From assembly GCA_026874595.1 (NCBI GenBank), contig CM049318.1:40652456-40716455 (forward strand): DNA of 64,000 bases, read 5' to 3'. Source of the DNA: Sipunculus nudus. Taxonomy: Eukaryota; Annelida; Sipuncula; Golfingiida; Sipunculidae. Below, in pieces: positions 1 to 64,000 of the stretch. Below the pieces are notes generated by a model. That model was not told the origin of the DNA. It did not search any database and saw only the letters and a program-made list of their open reading frames with translations. Numbering within the stretch: position 1 is the stretch's first letter; each line of letters begins with the position of its first letter. Made by a program: the position numbers and the translations under genes.

Positions 1-3000
1 ATCAAATCGTCATCTATTTCACATCCCGATTTAACAGAACCAGGGCTTTTGCTTGCCGGAGATTTGGCCGGCATGGGCGAAGGCAAGTTCCTTATGGCTG
101 GTGATTTGCGAGGGGAAATTGCTTCTTGGTATTTATTAACTGGAGACAAAGCTACATTATCATGTATTTCTTGAACCGGTGAAGGATTCAATGGTGAGCG
201 AGGGATTCTGCTTGGACAAGGCGAGTTTGCATTTGGACAGTCAATGACTAAGCCATCATCAGGGCTGCTAACATCACTACGTGGACTCAAAAGGGGCCTA
301 GACCGCGACTCTGACTTGCTTTTCTCACAGCGTTCTTTTTCGGCACTTCTTACCGGTTTTGGCGTAGGGGCTTTGAACACTAAATCTTCCCCAGCACTTG
401 CCTTATTTTCTTTATTTTCTGTTGAATTAATGTCATTTTCTTCTCTATATTTATTTGCCCCCTCTTTTTGTTTGAAATCTGAGCCATCTCGACTGTGCCC
501 TGCTTCACAGTTCACAGGCCCAACAGAAGGTACACCATTTTCATTTTTAGGTTCTTGAGCAGCCTCTCCCTGGGCCTTTTTCATTTGTGGTTCCTGTGTT
601 AAGGGTATTAAATTTGGATCAGGACCAGATGGCTCTTCAACTTCATCTGGACTAGCAATGCAATCGTCTGATATATCTTCTACCAAAGGGCCCTCCTTAC
701 CCTTTTCATCAGAGTCATCAGGATCACTCAGTTTTGAAACAATATCTGTGAAATGCCGTGACTGTAATTTCTCTGATATTTCTTCCAATTTATTTTTCTT
801 ATTTTTATCCTCCTCTTTAGCTGGTTCTGGGTCTTTTCTTTTTTGACCCGTGTTATTTTCTTTTACTAGAGGCACAGATTCCCTCCTGACTTGAGGTTCA
901 TGATCAGTCTTTGTCAAAGCTTCCCCTCTGGCCAATTCCCGAGAGGCAGTTTTTGATACATTAGATACTTTAGACCCTGCACTTGCAGGATCTCGACTGT
1001 CTTTCGCATTGGAATATACTGGTGGCACACGGCTATTTTCAGTTTTGCCTGGTTCATGTGGATGGGCACTCCACTGACTGGAAGGTGCTGGTTGACGACC
1101 TGGGTAATTACCAGTTCGACTACCGTAAGTATTTTGTGGTGGTGTCCTACCAGGAGATGAATAAGAGTTGCTTTTACCCGCAACAGCAGGCACTGGTGAT
1201 TTTGAGGTTGGGTGAGGTGTATTTTTAAAAGATGAACTAGAACCACTGATATTTGCACTTTTTGACACACCTTCTTGCCTCCTTGGCTCATTCTTATTTT
1301 CACTGGTAGCCAGTTTAGAATGATCCAGCTTTTTAAAACTAAGACCAGAGCCAAGACGTGCTTTGGGTATTGAAAGTTCTTTTGTGGGTGTGCTGGGTTT
1401 TGTTCCTTCATGAACGATTTGTTTGCGGATCATTTCCATCTGATCTCGTTTTGAAGCAGTTGGGTCAATTTTGTCCAAAAAGGTTTCTTTCTTCTCTGGG
1501 GTAATATTGTCTTTCTTAGATTTTTCCCCAGAAGAAGACCCACTACTGTTTCCTCCTTTTGCTTTCTTCAACAGATCTACCACATCATTAATTGAGCCTC
1601 GTCTTGACTTCAATAACTGCCTAGGTCTCGTTGCCCCACCAGGAGGTAGAGACTGTGAAGGGGTAGTTTTGGCAGTTGCAGCTACAGGTGATGTAGACTG
1701 TTTTGATGTTGTTAACGTAACTGAGGAACTACTGGCTGTGATGGTTACTGGCTTAAGTTTAATCAGAGGGCCTTGAGTCAACTTTGAATCCACTTTTCCA
1801 CTTCCTATACTAGATGCTGATTTCGAACGTCCTACTTTGCTACTGCTTGTTGGTTTGCCAGCTTTTCCAGAATAAGGAGAACCACTTTTCTCTGAAACAC
1901 TGACTTTCAGAGTGGAAACTGATTTTGACTCCTTAGAGTTACCAACATCAGAAGATGAAACAAGATTCTTTGAACTTGAGTTTTTGCTGCCTACTGGAGG
2001 AGTAGAAATACTTTTTGATGGATTTTCAATTTTCATTTTGCCATCAACTGTAGTAATTTTGATAGTGGTGGAGCTTTTCAAGTATGCCATTTTGTGCTTT
2101 TCATCACTCTCTCCCACATCCACACTTGAACTTTCATGGGTTCTCTTTTTCCGTTTACCACTTTCCTTTTTGCTCTCATCACGTTTTCGTTTACCACTTT
2201 CTGAGGACAAGTATTTTCTTTTCTTTTTCTCTCTACTTTCCCCAACAATGTCTGATTTGTATTTATTTGGTAAAGAAATGGGTTTACCCCCAAGTGTAGG
2301 ACCACTGGATGATAACCTTGGCGTGTGAATTGGTGGTGGGGTTTCCTCATCTGAATGTAGTTCAAAAGGATCCCCACTAGGTTGTGGATTACTGCGGATA
2401 CTGATTTTTAGGTCTTTTCCTGATTTTGATGGTCTGACACTGGCTATCTCATTTCTTTCCTTTTCTGGCTCATTTTTGGGAAAATTCCCTCTTGATTCTG
2501 CCACAAATGTTGCGTCTTTTGTGAACAACTTCATAGTGATTGGTGGTTTATCTCTATCTTTATCCTCCTTTCTCTTTTTCTTTTCTTTAGTTTTTTCCTC
2601 ACTTTTATAAACATTGTTTGACTTAGATTCGACGGGTGCAACAACATTCATCACCCCATTGTTACTGCTTGTGGTAACCACATTATTAGGGACATCATGC
2701 TCTGCATTTCCCTCACCACTATTATCCAAGCGTTTGATCAGGTTATCTACGAGGCTTTTACTCTCAGAATTCAACATGTCTGTATCCATATCAAAATCTG
2801 GTGCCTCGCTGAATAATTTGTCATCACTGGATAGCACTTTTGGTTGTGGTTCTATACTAGGTGGTCGAGTAACAAGTGGAGAAACACTGGACACTGGAGT
2901 CACTGAATTCTCCTTACTTGCAGGAGATGAATTTTCATTTGTATTCAACAGATCCTCTAATGTACTTGCTGAACCGAGTTTAGCAAGAGCAGCTGTGGAA

Positions 3001-3861
3001 TACAGTTGATCAGTACTGTTTTCACGCTTTACTTTTTTATGATCTTTCTCAGGGTCACTTAATATAGAGGCAAGTTCTGACTGTTGCACTGTGGATGTGC
3101 TTTTTGCACCTTGTTTAATGATATCATCCAGTGTTGTTGCTAAACGACTGACATGAGACTCGCTCACTAGCATGTTGTCCTGTATGTTAGGAGCAACAGA
3201 TGTTGGTGTGTTTCCAAACACATGCGTGGGGCTTGTGTCCATTTCCACAGAACTACCACCAAAGGATCCACGGTGATATTCATCCCCACTGGTGGCTTTC
3301 GGACTCTTCCCAGCAGAGCCAGGACTATGAATGTCTGACTGGCTGCGCCTCTTACGTGGCTTTCGTGGTTTCTGTGGATAAGCCATTGGATTTGGTGTTG
3401 ACTGAGCCTGATCACCAAGAAGAGCTGATAGCATTGGTGCACTTTGGATATCAGGGCTCTTTGACTCCTGATCCAACAAGCTTGCCAACATTGGATTCCT
3501 TGACACTTTATCAGCTTTCATGGCTTCAAGCAGTTCAGCAGGAGCAATCCCCTGATCTAACAATTCCGCACTGTAGCTATCAAGGTTGAATCCTGGAGGA
3601 AATACATCTGCAAAATTAGCTTGCTGTAGTTGCGGCTGCTGGTTTTGATATACATGTTCTCTGGACATGTTTTCAGTCCTCGCTGGTGGAACAAATCTTG
3701 ATTCTATAAAAGCTTGTCTCCTTTCCTGGCCAATTTTAGAAAGAGTAGCGGCATCTGGGAGGTTGTCCAGTATTGGAACAGGTGGCTGAATAAGCTGCTG
3801 GTCCAGCTGAGGGGTGGCACTCTTCAGGACTGCACGCAGGGTCACAGGTATTGACAGTGAT
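1..3861 (-). CDS. MED1: MED1 terminal coding exon 15 (truncated by window edge)
   Basis: Open over all 3861 bp with no stop, encoding residues 508 onward (1286 full codons plus two bases). It starts with SLSIPVTLRAVL, the end of the folded domain. Next come the nuclear-receptor boxes NPMLASLLDQ (LxxLL at 3488-3474) and APMLSALLG (3431-3417). A basic stretch KPRKPRKRRSQSD and a KKKRK/GKRKRD/GKRKKR cluster are probable nuclear localisation signals. The rest is a long Ser/Pro/Lys-rich tail of low complexity, as in vertebrate MED1. The last residues read are SGCEIDDDL followed by the bases AT. Vertebrate MED1 also has DDDLMD close to its C terminus. The stop codon and 3' UTR lie outside the window. 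Confidence 0.97.
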
Positions 3862-6800
3862 CTGCAATATATATAAATAGCAATTAGATCTAAAATATCT
3901 GGTAAAATTATAATGAACCTACATTCTGATCTTAATGCCATTGTATATAAAGAATGAAACAATTAGATTTCCATACAACTGTTGGGATAATCATTGTGAA
4001 AAGTAGTCACTTACAACCGGGTGATCTAAGTCATATTGTGAGAAATTGAGTCAAGAAGTATGTTCGTGACACTAAAGCAAATAGCTTGACCTTATAATCA
4101 TACGAGTGATATTTAAGCTTAGTTCTATGTATATGGTTATGTTACTGAATTTAACCCATAACCAAAAACTTTTTTCTTTTGGTGAGTTATATATCCCTTG
4201 ACTTTTCTATTAGTATTTCATCTTTAGACTTATGAAATAAGAAATATATAATCTGACAAAATCAGAAGTATTTAATCATTCAAATCTTGCCAGATCAAAG
4301 GAATTGTAAATTGTGTACATTAATATGTGCATATGGGTGTGTGTAGGGGTTGAATAATGGGGATGTATCAAAGTACCTCTGCAGTATTTTGCAGGCATAA
4401 TCATCACTGCAAATCTTTTCACTCTCATCTCCATTCGGGCAGACTCTACATTTGATGTTAGTGATATCACTTAGGTCAAACTCAGCTGTAACAGAGGAAG
4501 TGCTTGTTCATCATACTTAACTAAACCAATATCCAAAACTATAAAATGCCTTACTGTCATATATAAAATATTTCAAAAGATGTGAAATGTGCAGTAACAT
4601 CCCAATTAAGGATGGATTAGCGTACTTTTCAGATAACCCTGGGAGTTTAACATCATTTCTTTAAGCATACTACATTTCAATGCTGCAGCCTAATCTTCTA
4701 AACATGTTTTCCCACTATCAATACTGAGAGATTTTTTTTTCAATATTTTTCATCTGGCAAAACATTATTATATTTTACATCAACTGAAAAGAAAACTACT
4801 CTATATATTATACAATTATGGAAAAAATAATTAATAACACAAAATATATGAACCCTCATGTTCCAATTTAAAAAATATATTGAATAAATTGGTATACAAA
4901 ATGGCAACTACATTCTTTCTGGTAAAACTTCCAAAACAAGAAAGAAAGATCGTAAGCAATCTAGAATCAAAATTTTTATATTTATACACACAGAAAATTA
5001 TCCATAGCAGGATTCAAACTTCAAAATATTGCTGCACATGTCATGAAAATGCTCACTTATAGTTTGCCATCATTTTCAATGTTTGGCTGATCATGAAAAC
5101 TAATTTGATGCTTTTTGTAAATACACCTGACAACATATTACTTAAGTGATATAAGTGATCTGGTATTCTTTATAAAGTCACCTGTTGCCATGGTATCCCT
5201 GAATGGATGCTCAAACGTGACGACCAGCTGCTGCAGGGAAAGTGGTGACACATCAAATACCAGAGACTTCTCCAATTCTGGAACAGAAACAGTTTATGTT
5301 ATATTAATAAAGATATTCAATAAATATATTGCACAGTTGTAAAATTATTTATGTATTTTTACTGACAGCAGTGCAGCATGGTATAGCAAGGAATTTTGTT
5401 ATGTATTATTTAAATCTAGTGGAATCTTTGAGACAAGGCACTAAGATGCCAATCTGAACAAGGCTGAGTGTGAAAACAATTGACACAAGTGTCACTTCTT
5501 GGGGCTTTAAACAGTTCCACTTTTGCAATATTTTCATTCCAAAAGAATCTAGTCAGAATACAACCTGATGGCTTGGCAGTCGCTGAACAGGGCAGGTAGC
5601 AGAGCCAATAGTCACACAGAAGAAAACTGATCCTAAGTTGCTTACAACAAATAACCCCCCTGAAGGCCAGTTAAAAGTAGTGCTGTTCCATTTTGAGAAC
5701 TGTGTCAACTAAAATCCTGAGGTGAAGATAATAGCACCAGTCAATGGTGACCTGCTTTACTCATATATATCAATTTATTGGAGATGCAGTGACATTGCTG
5801 TGCCATGTTGGACTAGTCTAGCTAGCTATGATAATTTTATGACTGACCTGACCAATATTACAAATGGGTTTGGTTGTACCTTAACATGGGCTTTACCTTG
5901 CTGTTACGTTTGTAAATCACAAATAAAGATCACCAGAGGTCTCAGACATACTTTTAAACAGTTGACTGTTTAATAATAACCAAAGATTTTCGATAGATGT
6001 TCCATTTTTTATACAAATAGACCTGATAGAATATTTTTAGATAAGGTTGCAGTCTATTTTAAACACAAAATTTCAAACTGACCAGATACTGGATTCCTTC
6101 GAATACAACTGGCCAATAGTGTGTTGAACAGCAGCTGTTGCCGTAACAACTGCAAGATGATAGGTACATTTGTTGGATGGATGAATGGGATACTGGTTAC
6201 CATGACACCATGAAAGTCATATGATCCATTGGCCCCGGTGATGAAATAACAATGTTGCTGATCTGGCAGTGTCTGTAAAATATCATAAACAACAGACTAT
6301 AAATATATGTATGTTTCTAAATATAACACAGAGCCTGTTAACCCAGCATAAAGCCATCAGTTAACTAATTTGGATTCAAATGCAATAACATTTTTACTTT
6401 ATATATAGCAGAACCTACCGTGAGGGTAAAATTGACGTCTTGAGAGGAGACCTGCTATTTGCGGACAGGGATTATTATTAAAATATTTTGAAAGCCTAGA
6501 TGATTCTAATTTTGGGACTGCCATCGATGTTAACTGCCAACGATGTTTAAGTGAAACGCCTCTGTCTCTCATGGGCAATGCAGTTTGTATCTGACAAGCA
6601 TTCTTTCAAGCATTTCATGACATGATCTCAAGCAGCATCCATATCAAACTTGAGCTTGTTTGCAATGCATTTTTTTTTAAGATACCAAGATGCATTCCTG
6701 GTACCCCCCATGCCCAATGTGCAATTCACGCGGGATATTTAGCAATAAAGATTAAAAATATAATAAAGCAAATTCCATTTTTATTTACAATGATTAATCT

Positions 6801-9800
6801 AAATCGTTACTTCATTTATATTTTTTTTGGTCCAGGGAAGCAATGAACATCTAAACATTACACCCTTTTTGCAACATATTTATATGACTGTGCGATGGAA
6901 CAACGGTAACACAGTTAGAATGATCATTTTATTTAAGCTTGATCGAGCTTGGTTAGCTTTTGGATGGGTGACCGTGTGTACAAAAGTGCCATATTGAGTG
7001 CACAGGAGCTAAGACTATTTCCTATTCTAAACATTTTAATGCGCCTTTTTTCCATATTAATTTTGTATAATGCAAATCAAAGTAATCTAAAAAAAGGCAG
7101 ATATTTTTTATGAAGTCTTCTTCTATCTTACTTACACCACTTGCCCCTCTGTCCACCCGTATTGCCATCTGGTGGGTAAACTTGAAACAACTGGTAGTAA
7201 CATGAGTGATTGTCTTATGTCAAGTGATCGTAACTGGGCTACACGTATAGTAGTGATCATTTTGTAAAATGACTGAGCTCAGTTTGATAAATCATTTGCA
7301 GACTCTGTAAAATCCATGTGACAGTAGAAAGCCGGTTTGTAGGAAATACTATTAACATAACAAAACAAATTTAAATATCCCTTATTACTACTCAATCCAT
7401 ATAAGCGCTCTAGTGTAAGAGCAGCTCGGCGTCTCTTGGGAAGGTTATCCAACCAGCTGCCTCTAAAATCCTAGACCACCGCAAATTCAGCAGGACGATA
7501 ATGTTCAAATATCTTCCATTCACTCAAACTTTGAAAAAATTAATTACTTTAAAGTGGTCACCAAACTGGAAGAAAGACTACTTATAAGGTAGATATTTTT
7601 AACTTCTTGTATTATCGCCCATATATGAACAACATCTACAGTCCATGTGTCAGCAGTAACTAATTTTTTTTTATTTTGGAATTCCAAGATCGTAATTATT
7701 TATTTATTGATGACTTGAGAATGTACCGTATATATGCTGTGGAAAGAGTGTAGCGTTAAATTAATCATAAAATTATTGAAAATGAAATTAATGCAATATT
7801 TTAATGATACCCTTATCCTTTGTTCTATATGTTCTCAAATCATGCAAGTTTGGCCAAACCAGAGGTTTTAGAGATGACTTATTCATATTAATTTATATAT
7901 TTATTTATTCAGGAACTATATATAATTAAGATATATTATATTTTATTGAATAAACATTTGTTTTTATTTTTTTTTTCGTAAATAGTAACTATTTTTATGA
8001 AATTATACTCAAAATCCATCATTTATTTAATTTTGTATATATAAATGAACCAGCTCTTCAGACACTTTTTTAACCATGATGTCAATGGTTCTGCTTCCTT
8101 GTGTTAAATGTCAACATATTTTTTTTTCATATATTATTGAGATAAACATTTTATTCTATAACCCTATGTAGGTAAGTGATTCTTTTGTTTTAATTGTTGT
8201 ATGTATCTGCATACATCAATCATTATCCCCACCTGCATCTGTCCCTTCACCGCAGGTCCTGATTTACCAGGAAATTGAGTTCTTCCATTTTGAAGGTAGG
8301 TCTTGTATCTTTCCTTGTGCAAGTTTCACATTTGAATATTCATAAAAATTCATTTAATGCTTTTGTAATAGTATAACCATTCAGATTAATTTTGGGGGAA
8401 TGTTAGTGAAAGAAACACAACTGTGATCTTAAAGAGTAACTAGAATACGGGTAGTCGACAAGCGACTACGTGTATCCGCCAAAATCAGAGAAGGACGGGT
8501 GAAGTGAGGCATGGATTGAGTGGCAAGGGGATATAGAGTTACATGTATTAAATATTAGAATGGATCTCTGCCACATAAACATGATTGTAGGTGGCACCAC
8601 CTGTTATTTGAACGAGAAACTATCCAAGATATATACACATGCAAAATTTCATGTGGAAAAGTCAAACCACTGCAGAGATATGAGTGATTTTATCCCACAG
8701 CAGACAAACAGATGGACGCTGTGCAAAAATGGCTGCAGGTGGTGCCACCATTTTTGTTCATGTTATAAAGCTATCCAAGGGCTACATTTGTGTAAATTTT
8801 TTTTCCTGATTGGTCAAATGGTTCCCGAGATATGAGCTTGGATGTCTGCAGCGTTAACGTGAATGTAGGTGGCGCCACCTGTCATAAAATCAAGAAAGCT
8901 ATCTAGGATGTATACGCATGCTGAATTTTAGGTGAATTAGTCAAACCACTGCAGAGATACGAGTGATTTTAACCCCAGGCAGATTAACAAATGGACACTG
9001 TGCAAACATGGTTGCAGGTGGTGCCACCTTTTGTTGTGTATGTTATAAAGCTATCCCAGGGCTATATTTGTGTAAAATTTTTTTCCGGATCGGTCAAACG
9101 GTTCCCGAGATATATGGGTTTATGTGTGGAGCGTTAACGTGAATGTAGGTGGCGCCACCTGTCATAAAATCAAGAAAGCTATCTAGGATGTATATGCATG
9201 CCGATTTTTAGGTGAATTAGTCACACCACTGCAGAGATATGAGTGATTTTAACCCCAGGCAGATGAACAAATGGACACTGTGCAAACATGGTTGCAGGTT
9301 GGGCCACCTTTTGTTGTGTATGTTATAAAGCTATCCCAGGGCTACATTTGTGTAAAAAATTTTTCCGGATCGGTCAAACGGTTCCAGAGATATATGCGTT
9401 TATGTGTGGAGCGTTAACGTGAATGCAGGTGGCGCCACCTGTCATAAAATGGAGAAAGCTATCTAGGATGTATATACATGCCGAATTTTAGGTAAATAAG
9501 TCAAACCACTGCAGAGATATGAGTGATTTTAACCCCAGGCAGATGAACAGATGGACACTGTGCAAACATGGTTGCAGGTGGCGCCACCTTTTGTTGTGTA
9601 TGTTATAAAGCTATCCCAGGGCTACATTTGTGTAAATTTTTTTTCCGGATCGGTCAAACGGTTCCCGAGATATATGGGTTTATGTGTGGAAACGGACGCT
9701 GGGCAGAGACGAAAGATCAGAGGTCAAGGTCACTTGGTAAGGCACCAGTTCACATGTGACCCGATAATTTGTGTATGTTTCGGAAAATCTGTCTAGTAGT

Positions 9801-12800
9801 CTCAGAGGAGTTCTCCGGAAACGAACGCCGCGGCCGGGGCGGAACCCGGTCAAAAACATAGTATCCGCAAAACTTCGTTTTGGTGGATACAATCAGCACA
9901 CAAGGCTAAATGTTTGTGGAACAGAAAAACAATAAATAATATACACTCCTTGTATTTATCACTAGAGAAACAAAACAAACAGCTTTATATGTACACAGAG
10001 TCTAACAATCATTAAGGGAAGAGATGAGAAATGTTGGAAGGATTCCAGTGATGACTTACAACATATAGGCCTTTGTCCAAGTTTGATTGTTGCTTTTTCT
10101 GTTGCTCTGTAAGACTAGTTTGGATGAGTGATAATAGGGGTTGTGATGATGCTGTATTACACACCTCCAATTCTGAAAGTTAATGAAAATAACAGGAATA
10201 GCTTTATTTGACATGACAAACACTGAAGCCTGGAATAAAGTGAAATGATAAGGTGCAAGTTACTTTAATAAAATATGCATGTCAATCAATAACCACGTTC
10301 TTTGACCTTAAATTAAGCATTTTTTTATTGACTTTTTAAACTTGTAGACACAATTGATTTACAAACTAATCGCCAATAGAAATAACCTGTCAAAGGAACA
10401 CAAAAAGTATTCAAGCATCCCAGTATGACTATCACTTATTTTCATTTCCCCTTAGCATATATAACACCCTAATATTAATGATACATGATCATCTGATTAA
10501 CTTGACCTCTTCCGATGGTCCCAATGTGGTCATGTTAGGTTTTCCTTGTACATTGTTTTTTGTTTGTTATTTTTTGATATTTCTATTTTATGAAATACAT
10601 CCTTGCCATATTGGTACAAATCACATACTGTAATTTCCCTTTCTTTTTAAAGATATTTTTTATCATTTACTAAATTTTGTAGGAGCAATTGTTTTGAATA
10701 ATATTCTGAATTTAAATCTGTACATGAAATGACACTTTTTCAGGGTTAAATGTATCTCTAAATGTATAATTTGTCAACCTATATGCAAGATCTTTGACTG
10801 GGGAATCTGCCCATTAACTGATGCAGAAGCATTTCTATTCCTTGCATCCTGAAGTTGCTGTGACCTCAGAAAAATTTACAGATTCTTACCTGTGGTGGAG
10901 TGTATTTTTTGCAGTACTGACAAAGATATGGGGATAGGTTTTTGTAGTCTGAGCACAAAACATGCTGGCAGTTGGTGGCTGTTCACATTGGTAACTGCTG
11001 AGAATGAGGGAAGCCTGTAAAAAAAAAACACAAAAAATATTGTCAATTCTTAGATTACTCCAGTACTATTCATCACATTGAGCTATAAATTCACACACAC
11101 TGAGGTCTTCATTGCACTAATAATACCACAAGTGCATTTATCTGCCGAACACCAACTAGCATTACAATAATAAATACACTTCTTGTATTCCTCATATGAT
11201 CTATTTTGCCAAAATTATTTTAAACATATTTTATTCCCATTACAATACAGAAATTCACATCTAAAACAAACGTAATTATTTTTACTACATGTGTAATATT
11301 CATGCTATAAAAAATTGTGTCATTTTGAATGATAAACTTTGTTGGTTTACCACTCCTCCAACTGAGAGGGATTTGTTTAAAGGTCTTCCCACCTGTCTCA
11401 CCAAGAATACAATCTGAACAATGTTGTTAAAACTTAATTGAAAACAAGGCCTACAGGCCTAATGTAAACCTGTGCAAAGTTTCGGAGTATGAATGGAGAT
11501 TAATTTTTAAAATTTAATATTGATCCTTTTAAGTCCTGCATATTTACCTTAGTCATTATGATTTCAGCAAAATGGACATTTCAGACCTGCAAATTCAGAC
11601 TAGGGCATGTTAAAACTAGAATATGGGTAGTCGACAAGCGACTATGTGTATCCACAGAAATCAAAGTGGGATGGGTGAAGTGAGGCATGGATAAAGTGGC
11701 AAGGGGAATATAGCGAGGTGTGTTGCATATTAGCATGGATGTCTGCAGCGTAAACGTGAATGTAGGTGGTGCCACCTGTCATAAAATCGAGAAAATTGCC
11801 CAGGATGTATAAACCTGCAAAATTTAAGGTGGATAAGTCAAAACACTGCTGAGATATGAGTGATTTTATCCCAAGGCAGATGAACAGATGGACGGTGTTC
11901 ATAAGTGGTTGCAGGTGGCACCACCAGTTTTGCTTATGATGAAGAGCTATGTGAGATCTATACACAAGCAAAATTTTGGCCCAATCAGTCATACGGTTCC
12001 CGAGATATGAGCTTGGATGTCTGCAGAGTAAATGTGAATATTGTTGGCACCACCTGTCATAAAATCGAGAAACCTGTCCAGGATGTATAAACCTGCAAAA
12101 TTTCAGGTGGATAAGTCAAACCACTTCTAAGATATGAGTGATTTTATCCCAAGGCAGATGAACAGATGGACGCTGTGCAAAAATGATTGCAGGTGGCGCC
12201 ACCAGTTTCGCTTATGATGAAGAGCTATGTGAGATCTATACACATGCAAAATTTTGGCCCCAATCGGTCAAACAGTTCCCGAGATATGAGCTTGGATGTC
12301 TGCAGAGTAAACCTGAATGTAGGTGGTGCCACCTGTCATAAAATCAAGAAAGCTGTCCAGGATGTATAAACCTGCAAAATTTCAGGTGGATAAGTCGAAC
12401 CACTGCTGAGATATGAGTGATAATATCCCAAGGCAGATGAACAGATAGACGCTGTGCATAAGTTGTTGCAGGTGGCCCCACCATTTTTAGTGTATGTTAT
12501 ATAGCTATCAAAGGGCTACATTTGTGCAAAATTTTTAGCCTGATCGGTCAAATGGTTCCCGAGATATGCAGGTTTATGTGTGAAAAACAGACGCACAAAT
12601 GGACACGGGCAGCAAGGAAAGGTCAGAGGTCAACCAAAAATGAGGGCGCAGCAGTTCACATGTGACCTGATGATTAAACCTGATTCGCTTAAAATGCAAA
12701 CCAAGTTTTTACAAACAGTTGAAAGATATAGTTCCAATAATCTGGGAATTCTGCATCTAAACATTGTGTCTAGACGTCTAGACGCTGTGTCTGGACGTCT

Positions 12801-15800
12801 AGACACATTGTCTAGACACCCCCCAGAGCCAGGTCAGTTGTTATGGTGATGCCTTGACCCCACCTGTTTGTACTGAGTGACCTCTTGACTTGGCTGCTGA
12901 AACTCAGCATGTTGTCAAATCTGTTTTCAAATACAGAAAGCCTTTTTCAATTGGCTACAATGCTTTTTTTAAAACTGTATTTACCCAATCTATTCTTATA
13001 AAACTGGCAGAACCCTACCATCGAATAATTCTTGTAAAGTTTAAACCAATCAGCTAAACAGTTTCATCATAAATCAGTGTATAAGCTAGAAGAGTTTTAA
13101 ATTACATTTTTGCTTGTAAAAAAACACATCAATGTAGGTGGCGCCACCAATACCTCAAAATCAGATATGACATATGTGACAAACATTGGTATAAAATTTG
13201 GTGATGATAGCTCTAGCCGTTTCTGAGATTTTAATTTTAGTGTGCTTTTTTAGACAGATGACTTAGTTCAACCTCCTTTAACTCGGCCACAAATCTTCGA
13301 ACTGGTTCTATTTGAAAAAACTTAAGAGAGATTGTTCCAGGGATCATTTCTGTGAAATATTTGACAATTTGGCTGGACAGTTTCAGAGAAGAAGATTTTT
13401 AAAGGTTTTTAAGCTTTTTCTCTATAAAATCTAAATTGATGCAGATACCCAATAATAAGCTCTACGGCACCAAGTTTCACATGGGAATAATTCTTACATG
13501 TAATTTGGAGCTGCTAGCTCCAACTGTTTCTGACTTACAGCCATGGACGGCGGAAAGCCAGCCCTTGAAGGCGGACGGCTGACGACGGACGGACGACGCT
13601 GCGCCATCGCATAAGCTCACAGGTTCGCTAAAAAAGGCCTGTTTACTATTTTGCAGTCATTATGAACTGTCTTGCAATATTTTGGATTATTTGTCTCATA
13701 AAAATTACGTGCCAGGTATGACACTATTATTCACACGGTAGTCGGAGGAATGGCTCCTTCAACCTATAGCCTAAAACTTTTTATACTGTCTTCTATGTAT
13801 GAAAAAGATATATCCCAGAAAACATGACAAAATGGGTACAGTAAGTACAGTAGCATTTACAGACTACATGTGTTATGTTTGACAGAGCTCTGTCAAATTA
13901 TGCAAAATTTTGTATTTGAAGATGACTGACGCTTTACATTGTTTAAGATCACCTGACTGGTTGCTCGTTAGTCCAATGCTTATGATTATTCATTGTATGA
14001 ACATGCCATTAAGGTAACAAAATTCATGGATAGGTCAATTTGGCTGGACACATTTGGAGAAGAAGTTTTTTAAAGGTTTTTAGCCTTTTCCCTATAAAAT
14101 CTAAGTCAATGCAGATAGCAAAAAACTAGAATATCAGCAAAAGCTGACAAAAGCCCTCAGCCAAAAGAACAGTGTTTAGAGGTGGTAACAGTAACAAGTA
14201 CTAAATATCTGTTCTCACATGGATGTATATCTGTACATGTCTCAGTTATAAATTTAAAATGGAGAGGTATGTACCATGATTCATAACAATCCACCAAATG
14301 CTTCCTGAAAAATAAGCTTCTAAGCTTTATTCTATTATAAGCTCTGTGACCTTGAAAAGTAGGTCAAGGTCACCCATCTTCAAACATGAACAAGATTTTT
14401 GTCGATATACATCTTCACCAAAGAAATAAAATTCCTATTGTGAATCCTTTTAGAGATATCCCGCTCACAAGGCCAAAGGTGAAAAATCAAAGGAAAATTC
14501 AATAAAAAATCAGAAATTGCAGGTGGCGCCCCCTCAAACTTGTGCAGCAGTTACAGACCATCAGTCCCTATGATCATAGTAAGTATTGTGAAAATCCATC
14601 CAATGGTTCCTGAGAAATAAGCTTCTAAATGTTTTTTTTATAATCAGCTCTAAAATGTAGAAAAATAGGTCAAGGTCACCCATCTTCGAACTTGACTGAG
14701 ATTTTGTCAATATACATCTTCACCGAAAAAATAAAATTCTTACAGTGAATCCTTTTCGAGATATCCCGCTCACAAGCCCAAAGTTGAAAAATCCGATAAA
14801 AATTCATTTAAAATCAGAAATTGTAGGTGGCGCCACCAAACTTGTATAGCAGGTACAGACTATCAGTCCCAATAATCATAGTAAGTTTTGTGAAAATCCA
14901 CCAAATGGTTCCTGAGTAATAAGCATCTAAGTGTTTTTCTATAATCAGCTCTAAAATGTAGAAAAATAGGTCAAGGTCACTCATCTTTTTGAGATTTTGT
15001 CGATATACATCTTTACCGAGGAAATAAAATTCTGACGGTGAATCCTTTTCAAGATATCCCGCTCACAAGGTAAAAGTTAACGGACGCCAGACGGACGGAC
15101 GGACAGCTTGGGTGACGACAATAGCCCATCAGCCTAAGGGCTGAGGGCTAAAAAGTACAATCCAAAAAAGTTTGACATGTGACTGATTCTTCCACAAAAT
15201 TTGGCTCTGCTTGCTCTTAACAGTTTTGAGATAGCGTAGGTTAACGTATGGCGGAAACTGGACGGACAATGCCACGCCATCGCATAAACTCACAGGTTCC
15301 CTAAAAACTTACTAGCACCCCTTCTGGCTGCTTGGGTTGTATGCTTCACAGACAGCTGAGAAAAGCTACAAGAATTATCAGGTCCAAAAGACAAGGAAGC
15401 AAAGTGTAAAGTCACATGAGATATCAGACTATTAACTCTACAATATATGAAAAGGTAAAGTAGCTTCTCGCTGCATATATGACATCATACTCACCTTTTC
15501 CCATCAGCTGTTTTGACAGTCATTAGTGGCATACTCTGCAGTTTATGATTGGAGGAGGAATCTACACTGACAGTCACACTGTGGCCTAACTGGTTCTCTG
15601 TTATAGCTGGAATAACAAACAGTACAAGGTAACATCACCAAATTTTTTTAATAAATAGTTAATACACAAAGAATTTCGAGGGTTACCCCTGTATTGTAAT
15701 CTGAACAAGTGTTGTTTTGTCACTCTGACTTGAGATAATCTATCAACCTGTCAGAGTGGCATGCTTTGTAATATCAAGAACCTCACTGTAAGGTTCAATA

Positions 15801-18800
15801 ATGATGCAAATATTTTCATCATTTTTTTTTTACACCTCATGGCCTCTGAGTACCCTGTTATTTAAAAATAAACCAGATCACCAGTAAGACGTGATTAATT
15901 TTCTTTCTAACAACACAAACCATGTATGAAAAATATTCCACGTCTCTCCCAGGTTACATGTTGCTAACAGCTGAGTCCTGGGAACAGGAAAAGGAGGCAG
16001 TGACCATGGAGATGAGACTTAAGTTTCCATTTGTATATTCACATTTTTTTTAAATTACTCACCTGTCAAATAATTTAAGATTACTGACTGTATACAGTGG
16101 AACTGTTGCATTTGAATGAATGGCCAATGCAATGCATTTCTCCATATGACTGGTGTCACAACTAAAGTAGGCCTACCAGTCCTGTATAAATGCCTGCTGA
16201 GCTGTGTATTCATAGCAAGTGCCACCTCAAAGCAAAAGAATATAACATGGACACCACAATTTTTGTTCATGGAAAAAAATACTAAATGATTAAAGAATGA
16301 ATTTATAATAGCTGAAAATTTCATATCAATACCAATCCAAAGGTACAAGGAACACTTGCACATATGGTAACAGTTCTATGCAGCATCAAGTAATTAACAC
16401 ATACAAGCTCTTGGCATAAAAAAATCCTGGCAGACTAAAAAGGTTACATATTTGGCAATACTGTAACACTCGAAAATGTGAATCCTAATGCTACAGCCAT
16501 TTGGCAAATATTATCTCCTGCATGTATAGTTTCCTTTCTCTTAGTTCCAAATAAATGTGATGTTGCTTGTGCTCCTACAATGATTGTACAAGCAACAGAT
16601 GAGCATTTCTTGTCTCTCAACATATAAAAGGGCTCAAAACCCTAAAAACACTGCTAAATCTGACTGATATGACAATTTCAAAGTATTAAAATAATTCATG
16701 TATTTACGGACTCTGAAGTCAGCAGCAATACGAAGCAGTGGGATCAAGATAGGCGATCTTGAACGACTCTGGTTTATTACCGCAGTGGGAGGTGCGAAAA
16801 TCCAGGTATTATTTATAGCAGAAGGTGATTAATGGATATAAAGTCATTTACTGTCAGGAGACCAGTCCAGACTCTCCTCTTTCATTTCACTTGACAAGTC
16901 CAATATTCATATTAATTTGAATACCAGGTGTTTTAAGGATAATCTGACATTATTAGGATGATCAAGTTTAGAGAACTTGGACATCCACTCATTTTTTTAT
17001 TTAAGATTTAAATTTTATTTAAAAATACTTGATACAAACAGCTATAATAACTGATGTGATGCACTCTTTGGCTCTGATGCTGGCATATGTTAGATACAAT
17101 TTTTATTTTGCTTGATCAGGGTATTATAAGTCCATCTTAATGTAAGAAGTATTACGAATATCCTGACATAGTTAGATAAGAGCAGAAATCAGTATACACT
17201 ACTTGGACAGCTACTTACCTTCTACAGTCATGGCATACAATGACTTTGTTTTAACACACAGGAGGTCATAGGGAGAGACGAAGTATGTCATCTTCATCGG
17301 CTGTCCTGTCAAGGTGAAAATTATGACTGAGCAATCATTCAAGATTTAACTGAATGCTCCACAAGGCCAGCAAAATTTATTTTACCATCAGGCAGCATGA
17401 TTACTCAGTGCTGCCATCTATCAGTCAGTATTAACTAATCATTCTATCAGTGGATGAGGACCTTTTTACACAGTGAATCTAAATCAAAAACATATAGATA
17501 GCCTAAGCATTGGTGCATTTATTAATAACCAAATGATTCTAGATGTGATTCTAGAAAAATAAGATGACATTCCTTGAAGTTTCAGAATAATCAATAACTC
17601 TCTAGCATAAACACAGTTAACTGAAAATAATTGAACCTACTTTCTCATAATGTTTTTTGAGAATGTGAAATGTATATAAAACCTCAGCATGCCAGAGGTT
17701 AGCAACATGCTCATGACTAGATTGATCTAAAATTATATAATTTTTTTTATATAATTTTGTTGATGTAATCCTGGCAGAATCACACAATGATAAAGTCTGT
17801 TCTTATTCGAATTTTCTCACTAACAGAAAATTTTCATTTACTTTCTTAATATCACACAGTCAGACAGTCCACAACTTGGCATTCTTTGGGAAAACAAGTG
17901 ACCCATGGGTCATGACGCTCAGCTGCTAAGCATGACCTGCGACATCATGGGCTGAGATTCACAACTTCCAGTCAAATTTGGAAGAACCAATTTGTTGAAA
18001 TTTTCTACGACAACAGAAATATATATCACCTATGTCTGATTAAAACACAGTGAATTGATGGTCTGAGGAAAATGTATGATTGTTAAGGTATCCAGAACTA
18101 TTCCCATAGCTTACTTGATACCTGTCAGTCTCAAAAGGAACACCACAAAGGGCAAATATAAGATCAAAATATATAGCAAAAAATCAAGGAAATCCATGCA
18201 AGAATTATTGAGAAACAGGTGCTTCTGTATGAATTTTTATTCAATACAAGCCAACTGTACTGCACTTTCATATATGATGATAATATTTATTAAGAAATAT
18301 TTGACCCAATCCTTTGCAAGATTACATTAATATACGTCCGACTGCCTTCACTTTAAGTTCTTGAGATAATATGATCAAAAGGAATTTAAAGATGGTTGCC
18401 TGGTGGCCATTTTGGATTTCTTACAGGTCTGAAATCAGACAACAACCATTCTCTAAATCGGACCAAAAATTGAAGGAAATTACTGAAACTGCACTGAAAA
18501 AAGGATTTCTAAGGTGGCTAACTGGCAGACATAATGGATTTCTGACAAGTCTGACATTTGATATCACACATCCTCCAATAAGAGACCAAACTTGGGGCAA
18601 ATTCTCCAAATGATGTTACAGTAATGAATGTCCAAAACAATTCAAAAGGCGCTCATATCAGATTTACAGATATGCAAATGTAAAAGTGTAGGTCCAATAT
18701 TTTTTATTATCACTCTGCTTTTCAATGGGGTCAGCAGGGTTGGTAAACTGCAAAACCTGAAAGAAAAGAAATGCAGAAAGCATGACTAAGAGTCTTGTAA

Positions 18801-21800
18801 TAAAATAAAGCCATCCTAAATCAAGTACACATCCACATATTATGAGAACAAACACTTGCTTTTATATGTGGTGATTTATATAAAAATATTCAGATATCTA
18901 GGAAACTAAGTTTATTGCTATGATTCCATAAAATAAACTGCAAAATGTTCCCACCATCTTATAAATCAGTAGCTAAACCTTAATACTATACTCTCATAGT
19001 GTTAATTCCTGGATGAAGCATTCCATCAACAGTGTTTTGTTATGCAGTAACGAGGTACTTATCACTCAGCCTTATCACTTAATAGCCTGATACAAAAGGG
19101 AGTCATATGTCACCAGTGTCACTCACAATTACAGCCACACGGTGAGATGTACCAGCTGGAGGGCAAGCTTATATATACAAGAAAAATAGAGATGGACTAC
19201 AAAATAAGTTGACCTGACCTATGACCTTGGCCTTTTGCCCACATATCAACTAGATTCTTTATAAATGATGGGTAACTACTAACCAATTACATCTGGCCGG
19301 GTGTAATTACTTGGCAACTAATGAATAACTTAGACCTGCAACCTTTAACCTCCTGACCAGCTGACCTCAAAATCAATTAGTTTTTTCTTCATGCAAAAAG
19401 CCCCATAAATATGAAGTTTGAATCACATTGAGTGATGCATAGATGGGGCATATGTGAAAGACTGAAGGTTTGGGTTGAACAGTTTCACTTGAAATATGTT
19501 CACAAGCATTTAGAACAATATTGTGACCTTGACCTTTGACCTTTTGAACTCAACTTCAATAGGCTTCTTCCCCTACTGGTAGGTAAGCCATATATGACAG
19601 ATGGAAAGTATAGATTGAAAAGTTTGCCTGAAAATTACTCCACTCAAGAAGAGGGTGCTATGAACTCGACCTTTGACCTCAAAATCAACAGGTCTTTTCC
19701 CCTGTTGGCAGAGAAGCGATATCAGTGCTGAAAGGTTTGGAATGAAAGGTCTAGCTTGAAATGTGTCCACAACCTTTTCAAAGAAGTGGATCCTGTGACC
19801 CTGACCTTTGACCTTGTGACCTCAACATCTATAGGATTCTTCTCCCACTTAGTAGGTGAGCTATATGTGAAAGATCAAAGAATTGGGATGAAAGGTTTGG
19901 CTTAAAATGCATCCACAGGCTTTTCAAAGAAGTTGGTTCTGTGACCTTGACCTTTGACCTTGTGACCTCAAAATAATTATGGTTCTTCCCCTGTTGGTAG
20001 GTGAGCTGTATGTGAAAGATGGAAGGTTTGGGATGAAAATTTTGGCTTAAAGAATTATTTCTGGGGGGTGCAAACACACCCCATAACTTCGAGAATATAG
20101 GTCGCAGTGACCTAATTTCAGGTTTGCAAGGAGATCTTTTTAGAACCTCTAAGACTGCATAGGGTTCATGGCCCTAGCCCCTACGGTTACGATTTGTGCC
20201 CTGCTAACGGCCGGACGGCCGGACGGACGGACAGACGGAAGGACAAGGCACAAAGACCCATCCCTATAGCCCAGCATGACTGAAAGTCAGCTGAGCTAAA
20301 AAAGAAACAACTGATATTTTTACAAATTCTTGTTAATACCTACCTCCTGTCCTTGGCTGCAGAATCCCAAGAGGAGATTTGTGAATATAATTTCCTACTC
20401 CATTGATAGAGCTGTAAAAATAATTATAAATATTACTAATCAAATGGAGCAATCTGTACAAAGGTCACAGTATAACAAGCTTTTACGTAATTTCCATTTT
20501 CAATATAAGCATGAAATAGTAAACATGGGAGAATTATTAGCAGACATATACAAGGGAAAAAAAACCTATGACAAAGTCAGTATGACAAAAAGATGGATTT
20601 AAAAAAAAATGTTTGAAGATCGGCACTCTTTTACCAACGAATATGGCTAAAAATAGCAATATTTTTTACCAAACAGAGTTGGCAAGACAAAATTAAATGG
20701 ACTCCAAAGGATTTTTACTGGACTCCACATTTTTTTATGGAAAACTTGTTTTCAATAATATGGCTTTGCACACCTCTTTTATGTAACATTTAAATTAACA
20801 ATGAATTAACTGGATGACAAAATTATTTTTTGTAAAGTGAATAACATTTTTGCATGATATCTTTGAAAACATGATTTGTATCCGCAATGACCAAAGATTG
20901 CCATACCTCCCTTAAAACTGCAGGCAAATCTTGTGGCCCCGCATTAAATTGGAGCCCTGACTGATATACAGATATATCTGTTGATCATTCCAAGTCCTAA
21001 TGTGTACCAGAATAACCTGCACCTAATGTTCAACATATGAGAACTTTCAGTCTGCCGGACTTACCTCTGCAGTTGAGCAAGTGTATTGAGATCTGTTTCT
21101 AGGGCCTGCAGAGCAAGGAAAATTTTACTCTTCTGCTTCCTGTAAAAATATGAAACCCGTTCGTTATCAATCTGGATGTCCATGCCTTTAGCTTAGTAAT
21201 TTATAATTCTGGGTTTCTTTTAATAATGGCCTCTGATATGAAGTTACACACCTAAAGCCAGTTGTTATAAAAATATACTGTTTGAGGACACTTTTTAGGA
21301 AATATAAAGAATAACATCCTGACTGCTTTGACTTTATATTGACATACAAAACATCCAATTTAACAGTAAATTCTACCTTTTCTGACTTTAACAGTCCAAT
21401 TATCCCTGGTATATTTATCTTGGCATGAAACTTTGTTGATAAAATTGGTTATAATCGTGCAAACACAAACATCTTCAACAAATACAGAACTGCTGCAATC
21501 TGTCACACAGAATTCAATTTGCACTCACATCATATAAAATGTGTGAAAAAAGTCGCTCCAATGTAAGCATATCAAATTACATTTATGAAATAAAACAGGG
21601 AAGTGAAATGGTTCATTCTTCATTTTCTGAAACTTTTCATCATTATTCATTAAGACTGAGAATCTGAGCAAATTAAATATATAAACATGGGAGCCATGGG
21701 TCACGGCGCTCAGCTGATCGTGATTGGACTATAAATGTTTCTCCACTGTGATACTATATCGAGTCGATAAAGCTTATGAATATCATGGACATGTTGGGCT

Positions 21801-24800
21801 ATTATAAAGGAATGTAATGTAATATGTGAGTAAATGATAAATGAAATAACCTGACTGATGGATTAATAGAGTCAAATATAGTGTTTTATTTTTTATTTAT
21901 TTAGGAGGGGTTGAAAATTGTGATATATTTGAGCAAATATGAATGCAATGACAGCAGTAATAAGCAGTAGTAGAATGATGATAAGGCTATTTGTTGAAGG
22001 ATCTAAAGTGTATGGTAGTCTGCAAGCTTTCAATTTGACAGATATGATGTTATGATTAACTATGCTGATGAAGTGATTTATGAATTTGTGACTGTATGAC
22101 ACAATATCTCTTAGTCTTGACAAGGTACATTATTGTGATGCCCACTATGTCTACATATTACACAATATTGACATAATTTCTGGCATGTACATAGGTACCT
22201 ATGGACGAATAGTTATACAAAATATTAAAGTATGAATATATCAAATTCATCTTGTTCTTGCTTACTGAGGCTGACTTTGGGATAGGGTTCGGAGAAGGGA
22301 AAAGTGAAGGCAGCACGAAGGTGGATGTAGAAATATTCTATTGTAATGTTTTTCATTTATATAAGAATATGAAACGCTAAGAGGAAAGGGGCCCTCCTAC
22401 TTGGTTATAGTAAAGTTCTAAATATATGATTGCAAACTAATACTCTGACAAGACTGTCATGAAGTAAAAAACAGTAAATGCAAGCTTTCAATTTGACAGA
22501 TATGATGTTATGATTAACTATGCTGATGAAGTGATTTATGAATTTGTGACTGTATGACACAATATCTCTTTAGTCTTGACAAGGTACATTATTGTGATGC
22601 CCACTATGTCTACATATTACACAATATTGACATAATTTCTGGCATGTACATAGGTACCTATGGACGAATAGTTATACAAAATATTAAAGTATGAATATAT
22701 CTGATTCATCTTGTTCTTGCTTACTGAGGCTGACTTTGGGATGGGGTTCGGAGAAGGGAAAAGTGAGGGCAGCATGAAGGTGGATGTAGAAATATTCTAT
22801 TGTAATGTTTTTCATTTATATAATGAATATGAAAAGCTAAAAGGAAAGGGGCCCTCCTACTTGGTTATAGTAAAGTTCTAAATATATGATTGCAAACTAA
22901 TACTCTGACAAGACTGTCATGAAGAAAAACAGTAAAAGTTTTGAGATACTGTAATGCATATGAAAATTTACAGAAGGACAGGCAAGTGGACAGAATGGAC
23001 TAATACCTTTATTTCACTTTCAAGGGAATAATGCATTTAAGTTTATATATAAGCCTTTTTTTTAAGCATATCCACTTTTTCCATTAAGAAGTTTTTATCT
23101 GAATCCTTTTTTTTATTTACAGGTTTTAATAAACAAGTGACCCATGGGTCATGACGCTCAGCTGCCAAGCATGACCTGTGACATCATGGACTGAGATTCA
23201 CAACTTCCAGTCAAATTTTGAAGAACCAATTTGTTGAAAATTTTCTATGACACCAGAAATATATATCACCTATGTCTGGTTAAAACACAGTGAATTGATG
23301 GTCTGAGGAAAATGCATGATTGTTAAGGTATCCAGAACTATTCCCATAGCTTACTTGATACCTGTCAGTCTCAAAAGGAACACCACAAAGGGCAAATATA
23401 AGATCAAAATATATAGCAAAAATCAAGGAAATACATGCAAGAAGTATTGAGAAACAGGTGTTTCTGTATGAATTTTTATTCAATACAAGCCAACTGTACT
23501 GCACTTTTATAAATGATGGTAATATTTATTCAGAAATATTTGACCCAATCCTTTACAAGATTACATAAATATACATCCAACTGCATTCACTTTAACTGTT
23601 CTTGAGATAATATGATCAAAAGGAATTAAAAGATGGTTGCCTGGTGGCCATATTGGACTTCTGACAAGTCTGAAATCAGACAACAAACATTCTCTAAATC
23701 GGACCAAAAATTGAAGGAAATTACTGAAACTGCACTGAAAAAAGGATTTCTAAGGTGGCTAACTGGCAGACATAATGGATTTCTGACAAGTCTGACATTT
23801 GATATCACACATCCTCCAATAAGAGACCAAACTTGGGGCAAATTCTCCAAATGATGTTACAGTAATGAATGTCCAAAACAATTCAAAAGGCGCTCATATC
23901 AGATTTACAGATATGCAAATGTAAAAGTGTAGGTCCAATATTTTTTATTATCACTCTGCTTTTCAATGGGGTCAGCAGGGTTGGTAAACTGCAAAACCTG
24001 AAAGAAAAGAAATGCAGAAAGCATGACTAAGAGTCTTGTAATAAAATAAAGCCATCCTAAATCAAGTACACATCCACATATTATGAGAACAAACACTTGC
24101 TTTTATATGTGGTGATTTATATAAAAATATTCAGATATCTAGGAAACTAAGTTTATTGCTATGATTCCATAAAATAAACTGCAAAATGTTCCCACCATCT
24201 TATAAATCAGTAGCTAAACCTTAATACTATACTCTCATAGTGTTAATTCCTGGATGAAGCATTCCATCAACAGTGTTTTGTTATGCAGTAACGAGGTACT
24301 TATCACTCAGCCTTATCACTTAATAGCCTGATACAAAAGGGAGTCATATGTCACCAGTGTCACTCACAATTACAGCCACACGGTGAGATGTACCAGCTGG
24401 AGGGCAAGCTTATATATACAAGAAAAATAGAGATGGACTACAAAATAAGTTGACCTGACCTATGACCTTGGCCTTTTGCCCACATATCAACTAGATTCTT
24501 TATAAATGATGGTAATATTTATTCAGAAATATTTGACCCAATCCTTTACAAGATTACATAAATATACATCCAACTGCATTCACTTTAACTGTTCTTGAGA
24601 TAATATGATCAAAAGGAATTAAAAGATGGTTGCCTGGTGGCCATATTGGACTTCTGACAAGTCTGAAATCAGACAACAAACATTCTCTAAATCGGACCAA
24701 ACATTAAAGAAAAATTACTGAAACTGCACTGAAGAAAGAATTTCTAAGGTGGCTAACTGGCAGACATAATGGATTTCTGACAAGTATGACATTTGATATC

Positions 24801-27800
24801 CCACATTCTCCAATAAGAGACCAAACTTGGGGCAAATTCTCCAGTAATGAATGCCCAAAATAATTCAAAAGGCATGTCCAGGCCCTCATATCAGATTTAT
24901 AGATATGCAATTGTAAAAAGTGTAAGTCCAATATCTTTTATTATCACTCTGCTTTTCAATGGGGTCAGCAGGGTAGGTAAACTGCCAAACCTGAAAGAAA
25001 ATAAACGCAGAAAGCATGACTAAGAGTCTTGAAATAAAACAAAAAGCCATCCTAAATCAAGGTACACATCCACATATTATGAGAACAAACACTTGCTTTT
25101 ATATGTGGTGATATATATTAAAATATTCAGATATCTAGGAAACTAAGTTTATTGCTATGATTCCATAAAATCAACTGCAAAATGTTCCCATCATCTTATA
25201 TTTTATAAATCAGTAGCTAAACCTTAATACTATACTCTCATAGTCTTAATGCCTGGTTGAAGCATTCTGACAACAGTGTTTTTGTTATGAAGTAACGAGG
25301 TACTTATCACTGAGCCTTATCACTTAATAGGCTGATACAAAAGGGAGTCATGTCACCAGTGTCACTCACAATTACAGCCACACAGGGAGATGTACCAGCT
25401 GGAGTAGGATGGTTATATATACAAGAAAAATAGAGATGGTCTATAAAATAAGTAATTGTGAACATCCCTGACCTATGACCTTGGCCTTTTGCCCATATAT
25501 CAACTGGATTCTTTATAAATGATGGGTAACTACTAACCACTTAAATCTGGTGTAATTACTTGGGAACCAATGGGTGAATAACTTTGACCTGCAACCTTTA
25601 ACCTGCTGACCAGCTGACCCCAAAATCAATAAGTTATTTATTCAAGCAAAAAGACCCATAAATATGAAGTTTGAGTCAAACTGAGTGATGCATAGATGTG
25701 GCATATGTGAAAGACTGAAGGTTTGGGTTGAACAGTTACACTTGAAATTTGCTCACAAGCATTTAGAACAATTGAATATTGTGACCTTGACCTTTGACTT
25801 TTTGACCACAACATCAATAGGCTTCTTCCCTTATTGGTAGGTAAGCCATATATGACAGATGGAAGGTACAGATTGAAAAGTTTGCCTGAAAATTACTCCA
25901 CGCAAGAAGTGGGTGCTGTGAACTTGACCTTTGACCTCAAAATCAACAGGTCTTTTCCCCTGTTGGCAGAGAAGCAATATCAGTGCTGGAAGGTTTGGAA
26001 TGAAAAGTCTAGCTTGAAATGTGTCCACAACCTTTTCAAAGAAGTGGATCCTGTGACCCTGACCTTTGACCTTGTGACCTCAAAATCTATAGGATTCTTC
26101 TCCTAACTATAGTAGGTGAGCTATATGTGAAAAATCAAAGAATTGGGATGAAAGGGTTGGCTTAAAATGCATCCACAGGCTTTTCAAAGAAGAGGCTCCT
26201 GTGACCTTGACCTTTGACCTTTTGACCTAAAAAAAATTATGGTTCTTCCCCTGTTGGTAGGTGAGCTGTATGTGAAAGATGGAAGGTTTGGGATGAAAAT
26301 TTTGTCTCAAAGAGTTATTTCTGGGGGGTGCAAACACACCCCATAACTTTGAGAATATAGGTCGCAGTGACCTAATTTCAGGTTTGCAAGGAGATCTTTA
26401 TATAACCTCTAAGACTGCATAGGGTTCATGGCCCTAGCCCCTACGGTTACGATTTGTGCCCTGCTAACGGATGGCCGGCCGGCCGGCCAGCCGGACAGAC
26501 AGATGGAAGGACGACGGACAAAGACCCATCCCTATAGCCCAGCATGACTGAAAGTCAGCTGAGCTAAAAAACCTGAAAATATAAGTTAAAATATTAGAAT
26601 TGTTGCAAAAGTTGCAATCATTATATATACAGAGTAAAAAACTGAAACTATAAGTTAAAATATTAGAATTGTTGCAAAAGTTGCAATCATCATATATCCA
26701 GAGTAGAGCTCATATTGGGTCATATTATGCATACACATATATTTTATTATTTTAAATCATAAATGTTTAAACTGAATTTAAAAGAAAATAATGCCACAAC
26801 ATGGCATCTACAAGAATATTCCTTGAATCACTATTAAAAAGTTTTGCACATTGGAGTTTTCAGTACATGCTTAATTTTCTTCACCAAAATAAAATAAAAG
26901 ATTCAGTAAATTTAATAAAATAAAACATCTTTTCAAATAAAGTATACACACTGTTGGTTGAATGAGGGACAAACAATATCATTTTGCTAATTACTATCCC
27001 AGTTTTAATTTATTACTGGAATTAATAGTCAATTTCACACCTGGTGAAGTTTTTACTCCTCTGAAGTGAGGAATTACTTATCTCATGAACATCCACACTT
27101 TCATAGCAATACACCACTTTGTGGACACAATTAAATGTACACTTTAATCATTGTAACCCTGGTGGTACAATACAAAATCTAAAATGTAGCATAGCCTAGA
27201 ATAAGAATGAATCAAATACAGAAAATTCATCATCTATTCATCTAGTTTATGCACCATCTGGGGGGGGGGGGGGGAGTGCAGGGCAGAGGGGAAGCCTGCT
27301 GGTAGTGGCCAAGCTGACCCAAGGCAAGCTGCCTGGGGTGGGTTACATAATGCAAGTGAAGGTTGTACTACTAGGTGGGCTAGATGTTAACAACACTTGA
27401 CATGGTGTATGAAAACATGAATAAAAGCTATTCTTTCCAATCAATTTCTTTGAAATTTCAGATTGTAAAAGATTAAATCCTAATGTATATATGCTGTGAA
27501 AATTAAATCAACAGTGCCAAAGTTGGACAAAATTTAAGGTATTGATTTTTTATTTATGCTAATAACTTGAAAAATTTGCAAAATTCAGATCTAATTTTGG
27601 GTAAACAATTGAATCTTGATTAAATAAAGTTATATTCCTGAAAAAAAGTCTCTAGGTTCAGCAATTCTCATGTAAGATGAGTAAATATATTTCCTGATTT
27701 TTAAAAAAAATGCATTATGTTTTGGCCCATAACTTCAAAATAATACCCAATACTGACCTAATTTTTGGTAAGTTCATAGAAAATGTATGAAAGAATGTGA

Positions 27801-30800
27801 ATACTATATACGATCAAAACAGTTTTGTGGTTTTGATATTAGGCAGCCTTGAAGTGTAACAATGGCTTTTTTTTATGGAAAATGGAGTTTTTTTCCTTAA
27901 TATCTCGAAGGAACGAAGTCCTAATGACCCAATTTTCGGTATGGTAGGAGATTTTGGGGACATCTTAAATTATGCCAACAGCCTGGGAAGCTTAGAGATG
28001 TGCACTGTATGACCTACTGTCATCGAAGGGGACTGCTTGACAATGTAAGGATATACAACAAGAGCCTCCAAAAAAATTCAATAACTAGCCTAATTTTGCA
28101 GCTTTTATTTACAAATTTCAGATTTGAACAGATTAAATCCTTATGTATACATGCTGTGAAAATTAAATCCACAGTACTTACAGGAAAAAATTGTGCCGTG
28201 GCCAAAGTTGGGCAAAATTTAAGGTACCAATTTTATATTTTTGCCAATATTTAAAAAAATTTAACAGATTTTGATCTTATTTTTGGTATACAATTAAATT
28301 TTGATTAATTAAAGTTGTATTACCGGAAAAAAGTCCCTACCTTTATCACTTTTGGTCTTAAGTGACCAAATATCTTCCTGATTTTTTTAACTAAGTCCAT
28401 TATGTTTGGGCCCATAACTTTTTAAAATTATATAATACTGACTTAATATCTGGCAGGTACATAGGAACTATATAGAGGAACATTTATGGTAAATATGAAG
28501 AAAACCAGATGAGTGGTTTTGATATTAGGCAGTCCTGAAGTGTGAAAATAGATTTCTAATAAAAAATTGGGGTTTTTCCTTAATATCTCTAAGGAACGAA
28601 GTCCTATTGACCCAATTTTCGGCATGGTAGGAGATTTTGGGGACATCTAACTGTATGCCGAATTTCAGATTCGTAGGTCCAACGGTGTCAAAACGTGCCA
28701 GTCTTACGGATGGACATCCAGACGGACAGACGGACGGACAGACAGACGGACGGACGACGGTCAATGGACCACGACTATAGCTCAGATGACTTATAGTCAG
28801 CTGAGCTAAAAATATAGCAGCTGATTCTTTTAAATTACAGTTTCATACTAAGAGGCCAGTGTTAGTATACTTACTTATCACCCTGTATTTTATATACTGT
28901 GGCTAGTCCCTCCAAGTGTTGCTGAAACTCCTCAAAGTTCCCCTCACTTAGGGCTGTAACTAGTTCACTGCAGCTCTACAATCATAAATGGCATTAAGTT
29001 AATCCAACTTGCATTATTACATAAATGTATATAAACAATAGAATTATGGGTCAGTAAAGTTGTGTGCCTGCACATTCAACACAACAAATCTGTAAATTAA
29101 GGACTTACTACACTGTAATATCAAAGTTAAGTCTTTGAAATAGGATGGAGGCAGCCCATAAAGAATACAACTGGCATCCATCAGATACGAAATAATGAGA
29201 TCAAACTGGTACAGAAAGTGCAAAAAAACTTTATGCAACACAAAACAAGGTCCTATGCCCTCTAGCTTGGACTACTTATAACAAGGCCTACAGGCCTAAT
29301 GCGAACCTGTGCAATGAGATTACACCAGGTATAATGCTTCAATGCTGGACCATTACTTTTCAAGAACATGTGTAACATGTATATGAACAAACATCACTGC
29401 TGCAATTCTGTCATGGGTGCACACAACACAAAAGCTAGAATATGAGTAGTCAACAAGCGACTACGTGTATCCGCCAAAATCAGAGTAGGAAAGGTGAAGT
29501 GAGGCATGGATTGAGTGGCAAGGGGAAATAGAGTGAGATGTGTTGCATAATAGCCTTGATGTGTGCAGGCGAAATGTGTATGTAGGTTGTGCCACCTACC
29601 ACAAAATCCAGAAAGCTGTCCAAGATGTATAAACATGCAAAATTTTAGGCAGATAAGTCAAACCACTACTGAGATATGAGTGATTTTAGCCCACGGCAGA
29701 AAAACAGAGGGATGCTGTGCAAAAATGGTGGCAAGTGGCGCCACCAATTTTGTGTATGATTAAGAGCTATGTGAGATCTATACACATGCAAAATTTCAGG
29801 GGGATCTGTCAAACCAGTCCTGAGATATAAGCCAGATGGCTGCAGCTTATACATAAATGTAGGTGGCGCCACCTGCCATAAAAATCCAGAAAGCTTTCCA
29901 AGATGTATAAACATGCAAAATTTTAGGCAGATATGTCAAACCACTGCCGAGATATGAGTGATTTTATCCCACGGCAAACAAACAGCAGACGCTGTGCAAA
30001 AATAATTGCAGGTGGCACCACCAGTTTTGCGTATGATAAAGAGCTATGTGAGATCTATAAACATGCAAAATTTTTGCAAAATCAGTCAAATGGTTCCTGA
30101 GATATGAGCTTGGATGTCTGCAGCGTAAATTTGAATGTAGGTGGCGCCACCTGTCATAAAATCAAGAAAACTGTCAAGGATGTATAAACCTGCAAAATAT
30201 CAGGTGGAAAAGTCAAACCACTGTAGAGATATGAGTGATTTTATCCCACGGCAAACAACCAGATGGATGCTGTGCAAAAATGGTTGCAGGTGGCACCACC
30301 AGTTTTGCGTATGATAAAGAGCTATGGGAGATCTATACACATGCAAAATTTTGGCCCAACTGGTCAAACGGTTACCGAGATATGAGCTTGGATGTCTGCA
30401 GCTTAAACATGAATGTAGGTGGTGCCACCTGTCATAAAATCAAGAAAACTGTCAAGGATGTATACACATGCAAAATTTCAGGTGAATAAGTCCAACTAAT
30501 GCAGAGATATGAGTGTTTTTATCCCAAGGCAGATGAACAGATGGACGCTGTGCAAAAATGGTTGTAGGTGGCTCCACCATTTTTAGTGTATGTTATAAAG
30601 CTTTCCAAGCTACATTTGTGCAAAATCTTTAGCCTTATCGGTCAAACGGTTCCCGGGATATGTGGGTTTATGTGTGGAAACAGACGCACAAATGGATGCT
30701 GGGCAGAGAGGAAAGGTCAGAGGTCAACAAAAAATGAGGGCGCAGCAGTTCACATTTGACCGATCATAATTTCGAAATTTTAAAAAATTCTGCCCAGTGG

Positions 30801-33800
30801 TTATGGAGGAGTTCTCCGGAAACCTATGCAGCGATGTTTTGGCAAATACAATGATTGTAGCTTGCACCACCAGTCTTATATACAACGAAGAGATATATAC
30901 ATATGCCCAATGTCAGACTGATATGTCAAACCCCTCCTGTGAAATAAGCAGGCGCATACACTGCAAAAGTCAATGTAGGTGGCACCACCTGTCTTGTAAA
31001 TGAGAATACCATCAAAGATGCATAGACAGGTATCAGTCCAATACATCAAACTTCCCAAGAGTTTGATGCACTGGGCTGACAAGGCTTAGGTGAGTAAGGC
31101 AGTTGTCCCCGAGTGACCTGTGCCCTGTGACAAATTGCTGCCTCAAGCTACTGCACTGAGTGAACTCTTGACCTGCACCTGGCTAGACTGAGTGAACTTT
31201 TGACCTGTACCTGGCTGCACTGATGGAACTCTTGACCTGTTGCATAATCTGACACAGTTGGCCGTCTGCTAAAGCTATAAATAGATTCAGGCTGAACTTT
31301 GGTGCCAAATATGATGCAGTGAGCAGTCTGCCAAAGCTATCAATAGAATGCAGCTACTGCACTGAGTGAACTCTTGATCTATACCTGGCTGCACTTCTTC
31401 CAATCCTGGCACTGTGCCAAAACTATTTATAGAGCTGACATCATCTTGGCTAATGGCCAACATCAAGGCACTGGCAATCTGCCAATGGTAAACCAAGTGC
31501 TGCCATCTGTACACAAAAGTGGTCCCTACTTGAAATAACTTTGAAATTTATTTTCCCAATACAAAATGCTTTTCAGCTGACTTTTTATAAAAAAGAAATC
31601 AGGAATTTATGTAAAATTATTACAGATGCATACTGAATGCAAAATTAAAATACAGGTATATATCATTGATGGCAAATTCTTGAATTAAGTTGAGTAGGGA
31701 TACCAATAATTTATAATCCACGTACAGTTGTCTTTATATAGCCACAGAGAGCTGAATATCCATGATTGTAACATTGTCTGGTATGATGAATAACTTAAAT
31801 CATAAATCTAAATTTTTTTAAAGCTTTTAAAAAAACTTTCTTGTCAATATTAACCAAATATAACCTGAAATCTAAATGTCTAGTGGCATAATGTAATAGA
31901 TACTGATAAACTGGTGCCAAGCTAGATGTAACAGCATCACACAGCTAACATATATGGTAAAATGACTCAATTCAATCTCCATAATTCAGCCAAAAATCAT
32001 TCATGTGGAATCCATTAATGACAATAATTATAAGAATTATTGTAGGGATTATTCTTGTAAAATATTTAACAAATTGGCTTCAGTGGCATCAGTCGAAAAA
32101 CGTTTCACAAGTTTATAACTCATATAGGAAGATACAGCAAACTGGCCAAGTTCAGCTTCCCGTAAATCAGTCAAAAAGCACTGAACCAAAACCATTTGAA
32201 CAAACTTGAATTATCAACATCTGAGGATTATTAATGTGTGAGATTTAAGAATTTGGCCCAGTGGTTTTTGAGAAGAAGATCTTTGTAGCCACTGAGCTAA
32301 AATGGGCTGTTATGGCAAATGACTAAATTCAGCTTCCTGTAACTTAGCCAAAAGTCACTGAAAAGAGACCATTTAAACAAACTTCAGAAATCACTACCCT
32401 AGGATCATTTCTGTGTGATAATGACCCCATACAAAAAAGGCCGATGCAGGTGGCGCCACCAATACCTCAATTTCAGATATGACCTATGTGACCAACATTG
32501 GCATAAAATTTGGTGATGATAGCTCCAGCCGTTTCTGAGATTTAAATTTTAATATGCTTTTTTGCACAGTTAACAAAGTTCAACCTCCTGTAACTCGGCC
32601 AAAAATCGCCAAACTGGAACCATTCGAACAAACTTGAGGAAGATTGTTCCAGGGATCATTTCTGTGAAATATTGGACAATTTGGCTGGAAAGTTTCGGAG
32701 AAGAAGATTTTTAAAGCTTTTTTAGCTTTTTCCCTATAAAATCTATGGAAATGCAGTTAGAAAAAAAAATAAACAAAATCCAATATAGTTTTTTGGATGA
32801 CTGAATATTTGCAAAAAATTTGGTGATGCTAGCTCCTGCCGTTTTTGAGATAGCTATGGTTAACGTACAGATGACGCACGACACACGACGGACGATGCCG
32901 CACCATCGCATAAGCTCACAGGTTCGCTAATAACTGTCAATGAGAGCAATCTGAATTGCTCAAAAATCTTATTTCATGTATTTGTTTTATGTATCTTTTA
33001 CTGAAGAGGTTAGATGGATATACACCCATCACTACATCTCAGGACACCTGAAATGTTCTAAGGACACCTCACATGAGCTAAAAACATAAGAAATATGATG
33101 AACTTACAACAGGGTCTCCATGGTGAGCGATGCGGACATCCTTGACCATTCCAGTGTTGTGCAGCTGTATTTCCAGCCAGAACATGTCCCCTATGATCTT
33201 ATAGGTGTCCGCAGTACATGGGCTGAACTTAAGTCCAACTCTTTTAGATACAGTCTCCAAACAGTCAACCATTAATGGTAAACTTGTGACTGAAAACAAA
33301 ATTTGTTAACATTTATATTCATGGTAAAACCTTGAAATCAGTTATTAATGGAACAGAGTCTCCTTTCCTGCATTACTTCAAAAGTGATGGTTACAGAAAT
33401 CCACAGATTTGACCTTACAGATAAAGTTCAAGGTAACTAGTAAACTCTTTGTTTTTTTTTTAAACTCTCTGAGCACTTAAATGAAACACTGGTGTTTCAA
33501 ATTTGAGAAAAATATATGCAGTACCTAAAACATTACAGGGTTCACAAATTATGAAGATTTGACATAGAGAATGAAAGTCAAGGTCACCAGTTTTGAATTT
33601 TATAATAATGTTACAGTCATTTACTTGTAATTGATAACTACATGTACAACATACAGAATTATATATTGTAAACCTCACAAGAAGCTTTAGAATTAAATAC
33701 AGATGACAATATTATATTAAACAGTAAATTTGATTTACTTTGATCATATTTTCTCATAATAAGATCTGATTCAAGGACTCTCTTTTCCTGAAATGTCAAA

Positions 33801-34021
33801 ACTGACTTCTCCTTTTTTAAGGAAACATTCTGTACTTGATGAAAACATTAAGTATGAAGCATACTGTATGGGTTTTAGATTTATGATTACCACTGCCACT
33901 TGGTGGAGGTAATTTTTGCACATACGCACTGAAATGAGGGTCTCTGAAATACTTCTGAATTGTTTCCAATTGTTTCTTTATGAAGTAAGAAGCATACTCA
34001 ATGTTTACGGTAATGAGTGTG

Positions 34022-34053
<32 letters not shown>

Positions 34054-37000
34054 AATTCATTGCATAAGCAATACAATAACCAATGTTTTACTGTCTACTC
34101 ACCTTTGACAGTCTTTTGCAGTGTTTCTAACTGTTTCTGTATGAGCACACGATCACATGGTTCTAAGTGCAGTCTTTTATCCTGAAATCACAAAAAAAGT
34201 TTTCACATCAGACAGTGAACCTGTAATATATGTGTAAAGATGGAAAGATTGCATATAAAACTGTATGTAAATTGATGAATATTACAAATGAAGCTGAAAC
34301 TTATGAGTAACAAATATTGCATATATCATTCTATTCCAATGACTGCATGGCGCTAGAGACAAGGAACATGAAGAAGTCAAAATAAGTTAGGTATTTGTGT
34401 GGACTACAGAATACACACTTAGCTTCATTCATGAATAATCATAATACAGTGCTGCCATCTACAGTGAACCAGTTTAACTAAAGTACCAATATGTACTCAC
34501 TGCACTTCATGTCCTGGTGAGCAGTGAGGCGAAGCTGATAACTACACAATCATGTTTATAACAAAATAAACCTGTTATTACATCTCTGTATACAAGGAGT
34601 GCAGTCTGGGAGTTGCTGGATCATGGTGTTTTGTTCATCTCTGTCATATATGAATGGTAAACTTTTCCGGTTCCTTAAAAGGATATCCCTGATCATTAAA
34701 TATGGACATTGTTCTCCACATTCAAGTCTATCTTTCAGTGGAAAAACAATGGTAATAACAATTACAGGGAATCTGTACTACAGATGACAATAAAATCAAA
34801 TACTTAGTTTTTCTTATTAAATTACACCAATAATTTTCCACAAATAATCAACAGAGTTTATGGCAATTTAATCTAAGTAAGATGCCTATTAATTTTTTTT
34901 TAAAATTTCGAAGTTCAATAGCTTTGAATTTTGTACAAAAAATGGGGAACCATAAGTTTTTTTCACACAAGTTATATAATAACCTCATATTACCAAGTAT
35001 ACTAGCCCTGGATTAACCTAAAATTATCTGGATATATAATATGTGTTGATTTTGTCAAAGACCCTTCAGTTCATAAATTACATCATTACTGTGAATCATA
35101 CAAGCCTGGATTATAAACCAGTCCAGATGTAACTGGATTTAGGAATGTAAAACAACATAAAAATAGCTATACAGGCAAACCACTGGTGTTCTGTAATACA
35201 TACAACAGCAGTGTTGGGCTGATTATAATTTTTAATCAATGATTGGTCAGTCGGTGCAAATATGATTTGATCAACCATCTTGCAGTGCCATAATCAATTA
35301 CAAAGTTATGTACATAACTTGGGCACTGTGATGAGGAAATATATACTTTCATTTAATTCATGCAAGCAAATTCTAGAAAAGTCTGTGTTTATTAACAGCT
35401 TGATAATTTATGTTATGACACATCTTGCATGTCAAATTTAACATCCCCTACCCTGACAAGGAAAAAATCTTTTTTGCATATCAGTATTTACCAATAGACA
35501 TTTCTTTCCAGAAAATAAAATAATAAGATTTTCTGAAAAAGTACCTAACATATGGACCTTGAAGATGTAGAATCCGTGAAAGTTAGTTTGCTAAAACTGC
35601 CTTTTTCACACAATAACTGAGTACGAACTGCAATATATCAGACCTTTTGCCATCAGACCTGAGAGGCTGACCTTAGGACACCTGGGTCACCCCTACCCCC
35701 TTGCTGGATACACTGACCACACCCACCACCTAACTTAATTATCCAAACAACAGCACCAGTATATGACGCCTGTATATAAATCATTGTTCACAGCATGCTG
35801 CTACAGTTTATTTTTGCCACAATATACACAATAAGCCAAACAAAGCCAACTGTGTACCATACCCAACAATAGAATTTTTATAGCTCATTCTGGTAGAATT
35901 TACTCATCCAGTTTATGAAACAGTATATTCTGAAAGTCAGGCAGAGTTCACAATCCATCCATACAAGTAATGTATGATTTCTAATTTAATCATATTTCAT
36001 CATGCTACAAGCCACAATAATATCCTGTACCAATACTGTTTGTTGTTAAAAAAAACATTATATAAATAAATAAGTGTGAATGTTGCAGTCCTTAATGAAT
36101 ATGAATTATTAATTTACCAATATATGTAATGGCCATTGATATACACCAATACAATATCCATTTTACTTTACTCCTGATGCATGTAATCCTAGGAATAATA
36201 TAGAATATTGATTTCAAAGAAAATTATACAGTTGTCAAACATGACATAATCCTAGACTCAGTGAGTCATGAACCTCTAAAAAGCTCTAATGAAAACACAG
36301 ATACATTACATGGTCCTACATTTCAATAGCTTACAAATAAATACTGTGGTTGGCTTAATATTCACGGTGGTTTAAAATTCGCTATATTTGCGGTCGGGGC
36401 AATACCGTGAAATTAGAACCACCCAGATTTAAACCCTTGCTGTCATGGGAAAATAGTTTCTGCGCGGCACTTCAGGGATGGCCCCTTCCGTGACCAACTT
36501 GTAATATCCATGGAATGAAGTTTCATTAACGAAATCCGAACTTGATATGATCAAGGTAATGTGTAGGGCCCTTTTTATTTTGATATGTAATGGCCAAGCT
36601 ATGAAACCAGTGCCTTTTTGAAGCAGCATCGCCAGGTCCCGGCAGTGACGGTCGTTGTAATTTGAGCAAAACATGAGCATCAATTTTTACTCATTCCAAG
36701 TTAAAATACCCTCAACATAGTGAGCTTGTTCAAACAAAATGGGGCCAGTTTTCCTGTGATGACAAATACAGTTTCTTGACCAAAGCATCATTATTTATCA
36801 CACCTGCACATGATGGGTGAACTGTGGGGAGGGCCTTCTGGTAATTAACTCTGACCCGAGCCGAGAAATCCCCATTAACTAGCTTACCAAAAACAGTCAT
36901 GGGCCGTGAGCGTGGATAAAGAGGCGATAAGCAGATACTTATAATTTTGTGTAATAGAGAATTGATAACTATTTTGTCGTTTATATTAAATTATTACTAT

Positions 37001-40000
37001 ATGCCCCATCTCAAAAATTAAACCCCCTCATTTAATATGCCTTTATTTTGATGAGAATGTAATTCAGGTGAGAAACTATTGGTAAACATGTGTAATGAGT
37101 TTCATGTAAATCCATAGGATTTTTGTAAGTCACCAAGGTACCTCCAAAGTGCGGTGACCACTGAAACTCATTAAATATGTGTAAATTTTTATGAGAATGT
37201 AAATCAGGTGAGAAAGTCTATTGTTAATATTTCTGTTGAGTCTCTTCAGAATCCACCATATTCTTTGAATGTTATCACGTACCATATTCTTTGTACACTA
37301 GCCTTGTGACCTCTGACCTTATTAAATATGCATGGAATTTGTCCATAATCAAACTCAGATGAGATAATTTATTGGTTAGTAGCAACACTCAAAGTTTATG
37401 GACAGACAAGACCGTGGGAATACCATAAGACGTCCCATCATAAATGGGCGTATTTCAGTAATAATACTGCCATCTACGGTGCTCGATCATGTGACATTTC
37501 ATCCCTGAGAACAAAACCCTCAAACACCATATGACAACTGGTCAAAGGTGGCTGTAGTACTGTCAGCCTATAGAACCTTGATCTGTGTTGATTGTCGTGG
37601 ATATATATATCTATGAAATGCAGGTCAGCACACCTGGAACATCAAAGCTAACAGGGTTAGAACTGCATAAAGGTTATAATACATTAACTATCATCAGTGC
37701 TTGTGTTCAAAGGAAACAGTGCACAAACTACTTCTACAATACAGCCCTGGAGCAGGTATTTTTCCTGTACCTAACTACCCAATTCAGAGTACCTGGTTGT
37801 GATGAGCAGGAATTACCTGGTACCTGGACCTGGGACAGACGAGCATATAAGGACAAAAGTGTGCAGTTAATAATATTCACTAAAATGATCTGTACCTGTG
37901 CCTAGGTAATCCATGGGGTCCGATGGCAGTTGCCTTAAGTCAAGCGAAGCTAATTGAAAGGTGCAGCAACTGCACTGAGTGAACTCTTATACTATACCTG
38001 GCTGCACTGTGTGAACTGTTGCAAAACCTGTTACAGTTGGCTGTCTGCCAAAGCTATAAATAGATCCAGACTGAAACTTGGCCTGTTGCCAAGTCTGGTA
38101 TAGTTAGCAGTCTGCCAAGCTATTTATAGATACACGCAAAATCTTGGCATGTTTCCAAATCTGTTTATACACACTAAAGGAGTTCGCCTCAATGTTTTAT
38201 TTCAAGTTGCATTTTCATAAGATTTTTCTTTATAAAAAAAGTTCAGAATAATAAAAGATGCCTCTTGTAACAAAAATCAGAATACAGATATATTTTATTC
38301 ATGGATTTATCTTACACTTAAGCTGGATATGTACAACAATAATTTATGTTGCCTGTTTAGCTCTGCTTTCATACCAATACCCGAAGAGCTAAGCTTGTTT
38401 ATACAAAAAAAATAGCTTTGTTCACAAAATATCTAACAGTCCTTTAATTGTAAAAGTACAATAATTCTGCCAAAATCATTTATGTAAACTTGAACAAAGG
38501 CCACCTAAGGATCATTTTTTGTGCAATGTTAAAGAAGTTTAAACAACAGTTTTGCAGAAGAAGACTATTGCAGCCTTCTGTTTGAAATAGGCTTACTGAT
38601 GGCCACTAGACCAATCCAGCCATCTATGACTCTACCAAAAAATCAATGAAATACAAAGTGCATTATGTTTGGGTCCATAACCTTTACAAATAATATGTAA
38701 TACTGACCTAATTCCTGGCATGATATTAGAAACTATATAGAGGAATAATTATGGAAAATATGATTAAAAAAAACAAATAAGCAGTTTTGATAATAAGCAG
38801 TCTTGAAGTGTGATGATAGGTTTTTAATGAAACACTGAGGGTTTTTCCTGAATTTCTCAAAGGAACAGTGACCCAGTTATCAATTTGGTAGGAGAATTTG
38901 GGGACATCTAACAGTATGCTGAATTTCAGATCCTTTGATTTAATGGTTTCAAAATGTGCCAGTTTAACAGACAGACAGAAAGACAGCTGTCCAACAAAGG
39001 GCCATCGCTTTAGCAGAGTTGACTTATATTCAGCTGTGCTAAAAATGTTCTGCATGAAAAAACTTTTTGCATTAGAATACAGCAAGGCCAAAGCATTCAC
39101 TTCTGTCATTTATAATCGTAAGTAACCTGAACAAAAGAATGTTTCTATAGGAAACTATCAATTCATCAGTACATAGTAAGGCTAAACCTTGCATTCCATA
39201 ATTTTAAAGTATAGTAATAGAATAAAAGAAAAGTTCTGAATGAGGATCGTTAATTCATCACTATGATGCACTATATTGCAACTATCAGTGTCCCTAAACA
39301 TCCTGCTGACATTAATGATTAAGCAGTGACATTATTATCAAGTTCTGATCAGGTGATAAAATACAAAATATGGAGCTAACAATGACAGGTTAAAAATGTC
39401 AACCATGTGCATGGCCTGTGTTGAATCCCAGTATTGTAACAGACCTTGTTGTGTGAAATTGTTATCAGAATAAGGAAAGTATGAAATGTAGCACAACTCT
39501 CCACAGTTACTGCCATTAACATTAAATATTATTCTTCTGCTTAATGGCAAATATAATGTATGTTTTGAGACCAGCCAGCTTTTTTCTTATAATTTGTTCC
39601 ACAAAGTGGCAACAGGAATTTGGAGATTATTGTCGGAACCTTACCAATTATCACATAATTCAATTCTAATCTGAGAAAGGTGACAAAGTTATTTGGTGAG
39701 GTGAAAAAAATCATGAAAAGAACCAACATATTTCAAATACTTCTGGTAATATGGATTCTTTTTGGTCTCATGAGCAAGTTGACATGCCTCTCCCATGATG
39801 GTCCAAACCTTGTTTGACAGGTTTTTTTTAAAGAATATTAATGACAATGGACAGCCTATAAACATTTTTAAATGCATATCTTAGAGCATTTAACAAATGA
39901 CCTTGATTATCAATTGATCATCAGTGGTATAAAATGTTTTTGATAAATACAGTTTTCATAAATATTTATATTCAGTTCTGTTACCAATTACATCAATTTA

Positions 40001-43000
40001 GCAGGTATCATTCTGGTTTCATTCTAGACTAGTTAACTAGGCCAATGCCTCATTCCTTTGTTACAAACTGATGACTATTCTTTGGAACTGTTGAGACACT
40101 TTATGTAAATATGACAAAATTTCAATGAGCAACTCCATGTGGGACAAAGTTGATTCATACAAGTTAATCACATCAGGGATCCATTTTATTTTAACAATTA
40201 TCTAAAATTCATTTACAGTCAACTAAAAAGGCTTAATACATTTCAATTATTATCAAATTTATTGTTTGCAATTAATAAATAATAACATGTTAATAACCAA
40301 GGTACAATGATAATATATGCATGTAGGCTAATACCTTGATATGGAATAAAATTTATGTTGCCAAGTGCAAAGATTGCATTTATGAAAAGGGTTATTCCTA
40401 TAAAGGCTATAATAGTTCCCATCTCTTGACACAAATTATTTTCAGTCGTAAGTCATACAATTTTCTAAACACTAAAATCTACATATTTATACCTCTTTTC
40501 TTTTAATATATCAACAATATTTAATATAACATCTCAATTCATCTCACCATGGGAAAATTCTAACAATTGTACACACACAACTGCTAATGATATGAGTATT
40601 GTCATCTGTTAATGCCTGCATTACAAGCTAGGTGGAACACAGTATCAAGTGAAAGGAAGACATACACTTTGTAAAGCTGTATAACCTAAAAGTTTGAGAT
40701 GGCCTCATATATATAACTGCCTGTTTCTCAAACACAGGAAACCTGTAAATGTGCATCACATGCACAAGATTAAACACCAGTCAAAATTTAATAAATCAGC
40801 AGAATTCTTATGTAAACATTTTTCACAGACTGGCTAACATATCAGACTCTGGTCTCACACCTTTTGGTTATACACAAAGTGAAACCACTCCATTAAAGTT
40901 ACCTCTTTACATTAATATGGACACCTGTGTCATAAGATTGGAAGTACACTTAGATGAAAATCAATTCTCTAATATTGGATCTTCCACATCATGAGCAAAA
41001 ACTAAGTTCATGCCAGTGTCCCTATTTGAAAGACCACAGTATAAAACAAACAAAGGCAGAATGGACAGCCGGGAGCATTTTAGTAGTCGTCACTTCCTAC
41101 AGCAGGGAACTAAAAATTTAAATATCTTGCTGACTGCATGTGGTGATGTCAGGTGATGTAAAATGCATGTAATGAAGTGTAAAAATAGGTTTTCAATGGG
41201 GGAAAATGAAGAATTTCCTTAAATTCTCAAAGGAACAAAGTTGCAATGTCCCAATTTTGGGTTTGTTAGAACTAAGCGACATATAACTGTATGTCAAATT
41301 TTGGATTCATAAATCTAATGGTTTCAAAATGTGCCAATCTAACTAATGGACCATAACAATATGCTTATTTCTGAGGAAATAAACAACCCTGATATAAAGA
41401 GCAGATATCTGGAGGTCTTTGAAACCTTACTGTATTTTAATGTGACACTATAGTGACTTACTGTTGCAGATATTCGAAGGGCTTTGAAACCTTACTGTAT
41501 TTTAATGTGACGCTGTGGTGATCAACTGCTGCAGATATTTGGAGGTCTTTGAAACCTTACTGTATTTTAATGTGACACTATAGTGACTAACTGTTGCAGA
41601 TATTCAAAGGTCTTGAAGCCTCACTGTATTTTAATGCGCACCGTGGTACCAACTAATGCAGATATTCTGAGGTTTTTTAAACCTTGCTGTATTTTAATGT
41701 GACGCTGTGGTGACTTACTGTTGCAGATATTCGAAGGGCTTTGAAACCTTACTGTATTTTAATGTAACGCTGTGGTGATCAACTGTTGCAGATATTTGGA
41801 GGTCTTTGAAACCTTACTGTATTTTAATGTGACACTATAGTGACTAACTGTTGCAGATATTCGAAGGTCTTTGAAGCCTCACTGTATTTTAATGTGACGC
41901 TGTGGTGACCAACTGTTGCAGATATTTGGAGGTCTTTGAAACCTTACTGTATTTTAATATGATGCTGTGGTGACTTACTGTTGCAGATATTCGGAGGGCT
42001 TTAGTGGTGTCTGTCCATGATTTATGCTGTGATGACCGGAGCCTGAGCCGGTCCATTAAGTTGTGGAGTTTCACCTTTTGCTCACCCTCCCCTTCTTCCT
42101 CCATCTCTGTAAAGACAAAGCAATGAAATAAATACAAAACTGGCAGTCAATGATAAATATTTAAAATTAAGGTTGGTTTGCAATCAAAAATTCTATTTTA
42201 TATTATCTGCCAAGGCTTGGAGATCAATTACTGATTGAATTTAGCCGAAGCATCAAGGGAAATGATAATACCGCTCATACATGCTACAATCTATCAATAC
42301 AATATTGATATTTTCATGACAAAAGAGCATGTACTATCAATTAAATTAACTGCCCTTGGCACCCATATATGTTCTTAGTAAATGTAGAAGATACACCAGG
42401 TTGTCTCCAAGGCTTAATATATTCAACGTTACCCATCAATTATTAAGTGAATTAAATATATCAAATATATTGTACAAAAAATCTGAGTAACAAACAAATA
42501 TTGTTTGGTAATTCAAGATAATTTGAGAGATCTGATTACATTTTAAAATATCAATCTCTGAACATTATCTATTTTTGATTTTATTCATAATATCATCCTT
42601 TTACTTTTCAACTTTCTCTTCGACAATGGGGCATCAGACCTCTTTTTCAAGAAGGTTTTATTTTTGCAATAATTCCCCTTTCCAAAGATCACAAATTTGA
42701 AACCCTCACAACAAAAAGGCAACTACACTATATCATCACACAGCTTGGTGCTAAGCTGAACAACTTCACAAGGTATTCGTAGGACCACTGAGGGAAACAA
42801 TGTGTACTTAATATTATCGCTGCCATCTAACCCTGTGAACTATATGTGTGATAATAAATGTAGTAGAAAAAATTTATTATTAAATTGAATCAAACAAATG
42901 TGTTTAAATACACACAAATATACTAAACAGTAAATCAGTTTTACTACAAACTAGGTGATGTTTCAAAGAGGGACGATTTAAATTTTCTAAGTGTTAACTG

Positions 43001-46000
43001 AAAACAAATTGTAAAACAAAAAGATAATATAACAATCACTACATAAAAAATTCAAAGGCCGAGGCCAATAGAATATACACCTGCCATGGTGCTAATTAGA
43101 AGGAAGGCAAGGTAGGATGCACTAGCTACATTTGGAAACAGGCAAGGAGCCAGGAAATCTGAACATATGGTGTAAGGTTGGCCCCAATTAAGACCAAGAG
43201 GTAGGGGTATCATGAGGAGTGATAAGCGAGAGATATCCACACTCTGACAAGGTGGGCGTGGCTCTGGGAAGCAAAGAAAGGATGACTTAGTGTGGGAGAT
43301 CTTAGTCTGCTTTTGAATTGTTGAATTATTAGTGACAATGTAATTTCAGTTAAAGTTACATGCATTACACAGTGGAATACTGGACAGGCTGTGGGGGAGA
43401 TCTTCGTGTGCTTTTGAATTGTTGAATTATTAGTGACAAGGTAATTTCAGTTCAAGTTACATGTATAACACAGTGGAATACAGGACAGGCTGTGGGAGAT
43501 CTAAAGTCTCTTTTTGATTTGTTGAATTATTTGTGACCAGCTAATTTCAGTTTAAGTTACATGCATTACACAGTGGAATACTAAACAGGCTGTGGTAGAT
43601 CTTAGTATGCTTTTGAATTTTTGAATTATTAGTGAAAAGGTAATTTCAGTTAAAGTTACATGCATTACACAGTGGAATACTGGACAGGCTGTGGGGGAGA
43701 TCTTCGTGTGCTTTTGAATTGTTGAATTATTAGTGACAAGGTAATTTCAGTTAAAGTTACATGTATAACACAGTGGAATACAGGACAGGCTGTGGGAGAT
43801 CTAAGTCTCTTTTTGATTTGTTGAATTATTTGTGACCAGCTAATTTCAGTTTAAGTTACATGCATTACACAGTGGAATACTAAACAGGCTGTGGTAGATC
43901 TTAGTATGCTTTTGAATTTTTGAATTATTAGTGAAAAGGTAATTTCAGTTAAAGTTACAGGCTTTACACAGTGGAATACTGGACAGGCTGCTGGCAAATA
44001 TTTCCCTAATTACACTGCAGATAGTGAAATATTGCCAAATTATGCATATTTGTCTATAAGATGATTTGTTTGAATACATGTGTCCTCAGACACAAAATCA
44101 AACAAAAGATTATATTACCTATGTTATCTAGATAGCAAAATATTGACAAAACCATTATTACCATGTTTTACCATTCAGTAAATACCCATGTCCTAACTTA
44201 TGCACTGGAGTGCTGGTTTACAAATATATCTGATAAGTTAAAGAAACAGCTAAATAATACCAGGAAGAGAAGTTGTAGAATAACTAGTACTTCTCTTGCC
44301 ACACACCAGGAAATCTGTGAAACCAAATCAATGGCCTTCATATCTGAGGTCATGAACAACACAATACATCAACTACATTCAGAATTCAGTTTTTTACCTT
44401 CTGGTTAACACTTAGATGCAACTTCCTGCAGAACAACTCGCTTTAAAAAAAAATCTCTTGTACCATACAGTATTAAACTTTAACTCACAACCCTCTCAAT
44501 ATTTAATGTTTTGAATTATGGGTTTACCTGCAGAATTATGTTTTATCATTTTTACATGCTTGTTTTTACATGCATAGTCAAATACGTTCTGTGTTATTTT
44601 TATGTATTTATTTATTCATTTTTACGTAATGAATTGCAAATCAATAAAAAATCCTGGAACTGAATGTTACCTGATCTTAATATCTAATCAACTCCTTAAC
44701 TGATTTTATCTTCAAATAATATTTTACAATTTATTGGAAAAGAATATACAAATGAATGTACTATTTTTTGTTGGCCTGTAATCCATTTTTTGCTGTCTCC
44801 ATTGACAAGATATGTAATTTCGCAGAACCTAATTGGAAAATTCTGCCCAACCAGAGTACCAGCATAATACGGACCCATTTACAACTGTAATGCTAATGAT
44901 ACACCTAATTATACTTAATATTCCTGTGCATGCCCAAGCTGCCTGCATCAGTCTGACATGCAAATGAACCTGAATCAAAGTATAGACAACCATCAGACAA
45001 CAATGTATTCAGAATGACTTCACTCATTTAAAATCTCTTCATGACTGTGTTCATGAGTGTAGGTAAGGAAGCTGGAACAAGACATGTCAATAGAGACAAA
45101 CTGTAGGACATGGCTATGTCACGTGGCTTTAAATGGACACAGCTGTATGTCCATGATGGTGCAGGATTAAAGTGTTATTAATCTAATAAATGATTAAATG
45201 CATTAAAACTGATTCTCTTATTATTACAAAACTGGATTTCAACAATACCAGGCAAGAGCACTATAATAATGAAGTAATACAGATTTTATCCAAATTTCAG
45301 AACTCCTGAGGCTTTTGTTCAGAGACTCAGAGTTCAAACACAAACATTCAAATTAAATGTTAACAGTCACATAAAAATACTATCCAAGCTTCCATGACCA
45401 TCCTAAACCTGGTAAAGAGTAACAAACTGTGATAGTTTATGCAATGGACAAATTTAATAATAATCTCCATCATGGCTAAATATCTCTACCCGATTTTATA
45501 TGGCAAAATATGCAACCCATAAGGAATGTTCTGAAATCCAGAGGTGACACTTTTATGTTGACATTTTTGTTCCATGCAATAAAAAGATAAGTATGTTTAT
45601 TTGTTGCTCTTTATTTACAATGTTATTTTCTCCTGGAATTCTCCAGCTTTTGTCCTCTCTGATTCATCCTGCTACTTCCAGTTATTTCCGACTAATCCCA
45701 AAGTCTGTAAGCATATGGTTCCACCCACATGCAGGTATTCAAATACATGTGGTTTTATAAAAGTAAATGTGATTCTTGAAAATAAATTTATTTTGAACAT
45801 AGACTCTAATGCTGCCAGTTTTCCCATAAAATACACTTCAAGGGCTTTTTTGTGAACCAAAACCATGGACAAAAATGCATATCATGATACCATGATAATA
45901 GGAAAGTTGATGGTCTGATTACCGTTGCTGTCTGATATCATGAAAATACTGTATGCTGGTAACCATCCCAACCCTACTGGTAACTGTTCACAATCGAATA

Positions 46001-47877
46001 CATACATGCACAAAATGATTTATATAGAGCTTACCCAGATCATAGTATGTGGAATACAAATAACAAACTGCATTAAATGATGAAGTTTTATGGATATTTT
46101 TTTCTTGTGTAGTAGGATTTGCTATAAACTGTAATAATGTTTTTAGCATCAAATGTGTCAACCCAACTCAGCTTGAAAATAAAGTAAAGCGAAGTCACAG
46201 TGGCAATAATCAAAACAAAAGTGTAAAAACATGAATTTCGAAGTATATATGCAATTCAAATAAAAAAATACAGAAAAGACAACTAGTCTGTTTTTTTGAC
46301 AAAAGGCTGTGTCATGTGTAAATAGTGGAGAAGAATGAATATTTATTAACAAACACAGCTATGCTGGTTAATTAACAAAAATGTGCAAGCAATTGAAATT
46401 AAGATAAATACCAGTGTACCCTAAATTTTGACCTGTCAGATCATTTGATGGGGTTTCCCTTTTCTTTAAATATAATAAAATATGGCAGAACTATAGAAAC
46501 CGGGCTTCAGCCTGCTGCTGGTACCTGATGCACAACGGGTGTCGCATAATATATTGTTTCCTGAAAAAGGCTGATACATATTATTTTCCTGAGAATTTCC
46601 GTATTTAATTTTGCTCATAACTGGAGTTTATTATATTAGAGGAGGAGGGGTCCGGGGTTGTGGGGGCGGAGCCCCTACCTAAAGCTTAATTTTCCTGTTA
46701 AAATAATAAATGGTTTCCCATTTTCGCGATAGATGGCACTTCAATCACAGATATAAATGAACAAAATTCACTCTTGCTGGTATCTCTTCTTCACGTCTCA
46801 CTTAGTAGAGTGTAGGGCTCCTAGTCTAGAGATCGTAGGTTCGATTCCCGATTCAGGCAACTTCTGATGCTTAGTAGTTGTTTATGTTAAAAGAGTTGAA
46901 TGTAGGGACATCTACAGGGAAAAGTAGGAGTTAAATAGGGAATGAGAGGAGACAGTTTTATTTATATTTTCCTCAACAGAAGCGAAGCCCATGTTCTATA
47001 GTGGCTCCTAAAATATATTTAATTATATATTTTAAATTTATCATAAAAAATAATTCATATTTTTATAAGCTTGTCACTCCAAAAATATTGTTTTCTGTCA
47101 AATTTGACTAAATGTGAGATTTCAGGAAAATTTTACAAACAAAAACTGGTAGTGACATTTCGGTCAAATTGAGTATAATATCTGGGTGATATTTATTGTA
47201 TCTACTCATCCTAACTTAATTTTACAATATTCCTTCAGTTTAACCTGGTAAAAAAGTGATTATATCTGTTCACCGGACTCGAGTGAAACCAGATACTGTG
47301 TATCTGCAGTGTATAGTTGCCGGTAATGGAGGTCTGTGAAATGCCTCACTATTGTCTCATTAGACTTAGCTAGTTCTGCGTTATCTCTGGTTATATCCAC
47401 ACTTTTTACCGCTGTCATAATGTCAGGGGTTTTCCTATTTCTGGTCTTTAAAATCGTGAAACCACGGGACATGCGAGTCGCGATAATGTAACATGTTTGG
47501 TCTTGTTATTATAGTACTGTTATCACTAGCAGTATTACAGTTACAAATCTACTACTGGAATATCGTAACCATTGAGATTTCGAGTTTACACATGTGGCTG
47601 ACCATTTAAAACAGTGAAAACACGGAGAGTCGGACAGTCGATGGGTCAGCAAGTGCGAGACAGAGCTGGCTTCTCAGCTGGGAGCGCAAACGCGGTGTAA
47701 ACATGTGGCCCTAGCGTCACAATATGGCTATATAATTTGATAACTGTGAAACATTAGGACAGTCTCTCTACGCAGGCACATTTTGCATGCTTAAATTTTA
47801 TCGAAAAGTCACAACTTACCGCTATTTGAGGCCAAATAACAGCCACTGCCCTGGGACTGTGGCTCTTTTTCGGCCAT
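1..47877 (-). CDS. MED1: MED1, Mediator complex subunit 1 (15 coding exons, 3' end outside window)
   Basis: This is the full span of the MED1 gene. MED1 is a nuclear Mediator subunit that bridges ligand-bound nuclear receptors and RNA polymerase II. Exons in transcript order: 47877-47820, 42106-41979, 34181-34103, 33289-33108, 28975-28875, 21139-21065, 20411-20344, 17305-17219, 15606-15495, 11014-10890, 10172-10060, 6272-6083, 5277-5182, 4485-4377, 3861-1. All junctions are GT/AG and the phases chain without error, giving 5384 coding bases. The conserved Med1 domain covers roughly residues 35-560 and aligns along its length with vertebrate MED1 as I recall it (e.g. TSLPLMVDCLE, AHHGDPV, LPDQQHCYF). 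Two LxxLL boxes lie at residues 633-637 and 652-656, followed by a Ser/Lys-rich disordered tail. The protein is longer than human MED1 (about 1580 residues). The last residues read are DDDL, so few codons should be missing. Confidence 0.95.
4377..4485 (-). CDS. MED1: MED1 coding exon 14
   Basis: 109 bp, phase 1 to 2. It encodes AEFDLSDITNIKCRVCPNGD, then KICSDDYACKILQR. This aligns with the HVSCKLYKGLSDALICTDDF segment near the end of the folded domain. The donor GTACTT is weak. Confidence 0.9.
5182..5277 (-). CDS. MED1: MED1 coding exon 13
   Basis: 96 bp, phase 1 to 1. It encodes ELEKSLVFDVSPLSLQQLVV and on to TFEHPFRDTMAT, matching the FEVCPLSESRFSVSFQHP strand pair. The donor is GTGACT. 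Confidence 0.93.
6083..6272 (-). CDS. MED1: MED1 coding exon 12
   Basis: 190 bp, phase 0 to 1. It encodes TLPDQQHCYFITGANGSYDF, then VPIILQLLRQQLLFNTLLAS. The vertebrate counterpart reads LPGQQHCYFLN and VPLILNLIRHQVAYNTLIGS. The donor is GTCAGT, less common but in frame. Confidence 0.96.
6900..7005 (+). pseudogene. 5S rRNA-like fragment in MED1 intron 11
   Basis: The stretch TTAAGC at 6933, TCG, then GGTTAG and TGGATGGGTGACCG at 6951-6974 follows the order and spacing of the 3' half of animal 5S rRNA, including the internal promoter region. The 5' third and the closing stem are degraded, so it is not a functional 5S gene. It could be a 5S pseudogene or the head of a 5S-derived SINE. Confidence 0.5.
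7010..8435. other. MED1 intron 11, AT-rich part without recognised features
   Basis: Low-complexity A/T runs and otherwise single-copy-looking sequence. The protein alignment runs without a gap from exon 11 into exon 12, so no missing MED1 exon is expected here. Confidence 0.5.
8440..9892. mobile_element. G-family repeat, copy 1 (most complete)
   Basis: The left end begins CTAGAATACGG, then the hairpin GTAGTCGACAAGCGACTAC (8451-8469) and GTATCCGCCAAAA. The right end is a second hairpin at 9861-9890 with arms GTATCCGCAAAAC and GTTTTGGTGGATAC, so the outer motif GTATCCGCC recurs inverted. The body has four tandem units of about 280 bp (landmark ATGGAC at 8712, 8991, 9271, 9551), several carrying AGGTGGCGCCACCT. 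No transposase is encoded. Read on the minus strand, the CTAG terminus preceded by a hairpin looks like a Helitron 3' end. Confidence 0.6.
8712..9700. repeat. 280-bp tandem units inside G copy 1
   Basis: Four head-to-tail units share the landmarks GATATGAGTGATTTTA, ATGGACACTGTGCAAA and GCGTTAACGTGAATG at spacings of 279-280 bp. Short open frames inside them are by-products of the repetition. Confidence 0.7.
10060..10172 (-). CDS. MED1: MED1 coding exon 11
   Basis: 113 bp, phase 1 to 0. It encodes ELEVCNTASSQPLLSLIQTS and on to LTEQQKKQQSNLDKGLYV. The segment is less conserved but is joined on both sides to unmistakable MED1 sequence. The donor is GTAAGT. Confidence 0.9.
10173..10889. other. 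MED1 intron 10: nothing recognised
   Basis: AT-rich single-copy-looking intron between exons 10 and 11. No repeat or RNA gene seen. Confidence 0.5.
10890..11014 (-). CDS. MED1: MED1 coding exon 10
   Basis: 125 bp, phase 2 to 1. It encodes LPSFSAVTNVNSHQLPACFV and on to LRLQKPIPISLSVLQKI, matching TPSFSSITSANSVDLPACFF of vertebrate MED1. A long pyrimidine tract precedes the acceptor. The donor is GTAAGA. Confidence 0.95.
11616..12680. mobile_element. G-family repeat, copy 2
   Basis: Starts at CTAGAATATGGG with the same left hairpin as copy 1 and contains tandem units with GGTGGCGCCACC or close variants. It ends near CACATGTGACC, before the right-hand GTATCC hairpin seen in copy 1, so its right end is missing. 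Confidence 0.6.
12768..12817. repeat. 21-bp repeat of the palindrome GTCTAGAC
   Basis: The octamer palindrome occurs at 12768, 12776, 12797 and 12810, with one variant (GTCTGGAC) at 12789. Units start at 12768, 12789 and 12810, exactly 21 bp apart. It lies inside F copy 1, downstream of G copy 2. Confidence 0.7.
13900..15304. mobile_element. F-family repeat, copy 2, interrupted by element E
   Basis: The body sequence near 14035-14115 (TTTGGCTGGACA, TCCCTATAAAATCTAA) and the right end at 15285-15304 (CATAAACTCACAGGTTCCC, then CTAA) match F copies 1 and 3. Between them, 14126-15151 is occupied by an unrelated element. The left boundary is uncertain. Confidence 0.45.
14126..15151. mobile_element. 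E-family repeat nested in F copy 2
   Basis: Begins CTAGAATATCAGC with hairpin TCAGCAAAAGCTGA and ends with hairpin CAGCCTAAGGGCTG followed by AGGGCTAA. The sequences GCCCTCAGCC (left) and GGCTGAGGGC (right) form a subterminal inverted repeat. An ACGGACGGACGGAC tract precedes the right end. Three internal units of about 300 bp carry AGGTCAAGGTCAC (14361, 14667, 14968) and a GGTGGCGCC box (14521, 14826). No coding capacity. Confidence 0.6.
15495..15606 (-). CDS. MED1: MED1 coding exon 9
   Basis: 112 bp, phase 1 to 2. It encodes ITENQLGHSVTVSVDSSSNH, then KLQSMPLMTVKTADGK. It corresponds to the vertebrate segment ending LPIAPLIMGSHPVDNK. The donor is GTGAGT. Confidence 0.92.
15607..17218. other. 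MED1 intron 8: nothing recognised
   Basis: AT-rich intron with no repeat family shared with the rest of the window and no recognisable coding or RNA sequence. Confidence 0.5.
17219..17305 (-). CDS. MED1: MED1 coding exon 8
   Basis: 87 bp, phase 1 to 1. It encodes GQPMKMTYFVSPYDLLCVKT, matching the vertebrate YYVSPSDLLDDKT strand. Two AG acceptors lie five bases apart. Only the upstream one (CTTGACAG) keeps the reading frame, so it was chosen. Confidence 0.92.
17410..17419 (-). promoter_or_regulatory. CTCF-core-like motif in intron 7
   Basis: The minus strand reads AGATGGCAGC, a ten-of-ten match to AGRKGGCRSY, within CTGATAGATGGCAGCACTG. Near-identical contexts recur at 34451 and elsewhere in the locus. 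Function is inferred. Confidence 0.3.
17893..20299. mobile_element. A-family repeat, copy A (complete)
   Basis: The left end has the perfect palindrome TGACCCATGGGTCA (17899-17912), then GCTCAGCTG (17917-17925). The right end has hairpin GACTGAAAGTC (20278-20288), the inverse CAGCTGAGC (20288-20296) and terminal CTAA. A CGGACGGACGGACAGACGG tract precedes the right end. Internal tandem units of 135-146 bp (19530-19960) carry TGACCTTTGACCT. No transposase is encoded. It ends 45 bp from MED1 exon 7. Confidence 0.6.
19524..19970. repeat. Tandem units with AGGTCA direct repeats (copy A)
   Basis: TGACCTTTGACCT, the reverse of AGGTCAAAGGTCA, occurs at 19530, 19802 and 19948, with a one-base variant at 19667. 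Successive spacings are 137, 135 and 146 bp. AGGTCAaAGGTCA is a perfect DR1 nuclear-receptor element. Adjacent bases often add TCAAGGTCA, an extended ERR/NR5A-type half-site. Confidence 0.75.
20344..20411 (-). CDS. MED1: MED1 coding exon 7
   Basis: 68 bp, phase 2 to 1. It encodes SINGVGNYIHKSPLGILQPR and on to TG, corresponding to the LDKILHGSVGYLTPRSGG region. The donor GTAGGT is slightly weaker than those of neighbouring exons. The right end of repeat A lies about 45 bp downstream in the intron. Confidence 0.9.
20412..21064. other. MED1 intron 6: nothing recognised
   Basis: AT-rich intron without repeat families seen elsewhere in the window. Confidence 0.5.
21065..21139 (-). CDS. MED1: MED1 coding exon 6
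   Basis: 75 bp, phase 2 to 2. It encodes KKQKSKIFLALQALETDLNT and on to LAQLQ, matching KTKMYLALQSLEQDLSK in vertebrates. The donor is GTAAGT. Confidence 0.94.
21689..21720. repeat. Relic of an A-family left end
   Basis: GCCATGGGTCACGGCGCTCAG followed by CTG resembles the start of copies A and B, but nothing of the body follows. A degraded or truncated copy. Confidence 0.35.
22021..22935. repeat. Two-unit tandem duplication, 458-bp period
   Basis: Unit 1 (22021-22478) and unit 2 (22479-22935) both start TGCAAGCTTTCAATTTGACA and end GACAAGACTGTCATGAAG. Only scattered substitutions and short indels separate them. It lies in MED1 intron 5. No gene recognised in it. Confidence 0.85.
23131..26567. 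mobile_element. A-family repeat, composite copy B/C
   Basis: Begins like copy A (TGACCCATGGGTCA 23138-23151, GCTCAGCTG 23156-23164) and ends like it (CAGCTGAGC 26556-26564, CTAA). At about 24505 the sequence jumps back and repeats its own middle, so 24493-26567 is a second partial pass. The junction shares TTTATAAATGATGG with both parents. From about 23697 to 24505 the sequence appears identical to copy A, while the flanks differ clearly. Confidence 0.65.
25782..26230. repeat. Tandem units with AGGTCA direct repeats (copy C)
   Basis: TGACCTTTGACCT at 25925, 26060 and 26208, and a one-base variant at 25788. Spacings of 137, 135 and 148 bp repeat the pattern of copy A. Confidence 0.75.
26568..26705. 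repeat. Two-unit tandem repeat
   Basis: Two copies of a unit of about 67 bp containing TATAAGTTAAAATATTAGAA and GTTGCAAAAGTTGCAATCAT, immediately after the end of B/C. Confidence 0.7.
27261..27274. repeat. Poly-G tract
   Basis: An uninterrupted G run in MED1 intron 5 (a C run in the transcript). Similar runs occur at 34030 and 48000. Confidence 0.7.
27435..28809. mobile_element. D-family repeat (two 660-bp units)
   Basis: Two tandem units share GATTAAATCC (27471 and 28131), CCAAAGTTGG and GGAACGAAGTCCTA. The right end has a GGACAGACGGACGGACAGAC tract, hairpin GACTTATAGTC and AGCTGAG followed by CTAA (28806-28809), the same ending as the A family. Degraded pieces lie at 38640-39045 and 41205-41360. 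No coding capacity. Confidence 0.5.
28875..28975 (-). CDS. MED1: MED1 coding exon 5
   Basis: 101 bp, phase 0 to 2. It encodes SCSELVTALSEGNFEEFQQH and on to LEGLATVYKIQGD, which aligns with SCPELVQQLREKNFDEF of vertebrate MED1. The donor is GTAAGT. Confidence 0.95.
29435..30850. mobile_element. G-family repeat, copy 3
   Basis: Starts CTAGAATATGAG with the left hairpin (one arm base changed) and contains tandem units with AGGTGGCGCCACCT at 29861 and 30139. It fades after GGAGTTCTCCGGAAAC near 30825, and the right GTATCC hairpin is absent. Confidence 0.6.
31499..31508 (-). promoter_or_regulatory. CTCF-core-like motif in intron 4
   Basis: The minus strand reads AGATGGCAGC, a full core match, inside F copy 3. 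Function is inferred. Confidence 0.25.
33108..33289 (-). CDS. MED1: MED1 coding exon 4
   Basis: 182 bp, phase 1 to 0. It encodes VTSLPLMVDCLETVSKRVGL, then DMFWLEIQLHNTGMVKDV and AHHGDPV. This is among the best-conserved parts of the Med1 domain; the vertebrate counterpart reads VTSLPAMTDRLES and VAHHGENPV. The donor is GTAAGT. Confidence 0.96.
34030..34053. repeat. Poly-G tract near exon 3
   Basis: A G run of about 24 bases on the plus strand, 50 bp beyond the exon 3 donor, so the transcript carries a C run there. Its length may be unstable or misassembled. Confidence 0.7.
34103..34181 (-). CDS. MED1: MED1 coding exon 3
   Basis: 79 bp, phase 0 to 1. It encodes DKRLHLEPCDRVLIQKQLET and on to LQKTVK, matching the helix that ends LETLQKALK in vertebrates. 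The acceptor is TTTCAG and the donor GTGAGT. A poly-G tract on the plus strand lies about 50 bp into the following intron. Confidence 0.93.
34182..37010. other. MED1 intron 2, first part: mostly unremarkable
   Basis: AT-rich and single-copy-looking within the window. The exceptions are a CTCF-like motif at 34451 and a short inverted pair near 36360-36410 (TTCACGGT and ACCGTGAA), which may be a small foldback element. Confidence 0.45.
34451..34460 (-). promoter_or_regulatory. CTCF-core-like motif in intron 2
   Basis: The minus strand reads CACTGTAGATGGCAGCACTG. The core AGATGGCAGC matches AGRKGGCRSY fully, and the context closely resembles that at 17410. Function is inferred. Confidence 0.3.
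37040..37385. repeat. Three degenerate tandem units of about 145 bp
   Basis: GAGAATGTAATTCAGGTGAG (37060), GAGAATGTAAATCAGGTGAG (37194) and a weaker third copy near 37345 recur with flanking similarity. Confidence 0.5.
37466..37475 (-). promoter_or_regulatory. CTCF-core-like motif in intron 2
   Basis: The minus strand reads CACCGTAGATGGCAGTATT, and the core AGATGGCAGT matches AGRKGGCRSY. Function is inferred. Confidence 0.28.
37960..38170. repeat. F-family body fragment
   Basis: CTGCACTGAGTGAACTCTT, GGCTGTCTGCCAAAGCTATA and AATAGAT match the interior of F copy 3 (31150-31290). No termini. Confidence 0.5.
38640..39045. repeat. D-family fragment with right end
   Basis: CATTATGTTTGGGTCCATAA, the GAAACTATATAGAGGAA segment and a right end GACTTATATTCAGCTGTG then CTAA match the second unit of the D repeat. 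Truncated on the left. Confidence 0.55.
39050..41200. other. MED1 intron 2, middle part: nothing recognised
   Basis: AT-rich sequence with no repeat family, RNA gene or coding similarity that I can see. Confidence 0.45.
41205..41360. repeat. Old D-family fragment
   Basis: TCTCAAAGGAACAAAGTTG, CCCAATTTTGGG and TTCAAAATGTGCCAATCTAA follow the same order as the end of the D repeat, with many changes. Confidence 0.45.
41395..42006 (-). repeat. 65-bp minisatellite containing the MED1 exon 2 donor
   Basis: Ten units share GCAGATAT at 41401, 41466, 41531, 41596, 41658, 41723, 41788, 41853, 41918 and 41983. The period is 65 bp, with one of 62. Alternate units resemble each other more, giving a 130-bp higher order. 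In transcript orientation a unit reads AATATCTGCAACA then GTAAGTCACCACAGC. The 41983 unit is the real exon 2 end and donor. The 41466 and 41723 units also keep GTAAGT; two others have GTTAGT. Each unit also carries AAATACAGTAAGG, a second donor-like site. Confidence 0.9.
41979..42106 (-). CDS. MED1: MED1 coding exon 2
   Basis: 128 bp, phase 1 in and phase 0 out. It encodes an acidic stretch, then LHNLMDRLRLRSSQHKSW, which matches the first conserved helix of MED1. The donor is ACA/GTAAGT. The last 24 coding bases and the donor belong to a 65-bp tandem repeat that continues into intron 2, so this boundary has close copies downstream. Confidence 0.92.
42120..43300. other. MED1 intron 1, part next to exon 2: nothing but one motif
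   Basis: AT-rich, single-copy-looking sequence. The only item noted is a CTCF-core-like AGATGGCAGC on the minus strand at 42819-42828. Confidence 0.45.
42819..42828 (-). promoter_or_regulatory. CTCF-core-like motif in intron 1
   Basis: The minus strand reads GGTTAGATGGCAGCGATA with a full AGRKGGCRSY core. Function is inferred. Confidence 0.25.
43324..43992. repeat. 100-bp tandem array with 300-bp higher order
   Basis: Seven units end in ACAGGCTG at 43384, 43485, 43585, 43684, 43785, 43884 and 43983, about 100 bp apart. Units 1, 4 and 7 resemble each other most, as do 2 and 5, and 3 and 6, so the array is a trimer repeat of about 300 bp. Motifs include TTGAATTATTAGTGA and TTACATGCATTACACAGTGG. 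Confidence 0.85.
44160..44660 (+). pseudogene. LINE ORF2 C-terminal fragment and 3' tail
   Basis: The open stretch includes VLTYALECWFTNISDKLKKQ, then SCRITS, INQLHSEF-like HQLHSEFSFLPSG and, after a stop, FKKKSLVPYSIKL. This order is typical of the region after the reverse transcriptase of LINE elements. An AATAAA-containing tail follows near 44642. It is truncated, broken by stops and antisense to MED1 within intron 1. Confidence 0.55.
44660..46480. other. MED1 intron 1, middle part: nothing recognised
   Basis: AT-rich sequence without repeat families shared with the rest of the window or coding similarity. Confidence 0.45.
46484..46625. repeat. Dispersed repeat, copy 1 (second copy at right window edge)
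   Basis: GGCAGAACTATAGAAAC, GGGCTTCAGCCT, AACGGGTGTCGCATA and AAAGGCTGATACATAT recur in the same order at 63880-64000. GGGCTTCAGCC can fold on itself. The family is unidentified. Confidence 0.75.
46731..46740 (+). promoter_or_regulatory. CTCF-core-like motif in intron 1
   Basis: GCGATAGATGGCACT contains AGATGGCACT, matching AGRKGGCRSY. It is the only one of the set on the plus strand. Function is inferred. Confidence 0.25.
46795..46990 (+). repeat. tRNA-like promoter region, probable SINE head
   Basis: An A-box-like CTTAGTAGAGTGTAGG (46801-46816) is followed 22 bp later by GGTTCGATTCC (46838-46848), a perfect B box. The T arm does not pair well and no acceptor stem is evident, so a working tRNA is unlikely. 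A tRNA-derived SINE is the better reading. Its 3' limit is a guess. Confidence 0.45.
47000..47815. other. MED1 intron 1, part next to exon 1
   Basis: Somewhat richer in G and C than the rest of the intron, as expected near a transcription start. It contains no recognised gene. A 70-codon open frame on the minus strand (47472-47260) has no identifiable domain. Confidence 0.4.
47820..47877 (-). CDS. MED1: MED1 coding exon 1 (start codon)
   Basis: 58 bp, 19 codons plus one base. The ATG sits in AAGATGGCCG, a good initiation context, and the donor is GTAAGT. The peptide MAEKEPQSQGSGCYLASNS is not conserved, so this exon rests on splice phase and start context. If it were absent, the in-frame ATG in exon 2 (MEEEGEGEQ) could serve instead. 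Confidence 0.75.
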
Positions 47878-47880
47878 CTT
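47871..47880 (-). promoter_or_regulatory. YY1-like element overlapping the MED1 start codon
   Basis: AAGATGGCCG spans the initiator ATG. It matches the YY1 core (AAGATGGCGG) at nine of ten bases. Housekeeping genes often carry YY1 sites just downstream of transcription starts or over the start codon. The same site also gives a strong translation context. Function is inferred. Confidence 0.45.
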
Positions 47881-47903
47881 GATGGATCGATTATTCTGTA
47901 GTC

Positions 47904-47913
47904 AGCGCCATCT
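47904..47913 (-). promoter_or_regulatory. CTCF-core-like motif just upstream of the MED1 start
   Basis: On the minus strand the sequence reads CCGATAGATGGCGCT. The ten-base core AGATGGCGCT fits the CTCF consensus AGRKGGCRSY at every base, and the 15-base motif fits at 13. It lies 27 bp upstream of the ATG, in the presumed 5' UTR or promoter. Binding is inferred. Confidence 0.4.
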
Positions 47914-47999
47914 ATCGGTCTGACCCATTTTGCCACAGAGACGAAAACCACAAACCAAATTCAAAACGTCACTATCTTGCGTAAATATTTAGCGCAAGG

Positions 48000-48020
48000 G
48001 GGGGGGGGGGGGGGGGGGGG
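48000..48020. repeat. Poly-G tract upstream of MED1
   Basis: A G run of about 21 bases, roughly 120 bp upstream of the MED1 start codon, followed by AGAGGGGCG. It lies in the presumed promoter region. Confidence 0.7.
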
Positions 48021-48269
48021 GTTAGAGGGGCGCTTACATTCAACCTCGATTCCATATTCATATGTTTAAACATTGTGATCATAATAAATATAAAAATATC
48101 ATCAGATTTAAACGAATATGTGCGTGTGATATTGATGCTTGCAGGTGATTGCACTGAATTATTATATGCAGGGCGGTATACAGCCGGTCAATACACTGTA
48201 TGTATAAATAACTAACCTCGTTGCATTAGTAATCACAATAGTTATAATTTACTTAATAAAGAACAGTTA

Positions 48270-48370
48270 TAAAATGATAATAATGATAATAATGATAATA
48301 ATGATAATAATGATAATAATGATTGCTGTTGCAATGTAGTTGTATCATAATTATTATAATAATAATAATA

Positions 48371-48415
<45 letters not shown>

Positions 48416-48455
48416 GTTGTTGTTGTTGTTGTTGTTGTTGTTTTGTTGTTGTCAT
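48270..48455. repeat. Compound trinucleotide microsatellite
   Basis: (ATGATA)n, then (TAA)n running into (TTA)n, which is self-complementary and could extrude as a cruciform, then (GTT)n. Confidence 0.85.
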
Positions 48456-48459
48456 CTAC

Positions 48460-50285
48460 TTTTTGTTGTTTTTCATTGGGTAAACTGAAACTGTTATTCT
48501 AATAATAACCACATAATAAATATAAGTGATAATTATACATGAATGATTAAGAGAGAAATACTCCAAACGTGTTCTTATAAGTATATATGTTTTCACTTTT
48601 TTCTGGTTGTTTTGGTTTCCCCACACAATAATATCTTTAGACGTTTTCCATGAATTTCGAAGAAATTTTGTGGAGAAGTGGGCCATGTGCCGATCGTACC
48701 GTTCCCACGTTTACTCGACCTTTCCCTTGACTTACAGCTTTCTTTCTTATGATTCAGGGATCCGATTGACATATATATATAATTATATAGGATGGACAGG
48801 AATCCAGTCAAATTCACCTTTTACTGTGCACGTTATTTTTGTTGAAAGATTCTCCGTGAATTCTGGCGAAGTATAGTGGTAATGTGGGTAATGCATCAAG
48901 GAACAATTAAGTTTACCATTCAGCTTTCTTTTAGGTGAGGGTCGGTTATAATGCGATCCTGTCGTTTACCCTCCCGACATGTTTTTTTTTTATTCAGAAG
49001 CAATAACGAAAAAAAATTAATGTGCTTTAGGTCAGACCTTTAAATTGCGGGTTTATAAACACACGTGTAAATTTTAAACACCTGATACTTGGTGAGAAAT
49101 ATCGCTCAGCAGAAAGTTTGATCGGATAAAATACTGTTTTCTGAAATGCACAAAAGAATGATTTCGTCCTGGCTGGCTAAATGAAATGTGATCGCTTGTG
49201 ACAGATGTTCCGTCGCTATTTTGTCAGCCTTAAAGGTATACATAAACATTTGCAATATAATTAATATGCTTCATCCTCAGCTATAATAGTTCGATGTGAC
49301 TGTATATACAACTATTCCCAGCAAAATCTTCACGCTATCACGCTCACCAAGTCACAAGTTATATACATTCTTATGCATGGTTCTGTGTGTGAGTAAACAC
49401 ACACATGTTTGTTTACCATAACAAGAATGCATGATTGGAGGTCCGATCCTGCGCATGTGCGACAAAGTCCAAACAAGCTGAAGTAATATGAAAGAAGAAA
49501 CACTGATTTTAAAGGTAGGATGTTTGAAAATTCTTGATTTGTAAGGTCACGCGGTACGGCTACCAGCGTACGTGCACGCGTGCTTTTTTATGTTTTGAAC
49601 CAATGAACGCGTCCAATACAAGAGTTTTTTTTTAAAAAAAAAAGAAATAAGGTTTGGTTCTCAGGCAATTTTTTTCAGAAATCAATGCGGGCGGGCGGGT
49701 TTTTTTTTTAATTTTATTTAATTTTTTTGTATGTTTCGACAAAAATGTCAAATGATAAGGGAAAAGCATGATAATGACAGGTTTATTTTGCTAAACAAGT
49801 AACAAAGGAAATTTGATCATAATTGTATGATTTTTTCATCTTGGAAGAAATGTCAAAGCGGCTGGAGCTCAAAACGGTAAGTTTTTATTGAAAATCAAAA
49901 TAAAAATTTTCGATGCGGGGGGTTTAAAATTGACACGGGCGGTGCCTGAGAACCATGGCTTTTATTTTTTTGCCTAAACAAACGGTTTTAGAACGAAAAA
50001 TTGGCAGATACCATAATGTTTTAAAGTGAAAACGCTATAGTTCATGTTCTATGGGAGGATGACATTTCAAGGAAATATAACTTTTCCACACTGATGTTTA
50101 CACTGAAAAAATAAACTAATCATCCTGATGAATTAGTACAATACTCAGACTGGTGATGCTCTCAGATGATACTCTCAGGGAGTAGTTTTACAGGGAAAAC
50201 TTACCTTGAGCAGTTTCCGACTTAAAAAGTCATCAATGTGAGCAGTTTGCAACAAATAAGATAATTTAATACATATTGCCAGTGG
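48460..50285. other. Intergenic stretch upstream of MED1
   Basis: No gene recognised. Short open frames near 48600-48876 on both strands overlap each other and show no domain. A diverged inverted piece near 49390-49460 (GGAGGTCCGAT, GTTTACCATAACAAG on opposite strands) resembles the repeat at 60709 and 62056. Confidence 0.4.
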
Positions 50286-50293
50286 CATTAATT

Positions 50294-51392
50294 GTATCCG
50301 CCAAAACAGAGTTTTGCGGATACTATGTTTTCAGCCCACCGCCGCCGCCGCGTAGGTGTCCGGAGAACTCCTCCGTAACCGCTGGGTGAAATTTTACGAA
50401 ACCCGGGATTATGTTCGGGTCACATGTGAACTGCTGCGCCCCGATTTTGTTTTGACCTCTGACCTTTCCTCTGCGTCCATCTGTGCATCTGTTTCCACAC
50501 ATAAACCCACAAATCTCGGGAACCGTTTGACCGATCAGGAAAACAAAATGTACAAATGTAGCCCATGGATAGCTTTATAACATACACAAAAAATGGTGGC
50601 GCCACCTGCAACCATGTTTGCACAGTGTCCATCTGTTCATCTGCCTTGGGTTAAAATCACTCATATCTCTGCAGTGGTTTGACTAATTCACCTGAAATTC
50701 GGCATGCGTATACATCCTGGATAGCTTTCTTGATTTTATGACAGGTGGCGCCACCTACATTTACGTTCAAGCTGCAGACATCCATGCTTATATCTCCGGA
50801 CTGGTTTGACGTATCTTCCTGAAAATTTGCATGTGGATAGATCGCACATAGCTCTTTATCATACGCCAAACTGGTGGCGCCACCTGCAACCATTTTTGCA
50901 CAGCGTCCGTCTGTTTGTCCGCTTTTGGATAAAATCACTCATATCTCGGCGATAGTTTGACATATCTGCCTAAAAATTTGCAGGTTTATACATCCTGGAC
51001 AGCTTTCTTGATTTTCATGACAGGTGGCGCCACCTACATTCTAGTTTACGCTGCAGACATCCAAGCTCATATCTCGGGAACCGTTTGACCGATTTGGCCA
51101 AAATTTTGCATGTGTATAGATCTCACATAACTCTTGATCATTCACAAAACTGGAGGGACCACCTGCAACCATTTTTGCACAGCATCCGTCTGTTTGTCTG
51201 CCGGGGGCTAAAATCACTCATATCTCAGTAGTGGTTTGACTTATCTGCCTAAAATTATGCATGTTTATACATCTTGGATAGCTTTCTCGATTTTTTGGCA
51301 GGTGGCGCCACCTACATACACATTTCGGCTGCAGACATCCATGCTAATATGCAACATACCTCACTCTATTTCCCCATTGCCACTCAATCTGT
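50294..51392. mobile_element. G-family repeat, copy 4 (inverted)
   Basis: Opposite orientation to copies 1-3. It begins with hairpin GTATCCGCCAAAAC / GTTTTGCGGATAC (50294-50323), runs through units with GGTGGCGCCACC at 50595, 50743, 50873, 51022 and 51300, and stops at GCCACTCAATC. It thus lacks the CTAG hairpin end. Confidence 0.65.
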
Positions 51393-51399
51393 AAACGGG

Positions 51400-52350
51400 G
51401 GCTCCTGGAGTCCGATCAGACTCAGGAATTACTGGACATAGAAGACAAAAACCTGCCGTGGCTCAGGTATCAGTGACTGACCATTACCGACCTCCTCAAT
51501 TAAACTAGCCAGCTGTGTAAACACTCCGCAGCCAACTACCAACTAACTCCTACATTACACCATGATTAAGAAATACTTAAATAAAGAATTCTGCTTTACG
51601 TATCCGTTCAAAATATGACACAGATGCTCTCCCCTTGGGATGCTGCAAAATTTATACTTGACTCCAAAAATTTTTACCTAGTGTCCCAGACTCTTATTTT
51701 TTTCTTCTTATTGCAAGCCTTGTTGTTCATAATCTGTTTATTCCTGGCTGTATATAAATCCACCAGATGTCTCTGCAGCAGGGGTATGTCGACGGTGTGA
51801 CTACTGTTCATTGCACTTGCAGCTGAAATGACACAACATTAACTGTTTAGTGAAACATTTTATACGGAAGAGCTATTCGGATTCGAATATTATAAATTTG
51901 TCATTTTCAATTAACGCAGAAAGCAATTCAAATTTATGGGAAGGTAAAGCAAATTAAACTCTTTGAAACTAAACCCAAGCTTCAGAATCCATTAATAAAT
52001 ATTATACATGAATTATATTATATCATATCATATCATATTATATTATATTATATCATATTTCGATCCATATATGTATTAGCGTATTATGTTAGCGTTCGTT
52101 GCCATCAAATCTGTCAAACGGTTAACCGAATGGTAACCTCCTCTTTATCATGTTTATAAACGTCCATCTTATATACCTTGGTTTAGAAACTCCCCCATAA
52201 CATAATGGTACGTTCTCTGTTGAAAGTAAAACAATTTGGTGTAGTACTTTGGATGTGGGACTGACGTAACTTTGTTATGTAAGCGGTATATCAGTATCAT
52301 TTTCTACTATCCATTTAGTATCCGTTTCTACCTGTAAAATTCGCCGTGAT
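51400..52350. other. Intergenic, no gene recognised
   Basis: AT-rich sequence with a short ATATC/ATATT microsatellite near 52015-52060. A 61-codon hydrophobic open frame (51615-51800) has no support beyond length. Confidence 0.4.
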
Positions 52351-52404
52351 TTCATGACTCATTATATAGCAACCCAAAGTAAGCTGATACAGATAACGTA
52401 TAAT

Positions 52405-55400
52405 TGTGCATGGGCGCTCTATCATTGGAATGTAACAAGGGAGGAAAATGGTTTCCATTATTATTATTTAATATACTCATTAAGTAATCGGCATATCGTG
52501 TGTTTGACGTCGTGTTTCAATTATGAAATTATAATGCACCTTTACTTTGTCATGTAGCAGCTATATAATTATAATGCAATTTTCCTTTGTCATCTTCCAA
52601 TTATGAAATTGTAATGCACCTTTACTTTGTCATTTACAATTATGAAATTATAATGCACCTTCCCTTTGTCATGCTAAAGTTATGAAATTATATTACACCT
52701 TTCCTCTGTCATCTTACAATTATGAAATTATAATGCACCTTTACTTTGTTATCTTACAATTATGAAATTATAATGCGCCTTTACTTTGGCATCTTACAGT
52801 TATGAAATTATAATGCGCCTTTCCTTTTCATCTTACAATTATGAAATTATAATTGTGCATGGGCGCTCTATCATTGGAATGTAACAAGGGAGGAAAATGG
52901 TTTCCATTGTTATTATTTATATATCTACTCATTAAGTAATCGGCATATCGTGTGTTTGACGTCGTGTTTCAATTATGAAATTATAATGCACCTTTAGTTT
53001 GTCATGTAGCAGCTATATAATTATAATGCAATTTTCCTTTGTCATGATACAATTATAAAATTATAATGCGCCTTTCCTTTGTCATGTTACAATTATGAAA
53101 TTATATTGCACCTTTACTTTGTCATCTTACAGTTATGAAATTACAATGCATGCACCTTTACTTTTTCATCATACAATTATGAAATTATATTGCACCTTTA
53201 CTTTGTCATGTTACAATTATGAAATTATATTGCACCTTTCCTTTGTCATCTTAGAATGATGAAATTGTAATGCACCTTTACTTTGTCAACTTACAGTTAT
53301 GAAATTACAATGCATGCACCTTTACTTTTTCATCATACAATTATGAAATTATATTGCACCTTTACTTTGTCATGTTACAATTATGAAATTATATTGCACC
53401 TTTCCTTTGTCATCTTAGAATGATGAAATTGTAATGCACCTTCACTTTGTCAACTTACAGTTATGAAATTACAATGCATGCACCTTTACTTTTTCATCAT
53501 ACAATTATGAAATTATATTGCACCTTTACTTTTCATCTTACAATTATGAAATTATAATTGTGCATGGGCGCTCTATCATTGGAATGTAACAAGGGAGGAA
53601 AATGGTTTCCATTGTTATTATTTATATATCTACTCATTAAGTAATCGGCATATCGTGTGTTTGACGTCGTGTTTCAATTATGAAATTATAATGCACCTTT
53701 AGTTTGTCATGTAGCAGCTATATAATTATAATGCAATTTTCCTTTGTCATGATACAATTATAAAATTATAATGCGCCTTTCCTTTGTCATGTTACAATTA
53801 TGAAATTATATTGCACCTTTACTTTGTCATCTTACAGTTATGAAATTACAATGCATGCACCTTTACTTTTTCATCATACAATTATGAAATTATATTGCAC
53901 CTTTACTTTGTCATGTTACAATTATGAAATTATATTGCACCTTTCCTTTGTCATCCTAGAATGATGAAATTGTAATGCACCTTCACTTTGTCAACTTACA
54001 GTTATGAAATTACAATGCATGCACCTTTACTTTTTCATCATACAATTATGAAATTATATTGCACCTTTACTTTGTCATGTTACAATTATGAAATTATATT
54101 GCACCTTTACTTTGTCATCTTACAATGATGAAATTGTATTGCACCTTTACTTTGTCATCATACAATTATGAAATTATATTGCACCTTTACTTTGTCATGT
54201 TACATTTATGAAATTATATTGCACCTTTCCTTTGTCATCTTCCAATGATGTAATTGTAACGCACCTTTACTTTGTCATCTTACAATAATGAAATTATAAT
54301 GCGCCTTTACTTTGGCATCTTACAGTTATGAAATTATAATGTGCCTTTCCTTTTCATCTAGCAATTATGAAAATATATTGCACCTTTACTTTGTCATGTT
54401 ACATTTATGAAATTATATTACACATTTCCTTTGTCATCTTAAAATTATGAAATTATAATGCACCTATACTTTGTCATCTTACAATGATGACATTGTAATG
54501 CACCTTTACTTTGTCATCTTACAGTTATGAAATTATAATGCACCTTTCCTTTGTCATCTTACAATTATGAAATTATAATGCACCTTTCCTTTGTCATCTT
54601 ACAATTATAAAATTATAATGCGCCTTTACTTTGTCATCTTACAATTATGAAATTATAATGCGCCTTTACTTTGGCATTTTACAGTTATGAAATTATAATA
54701 GACCTTTCCTTTTCATCTTACAATTATGAAATTATAATGCACATTTCCTTTGTCATCTTACAATTATGAAATTATATTGCACCTTTCCTTTGTCATCTTA
54801 GAATGATGAAATTGTAATGCACCTTTACTTTGTCATCTTACAGTTATGAAATTACAATGCATGCACCTTTACTTTTTCATCATACAATTATGAAATTATA
54901 ATGCGCCTTTACTTTGTCATGTTACATTTATGAAATTATATTGCACCTTTCCTTTGTCATCTTACAATGATGTAATTGTAACGCACCTTTACTTTGTCAA
55001 CTTACAGTTATGAAATTATAATGCACCTTTACTTTGTCATCTTACAATTATGAAATTATAATGCGCCTTTACTTTGGCATCTTACAGTTATGAAATTATA
55101 ATGCGCCTTTCCTTTTCATCTTGCAATTATGAAATTATAATGCACATTTCCTTTGTCATCTTACAATTATGAAATTATATTGCACCTTTCCTTTGTCATC
55201 TTAGAATGATGAAATTGTAATGCACCTTTACTTTGTCATCTTACAGTTATGGAATTACAATGCATGCACCTTTACTTTTTCATCATACAATTATGAAATT
55301 ATATTGCACCTTTACTTTGTCATCTTAGAATGATGAAATTATAATGCGCCTTTACTTTGTCATCTTACAGTTATGAAATTACAATGCATGCACCTTTACT

Positions 55401-57600
55401 TTTTCATCATACAATTATGAAATTATATTGCACCTTTACTTTGTCATGTTACATTTATGAAATTATATTGCACCTTTCCTTTGTCATCTTACAATGATGT
55501 AATTGTAACGCACCTTTACTTTGTCAACTTACAGTTATGAAATTATAATGCACCTTTACTTTGTCATCTTACAATTATGAAATTATAATGCGCCTTTTCT
55601 TTGGCATTTTACAGTTATGAAATTATAATCCACCTTTCCTTTTCATCTTACAATCATGAAATTATAATGCACATTTCCTTTGTCATGTTACAATTATGAA
55701 ATTATATTGCACCTTTCCTTTGTCATCTTAGAATGATGAAATTGTAATGCACCTTTACTTTGTCATCTTACAGTTATGAAATTACAATGCATGCACCTTT
55801 ACTTTTTCATCATACAATTATGAAATTATATTGCACCTTTACTTTGTCATGTTACATTTATGAAATTATATTGCACCTTTCCTTTGTCATCTTACAATGA
55901 TGTAATTGTAACGCACCTTTACTTTGTCAACTTACAGTTATGAAATTATAATGCACATTTCCTTTGTCATCTTACAATTATGAAATTATAATGCACATTT
56001 CCTTTGTCATCTTACAATTATGAAATTATATTGCACCTTTCCTTTGTCATCTTAGAATGATGAAATTGTAATGCACCTTTACTTTGTCATCTTACAGTTA
56101 TGAAATTACAATGCATGGACCTTTACTTTTTCATCATACAATTATGAAATTATATTGCACCTTTACTTTGTCATGTTACATTTATGAAATTATATTGCAC
56201 CTTTCCTTTGTCATCTTACAATGATGTAATTGTAACGCACCTTTACTTTGTCAACTTACAGTTATGAAATTATAATGCACCTTTACTTTGTCATCTTACA
56301 ATTATGAAATTATAATGCGCCTTTACTTTGTCATCTTACAGTTATGAAATTACAATGCATGCACCTTTACTTTTTCATCATACAATTATGAAATTATATT
56401 GCACCTTTACTTTGTCATGTTACATTTATGAAATTATATTGCACCTTTCCTTTGTCATCTTACAATGATGTAATTGTAACGCACCTTTACTTTGTCAACT
56501 TACAGTTATGAAATTATAATGCACCTTTACTTTGTCATCTTACAATTATGAAATTATAATGCACCTTTACTTTGTCAACTTACAGTTATGAATTACAATG
56601 CATGCACCTTTACTTTTTCATCATACAATTATGAAATTATATTGCACCTTTACTTTGTCATGTTACATTTATGAAATTATATTGCACCTTTCCTTTGTCA
56701 TCTTACAATGATGTAATTGTAACGCACCTTTACTTTGTCAACTTACAGTTATGAAATTATAATGCACCTTTACTTTGTCATCTTACAATTATGAAATTAT
56801 AATGCGCCTTTACTTTGGCATTTTACAGTTATGAAATTATAATCCACCTTTCCTTTTCATCTTACAATTATGAAATTATAATGCACATTTCCTTTGTCAT
56901 CTTACAATTATGAAATTATATTGCACCTTTCCTTTGTCATCTTAGAATGATGAAATTGTAATGCACCTTTACTTTGTCATCTTACAGTTATGAAATTACA
57001 ATGCATGCACCTTTACTTTTTCATCATACAATTAAGAAATTATATTGCACCTTTACTTTGTCATGTTACATTTATGAAATTATATTGCACCTTTACTTTG
57101 GCATCTTACAGTTATGAAATTATAATGCACCTTTCCTTTTCATCTTGCAATTATGAAATTATATTGCACCTTTACTTTGTCATGTTACATTTATGAAATT
57201 ATAATGCACCTTTTCTTTGTCATCTTACAATTATGAAATTAAAATGCACCTTTACTTTGTCATCTTACAATGATGAAATTGTAATGCACCTTTACTTTGT
57301 CATCTTACAGTTATGAAACTATAATTCACCTTTCCTTTGTCATCTTACAATTATGAAATTATAATGCACCTTTCCTTTGTCATCTTACAGTTATAAAATT
57401 ATAATGCGCCTTTACTTTGTCATCTTACAATTATGAAATTGTAGTGCACCTTTACTTTGTCATTTACAATTATGAAATTATAATGCACCTTTCCTTTGTC
57501 ATGCTAAAGTTATGAAATTATAATGAACCTTTCCTTTGTCATCTAACAATTATGAAATTATAATGCACCTTTACTTTGTCATCTTACAATTATGAAATTA
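52405..57600. repeat. Satellite of 40-bp units, about 5.1 kb
   Basis: The unit is roughly GCACCTTTACTTTGTCATCT then TACAATTATGAAATTATAAT, about 40 bp, repeated on the order of 125 times with variants (GCATGCACC, CAGTTATG, CATTTATG). ATTATGAAATTATAAT is partly self-complementary. A non-satellite block starting GTGCATGGGCGCTCTATCAT occurs at about 52407, 52855 and 53563, so larger blocks were duplicated too. No coding function. Confidence 0.92.
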
Positions 57601-58143
57601 TTTTTTTAGTAATTTAGATAGAAGCTCAATGAATCTGTTTGGCTCGTAGTTTAGTACTAATTTCATAACAGATATTAAATACAGAGTGACACTACAGAAA
57701 AATTGAATGCAATATGGTAGTAATGAATCAAATTTATTACTAAATGAAAACATACCTTTTGACGAAATTTAAAGGGTAATAAAACGTCTCATTGATAATA
57801 AAGCTCCTGGGTTGGGCGGTGTACCAAATGAAGCTTTCAAAAGAAAGCATGCAGTTTATAAAATATTTACATAAAATATTTGATTTTTGTTATAGTAAAG
57901 GTTTTCTGCCTTCGGTTTGGACAAAAGCTATTATTGCCCCGGTACTTAAAGCTGATAAAGATCCTTATAATGCCCCACTGAGTTACACAGGGATATCATA
58001 TATAGTCTCCTGTCTTGTATTAAAGTTTACAGTGGCGTCAATTTTTCTTCCAGGGTTGGGGGGATGACTTAGTATTTTTATTTATACACACACACACACA
58101 CACATATACCCTTTTTTCAGCGTCTCCGAGTGACATATTCAAC

Positions 58144-58176
<33 letters not shown>

Positions 58177-58263
58177 TCATACAATTGTTCTTTCTAGGCT
58201 GTTTGCAATGCACTGATGGCAAAGTGCTCTATGGTATAACCAGAGCGTATCAATATATATATA

Positions 58264-58382
58264 TCTTGTGTAAGGGATCGAACGATTGTAAGCATCCTGT
58301 TGACTGATTAGTTTCGTACCGTTGTCCGGTACGAAACTAATTAGTCAACACGATGCTTACAATCGTTTGATTCTTTACACAT
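58264..58382. repeat. Long inverted repeat (hairpin, arms about 55 bp)
   Basis: The left arm contains CGATTGTAAGCATCCTGTTG and ATTAGTTTCGTACC. The right arm is its complement, with a 7-base loop GTTGTCC and a few mismatches. The right arm and following sequence recur at 58597. Confidence 0.85.
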
Positions 58383-58860
58383 TATATATATTCATATTCA
58401 TAGTCATATATATAATATATATGATTATATATATAATTGTAATTCAAAGCAAGGTTTAGATATAACATTTTAACTTTAATTCAATTTATTAATATATTTC
58501 AATTGCAATATTATAATATTATTCTCTGAAAAGTGTGTGTGTGGGGGGAATGATTACATTGGCCATCCCCCATTGCCAAAAAGTGGGGGTATATATACGA
58601 AACTAATTAGTCAACACGATGCTTACAATCGTTTGATTCCTTACACATTATATATATTCATATTCATAGTCATAATATATAATATATATGATTATATATA
58701 TAATTGTAATTCAAAGCAAGGTTTAGATATAACATTTTAACTTTAATTCAATTTATTAATATATTTCAATTGCAATATTATAATATTATTCTCTGAAAAG
58801 TGGGAGAGGGATGATTACATTGGCCATCCCCCATTGCCAAAAAGTGGGGGTATATATACC
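58331..58860. repeat. 264-bp tandem duplication in the hAT-like element
   Basis: CGAAACTAATTAGTCAACAC through CATTGCCAAAAAGTGGGGG occurs twice (58333 on and 58597 on) with few differences. Confidence 0.8.
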
Positions 58861-59719
58861 CCCATGCACCCCCCCCCCCATATATTGACGCCCTTGAAAG
58901 TTAATATATCAGTCCTTTAGAGAAGACTTGTGAAATATTGTGATATGTTAAATATATAATTACAGATGAACAAAATGGATTTAGGAAAATCGTTCTTGTT
59001 GTGAGCATGTTTTTTTCTTCAACATATATTTTAAGAAATAATCTTGCACAACGAAAAGATGTATATATTTATTGCACTAGTCTCTTATTCTATCGTCTTC
59101 TGGAATGTAATATACACGGCTAATTTGTAATGCCATAAAATCTCTATATAAGCATACTCAGGCACTTGTTAAAATTAATGAATCTCTTAATACTGTTTGG
59201 TTCTATATGTGCCTATAGTGGTGTCAGGCAAGGAGATACTTCAGCTCCCACACTTTTCAATATTTTTATAAATGACTTGGTGGAAAATCTGAAAATGTTA
59301 GACGTTGGAGTAAGAATTAATGGCCAAACCGCGGATGTATATATTTTTGTATATATGCAGACGATATTTCTTTAATCGTAGAATGTGAAGCTGAGTTGCA
59401 GGCATCATTGAATGATCTTGAAAGTTGGTGCAGGTTTTGGCTCTTGAAAATATATATGTAAACATTAACAAAACTAATGTGATGCAAATCAGGAATAGAG
59501 GAAAAACGTGTACATAATTTAAGTTTATGTATGATAGTCAGCTACTAGATAAAGTATATGAATATAAATACATGTATTTGGGATTTTGGTCGAATGAATT
59601 CTTGAATTTTGATTATAATGCAATGAAACTGTGTGATACTGGTTCGATGGCTCTTGGGTCAATAATATATACTAAGTTATTCAACGCTCTGTTATAACCC
59701 AGTAATTGAATATGCATCT

Positions 59720-59766
<47 letters not shown>

Positions 59767-60507
59767 GGATATATGTCATGTGACAGTCATGTGACAAAAA
59801 ACAACAGAGAGCAATGCGTGATTTTTTAGGTGTACACAAATTTTGTCCTGTACCATGCAGCTCTTTATGGAGATATGGGATGGTTTGATTCTAGAACCGG
59901 TCGCTTTATAAATTTGTTAAAATATTGGAATAAGTTACTTAATATGTCAGGTGGCAGACTAACCAAGAAAATTATTAATAATGATTATGACAAATGTATT
60001 GATGGTTTAAAGAACTCGAATTCTGAAATTGAGAGCATTTTAACTGATGTTAATAAGTTGAATTTGTTTGCTGTACGAGAGATAAATGTCAAATAGAAGA
60101 AGCAGAACAAGCACTTTTTGAAGACTACCATAGATTGTGCATGGATTGTAAAGTATTGTACGAAAACATACAGGTATAACATGCCCTTATTTTGCTTCTA
60201 TAGATGACTCGAGTATAAGTTTTTTTATATCTTATAACACATGAATGTAAATTATAATATCTCGGTATATATTAGGCATATGGACAATCCGTTCGCAGAT
60301 TATGTATAACCTATAGTGTTCTGTGTCTGTATGTTGACATATAAGCCCTTGAGGGCTGGATACCAATTATCTATAGATATATCTGTGTTATTGTATTCTG
60401 GTATTATATGTACATGTCACAATAATAAAACAAACCTATTCAAGCTAATTAATACTAAGTATAACACATAAAGATATGGAGGAGTCAAATTTTGTCACAC
60501 ATGCAAA

Positions 60508-60509
<2 letters not shown>

Positions 60510-60565
<56 letters not shown>

Positions 60566-60598
60566 CATGCATGTATGTATGTATGTATGCATGTATAT
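60510..60598. repeat. (AT)n and (ATGT/ATGC)n microsatellite
   Basis: A long AT dinucleotide run followed by GTATGTATGCATGCATGT repeats. Open frames across it are artefacts. Confidence 0.9.
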
Positions 60599-60708
60599 TT
60601 ATGTAAATACGTTCTTCTTTTTGACAGCTGCACCTGTAAACAACAGCTTGGTGACGGTGGAAAGAAGTTATTAAAGTATATATTGATAATAAAAAAAATG
60701 AAAGTAAA

Positions 60709-61160
60709 AGGGGCCCAATCACCTGTAAAGCATGTTGAATTGACACTAAAAATAACTTCTTCCATTAAAGTGAATTTGTACATGCCATAATATTGCCCTG
60801 AACCTGTTTGCTTACTCCTGTAAACGAGGTAAAAAATAGTGGACCGGGCGCGATCACAGGTGTCAACATAAACACAGCGCGTGCATCGTCCGGGCTACAA
60901 TGTGTCCATCAAGAAAATCCTTGACAGACTTGGCCCAAAAAATGCAATACATGTTCCCGCTGGCTGAAACATTGCGTTTTGCAGGTCACAATCGGACCTC
61001 CGGTCCGCGGCCTTGTTATGGTAACGAGACACACGTGGACTGTGTTTACCAACATGCAGAACAATAACAAGCTAGCTGTTAAACAGCCGTAAACGAGGTA
61101 TTGAGGCTGTGTGCTTGAATGGTTTTGCTGGGAAACTTTTGTATAAAGCATAACTGAACT
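60709..61160. repeat. Intergenic dispersed repeat, copy 1
   Basis: GGGGCCCAATCACC, TTTGCTTACTCCTGTAAAC, CCGGGCGCGATCACA, CGGCCTTGTTATG and GCTGGGAAACTTTTGT recur in the same order at 62056-62425. It is richer in G and C than its surroundings. No coding sequence identified. Confidence 0.75.
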
Positions 61161-61164
61161 GAGA

Positions 61165-61467
61165 GTGTGAACTAATAGGCATAATATTGCTCCTGATTAT
61201 GTCCAATCAATGTATATCACACCTTTGTCTCTGTACAGGATACTTCACGACTGGTATACCGTTTTATAGAGGTCACGAGTCACGTATATATATGGTCATC
61301 TTTAATGCTAAAACGGTGTGCTTGCTCTTCTCAACCTTAGCAACACAACACTTCAAAATAAGCATTTCTCGGCGGAGTTTATTTTCCCATCAAAAGAAAT
61401 GGATAATGTGGTATAAATGGCTCTTAATGTAGGAAACCAATAGATTGAAGACAATAGCCTCAAGTTA

Positions 61468-61530
<63 letters not shown>

Positions 61531-62050
61531 TCATTTATACTTGGGTATATTTAGTTGCAATTCAAGTGTCTTCTCTGTCATTTAGATTCCGTATAATTAT
61601 ATAAGATAATGGTCCCATGAATTCGTCAAAAGTTAGCACCCTAATTTTCTATAATATGGACCAATAATTAAACCCCATGACATGTCGCTTGTTTAACACA
61701 ATCGGTCATACAAGAATATAACATTATTAGAACATGTCTACCCGTTCTTGTGCTGGAATAGGTCAACGCTGGTCCGAGTCGACAGGGACGGATTTTCCGG
61801 GGTCTGATTTCCCATGGAACGAGTTGAATGGCGTAGTTTCTGACAGGTGACAATGCGATGTAAGTTCCTCAGGATTTAAGAGATATTAAAGATAAACTTG
61901 TCATCGTTCCAGCTACAACAAGACCGAAAGAGGGCATGTCTGATAGTCTGCCACAACCGTCTATTATTAGAAGATACTGTAACCATGCAAGAAGATTCAG
62001 AATTTTGGGTTATTATCCATTATTTCTGCATATAATGAGACAAAAGAAGA
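61165..62050. other. Intergenic, no gene recognised
   Basis: Contains an AT dinucleotide run at 61471-61522. The remainder shows no repeat or coding similarity. Confidence 0.4.
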
Positions 62051-62055
62051 ATTAA

Positions 62056-62425
62056 AGGGGCCCAATTACCAATAAAGCATGTTTAATTAACACTAAAAAT
62101 AGCTTCTTCCCTAAAAATAAATTTGTACCTGGCAAAATATTGCCTTAAACCCGTTTGCTTACTCCTGTAAACAAGTGTACCGGGCGCGATCACATGTGTC
62201 AACATAAACAGTGAGTGTATCTCCCGGGCAAACACAAGTCAATCAGGAGATGCTCAATCGGGCCTCCAGTCACACGGCCTTGTTATGACAAACAAACACA
62301 GGTTGACTGTGTTTACCAACACGCAGATTTATAACAAAGTGTTTATCAGCCGTATGCGAGTTACTGGGACTGTGTGTTGGGCTGGTTCTGCTGGGAAACT
62401 TTTGTTTAAAGCAAAACTGAACTGA
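62056..62425. repeat. Intergenic dispersed repeat, copy 2
   Basis: A diverged direct copy of 60709-61160 with several deletions. Confidence 0.75.
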
Positions 62426-62429
62426 TATT

Positions 62430-63190
62430 TTGAATGAAAATGGCAGAATATTGCCAATGATTATTTCCTATAAATAATATGACTATATATAATTAGATAT
62501 ATACAGATATAAAAACATATATCTTTAACGCTTCTTTCGAACTCGGGTCTACATAAAATGATCAAATTAAATTAATGATATTGTGATAAAATGATGTGAA
62601 ATTTACAAGTAAGTTAGTCAGTAAGTATTTATAAGTATAAACAAATATAATATTACGATGCATGCATGGCTTATATACATGCTCTTTAACCAATATTTGT
62701 ATATATGGATATTAATAATACTTTTTATTTAAAAAGGGGCCTATATTTTGTTAAATAATGTCATTGCCCCTGAAGTAAGTTATTAGCCGCCGAGTCTACA
62801 GTCTATGTTTTAGTTTTTCACATGCTCAGACTGTTGCCAAATTGCGCTACTCATGTAATTAAAAAGCAAAGGAAGAGTCCATTCTTCTTTAAGCTAATAT
62901 TTTATAATATACGTCGCGGAAATGTTTATATGCCAATGGCAACATCAAGTGTAAATGATAATTATTTATTTAGAGTCTGCAGTTGGCAGCGTTATGTAAT
63001 ATTAATGTGCGTGGGTTGGACCAGTAAAGCGCCCGCAGCACGTCTGCATCTATATTTAGAACATCAGTCCTCATTTGTGACTTGTGTGACTTCTGTTCAT
63101 GGAATCCCCGTCTGTAACCTATTTCAGGTATTATAGTGCAAAGGTCAGAGGTTAGAAACCTGTTGACCCACTAACCTAAAATAATCATTC
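62430..63190. other. Intergenic, no gene recognised
   Basis: AT-rich. A 104-codon open frame (62822-63136) has no recognisable domain and no splice context, so it is not called as a gene. Confidence 0.4.
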
Positions 63191-63199
63191 CCATCATTC

Positions 63200-63334
63200 C
63201 GTGTATGACAGTCCGCCATCTTCCGGTTATCAGAAGTTCGCCGGTTCACAACAGTCGAATTTGGAGAAAATTAAACAAAGTTTGATTGGATTACCTGTGG
63301 TGTAACCATATCCAAAAAGCCATTTAACAAACAG
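63200..63334 (+). promoter_or_regulatory. Possible promoter and non-coding first exon of a plus-strand gene
   Basis: CCGCCATCTTCCGG (63212-63225) combines a YY1-type CCATCTT and an ETS-type CTTCCGG, a pairing frequent at housekeeping transcription starts. It is followed by open 5' UTR-like sequence without ATG and then CAG/GTAAGTAAATG at 63334/63335, a very good splice donor. The coding exons would lie beyond the window. Inferred only from motifs. Confidence 0.35.
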
Positions 63335-63339
63335 GTAAG

Positions 63340-63875
63340 TAAATGACAGTGTTCCTAAGTGAGTCGATGTATGCATTTGTTTTCAGTTTAGCCATAACTG
63401 CTTGGACATAGTGGTGGAAAAGTCAGTCCACACTGTCGCCCATTCATACGACTGGTGATAGTCTTGGCGATGAGCAATCGTTTATTTTCCCACAGGTCGC
63501 CTCAATAGAGTTGAATAAACCGTGGCGGAAACGTTAAACACACAGAGTGGTACATAAGTGTTCGCTCAGATGTTCACTGGATTACTGACAACGCAGCAGT
63601 TCCTGCTTTATGCAAAGAAAAATGACACAATCGGCCACACCTCCCGGAGTGAATGACTCGCTGACTCAGACTCGGCGATTGTTTACATGTGTACATGAAC
63701 CCTGTGTGGGTGGGGTCGTTTCCTAATTAAGTCCCACTTGTTGTCAGTTCCTATTAGTTCAGTAAGACTTTGAAGTGTTGATGGGTACTTTCTGTTTGTC
63801 TTAGATGTGTTTTGTTAAGCAAAAAATAATTTGATTTTTACTTTAATCTTGCCAGTTTTCATATTTCAGTGTAGT
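63340..63875. other. Sequence after the putative donor: nothing recognised
   Basis: No coding similarity or repeat family seen. If the donor at 63335 is real, this is intronic. Confidence 0.35.
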
Positions 63876-63879
63876 TGAC

Positions 63880-64000
63880 GGCAGAACTATAGAAACAGGG
63901 CTTCAGCCTACCGCCGGTAAAACGGGTGTCGCATATAATAAATTGTTTCCTGGAAAAGGCTGATACATATCATTTTCCTCAGAATTCCCGTATTTAATTT
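63880..64000. repeat. Dispersed repeat, copy 2 (cut by window edge)
   Basis: Matches 46484-46625 from GGCAGAACTATAGAAAC to CCGTATTTAATTT with small deletions. It continues past the window. Confidence 0.75.

Follow-up and report, generated by a model that had tools for sequence, protein, structure and literature searches.

A 65-bp tandem array was found to span the boundary between exon 2 and intron 2 of a MED1 gene, carried on the minus strand of the 64-kb stretch of DNA analysed here (the window). The splice donor of exon 2 lies in the first unit of the array, and two downstream units contain exact copies of it. We consider it probable, at roughly 70%, that the array is a mirage-type minisatellite that arose by tandem duplication from exon 2 into intron 2 with later reduplication of an A-B-C-D block of units, that the first donor is the one mostly used, and that the array is a tolerated by-product.

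The MED1 gene is of the animal type. In a tblastn search of the window with a human MED1 query, 10 of the 20 rows were collinear on the minus strand between 42098 and 3744 (E values of 0.33 and 0.75 for the two weakest); the other 10 rows, with E values of 0.44 or worse, were discarded as noise. Exon 3 was missed by tblastn, and was located by a scan based on the sequence and intron phase that an exon there should have, and then read directly. Joined exons 2, 3, and 4 matched human MED1 in the PDB with an E value of 8.3e-20 and the Pfam Med1 family (PF10744) with an E value of 2.6e-9 (37.2 bits, cut-off 25), placing the sequence in MED1 both by profile and by comparison with the human protein. 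The exon that carries the start of the array is a real MED1 exon. Its coding part, from the ATG to the donor, occupies positions 41979..42104 of the minus strand (42 codons, phase 0). The acceptor, ...TCTTTACAG, lies directly upstream of this coding part, with the start codon directly 3' of it; an exon 1 presumably lies further upstream. The last base of exon 2 is 41979, and the donor GT begins at 41978. Exon 3 (34103..34181, minus strand) reads GATAAAAGA...GTCAAAG and is followed by GTGAGT; it starts in phase 0 and ends in phase 1. Exon 4 (33108..33289, minus strand) is followed by the donor GTAAGT, the first G of which is at 33107. When the donor at the end of exon 2 was joined to exon 3, the resulting protein fitted human MED1.

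Tandem Repeats Finder (TRF) placed the array at 41401..42002 with a period of 65 and 9.3 copies, and gave 130 and 257 as alternative periods. Read on the minus strand, the array consists of nine units and a closing 20-base partial unit, and is organized as a four-unit higher-order repeat of ca. 257 bp. In unit 1, the 24 bases that close exon 2 (41979..42002, minus strand, coding KALRISAT) are followed by the 41 bases that open intron 2. A nhmmer profile was built exclusively from intron sequence, using eight units counted from the donor. This profile recovered nine units and, as a tenth match, the 24 exonic bases at 42002–41979 (E value of 0.00043). The proposal made in the initial annotation that the last 24 coding bases of exon 2, together with the GTAAGT donor, form the start of the array is thus confirmed by both TRF and the intron-only profile. 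Its span of 41395–42106 does contain the array, but also takes in a part of exon 2 that is not repeated. The 65-bp periodicity holds for most steps: the donor-like sites at the head of the downstream units (first sites) lie 65, 130, 195, 260, 325, 387, 452, and 517 bp from the true donor, one step being 62 bp, as one unit is 62 rather than 65 bp long. No further match to the unit profile exceeded the inclusion threshold in the 64 kb, the next best having an E value of 0.02; an origin of the unit from a mobile element or from a dispersed repeat was rejected on this basis.

The units fall into four types, in the order A B C D A B C D A. Averaged over pairs, identity between units was 0.923 at lag 4 (n=5), compared to 0.835 at lag 1 (n=8), 0.866 at lag 2 (n=7), and 0.826 at lag 3 (n=6). 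The mean identity at lags 4 and 8 was reached by 45 of 20000 random unit orders. Identity at lag 6 was likewise high (0.918, n=3), and the four-mer is therefore not perfectly regular; the high value is due in part to unit 9, in which A-type sequence ends at the donor and gives way to C-like sequence. Units 5 and 9 share with exon 2 all but one of the 24 exonic bases (23/24), and the single difference is synonymous. Because of this higher-order pattern, the perfect donors found downstream are best read as exon-derived copies of the A unit. An independent origin of the GTAAGT sites in units 5 and 9 was rejected, since both are A-type copies in the four-unit repeat. Tandem arrays are prone to mis-assembly, which could make the repeat number an artefact, but the units differ from each other, carry private differences, and follow an ordered four-type pattern, which leaves such an artefact extremely improbable.

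The true donor of exon 2 (41973..41978, minus strand) reads ACA/GTAAGT and has no G at position −1. It is identical from −3 to +8 to the decoy donors GTAAGT of the A-type units 5 (41713..41718, minus strand) and 9 (41456..41461, minus strand). Two perfect downstream copies had been correctly noticed in the initial annotation, but at wrong positions: their GTs are at 41718 and 41461, and not at 41723 and 41466. The eight downstream first sites comprise two each of GTAAGT, GTTAGT, GTTGGT, and GTTGAT, the GTTAGT sites being in units 3 and 7, in agreement with the two occurrences noted before. Every unit had also been said to contain a second site, AAATACAGTAAGG. This does not hold, as the second site is GTAAGG in six of the nine units, GTGAGG in two, and GCAAGG, which has no GT, in one. 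In unit 1, the second donor-like site, GTAAGG (41942..41947, minus strand), lies 31 bp into the intron, and its use would cause a frameshift. Splice signals are hence present in many but not all units: with the true donor included, GTAAGT occupies the first site of 3/9 units, and a GT is present at the second site of 8/9.

The strength of the donors was evaluated using an approximate frequency table, and the scores obtained with it are crude. The true donor scored 3.37 and units 5 and 9 scored the same. Scores ranged from −0.91 to −7.8 for the other six first sites, and from 1.31 to 2.0 for the eight GT-containing second sites. The predicted duplex with U1 was −5.6 kcal/mol for the true donor and, again, for units 5 and 9. 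A ladder of "near-identical" donors, as the array had been described, is not what is observed: six of the eight downstream first sites are of the GTT type, with crude-table scores far below that of the true donor. On the same table, six other MED1 donors scored 8.04, 4.11, 7.93, 8.73, 4.13, and 2.51, making the donor of exon 2 the second weakest among the seven scored, a set that left out the exons near 10885, 6066, and 4376. The donors of exon 4 (33107, GTT/GTAAGT) and exon 5 (28874, TAA/GTAAGT) also have no G at −1; counting that of exon 2, three of the seven scored MED1 donors depend mainly on GTAAGT. The array contains 41 GTs besides that of the true donor. By the frequency table, 2/41 of these were at least as strong as the true donor, a larger share than elsewhere in intron 2 (9/429), whereas by U1 pairing the same 2/41 was a smaller share than in the rest of the intron (41/429). 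Apart from units 5 and 9, no array GT reached the score of the true donor.

Reading on past the true donor gives 29 codons and then a stop, exactly as previously stated. The prediction that decoys would truncate MED1 was also supported: joined to exon 3, all of the 16 GT decoy sites tested gave a premature stop, at codon 54 for the +31 site, at codon 70 for the +65 site, and at codon 72 for the other 14 sites. Transcripts with such early stops would be expected to undergo nonsense-mediated decay. Leakage to the decoys should not be called negligible, given that the true donor ranks second weakest among the seven scored and is matched by those of units 5 and 9.

MED1 is a core transcription cofactor, and a real effect on its level, if true, would matter. 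Tuning of MED1 dosage by the array, as suggested in the initial annotation, is possible but unsupported, and actual use of the decoys is likewise unsupported. We regard as very unlikely the explanation in which the array is a dosage element, with decoys diverting a meaningful, length-dependent share of MED1 transcripts to decay and the copy number setting the level. Marginally less probable still is a donor ladder of variable copy number that diverts MED1 pre-mRNA into early-stop transcripts in a proportion set by its length and serves in the lineage as a dial on Mediator dosage. The uniform early stops and the identity of units 5 and 9 to the true donor over −3 to +8 speak for a dosage element, but besides these two units no GT of the array is as strong as the true donor, and GTs at the level of the true donor are present in the rest of intron 2 by either measure. 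The human ABCA7 gene, where a variable number of tandem repeats (VNTR) occupies intron 18, points both ways in the part of the report concerned with splicing: lower expression and more exon 19 skipping do accompany longer repeats, but usage of the donor that lies one unit further on is 2 ± 1%, independently of repeat length (PMC5954066). Lancelet "mirages", tandem repeats that span or overlap exon–intron boundaries, are likewise reported, in the passages on splicing, not to disturb regular splicing, though the authors note that the duplicated signals might be recognized as cryptic sites (PMC3087553, PMC3902484).

In the mirage-type reading, which we prefer, a tandem duplication would have copied a 65-bp stretch that starts 24 bases before the end of exon 2 and reaches into intron 2. 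The copies would then have diverged into types A-B-C-D, and the four-mer would have been duplicated again; the return of GTAAGT only at units 5 and 9 would follow from this second duplication. This order of events is suggested by the pattern of unit identities, which is itself directly observed, as are the array and the fact that it overlaps the exon. The spliceosome most likely picks the first donor, which lies at the real exon end beside the acceptor of the exon; units 5 and 9 and the +31 site would receive a low level of leakage at most. Any such transcripts would contain an early stop, and nonsense-mediated decay would presumably eliminate them. The array would probably have arisen as a by-product of the usual turnover of tandem repeats in a gene rich in them, and would be tolerated and not selected.

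The direction of duplication can be judged from the 24 shared bases. Human MED1 aligns through W-T-D-T-T-K-A-L-R, with KALR opposite human KLVR, beside the conserved W-S/T-E/D-T. Clear homology ends at KALR, and the following ISAT aligns to the human protein with a one-residue gap. Judging by this alignment, the first half of the 24 shared bases (12 bases, KALR) resembles ancestral coding sequence, while the last 12 bases of exon 2 could be array-derived. The exon-to-intron direction is favoured because KALR, inside the shared 24 bases, aligns with human MED1. An opposite course, in which the array came first, is unlikely: an intronic minisatellite would have grown up to or across an old boundary, its donor would have replaced the original one, and the last exon codons would be repeat-derived. 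The weakening of human homology directly after KALR is consistent with such a course, but the placement of KALR within the shared bases, next to the conserved W-S/T-E/D-T, argues against it, as does the finding that no other copy of the unit exceeded the profile inclusion threshold in the window.

A further possibility, to which we give similarly little weight, is that the exon bases preceding the array are an eleventh, diverged unit, and that the whole array, its intronic part included, descends from exon sequence. This possibility was raised by a 12/13 match, 62 bp apart, between the exon sequence GTCATCACAGCAT and GTCACCACAGCAT of unit 1. The match was chosen after looking. An in-register match of this quality was reached by 1/3000 shuffles and 7/3000 window pieces, and under strict local scoring two schemes gave values of 0.006–0.010, but a looser local scheme gave 0.024–0.043 and two global schemes 0.03–0.09. 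Local alignment using the whole 104-bp upstream exon gave no signal, its score being reached by 947/2000 shuffles and 1473/2000 window pieces. Moreover, the residues encoded by the exon stretch can be aligned with human MED1. The match is a weak lead to a possible additional ancient unit within the exon.

The array lies in a repeat-rich gene. Seven arrays of at least 100 bp make up 4065 of the 38369 bases of the MED1 gene span (10.6%). When all seven were placed at random, at least one of 21 boundaries fell inside an array in 0.70 of trials; a single 602-bp array covered one of the 21 in 0.165 of trials. Some of the boundaries used in this test were approximate block ends, and coding constraint was ignored. 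Special placement at a splice site was rejected on these rates, and an array over one boundary is, given them, unremarkable in a repeat-rich gene. Matches elsewhere in the window at an E value of 1e-3 were obtained for a single one of the 21 boundaries, the exon 2 donor, and all eight of these matches lie within 2 kb.

Several other repeats were observed in the window, which has a GC content of 35.4% and a CpG observed/expected ratio of 0.42. An array at 43291–43990, ca. 1.2 kb upstream of exon 2, has a 99-bp unit in 7 copies and shows higher-order periodicity at 300 bp (97% matches), a two-level build like that of the intron 2 array. A 5-kb array at 52518–57601 has a 40-bp unit in ca. 125 copies (81% matches). 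Four arrays, at 8578–9690, 11727–12487, 29580–30592, and 50581–51350, have 278–280 bp units whose consensus contains a GGTGGCGCCACCTG-like motif; three of the four lie within the MED1 gene span, and the consensus of the array at 50581–51350 reads in the opposite orientation. Two minus-strand open reading frames in a MED1 intron, 21893–22129 and 22405–22569, have the peptide RDIVSYSHKFINHFISIVNHNIISVKLKAC in common, which points to local duplication. No structured RNA or tRNA was detected in the window, there being no Rfam match at gathering scores and no ARAGORN hit.

Among the matches listed in open-licence literature, there was no earlier report of the MED1 boundary array. Its layout is already known in kind from lancelet genes and human ABCA7. 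In the lancelet reports, as far as their sections on individual genes go, mirages are described in Adh3, the globins BflGb6 and BflGb9, TnC, and PGBD5, with units of 10–72 bp in Adh3 and 150–160 bp in BflGb6, where units are 81–100% identical; length instability is reported for mirage clusters, and a model of intron gain is built on them (PMC3087553, PMC3902484). Like these, the MED1 array is a minisatellite-like tandem duplication in which a unit crosses a genuine exon–intron boundary (24 exonic and 41 intronic bases of unit 1) and splice signals are copied. The genes are different, and nothing observed in the window marks the host as a lancelet. The MED1 array copies the donor side, whereas in some of the lancelet mirages described the acceptor side is duplicated.

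In the passages of the ABCA7 report that describe the repeat, the VNTR has a 25 bp unit whose first two bases are the exon 18 donor, and retention of one unit leads to a frameshift and an early stop (PMC5954066), as predicted for the MED1 decoys. Both arrays include the splice donor, with the true donor in the first unit and further donors at unit steps, but the ABCA7 repeat begins at the GT, while the MED1 array begins 24 bases inside the exon. The ABCA7 VNTR is also polymorphic, at about 12 to 427 units (PMC5954066), whereas the MED1 array is known from one sequence. Variable internal tandem repeats in human segmental-duplication genes are, like the MED1 array, minisatellites at exon–intron boundaries, and are described in the relevant passages as able to alter splicing (PMC2812944). 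These were found as paralog differences with transcript evidence, and the lancelet papers, in the parts concerned, cite splicing evidence for their mirages (Adh3 data, globin RT-PCR), while the MED1 array was read from sequence alone. In the potato RdRp gene, according to the account of that case, an intron was gained through a duplication that, as in MED1, crosses an exon–intron boundary and doubles splice signals (PMC4974935); at MED1, there is no sign of a new exon or intron. Intronic minisatellites are also known from earthworm metallothionein, where boundary duplication is absent from the passages describing them (PMC12783039). Set beside these systems, the MED1 array is a further clean example of an exon–intron boundary copied into an intron, and its three donors, identical over 11 bases, offer a natural test of how the spliceosome chooses the right donor. 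If the host is not a lancelet, boundary minisatellites of the kind described in lancelet genes would extend to another animal lineage.
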